In this document: positions 1 to 62,156 of the stretch, piece by piece
How the letters are laid out: each line of letters opens with the position of its first letter
Numbering within the stretch: position 1 is the first letter of the stretch
NCBI GenBank assembly: GCA_020073615.1
Contig: JAIQEX010000022.1
Location: 1-62,156, forward strand
Direction of reading: 5' to 3'
DNA: 62,156 nucleotides
From: Terriglobia bacterium
Lineage (GTDB): Bacteria; Acidobacteriota; Terriglobia; Bryobacterales; Bryobacteraceae
The notes under the pieces: model-generated
Databases searched by the model: none
What the model was told of the DNA's origin: nothing
What the model saw: only the letters and a program-made list of their open reading frames with translations
Program-made: the position numbers and the translations under genes

Positions 1-52
1 AACGTCACGTGCTCATGGAGAACTTCGGCGACTGATCGTGATACGCTCATTT

Positions 53-220
53 TGGCTCCGGCACGACTCCGATCGCTCGGGATCGACTGCCGCTTCGGCG
101 GCCTAAATCATTGGCGAGAACTGCTTGCAGTTCTCCACTGTCGACCGGAGCCATCTACCGGATTATGCCCGATCTTCAGACCCGGCGGAAATATACCTCG
201 TCGGTCTGAGGCGGAGCCTC
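53..220. other. Possible structured RNA region upstream of frr
   Basis: No convincing gene is visible here. Nested inverted repeats suggest a multibranched RNA fold. Arms TGGCTCCGG (53-61) and CCGGAGCCA (145-153) would close a domain. That domain contains CGATC/GATCG (70-85), GCCGC-TTCG-GCGGC (89-102, a UUCG tetraloop) and GAGAACTGC-TT-GCAGTTCTC (116-135). Beyond it lie TCAGACC/GGTCTGA (176-209) and GAGGC-GGA-GCCTC (208-220), which overlap and so exclude one another. A reading frame entering from the window edge and stopping at 104-106 crosses part of this, so a truncated protein gene is an alternative. No known RNA family was recognised; it lacks tRNA T-loop, RNase P and SRP signatures. Confidence 0.3.
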
Positions 221-505
221 GTTAGTGATTGTCACATCCATTTTACCGCAAGGGCAAACAAAAGGCGATGTTATTGTTTCGCAACTCTGGTTTCTGGAAT
301 TTAGGATCTTGATGTCCAAAAATGGTCGGATGCATGCTCCTCAAAACTGACGAGGCACCAGAAGGGTGCTGTGTCCTGGATGCGCAGATTCCAGCCTGCT
401 CGGGTCAAGGATGAGCGTGGGCTTACTGGGGCGTGGTCCCGCCCTCTGGTTCGCGTGGCTCTGAAGGAAGTATGAAGCCAGTCCGAATCCTAGGCAACTA
501 CGTCG

Positions 506-511
506 TATAAT
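506..511 (+). promoter_or_regulatory. Candidate -10 box for frr-thrB
   Basis: A perfect TATAAT lies about 82 bases before the frr start codon. No consensus -35 box is visible 16-18 bases upstream, so only the -10 element is called. The stretch from 221 to 592 otherwise shows no gene or repeat that I can support. Confidence 0.35.
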
Positions 512-592
512 GCGAATGTCGATGGGTGAGCCGGCCAGCCGATTCCCTGGCCCGCTCCATCCCCAAAGCCGCGATTCGGAGATACTGCTCTT

Positions 593-1195
593 ATGAAGAC
601 CGAACAGAACGCCGCGCCAGCGTCCACTTTCAATTCCGTTAAGGAGGTCGAGACGAACCTCAAAGCGCGCATGGATAAGGCAATCTCGGACCTGCAGCAC
701 GAGATGGCATCCATACGCACCGGCCGCGCCTCCTTGGGGATTCTGGATCACATCCGCGTGGACTATTACGGCACGCCCACCCCCCTGAACCAGATCGCCA
801 ACCTGCACGTACCCGAACCGGGGTTGATCACCATCCAGCCCTGGGACGTCTCGCAGATCGGGCCCATCGAAAGATCCATCCGCATCTCCGACCTCGGTTT
901 GAATCCGGCCAACGACGGCAAGATCATCCGCCTGCCCATTCCGCCGCTCACCGAAGAGCGCCGCAAGGAGCTGGTGAAGAAACTGCACGGCGTGGCCGAA
1001 CACCATCGCGTTTCGGTGCGCAACATCCGCCGCGACGGCAACGAAGCCGTGAAGAAGCTGCTGAAGGACAAGAAAATCACCGAGGACGACGACAAGAAGG
1101 CGCACGACGAGATCCAGAAGCTGACCGACGCCTGCATGGAAAAGATCGACCAGGGTTCCAAGACCAAGGAGAAGGAAATCCTGGAGCTCAGGTAG
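593..1195 (+). CDS. frr: Ribosome recycling factor
   Basis: This protein splits post-termination 70S ribosomes together with EF-G in the cytoplasm. The 200 residues cover the whole family: the N-terminal coiled-coil helix with RTGRAS (about residues 42-47), the domain II segment around residues 55-105, and a C-terminal helical arm rich in Lys/Glu. The start used gives about 15 extra residues (MKTEQNAAPAS) over a typical Frr. The next in-frame Met falls inside the conserved helix, so the longer start is the only good one. The usual upstream partner pyrH is not present in the window. The next gene, thrB, begins six bases after the stop, so the two are probably co-transcribed. Confidence 0.97.
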   Translation: MKTEQNAAPASTFNSVKEVETNLKARMDKAISDLQHEMASIRTGRASLGILDHIRVDYYGTPTPLNQIANLHVPEPGLITIQPWDVSQIGPIERSIRISDLGLNPANDGKIIRLPIPPLTEERRKELVKKLHGVAEHHRVSVRNIRRDGNEAVKKLLKDKKITEDDDKKAHDEIQKLTDACMEKIDQGSKTKEKEILELR

Positions 1196-1201
1196 GCTTC
1201 C

Positions 1202-2131
1202 ATGCCTTGGTTCACGGTCCGGGTGCCGGCCTCGAGCGCCAACCTGGGACCGGGATTCGACGCGCTGGGCCTGGCGCTGGGCGTTTATCTCACCTGCCGC
1301 TTCCGGCGGAGCGGCGCGCTCCACATCCGCGCCACAGGCCGCGATGCCGCGGGCATTCCCTGCGGGGCCGAAAACCTGATCTGGCAGACCGCGCGGGCGG
1401 TGGCCGCGAGCCACGGCATGGAAATGCCGCCCATCGAGCTCGACATCGCCAACGACATTCCCCTCGGCAAGGGCATGGGCTCGAGCGCCGCGGCGCTGAC
1501 CGCGGGAGTCGTCATCGCCGACCAGCTGCTCGACCTCCGCTGGAAACGGCTGCGCGTTCTGGACGAGGCCGCGCGCCTGGAGGGTCATCCGGACAATGTC
1601 GCTGCCTGCGCGCTGGGCTCCATCGTGGCCAGCGCCATCGATTCCGGCGGCGTGGCCCGCGCGGTGCGGCTCGATCTGCCGCCGCGCTTCGCCCTGGGTG
1701 TGGTGGTGCCGGATTTCGAGCTGCCCACGCCGCTGGCGCGGTCGGTGCTGCCCTCCTGCTACAGCCGCGAAGACGCCGTCTTCAACGTGCAGCGGGCGGC
1801 GCTGCTGATTGCCGCCCTGGCCGCGGGCGCCGTCACCGCCTTTCCCGCGGCCCTGGAGGACCGCTTTCACCAGCCCTACCGCGAGCCGCTGGTGCCCGGC
1901 CTCTCCGAGATCCTGAAACTGCGCGCGCCCGGGCTGCTGGGTTGCGCGCTGAGCGGCGCAGGCCCTTCCATCCTGGTTTTCCATGAGCGCGGCTACGCAA
2001 GCGTCTGCGACCTGGTGCGGCAGATCTTCCGCATGCACGGCCACGAATCGGACGTGCTCCTGGCCGGCATCGACGAGCGCGGTTACGAGTTGACCGAAGA
2101 ACCGGAGACTGCGCCCCAACCCGGCGGATAG
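1202..2131 (+). CDS. thrB: Homoserine kinase
   Basis: A GHMP-family kinase that phosphorylates the hydroxyl of homoserine using ATP, the step before threonine synthase. The N-terminus has the family opening (VPASSANLGPGFD, about residues 8-20). The ATP-binding glycine/serine loop PLGKGMGSSAAA lies at about 87-98. A C-terminal GCALSGAGPSIL motif matches the third GHMP motif. Length (309) is normal. It follows frr with only a six-base gap, so it probably shares its promoter. No threonine-synthase or homoserine-dehydrogenase gene is in the window. Confidence 0.95.
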   Translation: MPWFTVRVPASSANLGPGFDALGLALGVYLTCRFRRSGALHIRATGRDAAGIPCGAENLIWQTARAVAASHGMEMPPIELDIANDIPLGKGMGSSAAALTAGVVIADQLLDLRWKRLRVLDEAARLEGHPDNVAACALGSIVASAIDSGGVARAVRLDLPPRFALGVVVPDFELPTPLARSVLPSCYSREDAVFNVQRAALLIAALAAGAVTAFPAALEDRFHQPYREPLVPGLSEILKLRAPGLLGCALSGAGPSILVFHERGYASVCDLVRQIFRMHGHESDVLLAGIDERGYELTEEPETAPQPGG

Positions 2132-2192
2132 CGCCGCCGCGTTAACCTTCGCGAGTGTCGCTTTTGCCCGCACCATCCGCCAAGCTGGAAGA

Positions 2193-3203
2193 ATGAGAAT
2201 GTTCCGTCTCGCGGGGCGCCACCCCGCGGGCTTGCTCGTACTGATCCTGGCCGCCTGCGCGGTGGCGGCCGATTCACCGCTTCCGGGCTGTTTCCCCCCG
2301 GACACGCACGTCGTGGTCGGCGTTCGCCTGCATAACCTCATCGACGCGCTTCCGGCTCCGGGAGCGGGCGCGGAGTTGAGCCGGCGCGCCGCGGAGCTCG
2401 TCTCCCATACGCCACTGGCCGGCTTCAACCCCGTGACCGACATCGACGAGCTGTTTCTGGCCTCGAACGGCAAGGGCGAAACCCCGTCGGTCCTGGTGGT
2501 GGCGCGCGGAACGTTTCATATGGAACAGCTTGCCGCGGGCGCGAAGCGGTACCACGGCGTGCCGGTGATCGAGAGCGGCCAGCCGGCGGGCGGCGTCATC
2601 GCGCTCCTGGACGCCTCTACCGCCATCGCGGGCGACCTCGCTACGGTGCGCGCCGCCATAGACCGGCGCGGCAGCCCCACGCGTCTTGCCCCCACGCTCG
2701 CGGCGCGCATCGCGGCGCTGCGCAGCCATTGCCAGGTGTGGGGAATCGGCGACCTTCCGGAGCACGACCCCGCCGCCGCCCGGCGGCCCGACGGCTTTGG
2801 ATCCCTGGACCGGTTCGAGTTCGGCGCCGCCCTCCACGAGGGACTGAAGATGGCGGCGGAAATCCATGTCGCTTCGCCCCAGGACGCGGAAAAGATCGCC
2901 GCCACCGTGCGGCTTCTCGAAACCGTGATGAAAGCCCGCCAGCCATCCGCCGCCGGTGGGTTCGCCATGCACGCTGGGAACGGCACCATCAAGCTGTCGC
3001 TGGTCGTTTCTGAGGACGAGGTGAAGAAGGCCATCGAAGCGCAGCGGGCGGCTGTCGAAGCCGGGTTGCTGTCCCAACTGTCGTCGCCATGGCCGCGCAG
3101 CGCTTCGCCGGCGCCTGCCGCCAGGCCCGCACCGCGTGGAACTCAGATCGTCACCAACGCCACCGGCGACACGGTCAGCGTCACGCTTCCGGGTAAACGC
3201 TGA
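2193..3203 (+). CDS. Secreted protein of unknown function
   Basis: The N-terminus is a clear signal peptide: basic residues, a hydrophobic stretch around 12-25, then an Ala-rich cleavage region before DSPLPGCF. The mature part is an alpha/beta-looking domain of about 240 residues with the local sequence PDTHVVVGVRL. It ends in a Pro/Ala/Arg-rich tail around residues 285-310. I do not recognise the family. It sits 61 bases after thrB on the same strand and converges with the permease gene that follows, so it may be the last gene of the frr unit. Confidence 0.75.
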   Translation: MRMFRLAGRHPAGLLVLILAACAVAADSPLPGCFPPDTHVVVGVRLHNLIDALPAPGAGAELSRRAAELVSHTPLAGFNPVTDIDELFLASNGKGETPSVLVVARGTFHMEQLAAGAKRYHGVPVIESGQPAGGVIALLDASTAIAGDLATVRAAIDRRGSPTRLAPTLAARIAALRSHCQVWGIGDLPEHDPAAARRPDGFGSLDRFEFGAALHEGLKMAAEIHVASPQDAEKIAATVRLLETVMKARQPSAAGGFAMHAGNGTIKLSLVVSEDEVKKAIEAQRAAVEAGLLSQLSSPWPRSASPAPAARPAPRGTQIVTNATGDTVSVTLPGKR

Positions 3204-3207
3204 CGCC

Positions 3208-3234
3208 GTGGGCAACTGGTCATCTGTGCCCCAC
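3208..3234. terminator. Hairpin between convergent genes
   Basis: GTGGGCA (3208-3214) can pair with TGCCCCAC (3227-3234) with one bulge. It lies between the stop codons of the secreted-protein gene and of the minus-strand permease gene. No T-run follows on either strand, so it would be a weak or Rho-assisted end point at best. Confidence 0.25.
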
Positions 3235-3244
3235 ACCGGCCAGC

Positions 3245-5734
3245 TCAGTGACTATGAAGGCACTTAATGGGATCGATCCTGGTGGCCCTCAAGGCTGGAA
3301 TGCCGCACGCCAGAACGCCAATCAGCACTAACACCCCTGCCCCACCGGCGAAGGCACGGGCGTCGTTTGCGTGGACCTGGAATAGCATGGTCTCAAGTAC
3401 GCGCATCGCGGCCCAGGCGCCAAGGGATCCGGTCCCCACGCCGCATGCAACGATGGCGAGACCTTGTCCGAGAATCATCGAAAGCACGTTGGTGCGGCTC
3501 GCTCCCAGAGCCATCCGGACCCCGATGTCCCGGGTCCGCTGCAAAACCGAGTAGTTGATGATTCCGTAGACCCCCACCGCTGCCACCAGCAATGCCAGCG
3601 CCGCGAGGCCGGCCGAAAGCATCATGTAGAACCTAGGGACGACGACCGACGAGGACATGAGGTTCTCCACGGTGTCCAGCCTGCCAATGATCATGCGCTT
3701 TTTCCAAGCCCGGATCTCCTTGCGGACCGCAGCCGCCAGGCTTGCCGGTGGCACGGTGGTGCGTATCAGCACGCAAACGCCATTTGCCCATTCGGATTGC
3801 TGGTGCGGCATGTACAAACTCGGGAGCGGCTCGCCATCTACGCCAAAGCCCTTCACGTCTCCGGCGATTCCAACAATCAGACGCCACTGGTCGCCACTCC
3901 ATCGGATATACCTGCTTACCGGGTCTTCACCTGGAAAGAAGCGCCGTGCGAAGGCCTCATTAACCACCACGACCTTTGGTGCGTCGGCCCCATCGCCGCT
4001 GTCTATGAAACGGCCGCTGCGAAGGGCCATGCCCGCGGCGCGGAAATAGTCCGGAGTCACGGTCAGCCGTCCCGTCTGAGCGCTCTCTTCAGGGGCCATC
4101 GGCCGGCCCTGGATTTCGATACATCTGCCGCAGGTCGTATGGGCAGGCTCATCGGGAAACGATGGGCCTGCACCCGCATGTTGGACTCCTGGAAGCGCTC
4201 GGATACGTTCCAACAACGAGTCGATCTGACGGTGGGCGCTCCACGGAAGCTCGACGCCTAACGCGCCGCCGGGGCGGAAACCGAGCGGCACCGTAACGCG
4301 CAACACGAAACTGCGGATCAGCAGGCCGGATCCGACCAGCAGCACCATAGCCAGCGCGATCTGAACGATGGCGAATCCTCCACGATAGCGAAGGGGGCGG
4401 CACCCACGGAGGGCCTGCGGACTCTCCTTCAATGCGGCATTCAGATCGGGCCGCGATGCCCGAAGGGCCGGGATCATTCCGAAGAGGATACCTATCGAAA
4501 CAGCGGCCGCGAAGGTCCACAGCAAGACGCCGCGGTCGATTGCCACTTCATGCACACGCGGCAGGTGAATGGGATCGAATATGACGAAGGCGCGAACCAG
4601 CCAGTAAGCGCCCGCCAGCCCCAGCATCCCGCCCAGCAGGGCCAGCAGCACGCTCTCCAACAGCAGGGCGCGCATCAACGGCCACCGGGTGGCCCCCAGC
4701 GCGACGCGCACCGCGATTTCCCGCTCCCGGGCCGCCGCCCGCTCCAGCAGGAGGCTGGCGACGTTCGCGCAGGCGATCAGCAACACGCAGAAGACACCTC
4801 CCAGCAACATGAGCAACGGGCGGCTGACGGCTCCGACGATCTGCTCCTTCAGAGAGACAACCGTAACTCCGCTTCCCGCGTTCTCCTTCGGGTACGCTGC
4901 TTCAAGGCGCGCAGCGATAATCTCCATTTCAGCCTGGGCCGCCGGCAGACTCACACCGGCCCTTAGCTTTCCGACAACCCGCAGGCTGCGATCCCCGCGT
5001 TCCGATGGCGCTGGCGCGTCGGTCTGAAATGGAAACCAGACCTCGGAGTCGTTGGGAAAGCTAAAGCCCCGCGGCATGACTCCGGCAACGGTGTAGGGCT
5101 GGCCATTGAGACGCAGGGCGTGGCCAATCACGCTGGGGTCGGCGCCGAGTCGCGCCCATAAGCCATAGCCAAGAATGGCACGGTTTCGATTCTGGCTCTC
5201 TTCCGGAAGAAACCGCCGGCCCATGAGCGGCTGGACCCCTAGCACGCCGAAGAACTCATCACTCACGCAGGACGCGCGCACCTCGATTGGTTCACCATCG
5301 ATCATATACGAAGAGGACCACCCCTGCATGGCGGCGAGAGACTCAAAGGAGCGGCTTTGCGCCTTCCAATCGGCGAAGTTTCCGGGCGAGACTACAACCC
5401 GATCCTCGTGGCGTTTCTCCCGCTTCTCCCAAACCATTACCAGGCGGTCCGGTTCTTTAAACGGCAGCGGCCGCAACAGCACCGCACTAATGACACTAAA
5501 GACCGCCGTGGTCGACCCGATGCCCAGTGCCAGTGTCAACACGACAACGGCAGTGAAGCCGGGGTTCTTACGAAACATCCGAACGGCATACTTCAAGTCG
5601 GAACCGATGGACACCAGTGCTTCCCGGAGGTAATGTCCGTGGCCTAGGTCGTTTGACGGCCGCGCTTGCGCAAGCGGCGTTCCCGCCAAAGGTTGCTGCT
5701 TCATGGGACCCAAACTTATGTCGCGACTTTTCAT
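3245..5734 (-). CDS. Orphan MacB/FtsX-like permease, last gene of the RiPP operon
   Basis: An 829-residue inner-membrane protein with two MacB-type periplasmic core plus FtsX permease halves, the layout called ADOP in acidobacteria. The first transmembrane helix follows the motif MFRKNPGFTAVVVLTLALGIG (about residues 53-73, quoted here as a guide). ERAAAREREIAVRVALGATR and TRDIGVRMALGASR mark the two cytoplasmic coupling regions. No ABC ATPase gene lies nearby, and the N-terminal ADOP regulatory-like segment seen in the 57.9 kb copy is absent. The start is 21 bases from the stop of the thioredoxin-like gene, so it is operonic with the peptide cluster. It could export the product, give self-immunity, or sense envelope stress; the sequence does not decide. 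Confidence 0.85.
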   Translation of the reverse strand: MKSRDISLGPMKQQPLAGTPLAQARPSNDLGHGHYLREALVSIGSDLKYAVRMFRKNPGFTAVVVLTLALGIGSTTAVFSVISAVLLRPLPFKEPDRLVMVWEKREKRHEDRVVVSPGNFADWKAQSRSFESLAAMQGWSSSYMIDGEPIEVRASCVSDEFFGVLGVQPLMGRRFLPEESQNRNRAILGYGLWARLGADPSVIGHALRLNGQPYTVAGVMPRGFSFPNDSEVWFPFQTDAPAPSERGDRSLRVVGKLRAGVSLPAAQAEMEIIAARLEAAYPKENAGSGVTVVSLKEQIVGAVSRPLLMLLGGVFCVLLIACANVASLLLERAAAREREIAVRVALGATRWPLMRALLLESVLLALLGGMLGLAGAYWLVRAFVIFDPIHLPRVHEVAIDRGVLLWTFAAAVSIGILFGMIPALRASRPDLNAALKESPQALRGCRPLRYRGGFAIVQIALAMVLLVGSGLLIRSFVLRVTVPLGFRPGGALGVELPWSAHRQIDSLLERIRALPGVQHAGAGPSFPDEPAHTTCGRCIEIQGRPMAPEESAQTGRLTVTPDYFRAAGMALRSGRFIDSGDGADAPKVVVVNEAFARRFFPGEDPVSRYIRWSGDQWRLIVGIAGDVKGFGVDGEPLPSLYMPHQQSEWANGVCVLIRTTVPPASLAAAVRKEIRAWKKRMIIGRLDTVENLMSSSVVVPRFYMMLSAGLAALALLVAAVGVYGIINYSVLQRTRDIGVRMALGASRTNVLSMILGQGLAIVACGVGTGSLGAWAAMRVLETMLFQVHANDARAFAGGAGVLVLIGVLACGIPALRATRIDPIKCLHSH

Positions 5735-5755
5735 AGTGAGTGGCCTACCGTTCCC

Positions 5756-6394
5756 TTAATGTTGAACGCCGGCGATGCGCCCTGCGACGGGTTCCGTGCG
5801 AACTGCGCACTGGTCGCAAGTCTCTGCTTCAGTCGCGGTGGCGCCTAAACCCGGCAACGATACGTTAAAGAAAGCCTCGACTTCGCGTGCTGTACTGCCA
5901 TCGTAGGCCCCACGCCAGATCTTGAGAACCGTTCCACTGCCAGAAACCACAACCGTTTGTGGAGTTGCGCCCAAACCGATCACAGCACGTGCCTCTCCAG
6001 TTGGATCAGTAAAGACTGGAAAATCGTGCGATTCCTCGGCTAGGTAGTCTTGGAGCCCACTCACCGATTTCGCGATGCCGACCAGGCGATAGCTGGATCC
6101 CACCGTGCGCGCGATCGTTGCCATGTTGGCATTGTTTAGTTTACACCAGCTGCACCTAGGCGCGAACCAGTAAATGATCGTAGGCTGGCCAAAAGTGTAT
6201 CCTAAAGTGACCCGTCTGCCGGTGGCATCCCTCAATTCTATGGGTGGCAGTTGCCCACCAATGATCGCGGCGTGCGCACGGCTAGCATGCATCGACACGA
6301 CTACCCGTGCGAGCCACACGTTGATGGCGATAGACCCAATAAACAGCAGCGCGACAAGACTCCGGATCGCATGTCTTATTGGTACGCTAAGCAC
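5756..6394 (-). CDS. Membrane-anchored thioredoxin-like (TlpA/redoxin) protein
   Basis: About 212 residues with an N-terminal membrane anchor (roughly 10-34) and a redoxin/thioredoxin fold facing the periplasm. The active-site motif is CSWC at residues 81-84, preceded by the typical IIYWFAPR strand. A conserved cis-Pro region (ATPQTVVV) follows near residue 145. The start is GTG with a GAGG ribosome site seven bases upstream. It lies between the M16 protease pair and the permease in the RiPP operon. Because the precursors are rich in cysteine, a role in keeping core cysteines reduced, or in forming disulfides, is a reasonable inference. The C-terminal tail carries a CxxC (CDQC), probably not catalytic. 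Confidence 0.85.
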   Translation of the reverse strand: MLSVPIRHAIRSLVALLFIGSIAINVWLARVVVSMHASRAHAAIIGGQLPPIELRDATGRRVTLGYTFGQPTIIYWFAPRCSWCKLNNANMATIARTVGSSYRLVGIAKSVSGLQDYLAEESHDFPVFTDPTGEARAVIGLGATPQTVVVSGSGTVLKIWRGAYDGSTAREVEAFFNVSLPGLGATATEAETCDQCAVRTEPVAGRIAGVQH

Positions 6395-6429
6395 GGTTAC
6401 CCTCTTTCTCTGTCCTCATCCTCCAGCCT

Positions 6430-7899
6430 TCAGCGCAGGCCCTGGATCTGTTGCCAGGGCACGAACTCTTCTACGGCCGGTCGGACTTTGGCGGAGTCGC
6501 CTACCACAACTAGTTGCATGGTAGCACGATCGAAGTATCGGCATGCCGCGCGGTGCACATCATCTCGCGTCACCGACATGATATGCTCATGGAACTTATT
6601 CGCTTCGCTTGACGGGAGGCCCAATTGCCGATGTTGTATGGCCAAGCCAAGCGCTGAAGCCGGCTGTTCCAAGAAAAATGCATAAGCGGCTACGAGCGCC
6701 CGTTTGGCGTCATTGACCTCCTCTTGGGGTATCTCCTGCCGGCAGAGATCGTCGATTTCGAAAAGCATGAGCTTTATAGCTTCAGACGCGGATTCCGCGC
6801 GCACATCGGCGTATGCCGTCCAAGCACCAGGCCGCTGGTTGGCCGAGAAGGAGCTGCCCACGCTATACGCCATACCTTTTACACCGCGAAGCTTGGCGGG
6901 AAGTCGCGACGACGGTTCGCTGCCGAAGATCCGGTTCAGTACCAGCATCGGAAAGTAGTCTTCGCTCAAGCGGCTTGCGCCCAGGTTCCCGATCCGGATG
7001 GTACTCTGGACCGACTCCGGCCGGTCAATCACGAACGCTCTTGCATGTGGGAGTTGGGCCGCCTCGCTGGGTATTGGTGCCTTGAATTCGCTCCCCGCCC
7101 ACGCGCCGAATATCTTGCGCACTGCGGCTATCGCCCGTCTCGGACGGATATCGCCAGATATTCCAAGAACGGTCTTTTGGGGAAGGAACCGGCCGAAATG
7201 CCACTGCACCAGAGCATCCACCATGCATTTGGGGCATACCTTTAGGGTGGCTGACACCGAAACACCCGGCTTGTCGCCGTAAACGGCCTTTCGGAACTGC
7301 TGGTCGGCCAAATAACCGGGCGAGGCGGCTTGCCGCTGCTGTTGCGACTCGCGTCGTCGGACTGCATCAATGAGTTCCTCGGCTGAAAACCTGGGCCGCA
7401 GAACAACGTCCGCCAGTACGCTCAACCACTGATCGAAGTTGTCACTTAGACCCCACGCACGTATTACCGCTTCCGATGAACCCGCAGGTGCCGATGTGGA
7501 CACGGAGACTCCAAGGTGTTCCATATCCTCCGCGAGTTGCCGACGCCCTCGTCTATCGGTGCCTGCGAGTAACATCTCAGTGGTCAGTTCAGCGAGACCG
7601 CGGTTCCCAGTGGGTTCGCAAACCGGCCCCGCGTCCGCGACGTGAAACTCGATGTGAATAACCGGCGACCGGTGATTCTCAATAATTATCAGCGTAAGGC
7701 CATTCTCAAGAGCTACCTCGACTGGAGGAGGCAATTGTACCTTTACCAGGTCCTGCGAAACCGGCGCTTTGAACTGAAAACCTCCGAAAAGGGTTCCGTT
7801 CCGGGAGTGATCCCTGCTTTCCTGCGCCATGAACCGCATCGCGGCGAACGCAATCAGAGCCACAATCCGAAAGACCATTCGGGAACGCAATAACCTCAT
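6430..7899 (-). CDS. M16-family protease subunit lacking the zinc site (inactive partner)
   Basis: 489 residues with a signal peptide and the two-domain M16B fold (for example ENGLTLIIIENHRSPVIHIE, and LVVVGD near the C-terminus). Where active enzymes have HxxEH, this protein reads NRGLAELTTEML, so both His ligands are missing. It keeps the C-terminal half features of substrate-binding M16 subunits. Its ATG overlaps the TGA of the preceding active M16 gene by four bases, so the two are translationally coupled. This matches the active/inactive heterodimers known for PqqF/PqqG and mitochondrial processing peptidase. Its job is probably to help grip and cut the leader of the cysteine-rich precursors. 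Confidence 0.9.
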   Translation of the reverse strand: MRLLRSRMVFRIVALIAFAAMRFMAQESRDHSRNGTLFGGFQFKAPVSQDLVKVQLPPPVEVALENGLTLIIIENHRSPVIHIEFHVADAGPVCEPTGNRGLAELTTEMLLAGTDRRGRRQLAEDMEHLGVSVSTSAPAGSSEAVIRAWGLSDNFDQWLSVLADVVLRPRFSAEELIDAVRRRESQQQRQAASPGYLADQQFRKAVYGDKPGVSVSATLKVCPKCMVDALVQWHFGRFLPQKTVLGISGDIRPRRAIAAVRKIFGAWAGSEFKAPIPSEAAQLPHARAFVIDRPESVQSTIRIGNLGASRLSEDYFPMLVLNRIFGSEPSSRLPAKLRGVKGMAYSVGSSFSANQRPGAWTAYADVRAESASEAIKLMLFEIDDLCRQEIPQEEVNDAKRALVAAYAFFLEQPASALGLAIQHRQLGLPSSEANKFHEHIMSVTRDDVHRAACRYFDRATMQLVVVGDSAKVRPAVEEFVPWQQIQGLR

Positions 7900-9296
7900 G
7901 ATGACCCCCGGTCCGAAGGTGCGCTGGCCGGCTCCTTACGGCCGGCTCGCGGCACAGTCACAACAACCGATCGATTCTCCTGAATGAAATACTTGGCAAC
8001 AGCACGCTGGATGTCTTTCTTGGTAACTCGATACAGCTTGTCAACAAAGGTGTTGAGAAGCCCGGGGTCGTTGTAGAATAGAGCAAACTCGCTCAGCACA
8101 AGCGCTCTATACGTGGAGCTCTGAAAGCGCTCTGCACTTGTAAGCACGAAGTCCCGGCGTACTTTATCGACTCGCCAGTCATCAATCGGGTCCTTCTTGA
8201 AGCGTTCGAGTTCCGTATAGAGAACCTCCTCTGCAGCGGCGACGTCATCGGACTTTTTCAGCGTGACCGAAAACGTTCCCAAGGCGGCGGCGCGGCGCTG
8301 CTGCTGCTGATATGCTACACGCGCCGCGAGATTCTTCTCCAACACGAGCGTGCGGTGGAGCAGTGACGAGTGTCCCTCAGCGAGCACGTCCCCGGCGACG
8401 GCCAATGCATACCACTCGGGACTATTGCCAGGCGGCACCTTGTAACTGATGTCGATGCGCGACGCCTTTGCAAAAGAGTCCTCGACAGTTCGCTGCCGCG
8501 CCGACTCGCGTACGTCCGGAGTAAAATCCGGTGGCTGGGGTAGCGTTCCAGCGGGGATGCCTCCGAAGCGTTTCCGAACCGCAGCCAGTACCTCCTCGGG
8601 CCGGACGTTTCCCACCACCACCAGTACGGCATTGTTCGGCATGTAAAACGTCCGATAAAAACGCAGCACCGTCTCGGTAGTGGCGGCACCCAGATCGGCC
8701 GACGTTCCAAACGTGGAATGGCGGTAGGCGAAGTTCTCAAAGGCGATGTCGTTCAGCACTTCGGAAGCGCGACCGTAAGCTTTGTTGTCCACACGGATCA
8801 TCTTCTCCTCCAGGACCACGTGGCGTTGCAGATCGAGCCTCTCGGGGGTTACCGTCAGGCCCGCCATTCGGTCCGCCTCCAGGAACAAGCCGAGATCCAA
8901 CTGATTTGCCGGCAGTGCCTCATAGTAGTTGGTGCGATCCGTGTTGGTTGTCGCGTTCTCCGATCCGCCGTTGGTCCGAATGAGATACGAGTGCTCTCCC
9001 GGGCCGACATTCCGTGATCCCTCGAACATCAAGTGCTCGAGCAGGTGCGCCAGGCCAGTTTGGCCCGGCCGCTCATCTCTCGATCCGACGTTATATGCCA
9101 TACAGATCGCGTAGGTTGGTGCGGACTTGTCCGGCGCGACTACGACACGGAGCCCATTCTTTAACGTGTACGTCTTGAAGGCGACTGTAAAGTGCGGTAG
9201 GCGCTTGGCGTTGGCGCCGGCGTCCGCGGTCGACACCGCGGCCCAACAGACGATTACAGCCGTCACATATGCGGATTTGGGTCTGTGCATAAGCAT
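7896..9296 (-). CDS. M16-family zinc protease, catalytic subunit
   Basis: 466 residues with an N-terminal signal peptide and the inverted zinc motif HLLEH (residues 84-88). The distal Glu ligand is in VVLEEKM (about 163-164). The active-site neighbourhood TNTDRTNYYEALP is also conserved in M16B enzymes. The next gene encodes an inactive relative, and together they should form a heterodimer. The gene starts 17 bases after the M50 protease stop. In subtilosin A biosynthesis the M16 proteins AlbE/AlbF act on the modified peptide, which is the closest functional precedent; the substrate here is inferred from context only. Confidence 0.93.
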   Translation of the reverse strand: MLMHRPKSAYVTAVIVCWAAVSTADAGANAKRLPHFTVAFKTYTLKNGLRVVVAPDKSAPTYAICMAYNVGSRDERPGQTGLAHLLEHLMFEGSRNVGPGEHSYLIRTNGGSENATTNTDRTNYYEALPANQLDLGLFLEADRMAGLTVTPERLDLQRHVVLEEKMIRVDNKAYGRASEVLNDIAFENFAYRHSTFGTSADLGAATTETVLRFYRTFYMPNNAVLVVVGNVRPEEVLAAVRKRFGGIPAGTLPQPPDFTPDVRESARQRTVEDSFAKASRIDISYKVPPGNSPEWYALAVAGDVLAEGHSSLLHRTLVLEKNLAARVAYQQQQRRAAALGTFSVTLKKSDDVAAAEEVLYTELERFKKDPIDDWRVDKVRRDFVLTSAERFQSSTYRALVLSEFALFYNDPGLLNTFVDKLYRVTKKDIQRAVAKYFIQENRSVVVTVPRAGRKEPASAPSDRGSS

Positions 9297-9313
9297 AATG
9301 GAGATAGCCGGAG

Positions 9314-10705
9314 CTACCGTGAACCTGCCAACGCCCAGTAGGCTTTCGCCATCGTGGCACGAAGCGACTCACTCTGCCATGCTCTCCGCGACATTCGCAA
9401 TATAAACCGAACCGATCCAAGGCCGGCTATGGAGAGGAAGAATGAGGCGATGAGAAGTTGGGTCAAGTGAGCGGAGAAGTCATGCTGCAAGAGCGCCTTC
9501 CAGATTAGGGCGAAGTTTCGGGGGAGCCCTGCCGCGACGCGCGGGATGACTTTGGTGACTATTGCGACGGAGAAGTACCCAAAGAAGGCGGTGCTGGCGA
9601 GACAATATGCCGCCAGTATCGAAACCACCCACCCGGGTCTGCGTAGAGCATCCGGCAGGTCAGGGCGCTTGCCTCCGACGTTCAAAAGGAACATAGCCCG
9701 CTTGCAGGCATACGCAATGAGGTCATTGCTGGCTCGGTACAAGTTCGGAATTCCGATCAAATCCGCGAGCAACCAGTGCCCGTCCATTCGGAGAAAGGGA
9801 TTGAGGTTGAAGATAGCGGAAAGAAGCATACTATAGATGAATATTCTCACAAGGCGGTCGCCGGTCCAAATCCAGAGTAAACACCCCAACGACGCCAGAA
9901 GGAACTGAAAGTAGATACCGGCGGAATCGACCACCGCCCTCTGAAGACGCGAAAGCGACCAGCACTGGCCTACATCGGCATAGAGAACGGGATAAATAAA
10001 GAAGACTCCGGCGCCGATCTCCCCATGCGGAACTCCGAACCGTTCGCAGGCAGAGCAGTGGCCGATCTCGTGAAACAGCAATGAGAGATATACACTGACG
10101 ACAGCTATTGTCCACAGGTCTGCGCTCAGGGGCGGCCTCTCGCCAAGGTAGTGAACTTTTAGCACTTTGTCGAGAAGCAGAAAGACCGCATGGGTGAGAA
10201 TGATGACGGCCAACAGGGCAGTCGCGGGCCCGATATTGAAGAGACATTTTAGTCGCGCGGTTACCGGCAAGAGGTGCTCTCGCTTCAGGAGACGAACATG
10301 GAATGCCAGGGGCACCTTCCGACGGCGAATTGGCATCCTCGGATCGGCCGGTAGCTCGCAGCCCGTCTCGTCCAACAGAAGTACCGCGTTGTTGGACGTC
10401 AATTGGCTCAGCAGCATTCTCGCGCGACGCTCCGGATCTTCGGAGGGAGCGAGTTTCCTCACTACGGAAACGATCTCCGCCCAACTCCGGTCAACCCGGA
10501 GAAATTCGAGGAAAGAACGGACGTCGGCGTCGATCTGAAGCCGGCGATCCGCCAGCACTAGTTGGTACATCGGGTCCGAAGAGCTGGTATCGAAAGCCAG
10601 GATAGTAGCGCCCGAGTTTAGGTGGAAACGCTGGTCTTGGACGTAGGACACGCCCATCTCAGCGGCCATTCTGCCTTTTGGTTTGTAATTCTGCAAACGA
10701 TTCAT
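9314..10705 (-). CDS. M50-type membrane metalloprotease with PqqD-like N-terminal region
   Basis: 463 residues. The first 120 form a soluble region resembling a PqqD/RRE-like peptide-binding domain (inferred from size, position and the Asp-rich helix pattern). At least six membrane segments follow. The zinc site is HEIGH at 212-216 and the third ligand lies in the NPFLRMDGH loop (Asp308), so the site is complete. Such 'peptide zinc metalloprotease' proteins occur in RiPP clusters, for example YydH beside the radical SAM enzyme YydG. It is the first gene after the three precursor genes, separated from them by 204 bases holding a strong hairpin. Likely role: cutting the modified precursor in or at the inner membrane. 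Confidence 0.85.
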   Translation of the reverse strand: MNRLQNYKPKGRMAAEMGVSYVQDQRFHLNSGATILAFDTSSSDPMYQLVLADRRLQIDADVRSFLEFLRVDRSWAEIVSVVRKLAPSEDPERRARMLLSQLTSNNAVLLLDETGCELPADPRMPIRRRKVPLAFHVRLLKREHLLPVTARLKCLFNIGPATALLAVIILTHAVFLLLDKVLKVHYLGERPPLSADLWTIAVVSVYLSLLFHEIGHCSACERFGVPHGEIGAGVFFIYPVLYADVGQCWSLSRLQRAVVDSAGIYFQFLLASLGCLLWIWTGDRLVRIFIYSMLLSAIFNLNPFLRMDGHWLLADLIGIPNLYRASNDLIAYACKRAMFLLNVGGKRPDLPDALRRPGWVVSILAAYCLASTAFFGYFSVAIVTKVIPRVAAGLPRNFALIWKALLQHDFSAHLTQLLIASFFLSIAGLGSVRFILRMSRRAWQSESLRATMAKAYWALAGSR

Positions 10706-10751
10706 AGCGTAGACCAGGTTCCGGCAATGCGGCTGTCTTATGCAATCCGGC

Positions 10752-10799
10752 GCTCAAGTGCTCTGCATTCGATTTTCGATGCGCCGGCTGCACTTGAGC
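10752..10799 (-). repeat. Stem-loop between precursor genes and processing genes
   Basis: A perfect 10-bp inverted repeat, GCTCAAGTGC (10752-10761) and GCACTTGAGC (10790-10799), with a 28-base loop that itself contains a smaller stem (GCAT..TCGA / TCGATGC). There is no T-run after it on the minus strand. Its place, after the last precursor and before the protease genes, is where RiPP operons often carry a partial terminator or RNA-stability stem that lets precursor mRNA exceed enzyme mRNA. Confidence 0.6.
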
Positions 10800-10909
10800 T
10801 AGGCCGCAGTTACGGCCGCTTCCTCACGGGCGCGGTCACGTGACGCAGTGCAAGTCACTGAACCGCGCTCGTCGGGAAGCGGTATCTTGACTCTTCTACC
10901 GCCAAACTG

Positions 10910-11131
10910 CTAGCTGCTAGCGTCCTCATCCTCGGCGCCGCCGCCGCCGCCGGGTTTGGGACATCCTCCTGGACAACCGCAATCCGCCGAATTCGTGCAA
11001 CTGTTGTTGGTACCACAACAAGCCGTGGTGTTGCTGCAACTGCCATGCCACTCGCTTAGCGCGTCGTCGTCGACTACGGCAATTCCAAACTCATACCGGT
11101 CATCGAGTTCCGTGATCAGAAAGCTGTTCAT
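10910..11131 (-). CDS. RiPP precursor peptide 1 (cysteine-rich core)
   Basis: A 73-residue peptide starting at the ATG with a strong AAAGGAG site eight bases upstream; an upstream in-frame extension is rejected because the leader homology starts exactly here. The leader contains FLITELDDRYE, identical in all three paralogues, followed by FGIAVVDDD. The core has seven Cys in the order C-x5-CC-x5-C-TNS-x2-C-x-C-x3-C. It ends in a PGGGGG run and an acidic tail (AEDEDASS). It belongs to the operon with a radical SAM/SPASM maturase and several proteases. Probable product: a thioether- or disulfide-bridged peptide; a metal-binding peptide is the main alternative. Confidence 0.88.
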   Translation of the reverse strand: MNSFLITELDDRYEFGIAVVDDDALSEWHGSCSNTTACCGTNNSCTNSADCGCPGGCPKPGGGGGAEDEDASS

Positions 11132-11156
11132 ATCGGTGCTCCTTTCAAGTCGCCCG

Positions 11157-11375
11157 TTACGATGAAGCGTCTTCTTCCTCCGCACCACCCTTGCAGCATG
11201 CACTACCGGAACAATTATTCGAGTTCGTACAATTACCGGGCTGGTTACTTCCGCAGCACGTGCCGGAGTTCTTGCAAGACGATCCTTCGTTGTCGTATCG
11301 AAGTACGTCGTCGTCGATGACCACGATGCCAAATTCATAGCGATCATCGAGTTCTGTGATCAAGAAGTCACTCAT
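11157..11375 (-). CDS. RiPP precursor peptide 2 (cysteine-rich core)
   Basis: 72 residues starting MSDFLITELDD. The first 24 residues are almost identical to the other two copies (MSDFLITELDDRYEFGIVV then IDDD). The core pattern is C-x5-CC-x6-C-TNS-x2-C-x4-CC, again seven cysteines, but with CC near the end where the other copies have separate cysteines. The tail is AEEEDASS. The ribosome site (AGGCGAC) is weaker than that of its neighbours. The gene lies 25 bases upstream of precursor 1 and 32 bases downstream of precursor 3, so the three form a tandem array created by duplication with core divergence. Confidence 0.88.
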   Translation of the reverse strand: MSDFLITELDDRYEFGIVVIDDDVLRYDNEGSSCKNSGTCCGSNQPGNCTNSNNCSGSACCKGGAEEEDASS

Positions 11376-11407
11376 CTGTATGTCGCCTGACCCAACTAGG
11401 CGCTATG

Positions 11408-11614
11408 TCAGCCGTCTACGTCCTCCTCAACGCCTGTGCCCTTGCAATCGGGGCACTTGCATACGGCGCTATTTGTGCAATCGCCTTGATTCTGATCGCA
11501 ACATTTGCCCGTGTTCTGGCAACCCGGGGTGTTCAGCCTTAGGACGTCGTCATCTATTACGACGACGCCAAGCTCGTATCGGTCGTCTAGTTCTGTGATG
11601 AGAAAATCACTCAT
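11408..11614 (-). CDS. RiPP precursor peptide 3 (cysteine-rich core)
   Basis: 68 residues from the ATG that follows AAAGGAGACGGC; a 22-residue upstream extension is open but not shared by the paralogues. The leader FLITELDDRYE is conserved, with L for F after it. The core is C-x5-CC-x6-C-TNS-x2-C-x-C-x2-C, seven cysteines, ending with the acidic tail VEEDVDG. It is the first precursor after the maturase gene, with a 150-base gap containing a palindrome at 11642-11654. CTNS is invariant in all three cores, which suggests that Asn/Ser/Thr next to Cys are sites of modification or structural constraint. Confidence 0.88.
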   Translation of the reverse strand: MSDFLITELDDRYELGVVVIDDDVLRLNTPGCQNTGKCCDQNQGDCTNSAVCKCPDCKGTGVEEDVDG

Positions 11615-11641
11615 GCCGTCTCCTTTGTCTGTGTTGTTGAT

Positions 11642-11654
11642 CGGTTCTGAACCG
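11642..11654. promoter_or_regulatory. Perfect palindrome upstream of precursor 3
   Basis: CGGTTC-T-GAACCG lies 28 bases before the start of precursor 3. It may be a repressor site or a small RNA stem near the ribosome site. No clear internal promoter is seen in the 150-base gap, so its role is open. Confidence 0.35.
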
Positions 11655-11763
11655 GTATGATGCGTAGCTATCGATACCACAGCGCGCGTAAAATCGCGAG
11701 GTTCAGCGACAAGTGCACTCGGCCGCTCACGGCAGCGACGATATTCGCGGAGTAGTGCCCGGA

Positions 11764-13236
11764 CTAAGCATGTGCCTGAGTGCCAGGGGGCGAAAGCTCG
11801 GTGTATCGCAAGAGTTTCTCACGCTGCATATCGTAGCGATTGGCCCGCTCGTTGTTCATGAGCCACATCTTCTTCAGGACGTTGCCGATCCGCAGTTTTT
11901 CCGGCGGGCAGCAACGTTGATTATTGACCACCCGCCTGACCGGGCAGACCGCACCACCGCACAGGGGAAGGAAAAAGCACTTTCGGCACACTGAGTCGTC
12001 CCTGAAATGCGGAGTACACCAACGGGCGAACCGGTCGATGTCTATCGCCATGGTGCCGTCTTCCTTTAGGCGGCCAACGATATTTCGTGGATTGCTGTCC
12101 AGCATGACGGTACACTTCATCAGGTTGCCGTTGGCCCCGACAGTGAGGTGTTGCGGTTCGTTTGCGTAGCAGGGCTCGCCAAAGGGTCTGGAGTTGGGAA
12201 CGGTCCGATGAACTTGCATTCCCATCTCCCGTCCCAGGACCTCGAGTACGTCCCGCTGCGGGTCCATATCGCCGCAAGTCTTGAGGCTGCCATCGTTCGA
12301 TCCCCCCAATTGCCGAATTGGGTAGAAGAACAGTTTGAACCGGGCGTCTTCTTTGAAGCAACCCAGCAAGGCGATGAATTCACGCATTCGCCGCGCATTC
12401 GCTTGGTCGAAGTTTACCCGCAACATGACTCCGAACTCGTTCGGGAAAGTCTGAATTGCCTTGAGATTTTCCAGAATGCGGCTGAAGGTAGGCCCACCGC
12501 CCTTGAGCATGCGACGGCAGTCGTGATCTTCGGGAAGGCCATCAATAGTGACTTGGAACTGTTTGATATTCCATTGCAGCAGTTTGGCAAAGGTGTCCGG
12601 CGTCAGGAGATAAGCGTTAGTCGTCATACCCGATGAAAAGCGGATTCCGTGCTCTCCCGCCAGTTTCAGGAACGCCGGTGCGACCTCGGCAATCGCCTCA
12701 AAGCCCAGTAAGGGCTCGCCGCCAAAATACGACACTGTCAGACGCCGTAGATGCGGCGCCCGCTGCTCCATCATGCGGATTAGCGCTGTGCGGACCCAGG
12801 GCTCCATGGTGCCACGTTCGAATGTTTCGTAGCAGTAAATACAGCGGAAATTGCAGTCTTCCGATGACAGCAATGTGAGATCCAGAAAGTCCTGACGATA
12901 ATGCCGTTGGCCGTAACGTAACTGAAATCTCTCGAATTCCCTGGCGCCGCGCGGCACGATGAAGCCCCGGTCTGCCATATATTTCGTTAGGCCCGTTGGT
13001 GGAGCCGTGAAGCCTCGGCGGTGAAGGAGAGGCTCCACCTGCGGCCGTGCTTCGGGAGGAAATCCCGAGAAGGCGTGGCTGTAGCTGTTCCACAGAACCA
13101 GCGTTCCATCGGGCGCGGTGGTTCGGGCGTTGAACTGCGATGGCACCCATTTGCGCGGTTCGTCAGCGGCGGATGGGTATGTGCCGCTCGCAACGGGCAT
13201 GGTCATCTGAACGGCGTTTTGCGTAGGCGAACTCAT
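11764..13236 (-). CDS. Radical SAM/SPASM peptide maturase
   Basis: About 490 residues. An N-terminal segment of some 110 residues (FNARTTAPDGTLVLWNS region) resembles the start of SPASM peptide maturases. The radical SAM motif is CNFRCIYC (Cys128, 132, 135) and the SAM-binding YFGGEPLL follows. The C-terminal SPASM domain has C-x2-C-x5-C-x4-C (CRKCFFLPLCGGAVC) plus further cysteines, consistent with two auxiliary iron-sulfur clusters. The ATG used has AGGGG seven bases upstream; a TTG one codon earlier is possible. It sits directly before three Cys-rich precursors and is the predicted modifying enzyme, probably making thioether links as in sactipeptides or ranthipeptides. The exact reaction cannot be read from sequence. 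Confidence 0.93.
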   Translation of the reverse strand: MSSPTQNAVQMTMPVASGTYPSAADEPRKWVPSQFNARTTAPDGTLVLWNSYSHAFSGFPPEARPQVEPLLHRRGFTAPPTGLTKYMADRGFIVPRGAREFERFQLRYGQRHYRQDFLDLTLLSSEDCNFRCIYCYETFERGTMEPWVRTALIRMMEQRAPHLRRLTVSYFGGEPLLGFEAIAEVAPAFLKLAGEHGIRFSSGMTTNAYLLTPDTFAKLLQWNIKQFQVTIDGLPEDHDCRRMLKGGGPTFSRILENLKAIQTFPNEFGVMLRVNFDQANARRMREFIALLGCFKEDARFKLFFYPIRQLGGSNDGSLKTCGDMDPQRDVLEVLGREMGMQVHRTVPNSRPFGEPCYANEPQHLTVGANGNLMKCTVMLDSNPRNIVGRLKEDGTMAIDIDRFARWCTPHFRDDSVCRKCFFLPLCGGAVCPVRRVVNNQRCCPPEKLRIGNVLKKMWLMNNERANRYDMQREKLLRYTELSPPGTQAHA

Positions 13237-13360
13237 CAATTGACCCCTTTTGCCTCGTGTCTGTACTGTTTAGACGCACTCTAGGGAACACGATTCGGAG
13301 CGGCTCTATGCATCAGCCGATCCTCCGCTTAACCGTGGGAACGTGCAACCGGCCTGGCGT

Positions 13361-13861
13361 TCAGGCCAGTGTTGATACGGAATTGCCATGCAGGCGCACA
13401 CGGATCGAACGCTGCAGGAGTAGAATCGACACAACAAGCCAATCCGAATCGTTGTACGATACCAGAACTCCCTCAATTCCTGCCAACGGTCCCTGCACGA
13501 TGACGACCCTCTGGCCAATCTCAGAAAAAGGACACCGTTCGGCTACAGTTCCGGAATCGTGAATGCGGCGAATGTCTTGGATTTGGGTGTTGTCCACGGG
13601 GGCGGGCCTATTCCCAATTCCAACTATTCGGAGCACTCCCGGCGTTGTGAGCAAAGGACCGACCACATCAACTCCATGGCGGCAGAACAGGTACCCGGGG
13701 AACAGCGGCGAACTCGCAGCCTTCGAAGGCAAGGCGTTTCGGCGCCCCATGGGCAGAAAAACCTCATACCCTTTGCTAACCAAGACGGTAGCAGCGAGTC
13801 TTTCCTTCCTCGATATAACTTGAACAGCGAACCATTGATTAGAGGAGGGTTCAAACAGCAT
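13361..13861 (-). CDS. Specialised NusG paralogue (RfaH/UpxY/LoaP-type antiterminator)
   Basis: 166 residues: an N-terminal NGN domain starting QWFAVQVISRKE with PLFPGYLFCR near residue 55, and a C-terminal KOW domain (GQRVVIVQGPLAGIEGVLV). Operon-specific members of this family load onto RNA polymerase and suppress pausing or termination over long operons. It is the first gene after a consensus promoter and precedes the radical SAM gene by about 120 bases. The roughly 10-kb operon has internal hairpins, so control by antitermination is a natural inference. It is not the housekeeping NusG, which normally sits beside secE and rplK. Confidence 0.9.
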   Translation of the reverse strand: MLFEPSSNQWFAVQVISRKERLAATVLVSKGYEVFLPMGRRNALPSKAASSPLFPGYLFCRHGVDVVGPLLTTPGVLRIVGIGNRPAPVDNTQIQDIRRIHDSGTVAERCPFSEIGQRVVIVQGPLAGIEGVLVSYNDSDWLVVSILLLQRSIRVRLHGNSVSTLA

Positions 13862-13901
13862 ATATGTCCTGCCATCCGGCTTCTACCGTGCAACAGCAAG
13901 A

Positions 13902-13913
13902 CAAGCTGCCGCC
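13902..13913 (-). promoter_or_regulatory. ops-like element in the operon leader
   Basis: On the minus strand the leader reads GGCGGCAGCTTG. It matches the RfaH recruitment element ops (GGCGGTAGCGTG) at 10 of 12 positions. It lies about 35-45 bases after the predicted transcription start and before the NusG-paralogue gene. A small stem (GGCAGC..GCTGTT) is possible just here. A chance match in GC-rich DNA cannot be excluded. Confidence 0.4.
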
Positions 13914-13953
13914 ATTTACTCGTTTGAGGAGTCCTAAACGCTTATGAAAGTAA

Positions 13954-13982
13954 TATATAGACCCAATCTAAAGAGATGTCAA
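13954..13982 (-). promoter_or_regulatory. Consensus sigma-70 promoter of the RiPP operon
   Basis: On the minus strand, TTGACA (13982-13977) and TATATA (13959-13954) are separated by exactly 17 bases. The predicted start lies near 13947, giving a leader of about 86 bases before the NusG-paralogue ATG. The flanking DNA is A/T-rich compared with the rest of the window. Confidence 0.8.
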
Positions 13983-14111
13983 GGCCTTTTAATCGTTTGT
14001 TGAGAAAACTAGTACCAGCTTCTCCCGGGTAGGTATCGAGCGCCGTGTCGGCCAGATGCTCTTTGAGCTACAAAGCACTAAGGGCTTAAAGTGAGGCCGT
14101 GCCCCACTCAG

Positions 14112-15206
14112 CTAGTCTCCGGGCACGCGCTCCGGCCTGGGGGTGGACCACAGGCCCGCGCCGGAGAGCCCCGCCACCACGCGATGGCGATACGTTTTCG
14201 CCGTCGAGATGGCGAGCATCAGCAGAACGATCAGCACCGCCGCCGCCACCGTCTGCGGCACCGTGAGGTTGTTCTTGAAGAACGCCAGTCCGCGCCCATA
14301 GACCAGCTCGATGTGCACCCAGTAGACCAGCAGCGAGGTGGTGCCGAACTGCCGCACCCAGCTCCAGCCTTCTTTGGCGGCGTAGCGCGTCCACAGGAAA
14401 GCGAGCGCCACCAGCAGCAGCGTCGTGCCCTGCTTGGTCAGCACCTGCGCCGGGCTGTTCAGCCAGAATTCCGATTTGGCGTAGATGGAATAGGGCACGT
14501 TGGCCAGGTACTGGCATGCCAGAATGAGTCCGCCGCCCAGGAGCGCGGCCCACTGTGCGGCGCGCTCTGTCGCTTCATGCGGGATCAGGCGGATGGCGCT
14601 GCCCGCGCTCAGGCCGAACGCCAGGTAGGCGCCCCAGGGGAAAAAGCCGAAAGATCGATAGTCGGGAACGATGTAACTCCGCAGCAGAGCGGGCGCCAGC
14701 GACCAGTCCATCTGCGAAATCAACGGCGCGGCGAAGGCGATGGCCAGTCCGAGCGCCGCGCACAGGCGTACCCGCTCGGCGGTCCGGAACAGCGCCATCA
14801 CCGACATCACCGCGATGGAAAAACCCATGCAGTTCAGAATGTCGACGCGCAACAGATCGGTCCAGGGCGCCGGCAGGCCGAACACCCAGAGCTGCAGGCG
14901 AAACGCGAAGGCCAGAAAAAACAGGTAGCCGGAGCGGCGAAACGCCGTGAACACGCGCTCGCGGGGAGCCATGCCCTTGCGCTCGGCGCTGTCCATCATG
15001 AAGGCCAGGGTCACGCCCGTGAGGAAGAGGAAAATCGCGGGGGGCATGCCGCCCACAAACTGCGAGAGAACGAACGGGCCGCCCTCGCGCAACTCGGGCT
15101 TCAGAAACGAATCGAATACGTGGCCCTGGAGCATAATCACGGCGCCGATGCCGCGCACCCAATCGAGATATTGCAGCCGGTAAGGGCTGGTTTTGGCGGT
15201 CTTCAT
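14112..15206 (-). CDS. Polytopic membrane protein, DUF1624/HGSNAT-like acyltransferase
   Basis: 364 residues with about ten hydrophobic segments. The N-terminal RLQYLDWVRGIGAVIMLQGH matches the start of the heparan-alpha-glucosaminide N-acetyltransferase-like (DUF1624) family, whose conserved Asp and His are both present. These integral membrane acyltransferases modify sugars or membrane components; the substrate here is unknown. The start is two bases after the stop of the LolA-like gene, so they are co-transcribed with the truB group upstream. The 250 bases between this gene's end and the RiPP operon hold that operon's promoter and nothing else that I can support. Confidence 0.8.
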   Translation of the reverse strand: MKTAKTSPYRLQYLDWVRGIGAVIMLQGHVFDSFLKPELREGGPFVLSQFVGGMPPAIFLFLTGVTLAFMMDSAERKGMAPRERVFTAFRRSGYLFFLAFAFRLQLWVFGLPAPWTDLLRVDILNCMGFSIAVMSVMALFRTAERVRLCAALGLAIAFAAPLISQMDWSLAPALLRSYIVPDYRSFGFFPWGAYLAFGLSAGSAIRLIPHEATERAAQWAALLGGGLILACQYLANVPYSIYAKSEFWLNSPAQVLTKQGTTLLLVALAFLWTRYAAKEGWSWVRQFGTTSLLVYWVHIELVYGRGLAFFKNNLTVPQTVAAAVLIVLLMLAISTAKTYRHRVVAGLSGAGLWSTPRPERVPGD

Positions 15207-15208
15207 CG

Positions 15209-15925
15209 CTACTTATGGTCCAATTCCGGTTTCTTCTTGGAGGCCTTGTGCGCGCCTTTGGGCAGGTTGAAGGCGGAGTCGGAGATGCTGGGGTTCATCT
15301 GAATATTGGTGTAAGTGGCCAGGATAAAATCTCCACCCGGTTCGTAAAATTTCTGCTGCACGGCGATCCCCTTGCCATCGGAGATCCAAAGTTCGACCTT
15401 CTTCAGGTGGGCGAGCACGTCCTGGTCCTTGGGAATCAATTCGAGCCGCGTGGTTTTCTCGCCGGCGGCCGCTTCCGGTCCCACCATTCTGATGGAATAG
15501 GCGCTGGCCAGCTCCCGGGAGTTACTGCCGAATCCGAGTACCAGGAACTGGTCCACCAGGGAACTCTGTTTACCCAGGTCCACCACCTGGACTTCGCCGC
15601 TCCTGGGGTAATAGATGTCCGCCTTGTGGCCCTCGATCACCACCGTTTTGGGATCCGGTTGCAGAATGTCCATGCGCACGCGGAGATCGTTGGCCTTCGG
15701 GCGCCTGACCAGGACAGTCCCGGTATCGGTCGTCTCTTCGTTGATCACGGCGGTGTAAGAAACTTTCTTCACGTCCGCGGAAAGTCCTTTGAATTTGGCG
15801 GCGGTCTCGTCTATGCGAGCCAGCACCGCCGCCAGCGTGGTATCAGCAGCGGAAGCGCCAAACTCCGAGGTCAGGAGAGCCGGCAGTGTAAGAATGAGCA
15901 CAAGCGGGGCCCGCCAAGATCGCAT
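15209..15925 (-). CDS. LolA-like outer-membrane lipoprotein carrier
   Basis: A secreted protein of about 238 residues with a signal peptide (RAPLVLILTLPALL) and the LolA fold signature: a helix with FKGLSADVKKVSY, then strands including KTVVIEGHKADIYYP. LolA-type proteins ferry lipoproteins through the periplasm, but many acidobacterial relatives have unknown cargo. The ATG at 15925 is chosen because the signal peptide begins there; a GTG ten codons earlier is possible. It lies between the small membrane protein and the DUF1624 gene. A Lys-rich C-terminus (KASKKKPELDHK) is a local feature. Confidence 0.82.
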   Translation of the reverse strand: MRSWRAPLVLILTLPALLTSEFGASAADTTLAAVLARIDETAAKFKGLSADVKKVSYTAVINEETTDTGTVLVRRPKANDLRVRMDILQPDPKTVVIEGHKADIYYPRSGEVQVVDLGKQSSLVDQFLVLGFGSNSRELASAYSIRMVGPEAAAGEKTTRLELIPKDQDVLAHLKKVELWISDGKGIAVQQKFYEPGGDFILATYTNIQMNPSISDSAFNLPKGAHKASKKKPELDHK

Positions 15926-15958
15926 CCTGTTGTAATTCCTCTGTAAATTCGACACCGG

Positions 15959-16309
15959 TCAAGGCCTGGCGAACGCTATATAGAAGCGCAGTTCCCCTTC
16001 CGAATCCATGAACGGCTCCACGCGGGTGACCGTCAGGTGCGAATTGCTCATGCGCGTACGCACTTCCTGCGTCAGCTTGGCCAGGCGCTGGTTCTCCGGC
16101 ATGCCCGCCAGGAATTCCGGATCGACCACAAAAGGCAGGCTCCCCTTTTCCGCCGGCAGCATGGTGATGATGCTGGCCTGGGGAATGCGCGGACGGTCGC
16201 GGAACCATTCCCGGGGAACCAGGAAGATGAACGCCAGGATGATGCCGACCATCACGTCGTACTGCCAGCTCGCGCGCGCATAGTCCCACAGAACGAAGCG
16301 CTTCAACAT
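15959..16309 (-). CDS. Small single-span membrane protein downstream of truB
   Basis: 116 residues. One membrane segment lies at about 19-31 (VMVGIILAFIFLV), followed by a soluble domain of roughly 80 residues ending FYIAFARP. I do not recognise a named family. The segment RMSNSHLTVTRVEPFMD looks like a compact alpha/beta unit. It follows truB by 33 bases and precedes the LolA-like gene, so it probably belongs to this transcript and may assist envelope traffic; that is inference only. Confidence 0.75.
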   Translation of the reverse strand: MLKRFVLWDYARASWQYDVMVGIILAFIFLVPREWFRDRPRIPQASIITMLPAEKGSLPFVVDPEFLAGMPENQRLAKLTQEVRTRMSNSHLTVTRVEPFMDSEGELRFYIAFARP

Positions 16310-16342
16310 GTAATAGCCATTCTAGCAAGCGGCGGCGCGGCG

Positions 16343-17224
16343 TCACAGCACCACCGCCGGATGATACAGGTTGGGCAGCACGGCCTCGCCGATGGCCACC
16401 AACTCGCCCTGGCGCGTGATGGCCCTGACGTACCGCGAGGCGGGCTGCGAACGGAAGGGAGACGCCGGAAAATTGCGGCCGTCGCGGATCTGCGCCGCGG
16501 TCGCTTCGTCCACGTACACCGCCGGGAAGCCGGGGAGCATGCTCGCCGCCGGCACCAGCGCGTCCATCAGCCGTTCCCCGGCGGCCAGTGATTCTAGCTG
16601 GACAATGGTTCGCGCCTGGCCGATTTCGAATTCTCCCGACGCGATGCGCCGCAGCTCGTCGAGGTGTGCGCCGCAGCCGAGCGCCTGCCCCAGGTCGTGG
16701 GCGATGGAGCGCAGGTAGGTTCCCCCCGAGCAGTGCGCGCGAATGCGCGCGTCGGGGCCGTCCACCTCCAGCAGCGTCAGCTCGTAGATGTGCACCTTCA
16801 CAGGCGCGAGCTCGACCGCCAGCGATTTGCGCGCCAGCTCGTAGGCCCGCCTTCCCGCGATCTTCTTGGCGGATACCGGCGGCGGCGTCTGCAGGAGCTC
16901 GCCGCGAAATCTCTCGAGCAGCGCTTCGAGCTCGCGAGCGTCGAGGCGGACTTCCGTTTTGGGGCCGGAGGGGACGCCCGACCGGTCGTAGGAGTCGGTG
17001 GACCAGCCGAACCGCACCACGCCTTCATAGATCTTGTCGGAGCGGGTGTAGAACTGCGCCAGGCGCGTGGCGCGTCCGATCACCAGCGGCAGGACGCCGG
17101 TGGCAATGGGGTCGAGCGTCCCCAGATGGCCGATCCTCTTGGTATTGGCGATACGGCGGGCCTTGCTCACCACATCGTGCGAGGTCCAGCCCTCGGGTTT
17201 ATCGACTACGATCGCTCCGTCCAA
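16343..17224 (-). CDS. truB: tRNA pseudouridine-55 synthase
   Basis: Converts U55 in the T-loop of tRNAs to pseudouridine. The opening IVVDKPEGWTSHDVV and the catalytic loop GTLDPIATGVLP (Asp38) are complete. A C-terminal PUA-like region (residues about 235-293) follows, with RYVRAIT. Length 293 is typical. The start codon is TTG, and no ATG is available without losing the conserved first strand. The usual neighbours rbfA/infB/rpsO are not in this window. Confidence 0.96.
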   Translation of the reverse strand: MDGAIVVDKPEGWTSHDVVSKARRIANTKRIGHLGTLDPIATGVLPLVIGRATRLAQFYTRSDKIYEGVVRFGWSTDSYDRSGVPSGPKTEVRLDARELEALLERFRGELLQTPPPVSAKKIAGRRAYELARKSLAVELAPVKVHIYELTLLEVDGPDARIRAHCSGGTYLRSIAHDLGQALGCGAHLDELRRIASGEFEIGQARTIVQLESLAAGERLMDALVPAASMLPGFPAVYVDEATAAQIRDGRNFPASPFRSQPASRYVRAITRQGELVAIGEAVLPNLYHPAVVL

Positions 17225-17371
17225 GCTGCGGCACCCATCTCGGTTATAGCAGGGTACGCAGAGGGTTCGCGCGCTATTTCGCCGTGTGTGTGAGCTTGTC
17301 CAGTATGGCTTTGGGCCAGTCCGCGATGCCGGGAGTGTATCCCGCCGTCTCCAGCCAGACTCCAGCCGCGT

Positions 17372-18223
17372 CTACAAGCCAGTTCTGTGGTATGGCGAAC
17401 CCGCCGCCGGGTTCGTGGATTTCATAAATTCGTCCCCGGGCCGAACCGCGGGCGCGGTCATATCGTTCGGAACCGCGGGACCGAGAGATATCTCCGCCAG
17501 CGCTTCTTCAGCGAGGGCGAGCGAGTCCCCCGGCCGGATGCCGTACTTGATCCACTGTTGCGCGACGCGCAGCTTCGCTGGCACATAATTCCATTGCAAA
17601 TGCCGTGCCGCGGACAACCTCAAATATTCTTCACCGGCCTTTTCCAGCTCCTCTTTCGTCCAGCCGGGCTGGCTGGGGAGGGTGGTGAGACGGAAACTCC
17701 ACGCGGTCGCGCTGCCCGGCCATTTCCCGACCCATTCGGCCGCATGGCGCGCCTCATCGTCCCAAATGGCTTTTCGTTCTGCCTGGGGGATGTTGTTGCG
17801 GGTCCGTAGCCGGTGGCTGGTTTCCCACGCCTGGTAGGCGCGGAACGCGAGTTGATCCTCATCGACCAAGGCCGCCTCGATTTTGGCGCCGGCCTCCTCC
17901 TGCCCGCTGAGTTTATAGCCGCTTACCATGGCCCACCGCGCGTTCTGGCTTGCCGCCGCGGGCAACGACGCCAGGCGCCGCACATCGGCCGCGATCCGCT
18001 CGCGCAGAGAGGCACATTCGCCAGGCGCCGACAGGCGGAATTCCGCGGCCCACAAGGTGCTCCACCACGCGGCATCCTCCGGGTCCTGGCTGCGTTCCAG
18101 CAGGGCCCGCAACTCGTGGGTCAACCTGTCCGCTTCCGCCGCATCTTTGACGGACCGCAAGTAGGTGTAACCGGAGACGCTGTCCGGGCACAGCCGGCGG
18201 AACTCGCGCTGGTTGGCTACCAC
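17372..18223 (-). pseudogene. 5'-truncated gene, unknown helical (TPR-like) protein
   Basis: 283 residues of mostly helical sequence rich in Ala, Glu, Arg and Trp, looking like TPR-type repeats (AAEADRLTHELRALLERSQ and EKAGEEYLRLSAARHLQWN). There is no signal peptide, although similar proteins are usually secreted. The GTG start has no good ribosome site and the frame stays open further upstream. Immediately upstream, on the other strand, begins the C-terminal part of a TonB-dependent receptor that also lacks its 5' part. Both genes therefore seem cut at one junction near 18224-18240. Function unknown. Confidence 0.6.
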
Positions 18224-18235
18224 CTTGTCCTCGTC

Positions 18236-18822
18236 TCGGCTTCTTTGAGCCGCTGCTGGTGGCGGGCCGTCCCGCGGCCCTCGGTCTTCCCTACCGGAAC
18301 GTGCTGAACGGACACGCCCGCGGCGCCGAGTTCACCCTCCAGCGGCGCAGCGCCAACCGGCTCACGGGCTGGCTCTCCTATGCGTATTCCGCGACGAATT
18401 ACACCGACCGCGTGGACGGGCTGCAGTTCGTCAGCAATTTCGACCAGCGCCGTACGTTGACCGCTTTCGGCAGTTACCGCGTGTGTCCGACATTCGATTT
18501 GAGCAGTCAGTGGCGCTATGGTAGCGGAGAGCCCGTTGCCGGGTTCCTCGATCGCCAGGGCGAGAGCCTCTCGCTGACTGCGGAGCGCAACGCCGCGCGG
18601 ATGCCTTCCTACAGCCGCCTGGATTTTCGTACCAACAAGGCGTTCCTGTTTCGAAAGTGGAAGCTGACGCTGTCGGCGGAGGTGCTAAACGTGCTGAACC
18701 GTGAAAATCTGACCCTGGTGGCAACGGACCCGGTGAGGATCTACAGCACCGGCAGACTGGCCGTCTCGCTCGACCGGTCGTTCGGGGTACTTCCCTCGAT
18801 TGCCATCGCGGCGTCGTTCTGA
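18236..18822 (+). pseudogene. C-terminal fragment of a TonB-dependent outer-membrane receptor
   Basis: The frame encodes beta-barrel sequence only: FFEPLLVAGR, then GAEFTLQRR, WLSYAYSATNYTD, SNFDQRRTLTAFGSYRV, LSAEVLNVLNRENL and a terminal FGVLPSIAIAASF ending in Phe, as outer-membrane barrels do. About 190 residues remain from proteins that normally exceed 700. Plug, TonB box and signal peptide are absent. A GTG at 18259 could start translation but would give a meaningless part-barrel. It is called a remnant left by the junction at about 18230. Confidence 0.75.
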
Positions 18823-18868
18823 ACTTACATCCGCCCCGTGACCAACGGCGCGGGCCCACGTCAATGTC

Positions 18869-19624
18869 ATGGGCATGCTTCGTCTTTGCATTGCGTTCGC
18901 ACTCCTGTTCACCGCCTCGGCCGAGGAACTTCGGACGGCTTCGGATCACCCCATGCAGTATTACCTCTCCCTGCCGCGGGGCTGGACCGCCGGTCGCCAT
19001 TGGCCCGTCGTGGTGGTGATTGAGAGCGCGAACCGGCAGTTCCAGGAGACAATGGGGATCTTCGCCAAAGCTCGCGGAGACATGCCCTTCATCCTGGTGG
19101 CGCCGCTGGTCACCACCAATGGAGGCGCCAATTACCGGCAGGCGGAGACTTACAGCTACTCCGAGGCCGTGTGGAGCCGGATCGAGCAGGACCGGTGCCG
19201 GTTCGATATGGACGGGATTCGGGCGGCGGCAAGCGACGTACAAAAGCTCTTCGGGGGCGAAGACAGGTACTTCCTAACGGGTTGGGAGGCAGGCGGGCAC
19301 ACCGTCTGGTCCATGATTTTTCAGCATCCCGAAGCTTTGCGTGCGGTTGCCCCCGCGGTTACCAATTATGCCGGGCGGTGTCTCGACTCCGGCTTCTCGA
19401 CCGCCTCCGCCCGCGCGAATTTGCCAATCGCCGTCTTTCAGGTGGCATCGGGACGGGACGTTGCGCCGGGCAGGTTCGTGTATGAGCAATCGCAGCAGGC
19501 CCAGAAAATCGCTGCGGAGCACGGTTTCCGGAAGGTATCCGAACGGATCGTCGCGGACAAGCCGCACGGTCCGCTGGCGGACGAGGTGCTGGCGTATTTC
19601 GCGTCGCTATGGGGCAGTCGTTGA
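18869..19624 (+). CDS. Secreted alpha/beta-hydrolase-fold protein with altered nucleophile
   Basis: 251 residues: signal peptide (residues 1-18), then a compact hydrolase fold as in PHB-depolymerase/esterase-like proteins (YYLSLPRGWTAGRHWPVVVVIES). The nucleophile elbow reads LTGWEAGGH (near residue 138), where the family has GxSxGG, so Ser is replaced by Glu. The late His survives in KPHGPLADEV. It may be a non-catalytic relative or use different chemistry. It is 46 bases after the receptor fragment, so its original promoter may have been changed by that rearrangement. Confidence 0.78.
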   Translation: MGMLRLCIAFALLFTASAEELRTASDHPMQYYLSLPRGWTAGRHWPVVVVIESANRQFQETMGIFAKARGDMPFILVAPLVTTNGGANYRQAETYSYSEAVWSRIEQDRCRFDMDGIRAAASDVQKLFGGEDRYFLTGWEAGGHTVWSMIFQHPEALRAVAPAVTNYAGRCLDSGFSTASARANLPIAVFQVASGRDVAPGRFVYEQSQQAQKIAAEHGFRKVSERIVADKPHGPLADEVLAYFASLWGSR

Positions 19625-19710
19625 CAACCCGGCCGGGAGTGGAGACGCGGGATATATAATGGTGTGCGTTCCGGGAACCAAATGGATAGAGGACTGAAGG
19701 AGAGAGACTG

Positions 19711-20340
19711 ATGAATCGTCACGTTTATGTTGCGGTACTCGCGCTGGCGGCGCTGACGCCGCTGGCCGGGCAGGCGCCGAAGGGCTGGAAGGTGCGCGCC
19801 GATAAGAGCACCTCGGCGACCGACCCCGACGCCGCCGGCGAGATCAAGTTCGTCACCATGGGATCGGGCTTCCACGCCACCAATCCCCAGGCGGCGGTCT
19901 ACTGGAATCCGGCGAATACCGCTGCGGGCACGTACACGCTCAAGGGCACGTTTACGCTGATGAAGCCCAGCGGCCATAACAATTACTACGGCCTGGTGTT
20001 TGGCGGCAGCGGCCTCGATGGGCCGCAGCAGAGCTATCTGTACTTCGTGATCGCGCAGAACGGAACGTGGCTGATCAAACACCGCGACGGCGACGCGTCC
20101 ACCAGCAACGTGGCGCCCAAGACGCCTTCGGACGCGGTGAAGAAGCCGGACGCCGGCGGGAAATCCACCAATGCCCTGGAAGTGCGCGTCGGCGCCGACA
20201 AGGTCGACTTCGTGGTCAACGGCGAAGTGGTACACTCCGAGCCGAAGAGCGGCGCCATGGCCAAGACCGACGGCATCTACGGCATCCGCGTCAACCATCT
20301 CCTCGAGGTGCAGGTGGACGGGTTGGCGGTAACGAAGTAA
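19711..20340 (+). CDS. Secreted DUF1080-like (jelly-roll) protein
   Basis: 209 residues with a signal peptide ending near LAGQAP and a lectin-like sandwich domain. Pieces such as GTYTLKGTFTLMKPSGHNNYYG, YLYFVIAQNGTWLIKHRDG and VDFVVNGEVVHSEP match the pattern of 3-keto-disaccharide-hydrolase/DUF1080 domains. No catalytic residues can be assigned. A clear GGAGAGAGACTG ribosome region precedes the ATG. It is probably a periplasmic or surface carbohydrate-binding protein. Confidence 0.78.
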   Translation: MNRHVYVAVLALAALTPLAGQAPKGWKVRADKSTSATDPDAAGEIKFVTMGSGFHATNPQAAVYWNPANTAAGTYTLKGTFTLMKPSGHNNYYGLVFGGSGLDGPQQSYLYFVIAQNGTWLIKHRDGDASTSNVAPKTPSDAVKKPDAGGKSTNALEVRVGADKVDFVVNGEVVHSEPKSGAMAKTDGIYGIRVNHLLEVQVDGLAVTK

Positions 20341-20503
20341 GGGCCGCATCAAGCCGGCCAGGCTCTGATCGCGCACGATTCCACAGACCACATCAGCCCC
20401 GTGAAGCGGACCACTCGCCGGCCGGCGGGCGCAGCCGCACCTTGTCCGAACTTCCGCCTTCAATATGATGGAACTTTTGGGTCCTGTTCCCGTATATACG
20501 TCC

Positions 20504-22150
20504 ATGTTGAAGGCTTTGAGCTGTTGCTTCCTTTTTGCCGTGGCAGCCTGCCTGCTCCCGGCCCAGCCATTGATGGCGGAAGAAGGCATCAAGGGCAATC
20601 TTGCCAGTGTCAACTGGCTTGAGAAAAATCTCAAGAATGCCGATATTCTGCTGCTCGACGCGTCACCCGCTCCGATCTACGCGGCAAAACACATTTCCGG
20701 CGCGGTAAGCGTCGACCTGTTCACTTATGGCCTCCCGGACACGCCCGTCGCCGAGGTGGAAAAACGCTTCCAGTCCTGGGGAATCAGTCCCGGCAAAACG
20801 CTGGTACTGTACGATCAGGGCGGCACGATGATGGCCACCAGGGTCCTGTTTTCCCTGCTTCATTACGGCTTTCCCGCAAAAGACCTGTTGCTCCTGGACG
20901 GCGGGCTTTTCAAGTGGGAGCAGCAGGGATTGCCGGTGACGAAGGACAGCACGCCTGCCGCGAAGCAAGGTTCTTTCAAAATCCAGAAGCTTAACGAAGA
21001 TGTGCAAGTCGACCTGCCGGAGTTCCTTACCGCGTCCGGGGACCCGGCCAACAATGCATTAGTGGAAGCACTTGGGGCCGACTGGCATTTTGGACAAGTC
21101 CGTGCCTTCAACCGGGCCGGCCATATCCCGAATGGCATCATGCTGCCCAGTGCCGACTTTTACAATCCGGACAAAACCTTCAAATCCGGCGAAGAGATAC
21201 GAAGGATGATGACCTATTCGGGCATCAGGCCGGAACAGCAGGTCTACACCTATTGCGGAGGCGGAGTGGCCGCCAGCGTGCCGTTTTTCGCCCTCAAGTT
21301 CATACTGAACTACCCCAGGGTCAAACTCTACTCGGATTCCGAGCTCGGATGGCTATCCGATGAAAGAGACCTCCCTTACTGGACCTATGATGCCCCGTCA
21401 CTGATAAGGGACACAAACTGGCTCCAATTTTGGGCCGGCACGATGGCCAGGTCGTTCGGACTCATACATGTCAGCATGGTGGATGTACGCCCTGCAGGCG
21501 CGTTCAACCAGGGACATCTGCCCTTTGCGCTCAACATCCCCGCGGATGTGTTCAGGAGCAATATCGCCAATCCCGCCAGGCTGGCCGAATTTCTGGGTCC
21601 GGCCGGCGTCAATGCGTCTTATGAAGCGGTTGTAATTTCAGGCGCAGGGTTGACTAAAGACTCGGCCCTGGCGTTCGTGATGCTGGAGAAACTGGGACAC
21701 AAGAGAGTATCTGTCTTGATGGACTCCATGGATAAGTGGGCACAACCTGGTTACGCCGTGACCAAGGATGCCACGGTGGTGGGCCCCAAGAAGTCCAGCC
21801 AGGACTTATCCATACCTCCCACGACTTATCCCGGGAATTTCCGTAAGGGCGTGGTCATCGCGGACCCGAAGAGCACCCAGGGATCTTACCCCAAGGTATT
21901 TATAGCTTCGGGCCAGACGGTGCCCGCCAAGGCTCAGGACGGCACAGTAGTTCACGTCCCGTACACCGATCTCCTGAATGCCGACGGCACGCCCAAAGCC
22001 GCGAAAGACATCTGGAACATCCTGGCCAAGGCCGGGGTGCCGAGATATGCGGAGCTGGTCTGCTTCTCCGACGATCCCGGTGAAGCGGCAGCCAACTATT
22101 TCATCCTCAAGCTGATGGGCTACCCCGATATCAAGGTGCTGGTGATTTGA
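20504..22150 (+). CDS. Secreted protein with four rhodanese-like modules
   Basis: About 548 residues after choosing the ATG that begins the signal peptide (MLKALSCCFLFAVAACLL). An upstream ATG pair would add 13 residues. Four rhodanese-type units follow. The first has YDQGG at its active-site loop (Asp, no Cys). The second has YCGGGVAAS (Cys present). The third has ISGAGLT (Ser). The last, shorter unit has FSDDPGEAA. Only module 2 can carry a persulfide, so this is a sulfurtransferase with three structural copies. Codon use looks more A/T-tolerant than that of its neighbours, suggesting transfer from elsewhere. Confidence 0.85.
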   Translation: MLKALSCCFLFAVAACLLPAQPLMAEEGIKGNLASVNWLEKNLKNADILLLDASPAPIYAAKHISGAVSVDLFTYGLPDTPVAEVEKRFQSWGISPGKTLVLYDQGGTMMATRVLFSLLHYGFPAKDLLLLDGGLFKWEQQGLPVTKDSTPAAKQGSFKIQKLNEDVQVDLPEFLTASGDPANNALVEALGADWHFGQVRAFNRAGHIPNGIMLPSADFYNPDKTFKSGEEIRRMMTYSGIRPEQQVYTYCGGGVAASVPFFALKFILNYPRVKLYSDSELGWLSDERDLPYWTYDAPSLIRDTNWLQFWAGTMARSFGLIHVSMVDVRPAGAFNQGHLPFALNIPADVFRSNIANPARLAEFLGPAGVNASYEAVVISGAGLTKDSALAFVMLEKLGHKRVSVLMDSMDKWAQPGYAVTKDATVVGPKKSSQDLSIPPTTYPGNFRKGVVIADPKSTQGSYPKVFIASGQTVPAKAQDGTVVHVPYTDLLNADGTPKAAKDIWNILAKAGVPRYAELVCFSDDPGEAAANYFILKLMGYPDIKVLVI

Positions 22151-22580
22151 CAGTCATTCACACAGGCGCGAGCCTTCGCTTCGTCGCCCTGCTCCAGCGC
22201 CTCAAACAGCCGAACCCAGTCCGCGGCTTTCCCGCCGAATGCGGGGTGCTGGCTCACGAGTGTTTGACGCCGTCGAACGCCCAATGGATCTTATCGAGGC
22301 CGGACAGGTCTTTGGCCAACTCGCGCCCGGTCGTGACGGCATCCTCGGTCTTCTGATCGGCCGCAAGGCACGCGAAGCGAAGAGTCGTCAACACAAGTCG
22401 CTGGTCTTTCTCGGCAATCTCGGTGCGCAGTGCGGCGGAGCGGGTGGCACAGCCCGCGAAACGGGCAGTGGTCAGGTGTGTTTCAATGAAGTCGAGTTTG
22501 CCGTCGCCGAGTTCAAACCGGGTCGGGGCAATTCTCCCAGCGCTGCGTCCAGACCGAATTGGAGAAACTTCTGAATACAC
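22125..22580 (-). pseudogene. Frameshifted remnant of an unknown gene
   Basis: Minus-strand protein-like sequence runs in one frame (ALRTEIAEKDQRLVLTTLR, then DLSGLDKIHWAFDGVKH) to a stop near 22255. It then continues in another frame (HPAFGGKAADWVRLFEALEQ) to a stop near 22125, overlapping the end of the rhodanese gene. The switch implies a frameshift. No family was recognised. It abuts the transposase fragment, so insertion damage is likely. Confidence 0.4.
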
Positions 22581-22726
22581 AGCACCACCGTGCTGCGACT
22601 GACATGGTGATGTCGCGCAATGGCTTCATCACTCTGGCCGGATCGCGAATCCAAGAGAAACGCTGCCCGAAGGGTGCGCCGTTTCTCCTCAGTTCGAGAC
22701 TTGCGGATGGACTCCAGCTTGAGCAT
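22472..22726 (-). mobile_element. IS630-type transposase N-terminal fragment
   Basis: 84 residues resembling the helix-turn-helix start of IS630-family transposases: an Arg/Lys-rich opening (ESIRKSRTEEKRRT), the HTH segment SDEAIARHHHVSRSTVVLCI and the linker LGELPRPG that normally precedes the DDE domain. The DDE catalytic part is missing and no terminal inverted repeats were found, so this is a decayed remnant. Confidence 0.6.
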
Positions 22727-23171
22727 ATCCTGCTCGCTGAACTAGAGGGGACTGCGCTTCCTCGGGAAGGGCATGACCCATTAAAACATAAATCGAGTTA
22801 AATGTATCGGTATTTAGAGAACGATAATCAGCGCATTGAGATAGGGCCGCAAGGTAACGCGAAGAAAGCATCTAGCCCTAGCATCCAGGGTTAAGCGCGC
22901 GCAGTCTATCGAGGAACGATTATTGGGGAGTAGCTTTTCGATCATGCCGGCTTCGTTTCCCTGAGCCTCCCTATTGCCGCGGACCTGATATCGTCGGATC
23001 CCGGACCAAGCTTCACTTTCCAGATTCCGGATGCCCGATCGCCGCTCGAAGCCGGAAAATCGCCGGATGCAAGGTATCTGGGATTGGGCTTCAAGTCCCT
23101 CCAGCTTACGAGATCCTCGCCGTGAGTTCCGCGCCGTAGGTTTCGTCCGGGCCGGTTCCGGCGCCCGCCCC
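22727..23171. other. Intergenic stretch without supported genes
   Basis: Short frames on both strands exist but none has a ribosome site or recognisable family. The part nearest the transporter stop (22942-23171) encodes, in a frame shifted from the transporter, a Gly/Arg-rich sequence that I take for noise. The A/T content is higher around 22780-22930, as expected near insertion-sequence debris. Confidence 0.5.
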
Positions 23172-24419
23172 CTACTGGCCGCCGCGCAACGTGATCCCCA
23201 CCAGCGCCAGGGTGAGGCCGATCATCAGCACCACGGTAATCCAGGTCACCAGGTTGAACCAGCGCGGGTTGACCCACTCGCCCATCAGGTCTTGCTTGTT
23301 GATGAGCAGAAGCATGAAAATCAGGACCAGCGGCAGGAGGACGCCGTTCAAAACCTGCGACAGGAGAATCATGCGTATGAGCGGGAATCCCGGAATTAAG
23401 ATCACGCCCGCACCCACCACGATCAGCAGCGTGTACAGGGAGTAAAAAATCGGGGCTTCGCGCACCCGCTTGTTCACGCCCGCCTCGAAGCCCAGGCCCT
23501 CGCACACCGAGTACGCCGTGGACAGCGGCAGAATGCAGGCCGCGAAGATCGACGCGTTGAACAGACCGGCGCTGAACAACAGGAAAGCATATTGGCCGAA
23601 CGGCTTCAGACCCAGCGCCGCTTCCGAGGCGTCGGCGATGTCCCGCGGCCGCACGCTGTAGATGGCGCCGGCGCAGGCCACGATGATGAAGAACGCAATT
23701 ACCGAGGTCATGACGCAGCCCACGATCACTTCGATGCGCGATTCGGCGTAGTCCTTGGCGGTGATGCCCTTCTCCACTACGGCCGCTTGCAGGTAGAACT
23801 GCATCCAGGGCGCAATAGTGGTGCCCACCATGCCGATGAGCATGTAGATATACCCGGGCTCCAGCATCAGAACCGGTTTTACGCTGTAGAGTGCGGCCTC
23901 TTTCCAGTCGGGCTTCACCAGGAAACCCGAAATCACGTACGTGACGTAGACCACGCAGGCGAACAGAAAGATCTTTTCGACGCTGCGGTAGTTGCCCTTG
24001 ACCACGAGGAACCAGACCCCTACGGCCGAGAGCGGCACCGAAATGTAGCGGCTGATGTGGAACAGCTCGAGCGAGCCGGCGATGCCCGCGAATTCCGCCA
24101 TCACATTGGTGAGGTTCGCCAGCACCAGCAACGTCATCAGCAGGAAGGTGATGCGCAGGCCGAACTCTTCGCGGATCAGATCGGAGAGTCCCTTGCCGGT
24201 GACCGCGCCCATGCGCGAGCACATTTCCTGCGTGATGATCAGCACCAGGGTGATGGGCAGCAGCGTCCACAGCGGCAGGTATCCGTATTTGGCGCCCGCG
24301 GCCGAGTAAGTAAAGATGCCGCCCGAGTCGTTATCGACGACGGCGGTGATGAACCCCGGCCCGAGGACCGCGAAGAAGACCAGCAGGTGATAGCGGAAAC
24401 GGCCCAGGAGTTTCCGCAT
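23172..24419 (-). CDS. Nramp-related divalent metal (probably magnesium) transporter
   Basis: 415 residues with about eleven membrane helices. In helix 1 the classic Nramp DPGN is replaced by DNDSGG (Asp29-Asn30-Asp31). In helix 6 the usual Met-containing metal motif is replaced by GTTIAPW (about 199-205). Loss of the soft-metal Met ligand is characteristic of the Nramp-related magnesium transporters (NRMT) rather than Mn/Fe Nramps. The gene starts three bases after the stop of a gene for an MgtE-type regulatory protein without a pore, which supports Mg2+ as substrate. Metal choice is inferred, not shown. Confidence 0.85.
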   Translation of the reverse strand: MRKLLGRFRYHLLVFFAVLGPGFITAVVDNDSGGIFTYSAAGAKYGYLPLWTLLPITLVLIITQEMCSRMGAVTGKGLSDLIREEFGLRITFLLMTLLVLANLTNVMAEFAGIAGSLELFHISRYISVPLSAVGVWFLVVKGNYRSVEKIFLFACVVYVTYVISGFLVKPDWKEAALYSVKPVLMLEPGYIYMLIGMVGTTIAPWMQFYLQAAVVEKGITAKDYAESRIEVIVGCVMTSVIAFFIIVACAGAIYSVRPRDIADASEAALGLKPFGQYAFLLFSAGLFNASIFAACILPLSTAYSVCEGLGFEAGVNKRVREAPIFYSLYTLLIVVGAGVILIPGFPLIRMILLSQVLNGVLLPLVLIFMLLLINKQDLMGEWVNPRWFNLVTWITVVLMIGLTLALVGITLRGGQ

Positions 24420-24422
24420 TCC

Positions 24423-25667
24423 TCACTTCTGCCTCAAGACGGATATCACGTCGTCGGCCGTGATCACCCCGGCCAGCTTGCCGTCCTCGTCCGCCACCGG
24501 CAGGGTCAGCAGGTTGTACTTGTCGAACAGCTCCGTGATGCGGTCCTGTCTTTCGTCCACCGTCACCTGGATCAGGGTTTCGGCGGCCAGGTCCTGCAGC
24601 TTCGCATTGCCCGGGGCGCCGAACAGCCGCGCGAGGGGAATCGCGGCCGCCAGGCGTTCCTCGCCATCGATCAGGAACAGTGTGTTCAGAGTCTCCAGCA
24701 GGTCCTCGTTGCCCTTGAGCGCGGCCAGCGCGTCCGTCACCGAAGCGTTCTCGTGCAGCGCCACGTACTCGGTGTTCATCATGCCCCCGGCCGTGTCCTC
24801 TTCGAATTCCAGCAGCTCGCGCACTTCCGTCTTGGGCGCCGAATCCATCTCGTCGAGGATCTCTTCGCTGGTCTCCTCCTCCAGTTCGGAAAGCACGTCG
24901 GCCGCCTCATCGGGAGCCATCTCTTCCACAATGTCCGCGGCCTTCTCGGGTTCGAGCGATTCCAGGATGCTGGCCTGCATTTTGGGATCGACCTCGGAGA
25001 GCGCGTCGGCGGCCGCCTCGCTGTCGATGGTCTCGAAGATGGCCTCGCGCTCGGCGGGGCTCAGGTCTTCGACGATATCGGCCAGGTCGGCCGGGTGCAT
25101 CTCCTCCAGCTTCTGGTAGGAGATGTTGAGCCGCAGGCGGCGCAGCGGGTCCGGCTCCAGCACGTTGGCAAATTCCCAGCGGATGGAATTGGGCGGAATG
25201 GCCTGCTGCAGCCGCCGGATCCAGCGCGGCGACAGCACCCCTTGCAGCAATCGGCGGACGATGCTGCGGATGCCGATGTCCACTTCCAGCACCAGCAGCG
25301 AGTCGCGCACGCCGTCGCGGTGGATGCTGAGGGTGAGATCGTTGACGCGCACCACCTTGCGGCCGGTCACGTCGATGATCTGCTGGTCCAGCAGGTCGCG
25401 CCCGATGCGCAGCATGTACTCGTCGTCGTGATACGGCACGAGCTGCTCGTCGCTCAACTGGATGCCCTTGTCGAGGGTGATGGAGCGGATCTGGTCGTAG
25501 CGGATGGTGAGCCAGGCCAAGCCCCCGCCCACCAGGAACCGGTCGATGCGCGAGGCGTGCGCCATCGGGACCAGGGCGGCGTCCTTCACCCGCGCGATGC
25601 GCCGCCCCTTGAGGTCGACCACCGGCATGGCTAACAGTTCTGTGAAGTACAGGAGGTTGTCCGCCAT
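24423..25667 (-). CDS. PRC-barrel/MgtE_N/CBS regulatory protein without a pore domain
   Basis: About 414 residues. The N-terminal 160 contain two PRC-barrel-like units (VVDLKGRRIARVKD and IIDVTGRKVVRVND). A superhelical MgtE N domain follows (MHPADLADIVEDLSPAEREAIFE and repeats of AADxLSE type). Then come two CBS motifs (TEYVALHENASVTDALAAL and the C-terminal GVITADDVISVL). The membrane channel of MgtE is missing. In MgtE these cytosolic domains sense Mg2+ and close the pore; here they probably gate the adjacent transporter. The ATG at 25667 is preferred to an upstream TTG. Confidence 0.85.
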   Translation of the reverse strand: MADNLLYFTELLAMPVVDLKGRRIARVKDAALVPMAHASRIDRFLVGGGLAWLTIRYDQIRSITLDKGIQLSDEQLVPYHDDEYMLRIGRDLLDQQIIDVTGRKVVRVNDLTLSIHRDGVRDSLLVLEVDIGIRSIVRRLLQGVLSPRWIRRLQQAIPPNSIRWEFANVLEPDPLRRLRLNISYQKLEEMHPADLADIVEDLSPAEREAIFETIDSEAAADALSEVDPKMQASILESLEPEKAADIVEEMAPDEAADVLSELEEETSEEILDEMDSAPKTEVRELLEFEEDTAGGMMNTEYVALHENASVTDALAALKGNEDLLETLNTLFLIDGEERLAAAIPLARLFGAPGNAKLQDLAAETLIQVTVDERQDRITELFDKYNLLTLPVADEDGKLAGVITADDVISVLRQK

Positions 25668-25669
25668 CG

Positions 25670-25711
25670 AAAAACGTCCCGCGCCAGACAACCCGAGCGC
25701 GATGCGGGACG
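25670..25711 (-). terminator. Attenuator-like hairpin directly before the MgtE-like start codon
   Basis: On the minus strand CGTCCCGC and GCGGGACG (8 bp, perfect; 25711-25704 and 25682-25675) flank a 21-base loop. Five T follow (25674-25670), and the ATG begins two bases later (25667). This is the form of an intrinsic terminator placed in a leader, which would also hide the ribosome site. A metal- or translation-sensing attenuator is a reasonable inference. Confidence 0.65.
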
Positions 25712-26126
25712 GCTTTCGACTTGGGCCCTGCTAGTGCGCTCTACACGGATTTCCGACGCCACTCCCAATATGGCGCATCTGTTTGCAAACCCGCAAGCAA
25801 AAAGTGGGGCCGGAGCGCCCCGGCCGGGTTGCGGCCGGTCGCGTGGGCGGGCGGACGCCACCGCGCGGGCGCCTCAGCGGCGCGGCCCCCTGCCGCATAG
25901 ACGATCTACCACGGTCAAGCACGCAAGCGCGAAGAACGGGGTAGTGAGCCAACATAGGATCTGCGCTTTGATGGTGAGAGAAACGAGCATTGTTCGCCCC
26001 TGTTATTTCGTATCGGCCGGGACGATCAATCCTTGAGCGCCAATTGCCGCCAGCCGCTCGGCAGCGGGGCGGCGGCGGTGCGAGGACATTCAGGGGCGCA
26101 TCGGACGGTGCCGCAGGTGATCGCTC
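25712..26126. other. Long GC-rich leader/intergenic region of the transporter operon
   Basis: No gene is supported. On the minus strand it is the upstream region of the MgtE-like gene. It contains a possible -10 (CATATT near 25773) with TTGCGG 18 bases upstream, and several GC-rich stems such as GGCCGG/CCGGCC around 25815-25850. I could not match it to the M-box magnesium riboswitch consensus. Confidence 0.4.
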
Positions 26127-27296
26127 TTATACGGGGCGGGGGATCGAAACTTCCCGTCCGCCCTGGCGGATCGACGCCCGCGCGGCTTCGATCACGCGGT
26201 CGTTGTAGCCGCTGTTGGCCGCGGTCGCGAGCAGGCCCGCCCGGTCGATCTCTTCTACCTGGCACTCTCCGGAATTAACGCGGATAGCGGCGGTAACGAT
26301 GGCCTCGATCGATCGGTACCCATAGCCCACCGGCGCCAGGCCGGGCCCGCCCACATCCACATACTGGAAGTAGTCCGGGCTGGGCTCGGCGTAGGCCGGC
26401 GGGTCCGTGTAGGCGTACTGCAGCCCGCGGTACTGGTCGGAATGGGCGATCAGCGCGCCGCCCTCCGCGCCCTGGCAGTAGAGCGTGAGGCCCTGCGTGT
26501 TGGCGCCCGGCGCGGCGTCGGGAAAACCCAGCCCGTTTTGCACGTTGAGACAGGCGCCGTTGCTCCAGATGACGCGCGCGTCGCTCCACAAGTAGCCCTG
26601 GTTGCCGTTGGGAAAACGGTCCAGGATGCCGTACACGCTCACCGCGCGCGGCTCCAGGCCAGTGATGAAGTGCACCAGGTCCACATAGTGGCAGCCGATG
26701 TAAGTGAAGGCGTCGGAGTTCTCCGCCGTCATCCAATTGGCGAAATTCGACCTTCGATAATGCCACTTTTCGAGCAGGCAGGCCGTCCCCAAACGGAATT
26801 CGCCGAAGCGGCCCTCGCGATAGGCGCGGCGTGCCATCAGGCTGCGGCCGTCGAAGCGCTTGTGATATTCCGCCGCCGCCAGCAGGCCGCGGCGGCGCGC
26901 CTCTTCGGCGATTTCCTCTCCCTGCCGCGCTTCGAGCACCAGCGGCTTGGCCGCGCAGACATGCTGGCCGTGGCGCAAGGCCTCCAGGATCACCTCGTAG
27001 TGCAGGTGATCGGGCACCGCCACCATCACCATGTTCCGCGGCGCCAGGCGCGCGATCGCTTCCCGGTAAAGTTCGTCGCGCGGTTCGCCCGGCGCATCGG
27101 GGTACATGCGGAACCGCTGGCCGGGGAAAGCGCGGCGCAGAATTTCGGCCTCCGCCAGCTTGCGCACCGACTCATGCCGCGTGGCGCACACCGCGATTTC
27201 GCCGATGCGCCCCAGGCGTTGCAGGTGGTAGAGCGACGGCAGGATCTGATCGTGCACGATCATGCCGGCGCCCACCACCAGGATTTCGGGCGGCAT
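26127..27296 (-). CDS. Gfo/Idh/MocA-family oxidoreductase
   Basis: 389 residues. The N-terminal Rossmann fold is ILVVGAGMIVHDQ. The catalytic Lys is in the CAAKPLVLEA motif (near residue 97), and GCHYVDLVHFITG carries the His/Asp pair. These NAD(P)-dependent enzymes oxidise or reduce sugars, cyclitols or their amino forms. The ATG overlaps the TGA of the aminotransferase gene (TGATG), so the products are probably made together. A C-terminal beta domain containing WSNGACLNVQNGLG follows. Substrate unknown; an amino-sugar or aminocyclitol step is suggested by the partner. Confidence 0.9.
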   Translation of the reverse strand: MPPEILVVGAGMIVHDQILPSLYHLQRLGRIGEIAVCATRHESVRKLAEAEILRRAFPGQRFRMYPDAPGEPRDELYREAIARLAPRNMVMVAVPDHLHYEVILEALRHGQHVCAAKPLVLEARQGEEIAEEARRRGLLAAAEYHKRFDGRSLMARRAYREGRFGEFRLGTACLLEKWHYRRSNFANWMTAENSDAFTYIGCHYVDLVHFITGLEPRAVSVYGILDRFPNGNQGYLWSDARVIWSNGACLNVQNGLGFPDAAPGANTQGLTLYCQGAEGGALIAHSDQYRGLQYAYTDPPAYAEPSPDYFQYVDVGGPGLAPVGYGYRSIEAIVTAAIRVNSGECQVEEIDRAGLLATAANSGYNDRVIEAARASIRQGGREVSIPRPV

Positions 27297-28678
27297 CACG
27301 CCCCGGCCGCAGCCGCGCGCACGGCTTCGGCCAGCGCCTCTTCCAGCGCGTCCACGCTTTCGTTCACGGCGTCTTCGGCGATCACCAGCGGCGGACAGAT
27401 TTTCACCGTCGCATGGCCGTGGCCCACCGGCGCGAACATCAGGACGCCCTTCTCCATGGCGCGGCGCACAATGTCGAAGGCCAGTCCGGCATCCGGCTCG
27501 CTCGACCCCGGCGCCACGCAGGCCAGTCCGGCCACCAGCCCCTTTCCGGCCACGCAGCCGATGCGCGGGCAACGCGCCGCCAGGGCATTGAGCCGGCGGT
27601 GCAGGAGGGCGCCGGTGTGCGCCGCCCGTTCCGCGAGCCGCTCCCGCAGCACGATGTCGATCGAAGCCAGCGCCGCCGCGCAACAGAGCGGATTGCCGGC
27701 ATGGCTCGAGGTCATACTCAGCGGCGGATACAGGTCCAGCACATCCGCCCGTCCCGCCACCGCCGCCAGCGGCAGCGAGCTGGAAATTCCCTTCCCGAAG
27801 ATCGCCAGATCGGGCGTCACGCCATAGTGCTCGAAGCCCCACAGGCGGCCAGTGCGGCCGAAACCCGCCTGAATCTCGTCCATGGTCAGCAGCGCCTTGT
27901 GGCCCGTGCACCACTGCCGCAGCGCCTGCATGTAATGCGGCGGGGCGAACGCGGCGCTTCCGCCCTGGTAGGTTTCCAGGATCACGCCCGCCACGTTCGC
28001 CGGCTCGATGCCGCTTTCGCCGAGCGTGCGCTCGAACAGATCGAACGATGTGTCGCGCGTGCGGTAGCCATCGGGAAATGGAACCTGCACGAATCCCGGA
28101 TCCGGGTTGACGATCCACTCCTTCAACTCCGGGATGCCGCCGGCCAACTGCGCGCCCAGCGTCCGGCCGTGAAACGCCTTCTCGAAGGAGACGATCACGT
28201 GCTTGGAGCGGCCGCCCGTGCGCACGCCAAAGGTCCGGCACATCTTGATGGCGCACTCCACGGCTTCCGATCCGGTAGTAAAGAGCAGGATATTCCGCAA
28301 GGGCTCGGGAAGGATGGAGGCCAGCTTCTCCACCAGCCGAGCCCGCGGCTCGTTGGCGAACGAGAAGCTCGCCAGCAGTTGCTCGTCCGCCTGCCGCTTG
28401 ATGGCGGAGACGATCTCCGGACGGCCGTGTCCGGCGTTGGCGATGAGCACGCCCGAGGACCAGTCGATCCACTGGTTGCCCCAGGCGTCGTAGACCTGAA
28501 AGCCCTCCGCGCGGTGCCACACCACGGGCGGCTGGCCGCGCATGGCGCGCGGCTCATACCGGTGGAGTTTCTCGAGAAGCGGGATCGATTCCGGAACTGG
28601 GAGTTCCGTCACGATTCGCCGGTACCGCGTCTCGATCCGCGCCACCGGCTGCGGAATCAAGGTAAATTCTGTTGCCAT
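27296..28678 (-). CDS. Class III PLP-dependent aminotransferase
   Basis: 460 residues of fold-type I class III. The PLP Lys is in FGKGISSSLP, and the upstream LTMDEIQAGFGRTG motif supplies the cofactor Asp. GSEAVECAIKMCRTFG forms the phosphate-binding region. Relatives include 4-aminobutyrate, ornithine and diaminobutyrate aminotransferases and sugar or cyclitol transaminases; sequence alone does not choose. The coupled oxidoreductase suggests oxidation of an alcohol followed by transamination. It is divergent from the cytochrome gene, with 39 bases between the two starts. Confidence 0.9.
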   Translation of the reverse strand: MATEFTLIPQPVARIETRYRRIVTELPVPESIPLLEKLHRYEPRAMRGQPPVVWHRAEGFQVYDAWGNQWIDWSSGVLIANAGHGRPEIVSAIKRQADEQLLASFSFANEPRARLVEKLASILPEPLRNILLFTTGSEAVECAIKMCRTFGVRTGGRSKHVIVSFEKAFHGRTLGAQLAGGIPELKEWIVNPDPGFVQVPFPDGYRTRDTSFDLFERTLGESGIEPANVAGVILETYQGGSAAFAPPHYMQALRQWCTGHKALLTMDEIQAGFGRTGRLWGFEHYGVTPDLAIFGKGISSSLPLAAVAGRADVLDLYPPLSMTSSHAGNPLCCAAALASIDIVLRERLAERAAHTGALLHRRLNALAARCPRIGCVAGKGLVAGLACVAPGSSEPDAGLAFDIVRRAMEKGVLMFAPVGHGHATVKICPPLVIAEDAVNESVDALEEALAEAVRAAAAGA

Positions 28679-28717
28679 GGCGATTCGGCGCGCCTCCGGT
28701 CCGTTATCATTTTGAGT

Positions 28718-29680
28718 ATGGCACGTGTGGGAAGTCTCGCTGCCCTCTTACTGTCTCTGTGGACCATGGTTGCCGCTGCGCAAAGCCAGCCGCCGCCCGC
28801 GCCGCAAACCGCCGCGGCGCTCGCGGCCGGCGGCTACGTGGGCAGCAACGTCTGTAAGACCTGCCACGCCGATGTCTGGCTCAACTTCTACAAGAATCCG
28901 CACTACAAAAGTATCGCTTCGGGCAAGGAACCGCCCGAGCACACCGGATGCGAGGGCTGCCACGGGCCGGGCGAGAAGCACGTGGCGGCAGGCGGCGGCA
29001 AGGACACCATCCCGCGCGCATTCTCGCTGATGGAGCCCAGGCGCGTGCTCGATACCTGCCTGGGCTGTCACGCGCGCGATTTCGAAAAGGCCAACATCCG
29101 CCGCTCGGAACACACCCTCAACGATATCGCCTGTACCAGTTGCCACTCCATCCACCATTCCCCCGTGGCGAAATTCCTGCTCGCCAAGAAGCAGAACGAG
29201 CTGTGCTACTCCTGCCACGCCCCCATTCGCGCGCAGTTCGAAATGCCCTCCAAACACCGCGTGAACGAAGGCTTCGTGGAGTGCTCGGACTGTCATAATC
29301 CGCACGGATCTTTCGCCGCCACCTGGGGCATGGGGCAGCGCGGGCACATGGTGGACCAGGCGCTCACCAACGAAACGCCCTGCCTGAAATGCCACGTTGA
29401 CAAGCGCGGGCCGTTCGTCTACGAGCATCCCTCGGTGCGCGTGGAGGGTTGCCAGGCCTGCCACCGGCCGCACGGCTCCATGAACGCCAAGCTGCTCACC
29501 CGGCCGGTGGTATTCACGCTTTGTCTGGAGTGCCACAACGGAGGCGGCACCGGGACACGCAACAAAGGCGTCGATATACAAACCGCCCGGCACAACCTGC
29601 TCGATCCCAAATTTCAGCGATGCACCACCTGTCATGTACGCATTCACGGATCGAGCAACGACCAGTATTTCCTGAGGTGA
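28718..29680 (+). CDS. DmsE-type decaheme c-type cytochrome
   Basis: 320 residues with a signal peptide (about 1-24) and exactly ten CxxCH haem sites: CKTCH, CEGCH, CLGCH, CTSCH, CYSCH, CSDCH, CLKCH, CQACH, CLECH and CTTCH. This matches the DmsE/MtrA class that sits inside an outer-membrane barrel and passes electrons across the outer membrane. The next gene, seven bases later, encodes such a barrel. The start is the ATG before ARVGSLAALLLSLW; the frame is open far upstream but without haem or signal features. No inner-membrane quinol oxidase or extracellular cytochrome is in the window. Confidence 0.95.
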   Translation: MARVGSLAALLLSLWTMVAAAQSQPPPAPQTAAALAAGGYVGSNVCKTCHADVWLNFYKNPHYKSIASGKEPPEHTGCEGCHGPGEKHVAAGGGKDTIPRAFSLMEPRRVLDTCLGCHARDFEKANIRRSEHTLNDIACTSCHSIHHSPVAKFLLAKKQNELCYSCHAPIRAQFEMPSKHRVNEGFVECSDCHNPHGSFAATWGMGQRGHMVDQALTNETPCLKCHVDKRGPFVYEHPSVRVEGCQACHRPHGSMNAKLLTRPVVFTLCLECHNGGGTGTRNKGVDIQTARHNLLDPKFQRCTTCHVRIHGSSNDQYFLR

Positions 29681-29687
29681 CCCTGCC

Positions 29688-31694
29688 ATGCTGACGCGAT
29701 TCTGCCTGATCTTCGCGGCCCTGGGCGCGCTCGAAGCGCAGCAGGTGGTGGCTCCCACGCCCGCCCAGGTGGGCTCGCCGCGCGGCGAGGACGTGGGCAA
29801 TTACAATGTGACCCAGTCGTTCGAGACCGGCTACCGCTTTCGCTTGATCGGCGGCAACCTCGGCGAATACCGCAGCGACGTGAATTACGGCAACGGCCTG
29901 CGGCTGCTGGGGAGCAACCTCTCGGTCGATTCCAAAGACGGCCACGGCCACTTCTTCGACCAGATCCTGCTCAACACCGAGGGCCTCGGCAACGACCCCT
30001 ACCAGTCGGCGGTGCTGCGCATCCAGAAAAACGGGCTCTACCGCTACGACATGACGTGGCGGCTGAACGATTATTTCAATCCCGGGCTGACCATGGCCGG
30101 CGGCACGCACCTGGCGGATACCAGCCGCCGCTTGCAGGACCACGATGTGACGCTGCTGCCGCAATCGCGCATCCGCTTCCACCTGGGCTACAGCCGCGAT
30201 ACGGAAAACGGACCCGCGCTTTCCACGGCGCAGGAGTTCGACCCCAACGGCGCGGGCCTCCCCGTGTTCACCAACGTGCGCCGCCAATGGAACGAATACC
30301 GCCTGGGCGCGGACGTGGATTTCGCCGGCTTCAAATTCACCGTGCTGCACCGCTGGGATTTCTTCAAGGACGATTCGCCCTTCACCCTCGGCGCGCCGGT
30401 GGCTTCGGGCGCTAATAACGATCTCACCGTGCTCCAGCAGTTCCGCCGCTCGCAGCCGCTCCACGGCCGTAGTCCCGGCTGGCTGGGCAATCTGTTTACG
30501 AAGCGGCCGCGCTGGGGAATGAACGCGCGCATGACCTATGTAGGTGCGCGCAACGATTTCGCGTTGGATGAAGCCGCTTCGGGCATCGGCCAGTTCGGCA
30601 CCCCCGCCACGCGCCAGATCACCGTCGGCGGCAGCGCCGCGCGCCCCGCACTGGCCGGCGATTTCAGCCTCAGCCTCTATCCCACCGAGCGCCTCACGGT
30701 GGTCAACAACACTTCGGTGAGCAGCAACCGCATCGACGGCCAGTCCACTTTGTCCGAGCTCAACAGCGGGCTCGACCTGGGCACCGCCATCCGCTTCCGC
30801 TACCTGGGCATCCGCACGCTCACCAACTCCACCGACGTGAATTACCGCGTCCGCGACTGGATCGGGTTCTACGCCGGATACCACTATGCCGACCGCCTGG
30901 TGCGTACCGAGGAAGTGCCGTCGTTCACCGACATCACCGTGAACGCGGTCTACAACGTGACCAATATTCTGAATTCCGCGATCATGGGCGTGCGCCTGCG
31001 GCCCTTCCGGCCGTTCACGGTGAACCTGGAGGGCGAGATCGGACGCGCCAATCAACCGCTCACGCCCATCGCCGAGCGCAATTACCATTCGCTCGGCGGA
31101 CGCGCCGACTACCGTGTCAAGAAGTTGCAGCTCTCCGTTTCCTATCGCGAGATGTACGACGTGAACCCGAGTTTCTCGGTGTTCAGCTCGCACTCGCGCA
31201 ACTACAGCGCCAACGCGTCGTGGGCGCCCATCGCCTGGTTCTCCGTGGACGCCAGCTATATGAAGCTGCACCTCGACAGCCAGTCGCTGCTGGCTTTTTT
31301 CGCTGGCGTGACGCGGCCGACATTGCAAGCCGGTTTCCGCTCGCTGTACCTCAGCAATGTGCACGGCGCCAACCTGGGGACGCGCTTCGCCATCGGCCGG
31401 CGGGCGGATCTGTACGTGGGGTACAGCATCACCAAGGACACCGGCGACGGCCGCGAGGCCAACCTGGCCGATGGAACCGGTCTGCCCGATGCCGCGCCAT
31501 TGCTGGCTTCCGTCCAGACATTCCCGCTCGGGTATCAATCGCCGCTGGCCCGGCTTTCGGTGAAGATCGCGCCCAAGATCCGCTGGAACGCCGGCTGGCA
31601 GTTCTATAATTACGACGAGCGCTTCCAGTTGTTCGCGGCTTATCAGAATTTCCACGCGCACACCGGTTTCACCAGCGTGCTGTGGTCGTTCTGA
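29688..31694 (+). CDS. Outer-membrane beta-barrel partner (porin-cytochrome conduit)
   Basis: 668 residues with a signal peptide ending near ALEAQQ and long alternating beta-strands throughout, ending FTSVLWSF with a terminal Phe. Strand-like pieces include YRFRLIGGNLGEYRSDVNY and WIGFYAGYHYADRLV. It is similar in role to MtrB/PioB, wrapping the decaheme cytochrome encoded seven bases upstream. Family membership is inferred from size, strand pattern and gene pairing more than from a sequence signature. Together the two could release electrons to minerals, oxygen radicals or a DMSO-like acceptor outside the cell. Confidence 0.85.
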   Translation: MLTRFCLIFAALGALEAQQVVAPTPAQVGSPRGEDVGNYNVTQSFETGYRFRLIGGNLGEYRSDVNYGNGLRLLGSNLSVDSKDGHGHFFDQILLNTEGLGNDPYQSAVLRIQKNGLYRYDMTWRLNDYFNPGLTMAGGTHLADTSRRLQDHDVTLLPQSRIRFHLGYSRDTENGPALSTAQEFDPNGAGLPVFTNVRRQWNEYRLGADVDFAGFKFTVLHRWDFFKDDSPFTLGAPVASGANNDLTVLQQFRRSQPLHGRSPGWLGNLFTKRPRWGMNARMTYVGARNDFALDEAASGIGQFGTPATRQITVGGSAARPALAGDFSLSLYPTERLTVVNNTSVSSNRIDGQSTLSELNSGLDLGTAIRFRYLGIRTLTNSTDVNYRVRDWIGFYAGYHYADRLVRTEEVPSFTDITVNAVYNVTNILNSAIMGVRLRPFRPFTVNLEGEIGRANQPLTPIAERNYHSLGGRADYRVKKLQLSVSYREMYDVNPSFSVFSSHSRNYSANASWAPIAWFSVDASYMKLHLDSQSLLAFFAGVTRPTLQAGFRSLYLSNVHGANLGTRFAIGRRADLYVGYSITKDTGDGREANLADGTGLPDAAPLLASVQTFPLGYQSPLARLSVKIAPKIRWNAGWQFYNYDERFQLFAAYQNFHAHTGFTSVLWSF

Positions 31695-31740
31695 GTGGGG
31701 CAGGCCTCGCGCCGAAGTGCGAGTCTGCCACAATGTGGGG

Positions 31741-32376
31741 GTGCTGGAACTGGTAATCTCCGATGATTTGACCCCGCCCCTGCAGTGTCCACAGCGAGGC
31801 TGGCTCTACGTTCACTGTTCGATCCAGATTCCATCTGATCGAGCGAAGTGCCCAAACTGCCCGATCACGGCGGGGACTGGACCATTGGCATCTCGACCCG
31901 CTCTCCAAGAGTCGCGCTGGCCGCTTTGATTTCAGGCGCCGCACTGCTGGGCGGCGTCGCATTCGATTTCATGCATGGGATACCCCTCTTTGACGCGGCC
32001 AGCGGTGACGATCTTGCCGGCACCCTGTTTCGAAGGCTTGCGCCGGTCTTGCTTGTAGCATCGGCCGCGCTTCTGGGCTATGCGGCCTATTGGTTTTGGG
32101 GGCGCTATACCGTCTCCGCAAGCGGAGCGGCGGGGAAGCGTTTTCAAGGGAGTCGGCGGAATCGGAAACGACCGGAGTTTTCGCCTGCCTGTAATTAACG
32201 GCGTCTGCCTGACGAAGGCGCTCTCGGAGGACCAACACGGCAATCAAGTGGAGAAGCGGGTCATACGGCTGGAGGGGGTTGATTTCTACATGGATTTTGG
32301 TGAGGATCTCTCCGACGAGCAGAGAACATTTATTGCGCTGTTCCTGCTTGAGAAAAGGATCGAGTACCGGGCGTGA
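31741..32376 (+). pseudogene. Frameshifted zinc-ribbon/membrane protein gene
   Basis: Three successive frames each look coding. First comes a zinc-ribbon-like start (LVISDDLTPPLQCPQRGW ... KCPNC) to about 31865. Then a two-helix membrane part (ALISGAALLGGVAFDFMHG and LLVASAALLGYAAYWFWG) runs to about 32130. Last is a soluble end (VFKGVGGIGNDRSFRLPV ... EKRIEYRA) to the stop at 32376. Read together they suggest one protein with two frameshifts. Either the gene is dead or the assembly has base errors here. No family recognised. Confidence 0.5.
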
Positions 32377-32395
32377 TCCGCAGCCCCCGAAAAAG

Positions 32396-33772
32396 TTACC
32401 CCGCTGCGAGCGAGCGCACGCGGTGTTTCCACACCAGCACCAGCGCCGAACCGATCAAAATGAGCGCGGCGCTCAAGCCGGCCCAGATGCCCGGCGCGCC
32501 CCAGCCCAGGGGGAAGCACAGCACGTAGGCCACCGGCAGCCCGATGGCCCAATAGCCGGCCAGGTGCGCCAGCATGGGCGTGCGCGTATCGCCCAGCCCG
32601 CGCAGGGCCCCGGTGGCGACCACTTGCAGGCCGTCGAAAAGCTCGAACAGCGCGGCGATGCGCAGCAGGACCGCCCCGGAGGCGATCACCGCCGGATCGC
32701 CGATATAGATTCGCACGATCCACCGCGGCATGGCCGCCAGCGTCACCCCCGCACCGCCCATGAACAAGGCGCCCAGCAGCAGCGCCGTCCAACCCGCGCG
32801 GGCGGCGCCGTGCGGATCTCTTCGCCCGATCGCCTGCCCCACCCGTACGGCCGCCGCCGAGCTGATGCCCAACGGCACCATGTAGGTGGTGGCGATAATA
32901 TTCACCGCGATCCCATGCGCCGCAAGCCAGGCCTCCGGAAGCCGCGCGACGAACACCGTGACCACCGCGAATACGGCGCCTTCAAACAGGATCTGCAACG
33001 CCGCCGGAAAGCCCAACCCGGCCAGCCGCCCCATGCGCGCGAAATCCGGCCGCCACGCGATGCGGAAAAGGAGATTGCCGCGGCGGCGCTCGTGCCACAC
33101 GATGGCGGCCAGCAGCACCGCCGCCATGTAGCATCGCGAGATGGAGGTGGACCACCCGGAGCCGGTGAGCCCCATCGCCGGAAAGCCGCAGTGCCCGTAC
33201 ATCAGCGCCCAGTTGCCTGCCAGGTTCACCAGGTTGGCGCTGACCAGAGCGAAGGTCACCGGCTTGACGATATCGACGGCCTGCAGATACCGCCGGAACG
33301 CGGTGTAGAACAGCAGGGGAACGATGCCCCACAGCAGGGCATCAAGGAACGGCGCCAGCAGCTCCATGACGCGCGGATTGGTGCCGGCCGCGCGGAGCAG
33401 CGGGATGAGCGCCCAGATCGCCAGCGCGAGCGCGGGCGCCAGCACGAGGCCCAGCCAGAGGCCGTTGACCAGCGTGCACCGGCAATCGTGCGCGTCGTCC
33501 GCGCCGAAGGATTGCGACACCAGCGTGTCCATCCCCAGCAGCATGCCGGTGCCGCAGATGGCGATGGGATAGAAGAGGATGCTGCCCAGGCTGCCGGCGC
33601 CGATGGCCGCCGCTCCCAAAGGCCCGGCCATGATGGTATCCACCACCCCCATGGCCATCCAGCCCAGCTCGGCCAGCGCCAGCGGCGCCGCCAGGCGCAG
33701 CATGGGGCGAAGCTCCTGCCTAAGACCGCCGCCCGAGTAGCTGTACCCCCGAATTCGACGCAAATGAGTCAA
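32396..33772 (-). CDS. MATE-family multidrug efflux transporter
   Basis: About 458 residues with twelve membrane helices in two related halves. The N-terminal LRLAAPLALAELGWMAMGVVDTIMAG and the mid-protein GFPAALQILFEGAVFAVV are typical of the NorM-like/MATE branch. These proteins expel cationic drugs or metabolites using Na+ or H+ gradients. The first codon is uncertain: a TTG at 33772 keeps the conserved LRQELRP lead-in, while an ATG at 33703 has an AGGAG site nine bases upstream. It lies beside the repeat at 33783, with no obvious partner genes. Confidence 0.9.
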   Translation of the reverse strand: MTHLRRIRGYSYSGGGLRQELRPMLRLAAPLALAELGWMAMGVVDTIMAGPLGAAAIGAGSLGSILFYPIAICGTGMLLGMDTLVSQSFGADDAHDCRCTLVNGLWLGLVLAPALALAIWALIPLLRAAGTNPRVMELLAPFLDALLWGIVPLLFYTAFRRYLQAVDIVKPVTFALVSANLVNLAGNWALMYGHCGFPAMGLTGSGWSTSISRCYMAAVLLAAIVWHERRRGNLLFRIAWRPDFARMGRLAGLGFPAALQILFEGAVFAVVTVFVARLPEAWLAAHGIAVNIIATTYMVPLGISSAAAVRVGQAIGRRDPHGAARAGWTALLLGALFMGGAGVTLAAMPRWIVRIYIGDPAVIASGAVLLRIAALFELFDGLQVVATGALRGLGDTRTPMLAHLAGYWAIGLPVAYVLCFPLGWGAPGIWAGLSAALILIGSALVLVWKHRVRSLAAG

Positions 33773-33782
33773 AGTCTATCTC

Positions 33783-33970
33783 ACCGCCGAGACGCCGAGG
33801 CGCCGAGAATGGAATGGGAATCACTCGGCGGTCGCCGCCTCCTCTGCGCTCCAGGGGTTCTGCACTTTGGCCGGCCGCTGAAAGGCCGAACCCCGAGAGC
33901 GCGGAGAAGGGCAGGCCACGGGGCGGAAAAGATCCTTCTGGATTTCTCTGCGCCGCGGCGTCTCGGCGGT
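33783..33970. repeat. Palindromic intergenic element (MITE/REP-like)
   Basis: Its ends are inverted copies matching at 24 of 26 positions (33783-33808 and 33945-33970), rich in GCCGAG/CTCGGC. Inside, CTCTGCGCTC pairs with GAGCGCGGAG at 9 of 10 positions and GGGGTTC with GAACCCC. The whole 188 bases can therefore fold into one long hairpin. No coding frame is supported. It occupies the gap between the MATE gene and xerC. Confidence 0.65.
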
Positions 33971-34021
33971 TTATCCATGTGCCGGGTTTGAGCTGAAATC
34001 TCGCCGGGAATCGCCATCGGG

Positions 34022-34930
34022 CTACACCTTGGAATGGGCCTTGGGATGGGCCTTGTCGTACACGGCCATGAGGTCGGTGAGGGAGACTTGCGTGTACTTC
34101 TGCGTGGTCGAGAGCCGCGCGTGGCCCAGCAGCTCCTGAATCGCGCGCAGGTCGGCGCCATCGGCCAGCAGGTGCGTGGCGTAGGCGTGGCGGAAGCTGT
34201 GCGGATGGATGGAGGGGTCGCCGCTAATGTAGGTGGCGTACAGCTTCACAATCCCGTGGATGCCGCGATCGGTGAGCCGCCCGCCGCGATGGTTCAGAAA
34301 AACCGCGCGTTGGTCGCGCACCACGGGCCGAGCGGCCAGATACCGCTCCAGCGCGTCGGCCGCCTTGCCCGGCAGCGGCACCTGCCGTTCTTTTCTCCCC
34401 TTGCCGCGCACGCGCAGCCAGCGTTCGGCGCGGTCCAGATCCTCCAGATTCAACCCCGCCAGTTCGCTGACGCGCACCCCGCAGCCGTAAAGCAGCTCGA
34501 AGATGGCGCGATCGCGCGCCGGCAGCGGCCGCTCCAGCTTGCCCGCCGCCACGCCGTCGAGCAGCGTGTTGACCTGCTCTTCGGACATCACCTCCGGCAG
34601 TTTCTGGGGCGCTTTGGGCGTGCGCACCAGGCGCGCCACGTTCATCGCCACCAGGCCCTCGCGCAGCAGAAAGCGGAACAGGCCGCGCACCGCCGCCAGC
34701 TTGCGGCGGATGGTGACGGCCGTCAGCCGGTACGCGTAGAGCGCGGCGAGCCATTCGCGCAGCGTCAGCAGATCGATGGCCCGCGGCTCCGGCGGCTCCG
34801 TCTCGGGTGGCGACAGGTACTCCAGGAACTGCCGCAGATCGGCGGCGTAGGCGTCCACCGTGTGCGGCGAGGCCCCGTTGCGCGCCAGCTCCTGCAGGTA
34901 CCGCGCGATCTGTCCGCCCAGCTCAGACAT
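34022..34930 (-). CDS. xerC: Tyrosine site-specific recombinase XerC
   Basis: 302 residues with the N-terminal core-binding domain and the full catalytic set: Arg153 (GVRVSELAG), Lys177/180 (GKGRKERQ), His244 and Arg247 (HPHSFRHAY), His270 (LLGHARLS) and nucleophile Tyr279. XerC acts with XerD at dif to resolve chromosome dimers. The ATG is used because a 72-residue upstream extension is antisense-like and low-complexity. It overlaps the end of trmFO by eight bases; a trmFO-xerC pair is also seen in other bacteria, so this is a housekeeping recombinase, not an integrase. Confidence 0.93.
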   Translation of the reverse strand: MSELGGQIARYLQELARNGASPHTVDAYAADLRQFLEYLSPPETEPPEPRAIDLLTLREWLAALYAYRLTAVTIRRKLAAVRGLFRFLLREGLVAMNVARLVRTPKAPQKLPEVMSEEQVNTLLDGVAAGKLERPLPARDRAIFELLYGCGVRVSELAGLNLEDLDRAERWLRVRGKGRKERQVPLPGKAADALERYLAARPVVRDQRAVFLNHRGGRLTDRGIHGIVKLYATYISGDPSIHPHSFRHAYATHLLADGADLRAIQELLGHARLSTTQKYTQVSLTDLMAVYDKAHPKAHSKV

Positions 34931-36278
34931 AGTGGTGGGGCAGCGCGGAGTCAACCGCATAATCCGCCAGCGCCGCCAGAGCGCGGCGGCAGATCTCGGC
35001 GTGGCGCGCGTGCTTGTCGCGGCGCAGGCTGTGGCGCGTCTCTTCGTCGAGGGGCGGCAGGAGGTCGAAGGTGATGTTGGCCGGCTGATAATCGGCGGCG
35101 CCGGCGCTGGAGATGTAATGGCAGAGCGAGCCGATCGCGGTTTCACGTGAAACAGCCTGCGGCACGCCGCCCGCGGCGAGCGTGGCCGCGTGCCTCCCCG
35201 CTACCAAGCCGGTGGCAATCGACTCCACGTAGCCTTCGACGCCGGAAATCTGTCCCGCGAACAGCACCTCCGGCCGCGCGCGCAGTTGCAGCGTCGGGGT
35301 GAGCAGCGCGGGCGCGTTGATATAGGTGTTGCGATGGATCTGCCCGAAGCGTAGGAACTCGGCGTTTTCCAGGCCCGGTATCAGGCGCAGGATCCGCGCC
35401 TGCTCGCCGAACTTCAGATGGTTCTGGAAGCCCACCAGGTTGTAGCTCTCCGCCCGCAGGTTTTCCTGGCGAAGCTGCACCACGGCGTAGGGCCGCCTGC
35501 CCGAGCGCGGATCGGTCAGGCCCACCGGTTTCATAGGGCCGAAGCGCAGCGTCTCCCGGCCGCGGCGCGCCAGCTCCTCAATGGGCAGGCAGGCCTCGAA
35601 GTATGGTATCCGGTCCTCGGCGATGTGCGCGGGAACGGACTGCGCCCGCAGCAGCTCGTCCACGAAGCGCTCATACTGCTCGCGGTCGAACGGGCAGTTG
35701 AGGTAATCGTCGGTGCCGTCGGTCGATTTGCCGTAGCGCGAAGCCCGGAACGCAATGTTCAGGTCCACCGTATCGGCGTCCACGATGGGGCTGATGCTGT
35801 CGTAGAAATACAGCCGGCCGGCGCCGGTGATTCGCGCAATCTCTTCGGCCAGGGCATCGCTGGTGAGCGGGCCGGTGGCGATGATGACGATGGCGTCCGC
35901 GGGTAGGGCGGTCGCTTCCTCGCGCCGCAGCTCGATCAGCGGCTCGCGCGCGATGGCATCCGAGACCGCGGCGGAGAACGCGTCGCGATCCACCGTGAGC
36001 GCGTGGCCGCCGGGCACGCGGGCCGTGCGCGCGGCCGCGAGCAGCAGCGAATCCAGGCGCCGCAGCTCCTCCTTGAGCAGCCAGGGGGCGGTGGATTCCT
36101 GCTCGGATTTCAGCGAATTGCTGCACACCAGCTCCGCCAGCCGGCTGGTCCGATGGGCGGGGGTGCGCCGCCCCGGGCGCATTTCGTGCAGCACCGCGGG
36201 CCATCCGCGCCGCGCGATCTGCCACGCCGCCTCCGACCCCGCCAGGCCGCCGCCGATGATGTGAATCGGGTGTTGCAA
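34923..36278 (-). CDS. trmFO: Folate/FAD-dependent tRNA U54 methyltransferase
   Basis: Makes ribothymidine-54 in the tRNA T-loop using methylenetetrahydrofolate and FADH2. The N-terminal FAD site is IHIIGGGLAGSEAAW. Further family blocks are CSNSLKSEQ, YFYDSISPIVD, NCPFDREQYERF and, late, QISGVEGYVESIATGL. The best start is TTG at 36278 with GGCGGA just before it, giving 451 residues, normal for TrmFO. The divergent DinB-like gene starts 34 bases away. Confidence 0.93.
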   Translation of the reverse strand: MQHPIHIIGGGLAGSEAAWQIARRGWPAVLHEMRPGRRTPAHRTSRLAELVCSNSLKSEQESTAPWLLKEELRRLDSLLLAAARTARVPGGHALTVDRDAFSAAVSDAIAREPLIELRREEATALPADAIVIIATGPLTSDALAEEIARITGAGRLYFYDSISPIVDADTVDLNIAFRASRYGKSTDGTDDYLNCPFDREQYERFVDELLRAQSVPAHIAEDRIPYFEACLPIEELARRGRETLRFGPMKPVGLTDPRSGRRPYAVVQLRQENLRAESYNLVGFQNHLKFGEQARILRLIPGLENAEFLRFGQIHRNTYINAPALLTPTLQLRARPEVLFAGQISGVEGYVESIATGLVAGRHAATLAAGGVPQAVSRETAIGSLCHYISSAGAADYQPANITFDLLPPLDEETRHSLRRDKHARHAEICRRALAALADYAVDSALPHHYV

Positions 36279-36312
36279 TCCGCCGTCCGTTCTTCCAGCA
36301 TATACTTTCAGA

Positions 36313-36834
36313 ATGGAAGAGACTCTGGACCGCCTGTTTCTCGATTTTTCGGCTAGGAAGCTGCAACAGCTCGCGGAGCGCATCGAGACCTGCCTCGGCA
36401 AGTTGACCGAAGAGCAGGTGTGGGCGCGCTCGAGCGAAAACGAAAACGCCATCGGCAACCTGGTCCTGCATCTGAACGGCAACGTGCGCCAGTGGATCGT
36501 CTCGGGCATCGGAGGCGCGCCCGACATCCGCCAGCGCGATCGCGAATTCGCGGCGCGCGGCGGCGTGCCCATCGCGGAGCTGGCCGCGCGGCTGCGCGCC
36601 ACGGTCGCGGAAGCGCAGACGGCGCTCGGGGGCGTCACGCGCGCACAACTGGCCGAGCGGGTCGCCATCCAGCAATACGAGATGTCCGTGCTGGAGGCGA
36701 TTTACCACGTGGTGGAGCACTTCTCCGAGCATACTGGCCAGGTCATTTTCGCGACCAAGATGCTCACCGCCTCGGACCTGGGCTTCTACCGCCACTTGCG
36801 GACCCAGGCCGCGCACGGGGAGCGGACGCCTTAG
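36313..36834 (+). CDS. DinB-superfamily (DUF1572-like) protein
   Basis: 173 residues predicted to form a four-helix bundle. Candidate metal ligands are the His in LVLHLNGNVRQW (about residue 52) and the two in HVVEHFSEHTGQ (about 139-146), the usual three-His arrangement of DinB/YfiT-like proteins. Members are thiol- or metal-dependent transferases or have unknown roles. Promoter elements must lie in the 34 bases shared with trmFO. No operon partner is clear. Confidence 0.8.
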   Translation: MEETLDRLFLDFSARKLQQLAERIETCLGKLTEEQVWARSSENENAIGNLVLHLNGNVRQWIVSGIGGAPDIRQRDREFAARGGVPIAELAARLRATVAEAQTALGGVTRAQLAERVAIQQYEMSVLEAIYHVVEHFSEHTGQVIFATKMLTASDLGFYRHLRTQAAHGERTP

Positions 36835-36889
36835 AAGCCCCCGTCCGCCCCGATGCGACGCGCAGCGACTCCGAGCGGATTCAGCGCTC

Positions 36890-36895
36890 TATAAT
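36890..36895 (+). promoter_or_regulatory. TATAAT box giving a probable leaderless mRNA
   Basis: A perfect TATAAT is followed by six bases (AGCTGT) and then the ATG of the thioredoxin-like gene. A normal start point seven bases after the box falls on the A of ATG. There is no Shine-Dalgarno sequence, which fits leaderless translation. Confidence 0.55.
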
Positions 36896-36901
36896 AGCTG
36901 T

Positions 36902-37273
36902 ATGGCGCGCACGCAACTCGATAAGTTTATCGAGACACCGGAAATCAAGCCCATCGTCGAGAAGTACTTCGTGTTCGCCCGGTTGACCGTGCAGGAGCAC
37001 GAAGGGGAAACATCGCTCAACAGTCCCGGCGGCGATGAGGTGCTGGCCAAGACCGGCGGGAAGGACTCCGGGCTGCCGTTCTTCGCGTTCCTCGATGCGA
37101 AGGGCGGGACGATCGTCAACTCGCGGCGGCAGCCGGGCGGCGCCAATATCGGCCATCCCTACGCGCCGGAGGAGATCGACTGGTTTCTGGCGATGGTGAA
37201 AAAGGCGGCGCCGGGCATTGCGCGGGACGAGGCCGCTACGCTCGAGCGATATCTGCGCAGCCAGAAACAGTAG
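36902..37273 (+). CDS. Thioredoxin-fold protein lacking the CxxC
   Basis: 123 residues. The segment FVFARLTVQEHEG, then LPFFAFLDAKGGTIVNSRR with the cis-Pro equivalent at LPF, and the C-terminal helix after YAPEEIDWFLAMV match the second half of thioredoxin-like proteins. The N-terminal strand-helix with CxxC is absent and no cysteine occurs at all, so it cannot do thiol exchange. It may be a shortened paralogue still used as a structural module. It converges with a zinc-ribbon gene, the stops being five bases apart. Confidence 0.65.
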   Translation: MARTQLDKFIETPEIKPIVEKYFVFARLTVQEHEGETSLNSPGGDEVLAKTGGKDSGLPFFAFLDAKGGTIVNSRRQPGGANIGHPYAPEEIDWFLAMVKKAAPGIARDEAATLERYLRSQKQ

Positions 37274-37278
37274 CGGCG

Positions 37279-37428
37279 CTATCCGATTCCCAGGTCGTCG
37301 ATGCGCTCGAGCGGCGTGCCGCACACGCGGCAGATGAGCGCGCGGCTGTCGCCGCACACCAGCGGCTCCGCGACCGGCTTGGCGCACGTGGGACAGTAGA
37401 ACTCGGCGGTACGCTCGGGCTCGGGCAT
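37279..37428 (-). CDS. 49-residue zinc-ribbon protein
   Basis: A small gene that automated callers may miss. The peptide starts MPEPERTAEFY and has CPTC and CRVCG pairs 20 residues apart, with an extra Cys (LVCGD) between them. This is a typical zinc-ribbon spacing, giving a single rubredoxin-like knuckle. It lies 30 bases after the end of a secreted-protein gene on the same strand and may be the last gene of the metal-efflux transcript. Function unknown; small zinc ribbons often bind RNA, RNA polymerase or protein partners. Confidence 0.6.
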   Translation of the reverse strand: MPEPERTAEFYCPTCAKPVAEPLVCGDSRALICRVCGTPLERIDDLGIG

Positions 37429-37458
37429 ACCGCCATTATCGACCTTCGCGGCTAGCGG

Positions 37459-37779
37459 CTACTTCGCCGCGACCATCGAATCCACCTGGATCGTCTGCTT
37501 GCTCTCGTCCACCGTGCCCGTGACCGTCACCTTTTTGGCGGCGAACTTGGCCGGGGTCTTCTGGTCGCTGAGCGCCCAGACGGTCCGCCCGTCCCACAGC
37601 GCGTACTTGAAGCCCATCTTCAGGCATTCCTTGATGCACTTTTCGTCGGGCTTAATCTTCATGGCGGTGTGATCGGCGCCGCACATGCTGTCGGTGATGG
37701 TGCCGGTGATGCTCTTCTTCTCGTCGGCGGCCCACATCAGGGCCGCTGCCGCAAGGGCAATCGCGATCTGCTTCTTCAT
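37459..37779 (-). CDS. Small secreted protein with conserved Cys pair
   Basis: 106 residues with a signal peptide (MKKQIAIALAAAALMWAA). A compact domain follows: KSITGTITDSMCGADHT, CIKECLKMGFKYALWDG and KVTVTGTVDESKQTIQVD. The look is of an OB-like barrel with three Cys and a His placed close to each other (MCGADH, CIKEC), which could hold a metal. Its ATG overlaps the preceding stop by four bases, tying it to the efflux operon. The family is not named to my knowledge. Confidence 0.78.
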   Translation of the reverse strand: MKKQIAIALAAAALMWAADEKKSITGTITDSMCGADHTAMKIKPDEKCIKECLKMGFKYALWDGRTVWALSDQKTPAKFAAKKVTVTGTVDESKQTIQVDSMVAAK

Positions 37780-38453
37780 TGGATTCTCCCGTTCTTTTTT
37801 TCGATCTCGAGCCAGATCTGGTTGTACCGGGCCTCGGTGATCGGTTCTTTCAACGCGAAGTTGAACTCTTTGCGGTCCTGGTAGTGGAGCGCGGCCCGCT
37901 CGAAGGTCGTGATGGTCAACTGGAACGGACCCGAGCTGCTGATGTTGTCGATGTCGGCATAGCGCCAGGTGCGCGACTCTCGGCCGCGGGCGGTGGCATA
38001 CACGATGGTATCGGCGCCGAAAGCGAGCGTGCCCTGCGAGCCGCGCCGTCCCCGATGCTTCACCGGGACCTGCCACAGCGGCGCGCCCGCAACCTGCGCG
38101 GCTTCTGCCGTCTCCGCCACGAACCGCTGATCCATGCGCTCTCTCAAAAACGTGTACAGCTCCGCCGCCGGAATCTTCCCCGTGAACGCGTATTCCCGGT
38201 CCGCGCCCGGCCGGAGTCTGCTGTCCTCATACGTCAATAGATGAATACCGCTGGGCGCCAGCTTCAATTCCTGGATGTCCTGGTACTTCCAGTGCCAGGC
38301 GTGCCTCTCGCCGGCGAAGGAGACGCCGCTCTCGTCCACGGTCATCACGCCCGCGCAGCCCTTGCGCAGATGCTCGTGGCGCACCGGAAACTGCGCCGCC
38401 GCAGCCCACACGCCCGCCAGAATTATGCAACCTGCCGTTTTACCGAATGCCAT
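37776..38453 (-). CDS. Secreted protein of the metal-efflux operon
   Basis: 225 residues with a signal peptide (ending near AAAAQFPV). Two short PH-like or beta-rich repeats are suggested by FAGERHAWHWKYQDIQELKL and RESRTWRYADIDNISSSGPF, each ending in a Trp-Lys/Arg-Tyr-x-Asp-Ile turn. This resembles paired PH-type domains. The start overlaps the 3' end of cusA by 31 bases and its stop overlaps the next gene. No catalytic residues are visible; function unknown. Confidence 0.7.
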   Translation of the reverse strand: MAFGKTAGCIILAGVWAAAAQFPVRHEHLRKGCAGVMTVDESGVSFAGERHAWHWKYQDIQELKLAPSGIHLLTYEDSRLRPGADREYAFTGKIPAAELYTFLRERMDQRFVAETAEAAQVAGAPLWQVPVKHRGRRGSQGTLAFGADTIVYATARGRESRTWRYADIDNISSSGPFQLTITTFERAALHYQDRKEFNFALKEPITEARYNQIWLEIEKKNGRIQ

Positions 38454-41400
38454 TTCCAAACCTCGTAGATTGCCGGATAGACCACCAGCTCGAGAATGAA
38501 GGAAGTAAAGATGCCGCCGATCATAGGGGCGGCGATGCGCTTCATGACGTCGGCGCCCGCCCCGGTGGACCACATGATGGGCGCGAGCCCCACGAACATG
38601 GTCGCCACGGTCATGAATTTCGGCCGAATGCGCTTCACCGCGCCGTGGACGATGGCCTCGCGCAGATCCGCCATGCTGCGCATCCTCCCCGCCAGGCGCC
38701 GCTCCTCGTACGCCAGATCCAGGTAAAGGAGCATGAAGACGCCGGTCTCGGCGTCCACACCCATCAGCGCGATCAAGCCCACCCACACGCCGATGCTCAT
38801 GTTGTAGCCCAGCACGTAGAGCAGCCAGATGGCGCCCACCGCCGAGAAGGGCACGGCCAGCAGGATGAGCATGGTTTTAGCCGTCGACCTGGTATTCAAA
38901 TAGAGCAGCAGAAAAATGAGGAACAGGGTCAGCGGCAGCACCACCTTCAGCCGCTCACGCACGCGCGCCATGGCTTCGTACTGGCCGCTCCAAGCCAGCG
39001 TGTAGCCCGGCGGCAGGGTCACGTTTTCGCGCACCACGCGTTTGGCCTCGGCCACGTAACCGCCCACGTCGCGCCCGGCCACGTCCACGTAGACGATGCC
39101 GTTCAGCAGGCCGTTTTCATTGCGCAGCATGGAAGGGCCGGTGGAGAACTTGAGGGTGGCGATCTCCGCCAGCGGGATTTGCAGCTTGCCATCCATGGCC
39201 GGGACGAGCGCGCGCCGCAGCCGGTCGAGCGAGCTGCGCGAATCGCGGTAGTAGCGCACGTTGATGGGGTAGCGCTCGCGCCCCTCGATGGCGGTGCTCA
39301 CGTTGTCGCCGCCGATGGCGTTCATCACCACCACCTGCGCGTCGTCCACGCTCATCCCGTAGCGCGCCAACTGGTCGCGCCGCAAATCGAAATCCAGGAA
39401 GTAGCCGCCGCCCACGCGCTCGGCAAATACGTTGCGCGTGCCCGCCACCTGCGGCAGCAGGCGCTCGATCTGGACGCCGATGCGTTCGATCCCCGCCAGG
39501 TCGGGGCCGTAAACCTTGATCCCCACCGGGGTGCGCACGCCGGTAGTGAGCATGTCGATGCGGTTCTTGATGGGCATGGTCCAGGCGTTCGATACACCGG
39601 GAATGGCGAGTGCATCGTTCATCTCCGCCACCAACTGGTCGGTGGAGATGTGGTCGGGCGTGACGTGCTCCCAGAAGCGGCGCGTCCAGCGCGGCCACCG
39701 GTCGTACCACGTGGGAACCTTGCGCCACTGGCTGACCGGCTTGAGCGTGACCACGGTTTCCGCCATGGAGAACGGCGCCGGGTCGGTGGACGTTTCGGCG
39801 CGCCCGGCTTTTCCCAGCACGCGTTCCACTTCCGGGAAGCGCATCAGGATGCGGTCCTGCGCCTGCATCAGGCGCTGCGCTTCGGCCACGGAGATGCCCG
39901 GCAGCGTGGTGGGCATGAACAGCAGCGCTCCTTCATCGAGCGGCGGCATGAACTCCGAGCCGAGCCGCTGGAACGCCGGCACGGTGAGCGCCACCAGGGC
40001 CACCGCGCCCAGAATCACGGCCCAACGCCAGCGCAGGCTCCAGGCCACCACCGGCTCATAGAGGCGCATCAGCACGCGGCTGATGGGGTGCTTCTCCTCG
40101 GAGTGGATTTTGCCCACCAGCACGCCGTTGACGATCCGCGCCAGCCAGCGCGGGCGCAGGCGGAAGTTATCCTTGCGGAAGAAAAGCAGGCGCAGCGCCG
40201 GGTCGAGCGTGATGGCCAGCACGGCGGCCACGATCATGGCGAAATTCTTGGTGTATGCCAGAGGCTTGAACAGGCGGCCCTCCTGCGCTTCGAGCGTGAG
40301 CACCGGCAGGAACGAAACGGCAATCACCAGCAGCGCGAAGAAGCTGGGGCCGCCCACTTCCTTCACCGCGGTCACGATGGCCCGCTGATAGTCGCCCGTG
40401 GTCCAATCCGCGCCGGCCGCTTCCAGCTTCTTGTGGGTCTGCTCCACCACCACGATGGCCGCATCCACCATGGCTCCGATGGCGATGGCGATGCCCCCCA
40501 GCGACATGATGTTCGAGCTCATTCCCATCAGGCGCATGGGCACGAAGGCGATCAACACCGCCACCGGAATGGTGAGGATGGGGATGAGGGCGCTGGGGAA
40601 ATGCCAGAGGAAGATGAAGATCACCAGCGCCACCACCGCCAGCTCCTCGATGAGCGTCTGCTTCAGATTGTCGATGGAGGCGAGGATCAGCTCCGAGCGG
40701 TCGTAGGCCGTCACCACTTTTACGCCCTTGGGGAGCCCCGGCTCGATCTCTTTGAGCTTGGCCTTCACGCGTTCGATCACGCGCAGCGCATTTTCGCCCT
40801 GGCGCATGACCACGATGCCCGAGACCACCTCGCCCTTGCCATCGAGATCGGCCACGCCGCGGCGGATGTCGGGGCCGAGGGTCACGCTGCCCACGTCGCG
40901 CACCAGCACGGGCACGCCCGAGGGGCTGGCCGCGAGCGCGATGCTCTCCAGGTCGGCCGTCGAGCGCGCGTAGCCCCGCCCGCGCACCATGTACTCGCGG
41001 CCGGTGAACTCCACCAGGCGCCCGCCCACGTCGTTGTTGCCGCCGCGCACCGCCGCCACGACTTTCGAGATCGGCACGCCGTAGGCCGCCAGCCGGTTGG
41101 GGTCCACGTTCACCTGGTACTGGCGCACGAACCCGCCCAGCGGCGCCACCTCGGCCACGCCCGGCACGGCCTGCAACTGGTAGCGCAGAAACCAATCCTG
41201 CACGCTGCGCAACTCCGCCAGATCGTGCCCGCCGCTGTCCACCAGCGCGTATTGGAAGACCCAGCCGACCCCGGTGGCGTCGGGCCCCAGCTCCGTTTTC
41301 ACGTCCTGCGGCAGGCGCGGCAGAATCTTGGAGAGATACTCGAGGGTGCGCGAGCGCGCCCAGTAAATATCGGTGCCCTCCTCGAAAATGATGTAGACGT

Positions 41401-41671
41401 AGGAGTAGCCGAAGTCGGAGAAGCCGCGGATGTCCTTCACGCGGGGCGCGCCCAGCATGGCGCTCACAATGGGGTAGGTGACCTGGTCCTCCATGATGTC
41501 CGGGCTGCGGTCCCAGCGGGAGTAGACGATCACCTGCGTGTCGCTCAAATCCGGAATGGCGTCGAGGGGGATGGTTTTGATGGACCACCAGCCGGCCATC
41601 GTGGCCGCGGCCACGAACAGGAACACCAGGAAGCGGTGGCGCGCCGAGAGCTCGATGATGCGGCCAATCAC
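38423..41671 (-). CDS. cusA: Heavy-metal efflux RND transporter (CusA/CzcA type)
   Basis: 1082 residues: twelve membrane helices and two large periplasmic loops. HME-RND signatures include YSRWDRSPDIMEDQVTYPIV, GLPKGVKVVTAYDRSELI and MGVDAETGVFMLLYLDL. It takes metal from the periplasm or cytosol and drives it through the membrane-fusion protein and the TolC-like channel using the proton gradient. The GTG start overlaps the TGA of the preceding fusion-protein gene by four bases. Cu/Ag or Zn/Co/Cd cannot be separated by eye. Confidence 0.93.
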   Translation of the reverse strand: MIGRIIELSARHRFLVFLFVAAATMAGWWSIKTIPLDAIPDLSDTQVIVYSRWDRSPDIMEDQVTYPIVSAMLGAPRVKDIRGFSDFGYSYVYIIFEEGTDIYWARSRTLEYLSKILPRLPQDVKTELGPDATGVGWVFQYALVDSGGHDLAELRSVQDWFLRYQLQAVPGVAEVAPLGGFVRQYQVNVDPNRLAAYGVPISKVVAAVRGGNNDVGGRLVEFTGREYMVRGRGYARSTADLESIALAASPSGVPVLVRDVGSVTLGPDIRRGVADLDGKGEVVSGIVVMRQGENALRVIERVKAKLKEIEPGLPKGVKVVTAYDRSELILASIDNLKQTLIEELAVVALVIFIFLWHFPSALIPILTIPVAVLIAFVPMRLMGMSSNIMSLGGIAIAIGAMVDAAIVVVEQTHKKLEAAGADWTTGDYQRAIVTAVKEVGGPSFFALLVIAVSFLPVLTLEAQEGRLFKPLAYTKNFAMIVAAVLAITLDPALRLLFFRKDNFRLRPRWLARIVNGVLVGKIHSEEKHPISRVLMRLYEPVVAWSLRWRWAVILGAVALVALTVPAFQRLGSEFMPPLDEGALLFMPTTLPGISVAEAQRLMQAQDRILMRFPEVERVLGKAGRAETSTDPAPFSMAETVVTLKPVSQWRKVPTWYDRWPRWTRRFWEHVTPDHISTDQLVAEMNDALAIPGVSNAWTMPIKNRIDMLTTGVRTPVGIKVYGPDLAGIERIGVQIERLLPQVAGTRNVFAERVGGGYFLDFDLRRDQLARYGMSVDDAQVVVMNAIGGDNVSTAIEGRERYPINVRYYRDSRSSLDRLRRALVPAMDGKLQIPLAEIATLKFSTGPSMLRNENGLLNGIVYVDVAGRDVGGYVAEAKRVVRENVTLPPGYTLAWSGQYEAMARVRERLKVVLPLTLFLIFLLLYLNTRSTAKTMLILLAVPFSAVGAIWLLYVLGYNMSIGVWVGLIALMGVDAETGVFMLLYLDLAYEERRLAGRMRSMADLREAIVHGAVKRIRPKFMTVATMFVGLAPIMWSTGAGADVMKRIAAPMIGGIFTSFILELVVYPAIYEVWKWHSVKRQVA

Positions 41672-42894
41672 TTGAGCCTGCTTTCCGAATCGAGCAGGAA
41701 GTTGCCCGCGGTGACGACGCGCTCGCCGCGCTTGAGGCCGCTCAGGATCTCGGCGCGGTCGCCCGCCTGCGCCCCCACCTTCACGGCGCGCGGCTCGAAG
41801 TAGCCGTTGCCACGGTCCACGAACACCGTCTGCGTGTCGCCGGAGTTCAGCACGGCGGTCTGCGGCACCATCAGGCGGCGGGCGCCGCCCGTCTGCAGGT
41901 CGACTTCGCCGTACATCTCCGGCTTGAGGGCGTAGCCGGGGTTGTCGAACTGCATGCGGACCTTGAGGGTGCGCGTAGTGGCGTCCACCTGCGGCATGAT
42001 GTAGCTCACCCGCCCGCGGAAGACGCGCCCCGGAAAGGTCGCCAGTGTCAGCGCGGCCGGTTGGTCCACGCGCACGCCGGCGGCTTCGTACTCGAACACG
42101 TCGGCCACCACCCAGACGGTGGAAAGATCGGCCACGGTGTACAGCATTGCGTCCGGGCCCACGTGCTGTTTGGGAAACGCATTGCGTTCGGTGACGAACC
42201 CGGAGCTGGGCGAATACAGCGTGAGGTTCTTGAGGGGCTGGCCGGTGCGCGCGATTTCGTCGATCTGCGCCGGGCTGATGTCCCACAGCTCCAGCCTCCT
42301 GCGGGCCGCGGCCACCAGGTTGTCCATGCTGCCGATCATGTCGTGCACCGGGTTGTCGCGCATCTGGCGCTGCGCCTTGAGGGCGATCAGGTACTCCTGC
42401 TGGGTGGCCAGCGCCTCGGGGCTGTACAGGGTCAGCAAGGGGTCGCCTTTTTTGACCAGCTTCCCGGTGAAGTCGACGAACACCTGGTCGATCCATCCGT
42501 CGAGCTTGCTCTGCACGCGGGCGATTTTGGTTTCGTCGAGCGTCACCCGCGCCGCCGCGCGGATGGAGGACGTGGCCGTTTCATATTCCGCGGTGCTGAA
42601 CGCCACGCCGATGAGCTGCTGCTTGGCGGGCGCGATGCGCACCGTCCCGGCGGGCATATCGTTGGCCTGGTACTTGTCCTCGCCGGCATACACCGCCACC
42701 AGTTTCATGCCGCAATCGGGCGCCGTGCCCGGCTTATCGGACTTGTACCAGGGATGCATGGGGTCCACCCAATACAGAATTTTGCGCCCAGCGGAGGCGG
42801 GCCCGGACGATCCAGCTTTACCGTACCATCGCCCGTACCCATATCCGCCCGCAAACGCGGCGGCCACGCACAAAACCACCAGGATCTTTTTCAT
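41668..42894 (-). CDS. cusB: Membrane-fusion subunit of heavy-metal efflux (CusB type)
   Basis: 408 residues. An N-terminal anchor (about 4-20) is followed by a heavy-metal-binding module with DPMHPWYKSDKPGTAPDCG (Met, His and Cys ligands). Then come the hairpin/lipoyl region (ARVQSKLDGWIDQVFVDF) and beta-barrel and membrane-proximal domains. The HMBD suggests Cu/Ag. The ATG overlaps the stop of the TolC-like gene by four bases (ATGA), and its own stop overlaps the cusA start. A longer upstream frame is ruled out by that overlap. Confidence 0.92.
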   Translation of the reverse strand: MKKILVVLCVAAAFAGGYGYGRWYGKAGSSGPASAGRKILYWVDPMHPWYKSDKPGTAPDCGMKLVAVYAGEDKYQANDMPAGTVRIAPAKQQLIGVAFSTAEYETATSSIRAAARVTLDETKIARVQSKLDGWIDQVFVDFTGKLVKKGDPLLTLYSPEALATQQEYLIALKAQRQMRDNPVHDMIGSMDNLVAAARRRLELWDISPAQIDEIARTGQPLKNLTLYSPSSGFVTERNAFPKQHVGPDAMLYTVADLSTVWVVADVFEYEAAGVRVDQPAALTLATFPGRVFRGRVSYIMPQVDATTRTLKVRMQFDNPGYALKPEMYGEVDLQTGGARRLMVPQTAVLNSGDTQTVFVDRGNGYFEPRAVKVGAQAGDRAEILSGLKRGERVVTAGNFLLDSESRLK

Positions 42895-44117
42895 TGGGCC
42901 CCCGTCATCTCTTCCAGCCGGGCCAGCGCCACGTGGAAGCGCATCACTTCCTCGTGAAACATCAGCTCGTAATCCACGACGTTCATGAAGTTGGAAAACA
43001 CGGGCAGAAAATCGATGGCGCCCGTCTGATAGCTGGCCATGGAGGATTCCAGCGCCAGTTGCGCCTCCGGGATCACCGACTTCTGGTAGAGCTCCGCCAG
43101 TTTCCGCGCCGTTTCCGCCGCGGTGTAATCCTGGCGGACGCGCGCCTGCAGGGAAACTTCGGCGGTCTCGTAATTGTGGCGCGCTTCGCTCACGGAGAAC
43201 TCCCGCTCGTTCACGGCGGCGCGCTGCCGGCCCCAGAAATACGCCGGCAGCTTGAAATCCACGCGGAACTGCCACATGGGCGGCATGCCGCCCTGGTTGA
43301 AATAGCCGCCCGAAAGCGTGTAATCGGGGTAGTAATCCTTGCGCGCCAGGTTGGCCGCCAGTTCGTTGCGCTCGGTCATTTTGCGCTCGCGCGAGAGCGC
43401 CGGGGCCTGCGCGCGCGCCCGCTCGAGCACCTCCTCGAGCGTGCCCGGCATCTCGCCCAGCGGCATCTCGGTGGGCGCCTCGATCGGCCCGCCCTGGGGC
43501 CGGTTGAGAAGCGCGTTGATTTCGATCTCCTTAGCGGTGCGCTCCTGCTCATAGCGCACCAGTTGCGTTTCGAAGATGGAGAACTGCGTCTGCGCTTTGA
43601 AGATGTCCTGCTGCGCGGCGCGCGATACCGCGTAGCGCGCTTCCGTGATGCGCAGAATGTCGCGCAGCAGGGCCTGGTAGCGCTTCACGTACACGATGCT
43701 CACCGCGGCATGATGCAACTCGTGGTACGCCTGCTTCAGCCGCGAGACCACGCTCAACCGCACGGCGCGGTACTGGTCGAATTCGGCGCCGGCCTCTTTG
43801 CCGGCGATCTCGCCGCGCAGTTTCTGCTTGCCGGGGAACGGCATTTCCTGCGAGACGGTGATGCCCGCGTTGCTGGTGACGTCGCGCCCCAGCCCCGCGA
43901 TGGGATACGGCCAGCCATTGGCCGCGTAGCCCAGCGACACGGTCGGGTCCGGCAGGCTGCTCGCCTGGCTGGGCCGCTGGCGCGCGGCTTCATATTTCTT
44001 CTGCGCCGCCAGGATCTCGCGATTGTGGCGTAGCGCCTCGTCCACCAGGGCAGGCAGCGGCTGCGCTCCGGCCACGGCCGGCCATACGGCAATCCAAATC
44101 CAAAATCGTGAATTCAT
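42891..44117 (-). CDS. cusC: TolC-family outer-membrane channel of the metal-efflux system
   Basis: 408 residues with a signal peptide (MNSRFWIWIAVWPAVAGA) and the repeated helical hairpins of TolC proteins (EALRHNREILAAQKKYEAAR; AAETARKLAELYQKSVIPEA). It forms the outer-membrane duct of the tripartite pump with the two following genes. The arrangement C-B-A in this order, with four-base overlaps, is typical of acidobacterial metal-resistance operons. A small Cys/His-rich secreted protein precedes it. Confidence 0.9.
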   Translation of the reverse strand: MNSRFWIWIAVWPAVAGAQPLPALVDEALRHNREILAAQKKYEAARQRPSQASSLPDPTVSLGYAANGWPYPIAGLGRDVTSNAGITVSQEMPFPGKQKLRGEIAGKEAGAEFDQYRAVRLSVVSRLKQAYHELHHAAVSIVYVKRYQALLRDILRITEARYAVSRAAQQDIFKAQTQFSIFETQLVRYEQERTAKEIEINALLNRPQGGPIEAPTEMPLGEMPGTLEEVLERARAQAPALSRERKMTERNELAANLARKDYYPDYTLSGGYFNQGGMPPMWQFRVDFKLPAYFWGRQRAAVNEREFSVSEARHNYETAEVSLQARVRQDYTAAETARKLAELYQKSVIPEAQLALESSMASYQTGAIDFLPVFSNFMNVVDYELMFHEEVMRFHVALARLEEMTGAQ

Positions 44118-44179
44118 TTCCTCACCACCAGTGGCGCCGGCATGCCGGCACGTATTTCTGCAATGTGTGTGAGGAAACG

Positions 44180-44521
44180 CTAGATGCGAAGCGTGGAGTA
44201 CAACGAGCTCAAACCGGGCGGAGCGTGTGGCGCTGGAACGGAGGCCGAGGTCCGGTCGTGAGGCAGGGGGACCGGCGAAGGCGATGCCAGCAACTCCGCC
44301 ACCAGCGGCACGGCCGGGGCATGGCCCGCATCGGCCTTCAGGAACTGGTGAAACTGCTGCGTCTGGCAGGTCACGGGAGCCTGCTTCTTACCGTGGCAGC
44401 ACCCGTGTGCCGGCTGGTGCGATTGCATCGCCAGCAGCAGCTGCGGGCAGGAGAAACAGTTCCCCCAGAACAGCGCCACTACCACCAGCGCCGCCATCAA
44501 CGAAGTGGATACCGCCCGCAT
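44180..44521 (-). CDS. Small secreted Cys/His-rich protein at the head of the efflux operon
   Basis: 113 residues with a hydrophobic signal-like segment (LMAALVVVALFWGN). A short ligand-rich stretch follows, with CFSC, AMQSHQPAHGCCHGK and CQTQQFHQF, and then a Pro/Ser/Ala-rich tail. The CC flanked by His suggests binding of a soft metal such as Cu+. It precedes cusC by 62 bases on the same strand. It may be a periplasmic metal trap, or a short sensor for the operon. An ATG six codons upstream is also possible. No named family. Confidence 0.65.
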   Translation of the reverse strand: MRAVSTSLMAALVVVALFWGNCFSCPQLLLAMQSHQPAHGCCHGKKQAPVTCQTQQFHQFLKADAGHAPAVPLVAELLASPSPVPLPHDRTSASVPAPHAPPGLSSLYSTLRI

Positions 44522-44570
44522 GGAAACTCCATTGTACATCAAATGCAGGCCACGAGATTTGCGGACTTCT

Positions 44571-45530
44571 TTACCTGTTTTGGCTCCATCGCAAGACACG
44601 CAAGGCCCGCAGCGTGTTCCAGCGGCTCGGCTGGCCGCGCGCCTCCATTTCGAAGAAGACCTTGCCGGGATACCCGCCGGCGAGCGCCCAACGGCCATCG
44701 GGCGCGCGGCGCTTTTCCACCAGCGCGCAGGCGTCGGACAAGCGTTCGTCCCAAGCCGCGCCGCACTCGCGAAAGTAGTCCAGGCCGCGCAGCACGTCGT
44801 AATGCCATCGCGCTGGAAAAGCGAATCGCGTGAAAACGCTGTTCGCCACCGCGCCCGTCCGGTGCGAACGAAACAGCCGGTGCACCAGCAGGAATTCGCG
44901 CCCCCGCGCCTGGGCCGCGCGCGCCGCCTTCGCCCGCGCCGGGCGGAAGGTCTCGTATTCGCAGAGCGCTTCGAGGGCCGAAATGGTGGTGTGAAACGAG
45001 CCGTGAGTCGCGGCGCCGTAGCCCGGCATGGCGCGGCAGTTCCAGCCGCCATCGGCCATCTGTTGCGCCGCCACGTGCGCCGCCAGTTGGTCCACGCGCG
45101 GATCGTCCAGGCCGAACCAGGAGAGCACCGCCAGCACCATGCTGGAGATGCAGGTTTCGCTGCGCGGGTACCGGCGCGGGTAGAAGTTGATGCCGTCATC
45201 CTGCCAGAAGCCGGTATCGAGCAGCACGCGGCAGGCGCGCATGGCTTGCGGTTCGCCCGGGGGCAATCCGAGGCTGCGCAACAGCAGCATGGTGTAGGTG
45301 GTGGAGGTCCACTTGGGGGTGTAGATGCCGCCCGCCCAGCGGCCATCGGCATCCTGCCGTTCCAGCAGGCGCGCTCCCCAGCCCTCGCGGGCCACGCGGC
45401 GCTGCTCGCGGCGCACGGTGCGTTCCGCCGCTCCCTGCAGATCGCGCACGGCCTGCCAGCGTATGGCCGGGTCACCCTCGAGAAGCCACTCGAGCACCGC
45501 GCCGGACGTGTTCTGGCGGCGTGTTCCCAT
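44571..45530 (-). CDS. Prenyltransferase/squalene-cyclase-like alpha-toroid protein
   Basis: 319 residues of helical repeats with QW-like motifs: RQDADGRWAGG, QQMADGGWNC and RAPDGRWALAGG. These occur in terpenoid cyclases and related alpha/alpha toroids. The catalytic DxDD of squalene-hopene cyclase is not present and the length is half that of the enzyme, so it is probably a single-barrel relative with a non-enzymatic or unknown role. It ends 49 bases before the Cys/His-rich gene, and so could be the first gene of the same transcript. It is divergent from the GNAT gene. Confidence 0.72.
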   Translation of the reverse strand: MGTRRQNTSGAVLEWLLEGDPAIRWQAVRDLQGAAERTVRREQRRVAREGWGARLLERQDADGRWAGGIYTPKWTSTTYTMLLLRSLGLPPGEPQAMRACRVLLDTGFWQDDGINFYPRRYPRSETCISSMVLAVLSWFGLDDPRVDQLAAHVAAQQMADGGWNCRAMPGYGAATHGSFHTTISALEALCEYETFRPARAKAARAAQARGREFLLVHRLFRSHRTGAVANSVFTRFAFPARWHYDVLRGLDYFRECGAAWDERLSDACALVEKRRAPDGRWALAGGYPGKVFFEMEARGQPSRWNTLRALRVLRWSQNR

Positions 45531-45570
45531 GGATAGCGATTGCGTACAGGTTACAATAACAGGCGGCTTC

Positions 45571-46545
45571 ATGGCTGCCCGCCTACATCCGTCGCCCGAG
45601 CGACCGCCGGAGATCGTCGACCTGCGGCGGTTTACCGCGCGCGACCTGGACCCTCTGCTCCTGGAGGAAACCGAGTCGTGGCGGGAATTGCTGGATTGGG
45701 ATTTCGAAAAATCGGCCGACCTGGTGCGCCGCTTTGTAGACCTGCGCGCGCTGCACGGGGCGGCGCTGGTCGAAGACGGCGAGGTGGCGGGGTACCTGTA
45801 CTTCGTGCTGGAAGAAAACAAGGGGCTGATCGGCGATCTCTACGTGCGGAAGGCGCTGCGGACGCCGGAGCGCGAGAACCGGCTGCTGGAATCGGCGCTC
45901 GGGTCGATCATGGCCAATGCTTCCATCGGACGCATCGAATCGCAGCTCATGATGCTGGCTTATGTTCCCGGCCGGACCATGCCGTCGGCCGGTTGCCTGA
46001 GCACTTACGAGCGTAATTTCATGCGCCTGGATCTCGAAGGCGCCGCGCTGGCGGCGGGCAACGTGCGGCGGCCGATGTACGTCGAGAAGTGGTCGGACCA
46101 CTACCAGGACGGGGCGGCGCAGTTGATCGCGGCGGCCTATGCCGGCCACATCGACAGCCGCATCAACGACCAGTACCGCAGCGCCGCCGGGGCGCGGCGG
46201 TTCCTGTACAACATTGTGCAGTATCCCGGCTGCGGCGCCTTCTTCCGGCCGGCATCGTTCGCCGCATTCGAAGCCGTGAGCGGGCGCATGTGCGGCATCT
46301 CGCTGGCCAGCCTGGTGGCGCCGGAGTGCGGCCACATCACGCAGATCTGCGTTTCGCCCGCGGTGCGGGGAACGGGCATCGGGCACCAGCTGCTGCGGCA
46401 ATCGCTGACCGCGCTGCGCGACATGGGATGCCGCTCGGCGAGCCTCACGGTAACGGCGGCCAACGAAGACGCCGTGACGCTCTACGAGCGCGTGGGCTTC
46501 TACACCGCACGGAGGTTCTCGGCTTACGTGTGGGAGGGGTTTTAG
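45571..46545 (+). CDS. GNAT-family N-acetyltransferase with extra N-terminal domain
   Basis: 324 residues. The C-terminal third carries the acetyl-CoA loop ICVSPAVRGTGIGHQLL (about residues 264-280) and the GNAT ending NEDAVTLYERVGF. The first 150 residues, starting with ERPPEIVDLRRFTARDLDPLLLEE, may be a second degenerate GNAT half. The ATG follows a GGCGG-like site. Substrate unknown. It is followed by the remains of a toxin-antitoxin pair. Confidence 0.85.
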   Translation: MAARLHPSPERPPEIVDLRRFTARDLDPLLLEETESWRELLDWDFEKSADLVRRFVDLRALHGAALVEDGEVAGYLYFVLEENKGLIGDLYVRKALRTPERENRLLESALGSIMANASIGRIESQLMMLAYVPGRTMPSAGCLSTYERNFMRLDLEGAALAAGNVRRPMYVEKWSDHYQDGAAQLIAAAYAGHIDSRINDQYRSAAGARRFLYNIVQYPGCGAFFRPASFAAFEAVSGRMCGISLASLVAPECGHITQICVSPAVRGTGIGHQLLRQSLTALRDMGCRSASLTVTAANEDAVTLYERVGFYTARRFSAYVWEGF

Positions 46546-46583
46546 CTCCCAGGGCGGCATCCACGACTGTTGGATCTCTGCCG

Positions 46584-46686
46584 AACCGCCAAGTCCTTCG
46601 TCGATGACCGTGTCGGCGTCGTGGCCCAAGCCGCGAAGATCCGTCACCAGTTCAACAGGGAGGTTCTCGTCAAGCTTGAACGTCAC
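46584..46686 (-). pseudogene. Truncated DUF5615-type (PIN-like) toxin
   Basis: About 34 residues starting MTFKLDENLPVELV with the conserved DxN/L start of DUF5615 nucleases and HDADTVIDEGLGG. After that the similarity stops and the sequence runs antisense into the GNAT gene end. The GTG overlaps the antitoxin stop by four bases, the usual arrangement. Only the 5' end survives. Confidence 0.6.
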
Positions 46687-46828
46687 GGAACCCGGATCGG
46701 CACGAGACGTTCCTCGTGCGCCAATTCTGCGGCGTAGGCCAGAGCGGCATTGATGTGGTCGACGCGAAGGGAGGGATAGCTCGCCAAGACTTCATCCTTG
46801 ACCGGCTCGGATTGCAGAGGCGGCTACA
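46683..46828 (-). pseudogene. Truncated DUF433-type antitoxin
   Basis: The C-terminal part of a DUF433 antitoxin: DEVLASYPSLRVDHINAALA then YAAELAHEERLVPIRVP, ending just at the toxin start. The N-terminal part is missing; a stop codon lies in frame near 46826. With the toxin fragment this is a decayed module. Confidence 0.6.
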
Positions 46829-46838
46829 CCGCCCGAAT

Positions 46839-46949
46839 TTACAAAACGTAGACCCGGAGCAACCACCAAACGAGGAACAGGGCGATGATGGCCACGACGA
46901 GGTAGCGAATCCATTGGCCGAGGGTCCGGGGCTCGGTTCGGTTCGGCAC
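46839..46949 (-). CDS. 36-residue single-span membrane protein
   Basis: Starts at GTG with PNRTEPRTLGQ, then one helix (IRYLVVAIIALFLVWWLLRV) and a short end. It has no Shine-Dalgarno sequence, but a TACGAT box six bases before the GTG would give a leaderless mRNA. The charge pattern (basic before the helix) places the N-terminus inside. Function unknown; the composition is too regular to be chance, but a functional claim is not possible. Confidence 0.5.
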   Translation of the reverse strand: MPNRTEPRTLGQWIRYLVVAIIALFLVWWLLRVYVL

Positions 46950-47035
46950 GCGATAATCGTAGCATGTTGGGCGCCAGAGGGTATGGGGTAGCGGGAAGCT
47001 GAAAGGGAACGGATTTACACGGCATATACTGTACG

Positions 47036-47365
47036 ATGCCGCCGCCATGCATTCCGATGATGGTCCTGCTGTCCGTGCTCGCGCCCGCTGCCGGTCTGGC
47101 ACAGGAGCCGCCGAAACCGTTTGTGCGGCCGTGGATGACACCGCCGGCGACGTCTACGCCGGAGTCGCGTGGGCTTGCCCTGCACCGGTTTGCGAGCCCG
47201 CAACCTCCGCCAGCCCCGCGCAGGCCCGCGCGGAGAAAGATCGAACTGGCGCCCGCATGGTGGCCTTCGATGCCGACAATCACGATCACCCCCTGCACCA
47301 GCCTCCCCGGCAACCCCGTCTTCACCATCGAGGGGGGCACGGTAACCATGACCCGGGGGCAATGA
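47036..47365 (+). CDS. Short secreted Pro-rich protein (uncertain)
   Basis: 109 residues; MPMMVLLSVLAPAAGLAQ-like N-terminus after two Pro, then a Pro/Arg-rich part and FTIEGGTVTMTRGQ. A signal peptide is plausible. It is divergent from the tiny membrane-protein gene and converges with the TolC-like gene. GC-rich composition makes it hard to exclude a spurious frame, hence low confidence. Confidence 0.4.
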   Translation: MPPPCIPMMVLLSVLAPAAGLAQEPPKPFVRPWMTPPATSTPESRGLALHRFASPQPPPAPRRPARRKIELAPAWWPSMPTITITPCTSLPGNPVFTIEGGTVTMTRGQ

Positions 47366-47374
47366 CGCCGCGCG

Positions 47375-48676
47375 TTAGGGAGCGGGCTGCGGCAGCGATT
47401 GGAGCGAGGCCATCAGGTCGCCGGTGAGCCGCAGCACGTTCCACCGCGCCTTTTCGACGGTGTAGCGGGCGTCGTAGAAGGCGATCCATTTGTCGTTCTC
47501 GATGACCCGCGCCTCCTCGACCTGGCGGAGCGTGGCGCGGCCTTCGGCGATCCGGGCGAGGTAGACGGATAGCTGCTCGCGGGCCACGTCCAGGTCGAGG
47601 CGCGCCACCTCGGCCGCGGTCTCCGCTTTCCTAACGTCGCGGAAGGACTGCTGCAAATCGGAGGCGATGCGGTTGCGGGTGTTGTTCAGGTCGATCTTCA
47701 GGTGGGAAATATCGGTCTGGGTCTGCGCCATCTGCGCCCCCACGCCGGGCCCGGCGAGCAAGGGCAGTTGGAAGGAAACGCCGAGCTGTCCGTTGTTGCG
47801 CTGGAACTTCTGGAAGAAGTCGGCATAGTTGTTGAACTGGGCGAAGAGGCCGTACTGCGCCACCAGGTCCACGCGGGGCAGGCGCTGGGCCCGCTCGCCG
47901 CGCATTTCGAGCTCCTTGGCGACGATCTGCGATTGCAGGCGGCGCAACTCCTTGTTGGCTTCGAGCGCGGATTGAATGGCCTGCTCTTCCGATTGCGGCA
48001 GCGGGGGCGCCGGCCGCTGTTCTTCGATGGCGCGGACGCGGTCGTCGGCCGCGAACCCGAGGGCCAGGGCGAGCGCCGTTTCCGCGGCGGCCTGGTCGTC
48101 CTCCAGGTTGCCGGCAAGCTGGTTCGCCTGCGCCAGTTTGAGGGCGGCCATCTTCTCGGCCAGCGGCAGGGCGCGCCCCTCGGCGACCTGCGCCCGGATG
48201 GTTTCGAGGACCTTATCGACGCTCTCGGCGTCCTTGCGCGCCAGCGCCCCGATGCGCAGGGCGCGTTCGGCATCGAGGTAGAGCGACGCCGCGCGGTAGG
48301 CCACTTCGTCGCGCTTGCCGACGGCGGCGAGCGAGGCGCCGCGCGCATCCTCCTTGGCCTGCGCCACGGCGAAGCTCTGCGGCCGGTTGAAGATGTACTG
48401 TGCGGCACGAGCCTGCACCACGCTGGGCGCGGAGCCCTCGATGCTCAGGGGGAAGCCCCAGCTTTTGGCCAGCCCGCTGCCCACCGAAACGCGCGGAGCA
48501 AACGGGTCTTTGGCCACGCGCACCGCCTGCCGTGCTTTCTCCTCATCGAGGCGGGCGAGGGCGATATCCGGATTCTGGCGGAGCGCCGTCTCGACGGCCT
48601 GCCGCAGGGTCATGGGGCGCACTTCGCCGCGCAGCACCGAAGCCAATCCCAGAAAGAAGATTGCTCGTTTGGACAT
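47375..48676 (-). CDS. TolC-family outer-membrane efflux protein
   Basis: 433 residues, signal peptide, then two copies of the TolC helical unit (LRQAVETALRQNPDIALARLDEEKAR; LEMRGERAQRLPRVDLVAQYGLF). It lies 44 bases downstream of an FtsX-like permease gene on the same strand. The pair could form a tripartite pump, but no fusion protein or ATPase is nearby. Confidence 0.88.
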   Translation of the reverse strand: MSKRAIFFLGLASVLRGEVRPMTLRQAVETALRQNPDIALARLDEEKARQAVRVAKDPFAPRVSVGSGLAKSWGFPLSIEGSAPSVVQARAAQYIFNRPQSFAVAQAKEDARGASLAAVGKRDEVAYRAASLYLDAERALRIGALARKDAESVDKVLETIRAQVAEGRALPLAEKMAALKLAQANQLAGNLEDDQAAAETALALALGFAADDRVRAIEEQRPAPPLPQSEEQAIQSALEANKELRRLQSQIVAKELEMRGERAQRLPRVDLVAQYGLFAQFNNYADFFQKFQRNNGQLGVSFQLPLLAGPGVGAQMAQTQTDISHLKIDLNNTRNRIASDLQQSFRDVRKAETAAEVARLDLDVAREQLSVYLARIAEGRATLRQVEEARVIENDKWIAFYDARYTVEKARWNVLRLTGDLMASLQSLPQPAP

Positions 48677-48720
48677 ATTTCATTGTGGGACGGGGGAGGC
48701 GGGCTGTCCAGCAGGCTTCC

Positions 48721-51186
48721 TTATTCCATGCGCAACGCTTCCACCGGGTTGATGGACGAGGCGCGATGAGCGGGCAGGTAGCTGGCGAGGGCGGCGGCGG
48801 CGAGCAGGCCGAGCGCGGCGGCGGCGTAGGTGAGCGGATCGACCGCGCTGGTTTGGAACAGCAGCGCGGTCATGATGCGGGTTGCGGCCACGGCTACCGC
48901 CAGTCCCACGGCGATGCCGATCGCGGCCAGCAGCACGCCCTGGCCCACCACCATGGCGCGCAGCTCGGCGTTGCCGGCGCCGAGGGCGATGCGGATTCCC
49001 AGCTCGCGCGTGCGCTGCGAGACCGAATACGAAATCACGCCATAGATGCCCACCAGGCCGAGCAGCAGCGCCATGGCGCCGGCGATGCCGAGCATCACCA
49101 GGGTGAAGGAACTGCGCGCCATGGAGCCGCGGAACACCTGTTCCATGGTGCGCGTGCGCACGATGGGGACATCCGGGACCACGGACCAGACCGCCTGACG
49201 GATCTGCGCCAGCAGGCTTTCCGAGCCGGCGCGGTCCGAGCGGATCACGTACACGATGCTGCGCGCGAGGAACTTTTCGTTGCCCCAGAAATTGTCCATG
49301 TACACCGGCCAATAAATCGCCGTGGGAGCCTTCTGGTCGGCGCCATCGAGGCGGACATCCCCCACTACGCCGACGATCTCGCGCCACTCGTCTTTCAGGC
49401 CCTCGCGGACCCGCTTGCCGAGGGCGCGGGCGGGCTCTTGCCATAGTTCGCGCGCGAGATTCTCACTGACGATGGCCACGTGGCGAAGCTGCTCGACGTC
49501 CGTCCAGGTGAGATCGCGGCCGGCGATGAGCGGGGTTCCCATGGTTTGAAAGAAGCCGGGGGCCACGAACTTGAAGCGGCGGAGCGGCGGCACCTGGCCT
49601 TCGGAATAAAAGCGGTCCGCGGCATAGAGGACGTCGGTGCTGTTGTTGCCATCGGTGGGCACCGAATTGGCAAAAGACACGGAGGAGACGCCGGGGATGG
49701 CGGCGACCTTGCGGCGGACCTCCTGCTGCATGGCCAGCACGCGCCCGGTTTCCTTGACCAGGCCTTCGGGAATCTCGATGCGGAAAGTCTGCACCTGGGC
49801 GGGGGCCGTGAATCCGGGGTGGACATGGCGGAGCGCTTGAAAGGTGCGGATCATCAGGCCGGCGCCGATGACCAGCACCACGGCCAGCGCGGTCTGCAGG
49901 ATCACCAGGCTGTTGCGCGCGCGGTGGCGTTCCTTGCTCTGGCTGAGCGACCGTCCGCCGGCACGCAGCACCGCGTTGGCGTTGGGCGCCGCATAACGGA
50001 AAACCGGGATGAGACCGAAGAGAAGCCCGGCCACCAGCGAAATCGCCAGGGTATATAAGATGACCAGGGGATCGAGAGCGATGTTGTCCAGGCGGGGGAG
50101 ATAAGCGGGCGCAATGGCCACCAGGGCGCGCAGCGCGGCCCAGGCGAAGCCGAGTCCAACGGTTCCCCCGAGGAGGCCGAGAAATACGCTTTCGGTGAGC
50201 AGCGCGGCGGCGATGCGCCGCGAGCCGGCGCCCAGGGCCATGCGCGTGGCCAACTCCTGCTGGCGTCCCTCGGCCCTGACCAGAAGCAGGTTGGCGACGT
50301 TGGCGCAGGCGATCAGCAGGACCACTCCGATGCTTCCCATCAGCACCCAGAGCACCTTGCCCAGATCGCCCACCACGTCGTCTTTCAGGGGCCGGGCGGC
50401 GGCCTGGATGCCCGCCTCTTCGAACATTTTGGCGCTGAAGCCTGGCGGCGCCGGGAATTTGCGGTTGACGATGGGGATCATGCGCGCCACATCGGCGTTG
50501 GCCTGTGCCAGGGTGACTCCCGGCCGGAGCCGGGCGATGCCCTGGTAGCTGAAGTTCCCCAAGGTGACCTTGGCGCGATCGAAGCGGAGGGGCAGGATGA
50601 GGTCGGCCTTCTCATCGAGGAAGCGGAAGGATTGCGGCATGACGCCGGCAATCTCCCTGACCTTCCCGTCAACGATCAAGTGGCCGCCGACGGCCGCCGG
50701 ATCGCCGCCGAACCTGCGCTGCCAGAAGCCGTAGCTGAGGATGACGGTTTCCGGGGCGGCGGGGCCGTCGTCGGCGGGTGTAAACCAGCGGCCCAGAGCC
50801 GGGGGGACGCCTAAGGCGTCGAGCGTTCCTTCGGTGACAAGCAGGCAGGGGACCTGCTCCGGCGCCGCGCGCCCGGTCACGGCCACGCTGTCGCCACTCC
50901 AGACGCCGAACCGCTGAAAGGTCCGGTTCTCCTCGCGGAAAGTGAAATAGTCCGAGGGCGAGGCGTTCAGGTCCTTCAGGTTGAGGCGCGGCGCGGTTTG
51001 CCACACGGCGATCAAGGCGCCGGGGTCGGAGTAAGGCAGCGGCTTGAGCAGGACGCCGTTGACGACGCTGAAGACGGCGCTGTTGGCGCCGACGCCGATG
51101 GCGATGGTGAGCATCGTCACAATGGCGAACATGGGCGAGCGCAGCAACCGGCGCACCACCTGCCGGATCTCGTTGGTTACGGTCAC
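48721..51186 (-). CDS. ADOP-type orphan permease (MacB/FtsX-like)
   Basis: 821 residues: two halves, each with a MacB core and permease helices. The first begins with [21 protein letters not shown]. Coupling motifs are [20 protein letters not shown] and [15 protein letters not shown]. No N-terminal regulatory helix bundle and no ATPase gene. It ends 44 bases before the TolC-like gene. Role unknown; such proteins are abundant in acidobacteria. Confidence 0.9.
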
Positions 51187-51355
51187 GCTTGAACCTCCTG
51201 CCCTCTCCAGGCGCCACCAATCGGGTTATAAGGATGAATACGCCGCCGCCGCGGCAAAGTTCGCAATTTCTGCCGGCGGAGCCCTGCATGGTAAATTTTT
51301 TGACGGGGTGTCGATCTGGGCGCTCGCCATGCGATTTAATGATGGAGGAGCACTG

Positions 51356-52483
51356 ATGACAGACAAGACGAGCGGGGTACGAGTACTGGTCGGTACACGT
51401 AAGGGAGCGTTCATCCTGACGGCGGACGGAAAGCGCAAACAGTGGGAGGTGAATGGTCCCCACTTTGCCGGCTGGGAGGTCTACCACGTCAAGGGATCGC
51501 CCGCCGACCCGAACCGGCTGTATGCATCGCAGTCGAGCGGCTGGTCCGGGCAGGTGATCCAGCGCTCGAACGACGGTGGTCAGACTTGGGAGCCGGTGGA
51601 CAACAAGTTCGTGTACGAGGGCGTCCCGGGCACGCACCAGTGGTACGATGGCACGCCGCACCCGTGGGAGTTCAAGCGCGTCTGGCATCTGGAGCCGTCG
51701 CTCAGCGATCCGGACACGGTCTACGCCGGGGTGGAAGATGCGGCCTTGTTCCGCACAACCGATGGCGGGAAATCGTGGGCAGAGCTCCCCGGCCTGCGCG
51801 GCCACGGCTCCGGGCCCCACTGGCAGCCGGGCGCGGGCGGGATGTGCCTGCACACCATCCTGCTCGACCCGAGCGACCCCGCGCGGATGTTCATCGCCAT
51901 CTCGGCGGCGGGCGCCTTCCGCAGCGACGATGGCGGTGCGACGTGGCGGGCGATCAACCAGGGGCTGAGGTCGCAATACATTCCCGATCCGACGGCGGAG
52001 GTGGGCCACTGCGTGCACCGCATCGCCATGCACCGTTCGCGGCCGAGCGTGCTGTTCATGCAGAAGCACTGGGACGTGATGCGCAGCGACAATGCCGGCG
52101 ATTCGTGGCAGGAGGTGAGCGGGAACCTGCCGACCGACTTCGGCTTCGTGATCGACGTGCACGCGCACGAGCCGGAGACCATCTACGTGGTTCCGATCAA
52201 GAGCGATTCGGAGCACTTTCCGCCCGAGGGAAAGTTGCGCGTGTACCGCAGCCGTACGGGCGGAAACGAGTGGGAAGCACTGACCAACGGTCTTCCGCAG
52301 AGCGACTGCTATGTGAACGTGCTGCGCGACGCCATGGCGGTGGATTCGCTCGACCAGTGCGGCGTATACTTCGGCACTACCGGCGGGCAGGTGTACGCGT
52401 CGGCCGATGCCGGGGACAGTTGGGCGCCCATCGTGCGGGACCTTCCGGCGGTGCTTTCCGTGGAGGTACAGACGCTGTCATGA
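51356..52483 (+). CDS. BNR/sortilin-type beta-propeller protein
   Basis: 375 residues forming a propeller. BNR 'Asp-box' motifs (S/T-x-D-x-G-x-x-W) are [42 protein letters not shown] and [10 protein letters not shown]. There is no signal peptide, so it acts in the cytoplasm. GGAGGAG lies five bases upstream of the ATG. The stop overlaps the start of a MoaD-like gene by four bases. A sialidase activity is not indicated because the catalytic Arg triad cannot be found. Confidence 0.88.
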
Positions 52484-52776
52484 TACGAGTCGTGCTGCCA
52501 GCTCATCTGCGGCTTCTGGCGGGTCTGAGAGACGAGCTCAGCATCGAGGTGCAAGGCCAGGCCACACAGCGATCCCTGCTCGACGCACTGGAAGAACGCT
52601 ATCCGGTGCTGCGCGGCACGCTCCGCGACCACGTCACGCAGCGGCGGCGGCCGTTCGTGAGGTTTTTTGCCTGCCAGGAGGATCTGTCCCACGAAGCGCC
52701 GGACGCCCCGCTGCCGGAGGCCGTGGCGTCCGGGGCGGAGCCGTTCCTGATTGTAGGCGCCATCGCCGGCGGGTAG
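52480..52776 (+). CDS. MoaD/ThiS-like ubiquitin-fold protein
   Basis: 98 residues with the beta-grasp outline ([26 protein letters not shown]) and a terminal Gly-Gly (IVGAIAGG), the tail used for adenylation and thiocarboxylation. MoaD/ThiS proteins donate sulfur for molybdopterin, thiamine or other products. Here no MoaE, ThiF or ThiG gene is near, but the gene is coupled by ATGA to the BNR-propeller gene. The pairing suggests a dedicated sulfur-transfer or protein-conjugation role. Confidence 0.85.
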
Positions 52777-52964
52777 AGGCAGACCGGGGCAGGCCAGTTT
52801 TCATGAACGGGGTACACTCCGGAGCCTGAAAGCCGGGGATGGTCCCTATATCAGACCAATTTCTGGGGCGACTTTCAAGATAGGAGGCCTACCCCACTTA
52901 TGCCGGCGTGAAATAGCCTAAACTCGGATGAAGCACCCACGGGCCCGGTTGAACCGGTTTCCAC

Positions 52965-54518
52965 ATGAAAAAACTTCGTATCGGGATCATCGATATTGTT
53001 TCCAGGGGCCCCACGCGGGCTTTGTATGCCCGCGTCATGAACCCAAACCTCGCCAGCATCATGCCGCAGGCCATCGCGGTATGGTGCCGAGCGGAGGGGC
53101 ATGACGTCACCTTCGTCTGCTATACCGGCTTCGAGGATCTGCTAAAGGAACTGCCAGCGGAGGCCGACCTGGTCTTCATCGGCGGGTTCACGGAGGCGGC
53201 TCATACCGCGTACGCCCTGAGCAACCTGTTCCGCTCGCGGGGGGCCATCACGGCGATGGGGGGGCCGCACGCCCGTTGCTACCCGGACGACGCCCTGCGG
53301 TACTTCGATTACGTCCTGGGCTTTACCGACCGGGAGACGCTCCGCGACGTCTTGCGGGACTGCTCCCGGCATCGGCCGGTAGGCATGCACATGGCCGCCG
53401 GGCAGCAGCCGAAGACCCTTCCCGGCGTACGCGAGCGCTGGCCGTTCATCGAACCCACGCTCCGGAAAGCGCCCTTCCTCAAAATCGTTCCCATGCTGGG
53501 CAGCCTGGGCTGTCCGTACACCTGCAGTTTCTGCATCGATGCGGTGGTGCCCTATCAGCCTGTGGACGGCGACGGAATTCAAGAGGACCTCAGGTTTCTG
53601 CTGACGAAGTTCCGCCGGCCCATGGTGGCCTGGCACGATCCCAATTTCGGCGTCCGATTCAACGATTCCATGGACACGATTGAGCGGGCCGTGCCTGCCG
53701 GCCGTATCGACTTCCTGGCCGAGAGCAGTCTGTCGCTGCTTTCCGAGCCGCACCTGCAGCGGCTCAAGCGCAATGGCTTCCAAGCCCTTCTGCCGGGCAT
53801 TGAGTCGTGGTTCGATTTGGGCAATAAGTCCAAGACCGGCGCACTACAGGGGATGGATAAAGTCCGCCAGGTAGCCGAGCACGTCAATTTGATCTTGCGC
53901 CACATACCGTACGTACAAGCCAACTTCGTGCTGGGACTCGACACCGATGAAGGGGCGGAGCCCTTTGAGCTCACCAAGCGGTTCCTGGACCTGGCGCCCG
54001 GCGCGTTTCCGGGCTATTCGCTGCTTACGGCGTTCGGCCGGGCCGCGGCGCTCAACCTGGATTACCAGCGGGCCCACCGCGTACTGCCCTTCCCATTCCA
54101 TTTCCTGAACAACAACCAGGCCATGAACGTCAGGCCCAGGAATTATTCCTGGCGCGGCTTCTATGACCACGTGATCGACCTGACCGGATATTCCTTTTCC
54201 TCGAAAGCCGTTTTCCGCCGCTTCCGCGCGACACGAGGTCTGACTTCGCGGGGCATGAACCTGGTGCGGGCGGTTTCGACGGAAGGGTTTGGAAGGCTCG
54301 CGTACTACCGGGACGTTCGCCGGCGGCTGGACAACGACCGTCAGTTTGCTCCCTATTTTGAACAGGAGACCACCGAGCTTCCCCAGTTCTATCGCGACCT
54401 CGTGCGAAAGGACCTGGGGCCGCTATGGGAGTGGCTTCCGGAAGGGGCGCTGGAGCACGATCCCAACGCCTATGCGCGGGCGGAGCGGAGCGGGCAGGCG
54501 TTAGGCGTGCTTCGGTAG
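52965..54518 (+). CDS. B12-binding-type radical SAM enzyme
   Basis: 517 residues. The N-terminal 150 have a Rossmann-like B12-type domain (LVFIGGFTEAAHTAYALSNL, AITAMGGPHARCYPDD) but lack the DxHxxG His, so cobalamin may bind base-off or not at all. The radical SAM motif is GCPYTCSFC (near residue 183). A C-terminal domain of about 150 residues follows (NYSWRGFYDHVIDLTGYSF). Such proteins modify lipids, cofactors or peptides. A palindrome CCGGTTGAACCGG (52945-52957) lies just before the start. Confidence 0.85.
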   Translation: MKKLRIGIIDIVSRGPTRALYARVMNPNLASIMPQAIAVWCRAEGHDVTFVCYTGFEDLLKELPAEADLVFIGGFTEAAHTAYALSNLFRSRGAITAMGGPHARCYPDDALRYFDYVLGFTDRETLRDVLRDCSRHRPVGMHMAAGQQPKTLPGVRERWPFIEPTLRKAPFLKIVPMLGSLGCPYTCSFCIDAVVPYQPVDGDGIQEDLRFLLTKFRRPMVAWHDPNFGVRFNDSMDTIERAVPAGRIDFLAESSLSLLSEPHLQRLKRNGFQALLPGIESWFDLGNKSKTGALQGMDKVRQVAEHVNLILRHIPYVQANFVLGLDTDEGAEPFELTKRFLDLAPGAFPGYSLLTAFGRAAALNLDYQRAHRVLPFPFHFLNNNQAMNVRPRNYSWRGFYDHVIDLTGYSFSSKAVFRRFRATRGLTSRGMNLVRAVSTEGFGRLAYYRDVRRRLDNDRQFAPYFEQETTELPQFYRDLVRKDLGPLWEWLPEGALEHDPNAYARAERSGQALGVLR

Positions 54519-54590
54519 TGGGCGGGAGCAGGCTTTGGCGGAAGCGCCGGCCAAGCGCCACCAGCGGGATTCTGCTACGCTTGGGTCACC

Positions 54591-54728
54591 ATGTCGGCAA
54601 TCAATGGAGACAAAGCGCGCTTCCACCGCGAACGAAAGAGCAAGCTCGCCCGGAGAGAGCGCAGTCAGGCGTTGCGCAAGAAATTGACCGCCTCGGCGCC
54701 CAGGCGTCCGGACGGCCGCGACCTGTAG
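54591..54728 (+). CDS. 45-residue basic protein
   Basis: A short gene below usual length cut-offs. The product starts MSAINGDKARFHRERKSK and has 14 Arg/Lys in 45 residues, mostly in a predicted amphipathic helix (SKLARRERSQALRKKL). The pattern GDKxRFxRERK looks like a small conserved protein type in acidobacteria and planctomycetes (from memory, not checked). RNA or ribosome binding is the natural guess. It converges with the ferredoxin gene. Confidence 0.55.
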   Translation: MSAINGDKARFHRERKSKLARRERSQALRKKLTASAPRRPDGRDL

Positions 54729-54750
54729 GCGGCGCCAGGCCCGATCGGTT

Positions 54751-55002
54751 TCAGTTGTAGTGGTTGGCGTTCAGCTCGGTGAATCGCGCCAACTCGGCCG
54801 GCAGTTCGTCCAGCGTGAAGATCGAATTGGTGGGGCAAACCGGAACGCATGCGCCGCAATCGATGCAATCGTTGGGGTTCACGAAGAGCTGCGGGGCCTC
54901 CACAAAACCGCCCTCGTCCTGCTTGGGGTGGATGCAGTCCACCGGGCAGGCTTGCACGCACAATTCATCCTTGGTACAGGTATCGGTAATTACGTATGCC
55001 AT
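54751..55002 (-). CDS. 7Fe/8Fe-type ferredoxin
   Basis: 83 residues. The first cluster motif is C-x5-C-x3-CPVDC (Cys9, 15, 19, 23). The second is CIDCGACVPVCP. This is the FdxA-like pattern, as in Azotobacter FdI-related and mycobacterial FdxA, carrying [3Fe-4S] plus [4Fe-4S] or two [4Fe-4S]. It is a soluble electron carrier. The two radical SAM enzymes in this window could be clients, but nothing shows it. Confidence 0.92.
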   Translation of the reverse strand: MAYVITDTCTKDELCVQACPVDCIHPKQDEGGFVEAPQLFVNPNDCIDCGACVPVCPTNSIFTLDELPAELARFTELNANHYN

Positions 55003-55164
55003 AAGTTCCGGGGAATGCAATTGCCGGGCCAGCCAGGCCCGCCGCGCCAAGTAATAGAAAATAAGAGGTGAAACTCCACGCTGCCGCGGCCCTGGGTGGG
55101 TGAATCTGCGCAGACGGCGCGCCCCCGTTGGTCTAATCACCCGAAACGGTACACTGGGCAGGTG

Positions 55165-56292
55165 ATGAAAATCGAAACCCGGGCGGTGCACGCGGGCCGC
55201 CGCATCGACCCGGCCACGGGCGCGGTCACGATGCCGATCCACCTCTCGACGACCTTCGAGCGCGGGCCCACGGGCGACTACCCGCTGGGATTCAGCTACT
55301 CGCGCGAGGGCAACCCCAACCGGCGCGCGCTGGAGGAATGCCTGGCCGATCTGGAAGGCGGCACACAGGCGCTGGTGTTCGCGTCCGGCCTGGCCGCGGC
55401 CACGGCGGTGGTGCAGGGACTGGAGCCCGGCGATCACATCCTGGCCCCGGACGACGTCTACTGGGGGTTCCGGAAAGTCGTCGCCGAGGTGTTCGGGAAG
55501 TCGGGACTGGACACCACCTATGTGGACATGACCGACGTGGCGGCGGTGCGCGCCGCGGTGCGTCCCGCGACCCGCCTGGTGTGGGTGGAGACGCCGTCGA
55601 ACCCGCTCATGAAGGTTACCGATCTTGCGGCTATCGCCTCGCTGGCGCGCCAGGCCGGACCCGGCATCGTCACCGTCTGCGACGGCACCTTCGCCACTCC
55701 AGTCTTGCAGCATCCGCTCGATTGCGGCATCGATATGGTGGTGCACTCGACCACCAAGTACATCGGCGGCCACAGCGACGTGGTGGGCGGCGCGCTCATC
55801 ACGCGCCACGACAACTATCTTTTCGAGCGCGCCCGCAAGGCGCAGCGCTACGGCGGCGCGGTGCCCTCGCCGTTCGATTGCTGGCTGACGCTGCGCGGTG
55901 TGGAGACGCTGCCCTACCGCGTGCGCGCGCAATCGGAGAACGCGTCGCGGATGGCGGCCTGGCTGCAGGCCCACCCGGCAGTGGAGCGCGTGCATTACCC
56001 CGGCCTGGCGGACCATCCCGGCCACCAGATCGCGGCGCGCCAGATGTCGGCCTTCGGCGGCATGTTGTCGTTCCAGGTGCGCGGCGGCGCGGAGACCGCC
56101 ATGGCCGCGGCCGCCCGCTGCCGCCTGTTCATCCGCGCCACCAGCCTGGGCGGCGCGCACAGCCTGATCGAGCACCGCGCCTCCGTGGAGGGGCCGCAGA
56201 CCAGGACCCCGCCCAACCTGCTGCGCGTCTCGGCCGGCCTGGAGCACGGGGACGACTTGATCGGGGACCTGGAGCAGGCGCTCGCGGGTTAG
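55165..56292 (+). CDS. Cys/Met-metabolism PLP enzyme (cystathionine synthase/lyase type)
   Basis: 375 residues. PLP Lys is in the motif HSTTKYIGGHSDVVGG (about 194-209). GLAAATAVVQGLEPGD lies upstream, and TSLGGAHSLIEHRAS near the C-terminus is a family signature. It could be cystathionine gamma-synthase, beta- or gamma-lyase, or methionine gamma-lyase. The ATG follows GGGCAGGTG; a frame open further upstream is ignored. A second PLP enzyme is the aminotransferase at 27-28 kb, unrelated in fold class. Confidence 0.9.
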   Translation: MKIETRAVHAGRRIDPATGAVTMPIHLSTTFERGPTGDYPLGFSYSREGNPNRRALEECLADLEGGTQALVFASGLAAATAVVQGLEPGDHILAPDDVYWGFRKVVAEVFGKSGLDTTYVDMTDVAAVRAAVRPATRLVWVETPSNPLMKVTDLAAIASLARQAGPGIVTVCDGTFATPVLQHPLDCGIDMVVHSTTKYIGGHSDVVGGALITRHDNYLFERARKAQRYGGAVPSPFDCWLTLRGVETLPYRVRAQSENASRMAAWLQAHPAVERVHYPGLADHPGHQIAARQMSAFGGMLSFQVRGGAETAMAAAARCRLFIRATSLGGAHSLIEHRASVEGPQTRTPPNLLRVSAGLEHGDDLIGDLEQALAG

Positions 56293-56345
56293 CGCGGCAG
56301 GAATTAATCTGTTAGAAAGCCCACCGGCCAGCAACTACCCTGGTT

Positions 56346-56894
56346 GTGCGACGGACTAAGCCTCACTCGGGTGGAGAAGTGAGCCAGGACTCCCTGTATC
56401 GGCAGGCAGCGGACACCTACGGTCCTTCACTCGACCGGCTCGCGCGGGCTTACGAGCTGGACCCCGATGCACGCCGTGACCTGCTCCAGGAGATTCATCT
56501 GAATCTCTGGCGCAGCTTCGCGCAGTTCGACGGGCGATGTTCGCTCAGAACCTGGGTGTACCGTATCGCTCATAACGTGGCCACCGGCCACGTGATCCGG
56601 CAGCGGCGGATCAGAAGCAGGCTGGTGAGCATCGAGAACCTCGACACCATGCCAGGCAATGACCAGGGTGAAGGTGCCGCGAGCCAGGCCGAAGCACTCG
56701 AGCGCCTCTCCATGCTGATCCAGCGCCTGAAGCCGCTCGACCGTCAGATCATCGTTTCATATCTCGAGGACATGGACGCGAGTTCGATTGGCGAGATCAC
56801 CGGGTTGTCGCCTGCGAACATCGCTATGAAGGTTCACCGGATCAAGAACATCCTGAGGCGCTGGTTCGGCGAAGGAGGCTTTCATGCCGAGTGA
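56346..56894 (+). CDS. ECF-type sigma factor
   Basis: 182 residues: sigma-2 region (ARRDLLQEIHLNLWRSFAQFDG; LRTWVYRIAHNVATGHVIRQ) and sigma-4 HTH (SYLEDMDASSIGEITGLSPANIAMKVHRIK). It directs RNA polymerase to a stress or envelope regulon. The next gene, overlapping by eleven bases, encodes a membrane protein that may hold it inactive. Confidence 0.9.
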   Translation: MRRTKPHSGGEVSQDSLYRQAADTYGPSLDRLARAYELDPDARRDLLQEIHLNLWRSFAQFDGRCSLRTWVYRIAHNVATGHVIRQRRIRSRLVSIENLDTMPGNDQGEGAASQAEALERLSMLIQRLKPLDRQIIVSYLEDMDASSIGEITGLSPANIAMKVHRIKNILRRWFGEGGFHAE

Positions 56895-57483
56895 GTTCCC
56901 CATGAACAACCCGCGAAATATCTGGCAAAGCCAGCCAACGGAGCCATTCAAAATGTCAACAGATGAAATACGCCGTAAGGCGCAACAACTTCAGAGGAAA
57001 GCCCGTTTAGGGGCGGTCTCCTGGATAACCATCGGGCTCTTCCTTTGTGTGGGTTTTGCGCGGACCTTCGCCAGAACTCACGAGGTGGTTCCGCGCATCG
57101 GATGGGGGCTGCTGAGTCTCTGGGGAATCTACGGCGCATATCAGGCATACAAATGGATCTGGCCGGGGAAGTTGCCGTTGGACGCCACGGTGGGCACTTC
57201 CCTCGAGTTCTATAGAAGCGAACTGGAGAGGCAGCGGGACTACGTCCAGCACGTCTGGCGCAGGGCCGGTCTGACGTTCTGTTTTTTGGGCCTCGCCATC
57301 GTCTTGGTTCCAGCGCTAATCCAGTCTCTTGGCGCCCCCCGGCTGCTGCGCAACGCCGTGCCATTCTCTGTGCTCGCCGCCATATGGTTTGCAATTTTCT
57401 GGCCCACGAGGAAACGAGCGCAGCAGAAGCTTCAACAGGAGATCGAGGAGTTGCGCCTGTCTGGGACGGAGAACCGATCGTGA
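56884..57483 (+). CDS. Membrane protein coupled to the sigma factor (putative anti-sigma)
   Basis: 199 residues: soluble start, helices near 44-61, 75-90, 128-150 and 160-175, and a charged C-terminus. AAGGAGG lies five bases before the ATG. No zinc anti-sigma HxxxCxxC motif is present, so an anti-sigma role is inferred only from the gene overlap. An ATG six codons later is possible. Confidence 0.7.
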   Translation: MPSEFPMNNPRNIWQSQPTEPFKMSTDEIRRKAQQLQRKARLGAVSWITIGLFLCVGFARTFARTHEVVPRIGWGLLSLWGIYGAYQAYKWIWPGKLPLDATVGTSLEFYRSELERQRDYVQHVWRRAGLTFCFLGLAIVLVPALIQSLGAPRLLRNAVPFSVLAAIWFAIFWPTRKRAQQKLQQEIEELRLSGTENRS

Positions 57484-57612
57484 CATTGGGCCACGCTGAC
57501 GGCCGCGGCGCCGCAGGCCGGCCAGTCTGAATAGTTACAGCCCCGGATACCCGAATTTTTCTATGGCATTCCCATAGGAGTTGCCGTAATATGGGATAAG
57601 GACGCAATCTTG

Positions 57613-57957
57613 ATGAGCGGCAAAACCGACGTCTGGCAGGGCACGCTGGCGCTGATGGTGCTTAAGACACTCGAAACCATCGGGCCGCTCCACGGGTACG
57701 GCATCGCCCGCCGCATCGAGCAGGTCAGCGGAGACCTGCTCTCGGTAAATTACGGGACGCTGTATCCGGCCCTGCTCAAGCTGGAGCAGGAGGGCTACAT
57801 CGCCTCGGAATGGGGCGTCTCGGACAACAACCGCAAGGCCAAGTACTACAAGCTCACGCGCGCCGGCCGGAAGCAACTGGAGCGGGAGGCCAGCAACTGG
57901 GAACAGGCCACCGCCATTCTGGCGCGGTTCCTGGCGCCGGCCAAGGAGGCGCCATGA
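57613..57957 (+). CDS. PadR-family transcription regulator
   Basis: 115 residues; winged-helix with GPLHGYGIARRIEQVSG, VNYGTLYPALLKLEQEGYI and KYYKLTRAGRKQLE. PadR proteins are repressors controlling neighbouring membrane or stress genes. The stop overlaps the permease ATG (ATGA). This PadR-ADOP pair is a frequent acidobacterial arrangement. Confidence 0.92.
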   Translation: MSGKTDVWQGTLALMVLKTLETIGPLHGYGIARRIEQVSGDLLSVNYGTLYPALLKLEQEGYIASEWGVSDNNRKAKYYKLTRAGRKQLEREASNWEQATAILARFLAPAKEAP

Positions 57958-60572
57958 GAGGGTTGCGCGCGTGGCTGTTCCGGCTACTGGGCATGTTCGA
58001 TAGAGAACGCCGCGAGCGGGAGCTCTCCGAAGAATTGGCCAGCCATCTTCAGATGCACATCGAAGACCGCATCCGGGCCGGCATGGACCCGGCGGCGGCG
58101 CGGCGCGACGCGCTGATCCGGCTGGGCGGCGTGGAGGTGACGAAGGAGCGCTACCGGGAGCGCCGCGGCATTCCGTGGTTGGAGATAATGCGCCAGGACG
58201 TCATCTATGGCCTGCGGACCATGCGGCGGAATCCCGGCTTCGCCGCCGCGGCGGTGCTCACGCTCGGCCTGGGCATCGGCGCTACGACCGCCATCTTCAC
58301 GGTGGTTTATGCGGTGCTGCTTCGTCCCTTGCCCTATCCGCAGCCGGACCGCCTGGTCTATATCAAGGAAAACCTGGTCACCGGGATCAACTTCTTCGCC
58401 GGCAACAGAGAGTTCGCCACGTGGCAGCGGCGCAGCAAGTCTCTGAGCACGCTTGCGGCCTACATGAGCGGGGAGGCCACGCTTACCGGCGTGGGCGCGG
58501 CGGAGCGGGTGACCACGGGCTCAGTCACCGCGTCGTTCTTTCCTCTGCTGGGAGCGCAACCGGTGTTGGGGCGCAATTTCCTGCCCGAGGAGGACCGGCC
58601 CGGCGGAGTGCGCGTGGCCATCCTGAGCCACGCATTCTGGCAGCGGCGCTTCGCCGGCGACCGTTCGGCGCTCGGCAAGGTTCTAGCATTGGACGGGCAA
58701 GGTTATACGGTCGTGGGCGTGCTGCCGGCGTCGTTCCTGGTTCCCGACCGGTATGCCTTCCTGAGGGGTCACGACTACGACGTCTGGACGCCGTTCGCGC
58801 TCGATCCTTCGGGCGCGGGCTTCCAGTTGGTGCGCGCGGTGGGACGGCTCGCACCCGGGGTAAGCCGCGAAGCCGCGCAGGCGGAGCTGGATGCGCTGCT
58901 GCAGCCCCTGGTGCGGAAGGGCCGGACCAAACACGTGGTGCTGGCGGATTGGCAGGAAGAGATCGCGGGCGGCGTGAAGCGCTCGCTGCTGTTCTTTCTG
59001 GCCGCCGCCGGCTTCGTGCTGCTGATCGCCTGCGTCAATGTGGCCAACCTGCTGCTTTCGCGCGCCTCCGCGCGGGAGAAAGAGATGGCCGTGCGGCACG
59101 CCCTGGGCGCCGGCCGGTCGCGCCTTGTGCGCCAACTTCTCACCGAGAGCGGTTTGCTGGCGTTGAGCGGGGGCATTGCCGGCCTGGCGCTGGCATTCTG
59201 GGGAAAGGATCTGCTGGTCGCGTTCATCTCCCGCAATCTGCCGGTGGTGGAACCGATTCGTGTGGATTACCGCGTCCTGGGCTTCACGCTGGCTCTCGCG
59301 CTTCTGACCGGGCTGGTATTCGGCCTGGCGCCGGCCCTGGAATCCGCCGGGGTCCGGTGGCACGAGGCGCTCAAGGGGGCGGGCCGCGGCGCCGCCGGCG
59401 GCCGGTCGCGCCATGGCCTGCGCGATCTGCTGGTGGTGGTGGAGGTGGCGCTCGCCATGGTGGTTCTGGTCGGCGCGGGCCTGCTCATCAAAAGCTTTCT
59501 GCTGCTGCGCGGAATCAATGCCGGTTTTCAGGCGGACCGCGTGCTCACCCTGCGGGTCAATCTGACGGAGTCCAAATATCCCACCGCGCGCGAGCAGTCG
59601 CTCTTCTTTCAACAGGTTTTGGAGCGGCTCCAGGGCCTGCGCGGGGTGCAAGCGGCGGGCGCCACCGGCAACCTCCCTTTGGGCGGCAACCGTGCGGATG
59701 GGGCGGTTACCATCGAAGGCCGGCCGGAGAGCGGCTCCGACATCGCATCGGCCACGGTGACGCCCGGGTATTTTCTCACTCTGGGCATCCCTCTTCTGGC
59801 CGGGCGCGGCTTTACGGATTTCGATCGCGAGGGCGCGCCGGGAGTGGCGCTGGTGAACCAGTCCTTCGTGCGCCGCTATTTCCCGAATGAGGACTGCCTG
59901 GGCAAAAGAGTGAAGAGCTGGTTCACGAAGAACCAATGGATGTCCATCGCCGGCGTGGTGGGCGACGTGCGCGAGGACCTCAAGAAAGAGCCGCCGCCGG
60001 AGATCTACCTATCGTACTTGCAGGCCGGCCGGTCCTCCATGTACCTGGTGGCGCGGGCCGCGGGCGACGCCAAGAGCCTTTCGGCCGGCATCCGCGCGCA
60101 AATGGCAGCCATCGACCGGGACCAGCCGCCGGACGACGTGATGACCATGGAGGAGCGGCGCGCCGAAGACCTCGCTCCGCGGCGCGTGGACATGCTGCTG
60201 CTCGGCTCCCTGGCCGCGCTGGGGCTGGTTCTCGGAGCGATCGGCATCTACGGCGTGGTGTCCTACTCGGCCAGCCGCCGTACCCATGAGATCGGCATCC
60301 GCGTCGCGCTGGGCGCCGGCCGCGCGGACGTGCTCTCGCTGGTTCTGGGCCAGGGCCTGTGGCTGGTGCTGATCGGGGAGACCGTGGGCCTCGCGGGTGC
60401 GCTGGCTTTGAACCGCGTGGTAGCCAGCATGGTCTTCCGGATCACGACCACGGACCCGGTCACGTATGCCGGAGTTGCCGCGATCTGGGCCGCCGTGGGA
60501 ATCGTGGCCTGCTATCTGCCGGCGCGCCGGGCCATGCGGGTCGATCCGCTGGCGGCCCTGCGCTCGGAGTAG
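57954..60572 (+). CDS. ADOP permease with N-terminal helical extension
   Basis: 872 residues. The first 75 (ELSEELASHLQMHIEDRIRAG; AARRDALIRLGGVEVTKERYRE) form the ADOP-specific helical segment absent from the copies at 3.2 and 48.7 kb. The two MacB/FtsX halves follow, with RTMRRNPGFAAAAVLTLG and RTHEIGIRVALGAGRADV. No ATPase. It is coupled to the PadR gene and probably regulated by it. Confidence 0.92.
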   Translation: MRGLRAWLFRLLGMFDRERRERELSEELASHLQMHIEDRIRAGMDPAAARRDALIRLGGVEVTKERYRERRGIPWLEIMRQDVIYGLRTMRRNPGFAAAAVLTLGLGIGATTAIFTVVYAVLLRPLPYPQPDRLVYIKENLVTGINFFAGNREFATWQRRSKSLSTLAAYMSGEATLTGVGAAERVTTGSVTASFFPLLGAQPVLGRNFLPEEDRPGGVRVAILSHAFWQRRFAGDRSALGKVLALDGQGYTVVGVLPASFLVPDRYAFLRGHDYDVWTPFALDPSGAGFQLVRAVGRLAPGVSREAAQAELDALLQPLVRKGRTKHVVLADWQEEIAGGVKRSLLFFLAAAGFVLLIACVNVANLLLSRASAREKEMAVRHALGAGRSRLVRQLLTESGLLALSGGIAGLALAFWGKDLLVAFISRNLPVVEPIRVDYRVLGFTLALALLTGLVFGLAPALESAGVRWHEALKGAGRGAAGGRSRHGLRDLLVVVEVALAMVVLVGAGLLIKSFLLLRGINAGFQADRVLTLRVNLTESKYPTAREQSLFFQQVLERLQGLRGVQAAGATGNLPLGGNRADGAVTIEGRPESGSDIASATVTPGYFLTLGIPLLAGRGFTDFDREGAPGVALVNQSFVRRYFPNEDCLGKRVKSWFTKNQWMSIAGVVGDVREDLKKEPPPEIYLSYLQAGRSSMYLVARAAGDAKSLSAGIRAQMAAIDRDQPPDDVMTMEERRAEDLAPRRVDMLLLGSLAALGLVLGAIGIYGVVSYSASRRTHEIGIRVALGAGRADVLSLVLGQGLWLVLIGETVGLAGALALNRVVASMVFRITTTDPVTYAGVAAIWAAVGIVACYLPARRAMRVDPLAALRSE

Positions 60573-60620
60573 CGGAGCCGGCCATCCGCGGTACGATGTT
60601 GAGGGGATACGGGCGGGCGT

Positions 60621-61982
60621 ATGGATTTCTACAAGAAGTACGAACTGTTGGATGCGCTGGCCGGAGAAGGGACGCGGAGCTTCAGCGCGCGACAGGCCGC
60701 TACCGGGCGCAACGTGACCGTGCACCTGCTGGTGGACGGCCGGACTCCGCAGAACGAGGCCCTGCTGGCGCGCATCCGCGCCCTGGCGCCGCAGGCGCTG
60801 GCCAAGGTGATCGAAGTGGGGGACAACGAGGGCACACCCTACGTGGTCACCCACGCGCCCCCCTATCAACACCTGGCGGAATGGCTGCGCGATCAGGAGC
60901 GGCCGGCGGCGCCCTCGGAAACGGGCAAGTTCAAGCGAGCCGGCGCGTGGCGGGTGCCGCCCGATCTGGCAGCGCCGCCGGCGGCGCCGGCATCCGCAGC
61001 CCGCGGGCCGGCGGCAGCGCCCCCGAGTGAGCCCGGGGCGTCCACGAAAATGTTCCAGCCGGCGGCCGGGCCGCCGGCGACCAGGCAGGATGCGCCGGAG
61101 CCGGGCGAGTTTACGCGATTATTCGAGTCGCCCGCCGCACCGCCGCCCGCCGCACCGCCGCCCCCCGCACCGCCCCCCGCGGCATCGCACGAGCCGGGGG
61201 AGTTCACACGGCTGTTCCAGGCTCCCACGCCGCCGGCGGCCTCCGCTCCGCCACCGCCGGCCACGCCCTCCGAGCCGGGCGAGTTCACGCGGTTGTTCCA
61301 GTCGCCGCTGCCCGCCGCAGCGGCGCCGGGGGATTGGCCGCCGCAGCCTCCAACGCCTTCCCAGCCGGGGGAGTTCACGCGCCAGTTTCAAGCGCAGCCT
61401 TCGGCGGCGCCGCCCGCGCCCGCGGAATCGCAAGGCGAATTCACCAGGTTTTTCCAGAAGCAGCCGCCGGCGGGGCCACCCCCGGCATCCTGGAGCAGGC
61501 CCCCGGCCGCGCCCGAAGCTCCGTCCGCCCAGCCGGGCGGGTTCACGCGCATGTTCGGGAGCGGGCCCGGCGCAGCGCCCCCGGTGGCGCCAACCGCTCG
61601 ACCGGGCGGGGGCGGCGCCACGCAAGCCTTCTCCGTGCCCGCGGCTCCGCCGCCCGCCGCCGCGCCACCGCAGGGGCCGAGCGAGTACACGCGCATGATG
61701 TCCGCTCCCGCGGGGCTGCCCACAGCGCCATCCGCGGCAGCGCCTACACCGCCACCGCCGCCCGCCGGTGCGGGGCTGAATCTTCCGGCCATGCCGCAGG
61801 CCAACATACCCCAGCCGCCGCAGTTCGCCGCGCCCCAGCCGCCGGCGTTCGCCGTGCCGCGTCCGCCCATGCCGCAGATGGCGTCCGTGAAGGCGCCGGC
61901 GGCGAATGCCCTGCAAACCGCGATCTTCTGCCTGCTCTCGTTTCTACTGGGTGCGCTAGTCATGTTTCTGCTGCGGCGCTAA
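60621..61982 (+). CDS. Tail-anchored Pro/Ala-rich protein with repeated GEFTR motifs
   Basis: 453 residues. The first 95 look like the N-lobe of a Ser/Thr kinase (YKKYELLDALAGEG; RNVTVHLLVDG) without the rest of the kinase. A long disordered Pro/Ala region follows. It carries EFTR repeats at about 163, 194, 221, 251 and 273, GFTR at 307 and EYTR at 355, mostly in the form PGEFTRLFQ and spaced by 21-34 residues. A hydrophobic C-terminal helix (431-450) ending FLLRR anchors it in the membrane with the bulk inside. The regularly spaced Thr could be phosphorylated and read by FHA domains; that is inference. Confidence 0.85.
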   Translation: MDFYKKYELLDALAGEGTRSFSARQAATGRNVTVHLLVDGRTPQNEALLARIRALAPQALAKVIEVGDNEGTPYVVTHAPPYQHLAEWLRDQERPAAPSETGKFKRAGAWRVPPDLAAPPAAPASAARGPAAAPPSEPGASTKMFQPAAGPPATRQDAPEPGEFTRLFESPAAPPPAAPPPPAPPPAASHEPGEFTRLFQAPTPPAASAPPPPATPSEPGEFTRLFQSPLPAAAAPGDWPPQPPTPSQPGEFTRQFQAQPSAAPPAPAESQGEFTRFFQKQPPAGPPPASWSRPPAAPEAPSAQPGGFTRMFGSGPGAAPPVAPTARPGGGGATQAFSVPAAPPPAAAPPQGPSEYTRMMSAPAGLPTAPSAAAPTPPPPPAGAGLNLPAMPQANIPQPPQFAAPQPPAFAVPRPPMPQMASVKAPAANALQTAIFCLLSFLLGALVMFLLRR

Positions 61983-61983
61983 G

Positions 61984-62004
61984 CCGAAGTTCCCGGCCTT
62001 TTTG
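61984..62004 (+). terminator. Weak terminator after the repeat-motif gene
   Basis: GCCG (61984-61987) pairs with CGGC (61995-61998), followed by CTTTTT. The stem is short, so efficiency would be modest. Confidence 0.35.
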
Positions 62005-62081
62005 ATGCCATTTTGCCCGTAAGATCTTGAAGGGCTTGTGGATCTGGATTTGCTGCGGCGCGATTGTGTACCCATGTAAAT

Positions 62082-62156
62082 ATGAGAAATGCGTCTTGTA
62101 TTGTCGGATTGTTAGCTGTATCATGGACCCATGTGCGTCGAGTCCGTCCCCAATCG
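62082..62156 (+). other. Open frame running off the window edge
   Basis: An ATG at 62082 opens a frame of 25 codons (MRNASCIVGLLAVSW...) that is not closed before the end. The hydrophobic centre could be a signal peptide, but no ribosome site is visible and no family can be named. The stretch from 61983 has no other candidate. Confidence 0.2.

Follow-up and report, generated by a model that had tools for sequence, protein, structure and literature searches.

Three tandem genes for probable cysteine-rich peptide precursors with a common leader, beside a radical SAM/SPASM maturase and a probable RRE-bearing leader peptidase in a Terriglobia bacterium

The DNA analysed here, a stretch of 62,156 nucleotides from a Terriglobia bacterium ("the window"), carries an accessory block whose features are collected in Table 1. 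In order of transcription the genes encode a NusG/UpxY-like factor, a maturase, precursors 1-3, an M50-like protease, an M16 peptidase and its partner, a TlpA-like protein and an ADOP permease. In the one congener examined (G001, locus L185) the regions corresponding to 493-3203 and 14116-17274 are collinear with the window at 85% and 88% identity, and only about 22 bases lie between them where the window has 10.9 kb, so the block is an accessory unit. Its GC content is lower than that of window positions 1-3203 (65.4%) and 14116-20000 (63.8%). A 9-bp direct repeat near the block ends (3226, 14099) is too short to call. Apart from the own genome and the congener, none of 41 genomes has its best matches to the two flank genes close together, though contig breaks may hide such a case; these matches lie on different contigs in G020 and 1.2 Mb apart in G008. 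Scans for promoters and terminators stayed at chance (2 against 3.4 and 9 against 8.5), and hence give no sign of an antitermination site for the NusG-like factor. Another 2.2-kb stretch (window 17275-19507) likewise lacks a counterpart in G001, and contains at 18259-18822 what by eye resembles the C-terminus of a TonB-dependent receptor.

Table 1. The accessory block and its genes, with positions in the window
Feature	Position	Strand	Basis and remarks
Accessory block	3204..14115		GC 58.1%, ten genes; no counterpart in congener G001
NusG/RfaH/UpxY-like factor, first block gene	13361..13861	minus	UpxY 70.7 bits (cut-off 100); Pfam NusG 55.2 bits, above cut-off
Radical SAM/SPASM peptide maturase, predicted N-terminal RRE-like domain	11764..13239	minus	Profiles, fold match, alignment A5
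Precursor copy 1	11408-11614	minus	68 aa, ATG start, leader and 7-Cys core
Precursor copy 2	11157-11375	minus	72 aa, ATG start, leader and 7-Cys core
Precursor copy 3	10910-11131	minus	73 aa, ATG start, leader and 7-Cys core
RRE-M50 (site-2-protease) fusion, probable leader peptidase	9314..10705	minus	Profile, fold, HEIGH and NPFLRMDG motifs
M16 peptidase with HLLEH	7896..9296	minus	Pfam M16 and M16_C above cut-off; signal-like N-terminus by eye
M16 partner without HxxEH	6430..7899	minus	Pfam M16 and M16_C above cut-off; motif absent
TlpA/ResA-like thioredoxin, CSWC	5756..6394	minus	Pfam AhpC-TSA 27.7 bits (cut-off 26); ResA-like under cut-off
ADOP-family FtsX/MacB-like permease, last block gene	3245..5734	minus	TIGR03434 858.7 bits (cut-off 622.3)

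The precursor genes follow one another head to tail, in the same direction, between the maturase gene and the M50-like gene. AAAGGAG lies upstream of the ATG in copies 1 and 3, and the site of copy 2 is weak. A first-pass annotation had described three precursors with a common FLITELDDRYE, DDD and seven cysteines, and the reading frames and their alignment bear this out: FLITELDDRYE[FL]G and DDD are common to all three leaders, each peptide has seven cysteines, and of the 78 columns of the alignment 31 do not vary, 18 of these falling within the first 25. The core cysteines are separated by x5, x0, x5-7 and x5, and irregularly thereafter. These layouts are as previously noted, except that the spacer from CC to CTNS measures 6, 7 and 5 residues instead of five or six. 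Each core holds two similar C-x-N-[ST]-x2-C units, the second of which is the CTNS unit (as listed, CQNTGKC and CTNSAVC in copy 1, CKNSGTC and CTNSNNC in copy 2, CSNTTAC and CTNSADC in copy 3). The acidic tails had also been taken as conserved, which holds for the EDASS common to two copies, while the third tail is EEDVDG; the C-terminal residues are Ser, Ser and Gly. In searches against NCBIfam and Pfam the precursors matched no model.

Among the three paralog pairs synonymous differences approach saturation both in the leader, with a pS of 0.78-0.95, and in the core, with 0.74-1.07; the copies are therefore old, and for the same reason dN/dS is mostly undefined. The leader is constrained while the core changes: pN summed over the pairs is 0.10 in the leader against 0.43 in the core, a gap equalled in none of 2000 column permutations. 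When the columns of invariant cysteines are removed, the core pN is 0.52 and the gap is again equalled in none of 2000 permutations. We do not claim positive selection on the core.

The maturase contains CNFRCIYC (C129-x3-C133-x2-C136) and seven SPASM cysteines. None of these varies among the 26 maturases of alignment A5, which were chosen for a complete C-terminus; shortened ones that miss the last SPASM cysteine (such as L026, L028, L031, L032 and L089) were left out. The SPASM domain scores above the cut-off of NCBIfam TIGR04085 and below that of Pfam SPASM. Among NCBIfam maturase families the best is TIGR04463 (171.6 bits, cut-off 525), and the other top ranks are held by CefB (153.4 bits, cut-off 600), FlmE/OhkG, Clo7bot and geopeptide maturases, all far under their cut-offs; the PapB profile gives 99.8 bits (cut-off 340). 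The annotations of several of the closest named families refer to Cys-rich peptides. The AlphaFold model (mean pLDDT 86.9) has its best solved fold match in 5why (Z 23.5, 381 aligned residues, rmsd 4.6, model residues 34-460), a structure entitled as a thioether-forming enzyme, which we take to be CteB. It also matches 8vpo TigE (Z 21.3, residues 27-464), and the aligned identity to 5wgg and 5why is 17-18%. Predicted strands and helices in residues 31-113 fit an RRE, and the N-terminal domain looks RRE-like in the model, although few fold rows (5why, 5wgg, 8vpo) align this part and residues outside 111-458 are barely tested by the comparison. By sequence and model, the enzyme thus appears to be a SPASM radical SAM maturase with an RRE-like domain, as in sactipeptide and ranthipeptide systems.

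The best named family for the protease is NCBIfam daptide_HExxH (108.3 bits against a cut-off of 300), and a PDB sequence search gave no match up to E 1. In the predicted model (mean pLDDT 75.8, the RRE part below 85) residues 21-116 match many solved RREs, among them 8vpo TigE (Z 9.9), 5v1v TbiB1 (Z 8.9), MccB (Z 8.3) and 5sxy PqqD (Z 7.8). The membrane part that follows matches the site-2 proteases 3b4r (Z 9.4) and 8vjl SpoIVFB (Z 9.3). All nine rows of the protease alignment retain HE-x-GH and a distal D-G-x-W.

Matches to the maturase at E<=1e-20 occur in 3 of 61 related genomes and at E<=1e-35 in 17 of 396 genomes of the phylum (own genome included in both counts), and exact peptide patterns retrieved no close relative from genome contigs. 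A contig scan with alignment A3 covered the best 80 of 195 confirmed loci, and relatives may be missing from it. For the protease, 49 of 396 genomes (with the own genome counted) have matches at E<=1e-12, most of which lie within much longer frames; of the other genomes' matches the four best were taken further, together with five loci that additional searches brought up. A precursor profile applied to 150 genomes of the family, drawn from a larger group, matched in 8. The window's three precursors were strong, and seven other genomes gave one weak match each (E 0.02-0.1), which on reading were rejected as precursors. The profile missed the precursor of locus L182 even though its genome, G536, matched elsewhere, so absence by profile is weak evidence.

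L182, from the same family, is the best comparator. Its maturase is 41% identical to that of the window, and is followed in the same direction by one precursor, an RRE-M50 homologue, a VKOR/thioredoxin-like fusion and an ADOP permease. L056, from an Erythrobacter MAG, has maturase, precursor and protease. Downstream of that protease (L056 10141-14396) lie three arginase/agmatinase-like reading frames and a cupin/JmjC-like one, named by eye, which perhaps modify the same precursor.

Other small reading frames were seen beside related radical SAM genes. In a Spirochaetaceae MAG (L076, 9639-11678) seven tandem Cys-rich ones follow such a gene, six with the leader KPQSxETxENxxVYxCE and the seventh with a variant, unlike the leader of the window. 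L026 (7091-7708; G044, same order) encodes a 205-aa precursor candidate of alternating C-x4-C and C-x5-C beside a maturase 40% identical to that of the window over residues 118-407, in which the last SPASM cysteine is absent. Protease-less loci with maturases related to the window's encode candidates with two or three cysteines that end in or near N-C-x-C or NCGGC (L061 7787-7900, L065 6870-7501, L070 9379-9675).

For leaders of other genomes, the best ungapped alignment to the window leaders was compared with 3000 shuffled sequences, near-copies L166a and L167b being left out. The score was reached by no shuffle for L182, by 2 for L183, by 4 each for L056 and L176, by 6 for L177, 20 for L166b and 40 for L178. 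The result was weak for L167a (76), and the test failed for L089a (901) and L089b (1445). Eight precursor candidates from protease-less loci were reached by 119 to 2651 shuffles. The cores behave differently: similarity to the window lies within composition for L182 (487 of 3000), L056 (2824), L089a (1018), L089b (977) and L076 (2818), and is marginal for L167a alone (15 of 3000, one of six tests). There are look-alikes by eye, CTNSNNCS in copy 2 and CTPSNNCS in L182, and PTNS in L076. The invariance of CTNS is limited to the three paralogs, with no statistical support from any relative, and conservation of CTNS across genomes was dropped because the shuffles show no core likeness beyond composition.

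The first-pass annotation had read the three genes as a RiPP array in which one enzyme serves several cores, had proposed comparing leader and core in homologues, and had considered that equal conservation of both would point to a metal-binding structural protein. The opposite pattern is seen in L182 and L056, the two loci whose maturases group with that of the window: likeness to the window exceeds chance in the leader but not in the core, and this contrast supports the array. Two further suggestions of that annotation, CTNS as a modification site and removal of the acidic tails, are speculative. We interpret the three reading frames as very probably RiPP precursors and not a metal-binding protein. 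They are short, with a conserved leader and a variable core, and they are linked to a putative modifying enzyme and a putative leader protease, as judged by family and predicted fold.

The leader goes with the protease. A strict motif, E[LIVA][DE]xR[LYIFWH][DE][MLF] in a reading frame of 35-115 aa, is present in 10 of 12 protease loci (202 kb), which are not independent in that L177 and L178 belong to one genome. It occurs in none of 98 radical SAM loci without a protease match (1.38 Mb), many lower-ranked ones of which hold distant radical SAM genes, possibly with roles other than RiPP maturation. The association (Fisher 1e-12) concerns a motif framed after some of the counted loci had been viewed. 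The two exceptions are L169, with a truncated maturase and no motif, and L168, with the protease and neither a radical SAM match nor the leader motif found at the locus; the RRE-M50 homologue of L168 (8464-9804; G065) lies near genes that by eye are ketosynthase- and reductase-like. In L183 a stop interrupts the protease frame, and the motif-bearing frame lies about 3.5 kb away on the opposite strand. The leader is also common to Cys-free precursors in L166, L176 and L178. No paper with the motif, in several spellings, was found in the literature searched.

The maturase of L089 has only about 40 residues ahead of the radical SAM core, which leaves no room for an RRE, and the precursors nonetheless carry the motif; this suggests the protease as one docking partner. 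On the other hand, a looser [LIW]-x-x-R-L-[EN]-M stretch is found in two protease-less radical SAM loci (L065, L070), which suggests that the leader may dock to the RRE of the maturase too. In a maturase tree of 36 rows, chosen by us among the retrieved loci, the window groups with L182 and L056 in a single clade (100/99); some branches are long, that of L178 most of all, and 12 forks are open. The label "protease plus leader" requires three changes on this tree, and the protease/leader module therefore pairs with different maturases.

An ADOP gene is found in 7 of 10 same-phylum protease loci, in two of them on the strand opposite to the protease, and in none of 20 same-phylum radical SAM loci without protease (Fisher 6e-5). 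The linkage is suggestive only, since the control loci have a shorter mean length and the ADOP density of other genomes may differ. About 67 ADOP genes (68 matches, of which two are parts of one) are present in the 6.96 Mb of the own genome, a number that itself points to the Acidobacteriota, and the literature searched contained ADOP only in an unrelated species description.

We consider it probable that the block encodes radical SAM RiPP precursors with an RRE-bound leader, a thioether-forming maturase, leader removal by the RRE-protease, and later M16 and TlpA-like steps in the periplasm. The leader, centred on E-L-D-D-R-Y-E-[FL], would be bound by the RRE of the maturase, of the membrane protease, or of both. 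The maturase most likely uses the thiols of the core cysteines for thioether cross-links of sacti- or ranthipeptide type, and the RRE-protease would then release the leader within the membrane, by analogy with the role proposed for daptide MpaP; modification and leader removal are proposed here from predicted folds, gene linkage and precedent. Further trimming of the product in the periplasm is probably the work of the M16 pair, and there the TlpA-like protein, with a membrane-anchor-like N-terminus by eye, would keep or set the redox state of the remaining cysteines. These periplasmic steps are proposed from motifs and from N-termini that look signal-like by eye. The ADOP permease may serve export or immunity. 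With one leader common to all, a single enzyme set would yield three different Cys-rich products. The computation itself establishes the constraint on the leader against the change in the core, the association of leader and protease, the limits of the block and, as predicted models, the RRE-like folds. We infer the thioether chemistry, the order of the steps, the site of leader cleavage and the roles of the M16, TlpA-like and ADOP proteins from these data, and likewise a biological activity of the products.

Alternatively, the peptides may be RiPP precursors on which the radical enzyme performs another reaction (epimerisation, C-C cross-link, hydroxylation or backbone splicing), the cysteines ending mainly in disulfides set by the TlpA-like protein. 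We regard this as rather improbable. The VKOR/thioredoxin-like fusion in the L182 cluster would suit it, as would the TMcins, RiPPs whose published description combines an S2P-clan leader protease with a disulfide-making DsbA-like oxidoreductase (PMC13252029). The Cys-free precursors with the same leader in L166, L176 and L178 also speak for it, although those of L166 and L178 belong to another maturase lineage, in which L167 and L177 nevertheless have Cys-rich cores. Against disulfides as the main fate of the cysteines stand the thioether-forming best fold match and the annotation of several nearest maturase families for Cys-rich peptides, and we retain thioether formation as the preferred reading.

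Small metal-binding (metallothionein-like) or structural Cys-rich proteins, with the conserved N-terminus as part of the fold, would account for seven closely spaced cysteines and an acidic tail. This is very improbable given a constrained leader and a free core at near-saturated synonymous divergence, the presence of the leader on Cys-free peptides, and the RRE-bearing maturase and protease encoded in the same accessory block. Slighter still is the chance of a daptide-type cluster with a C-terminal amine product, for which the RRE-M50 architecture and the similar E-L-[DE]-x form of the leader would speak, as the peptides end in Ser or Gly and not Thr, the leader lacks MEAP, and none of the seven larger block proteins matches an aminotransferase, a decarboxylase or an N-methyltransferase.

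Two layers of RiPP biosynthesis, which most studies treat together, can here be told apart: across loci the leader follows the RRE-membrane protease, and the radical enzyme and core change. A wider possibility, which we put forward tentatively and think unlikely on balance, is that an E-L-[DE]-x-R-x-[ED]-[MLF] leader, the RRE-site-2-protease and, in this phylum, an orphan ADOP permease form a portable chassis used by at least three radical SAM lineages with unrelated cores, and thus an undescribed membrane-matured class. If true, some members of the large family of ADOP permeases would thereby gain a first function, in RiPP export or immunity; at present a role is suggested for a few of them. 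The leader motif beside RRE-M50 offers a sequence handle for finding more such clusters.

Among known systems, daptides (MpaA, MpaP/DapP) are similar in the RRE-M50 peptidase, a short E-L-E/D-x leader and several small precursors. The daptide study (PMC10036551) describes a leader motif ELExMEAP, an invariant C-terminal Thr and several similar small precursors per cluster, reports that variants at L(-7) and M(-4) of the motif abolished MpaB/C processing, and states that the leader is removed by an RRE-dependent intramembrane peptidase. The fusion of RRE and M50 peptidase is found in the window by predicted fold, with a profile score under the family cut-off as given above. By contrast, its leader, ELDDRYE[FL]G, has only E-L-[DE]-x in common with ELExMEAP, none of the three precursors ends in Thr, no daptide decarboxylase, aminotransferase or methyltransferase was matched among the seven larger block proteins, and the cores are Cys-rich and accompanied by a radical SAM/SPASM maturase. 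Daptide membership was rejected on the three features of leader, C-terminal residue and enzymes. TMcins likewise have an S2P-clan protease that removes the leader and an oxidoreductase in the cluster, whereas their precursor is a transmembrane helix, and the main text of their description contains neither "radical SAM" nor "RRE" (PMC13252029).

SCIFF/CteB, PapB-type ranthipeptides and sactipeptides share with the window the SPASM maturase with a predicted RRE-like domain, the Cys-rich cores and the 5why fold; the maturase of the window is distant from theirs at the identity given above, and its leader and protease are daptide-like. The TIGR04463, CefB, Clo7bot and geopeptide families are among the best profile matches, at scores far under cut-off. 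In the literature searched no paper mentions TIGR04463, TIGR04280, rSAM_vs_C_rich, geopeptides, Clo7bot or Cys-every-fifth peptides. In families with a cysteine at every fifth residue the spacing is regular, as it nearly is in the L026 precursor, unlike that of the window cores. Membership in TIGR04463 or CefA/CefB was rejected on scores and Cys spacing, as the maturase stays below 525 bits for the former and the window shows neither regular spacing nor a CefB score over 600 for the latter. No named family is matched above cut-off by maturase, protease or precursors. We regard the system as a new combination of known parts, and not as an altogether new kind, in which probable radical SAM RiPP precursors are joined to a daptide-like handling of the leader.
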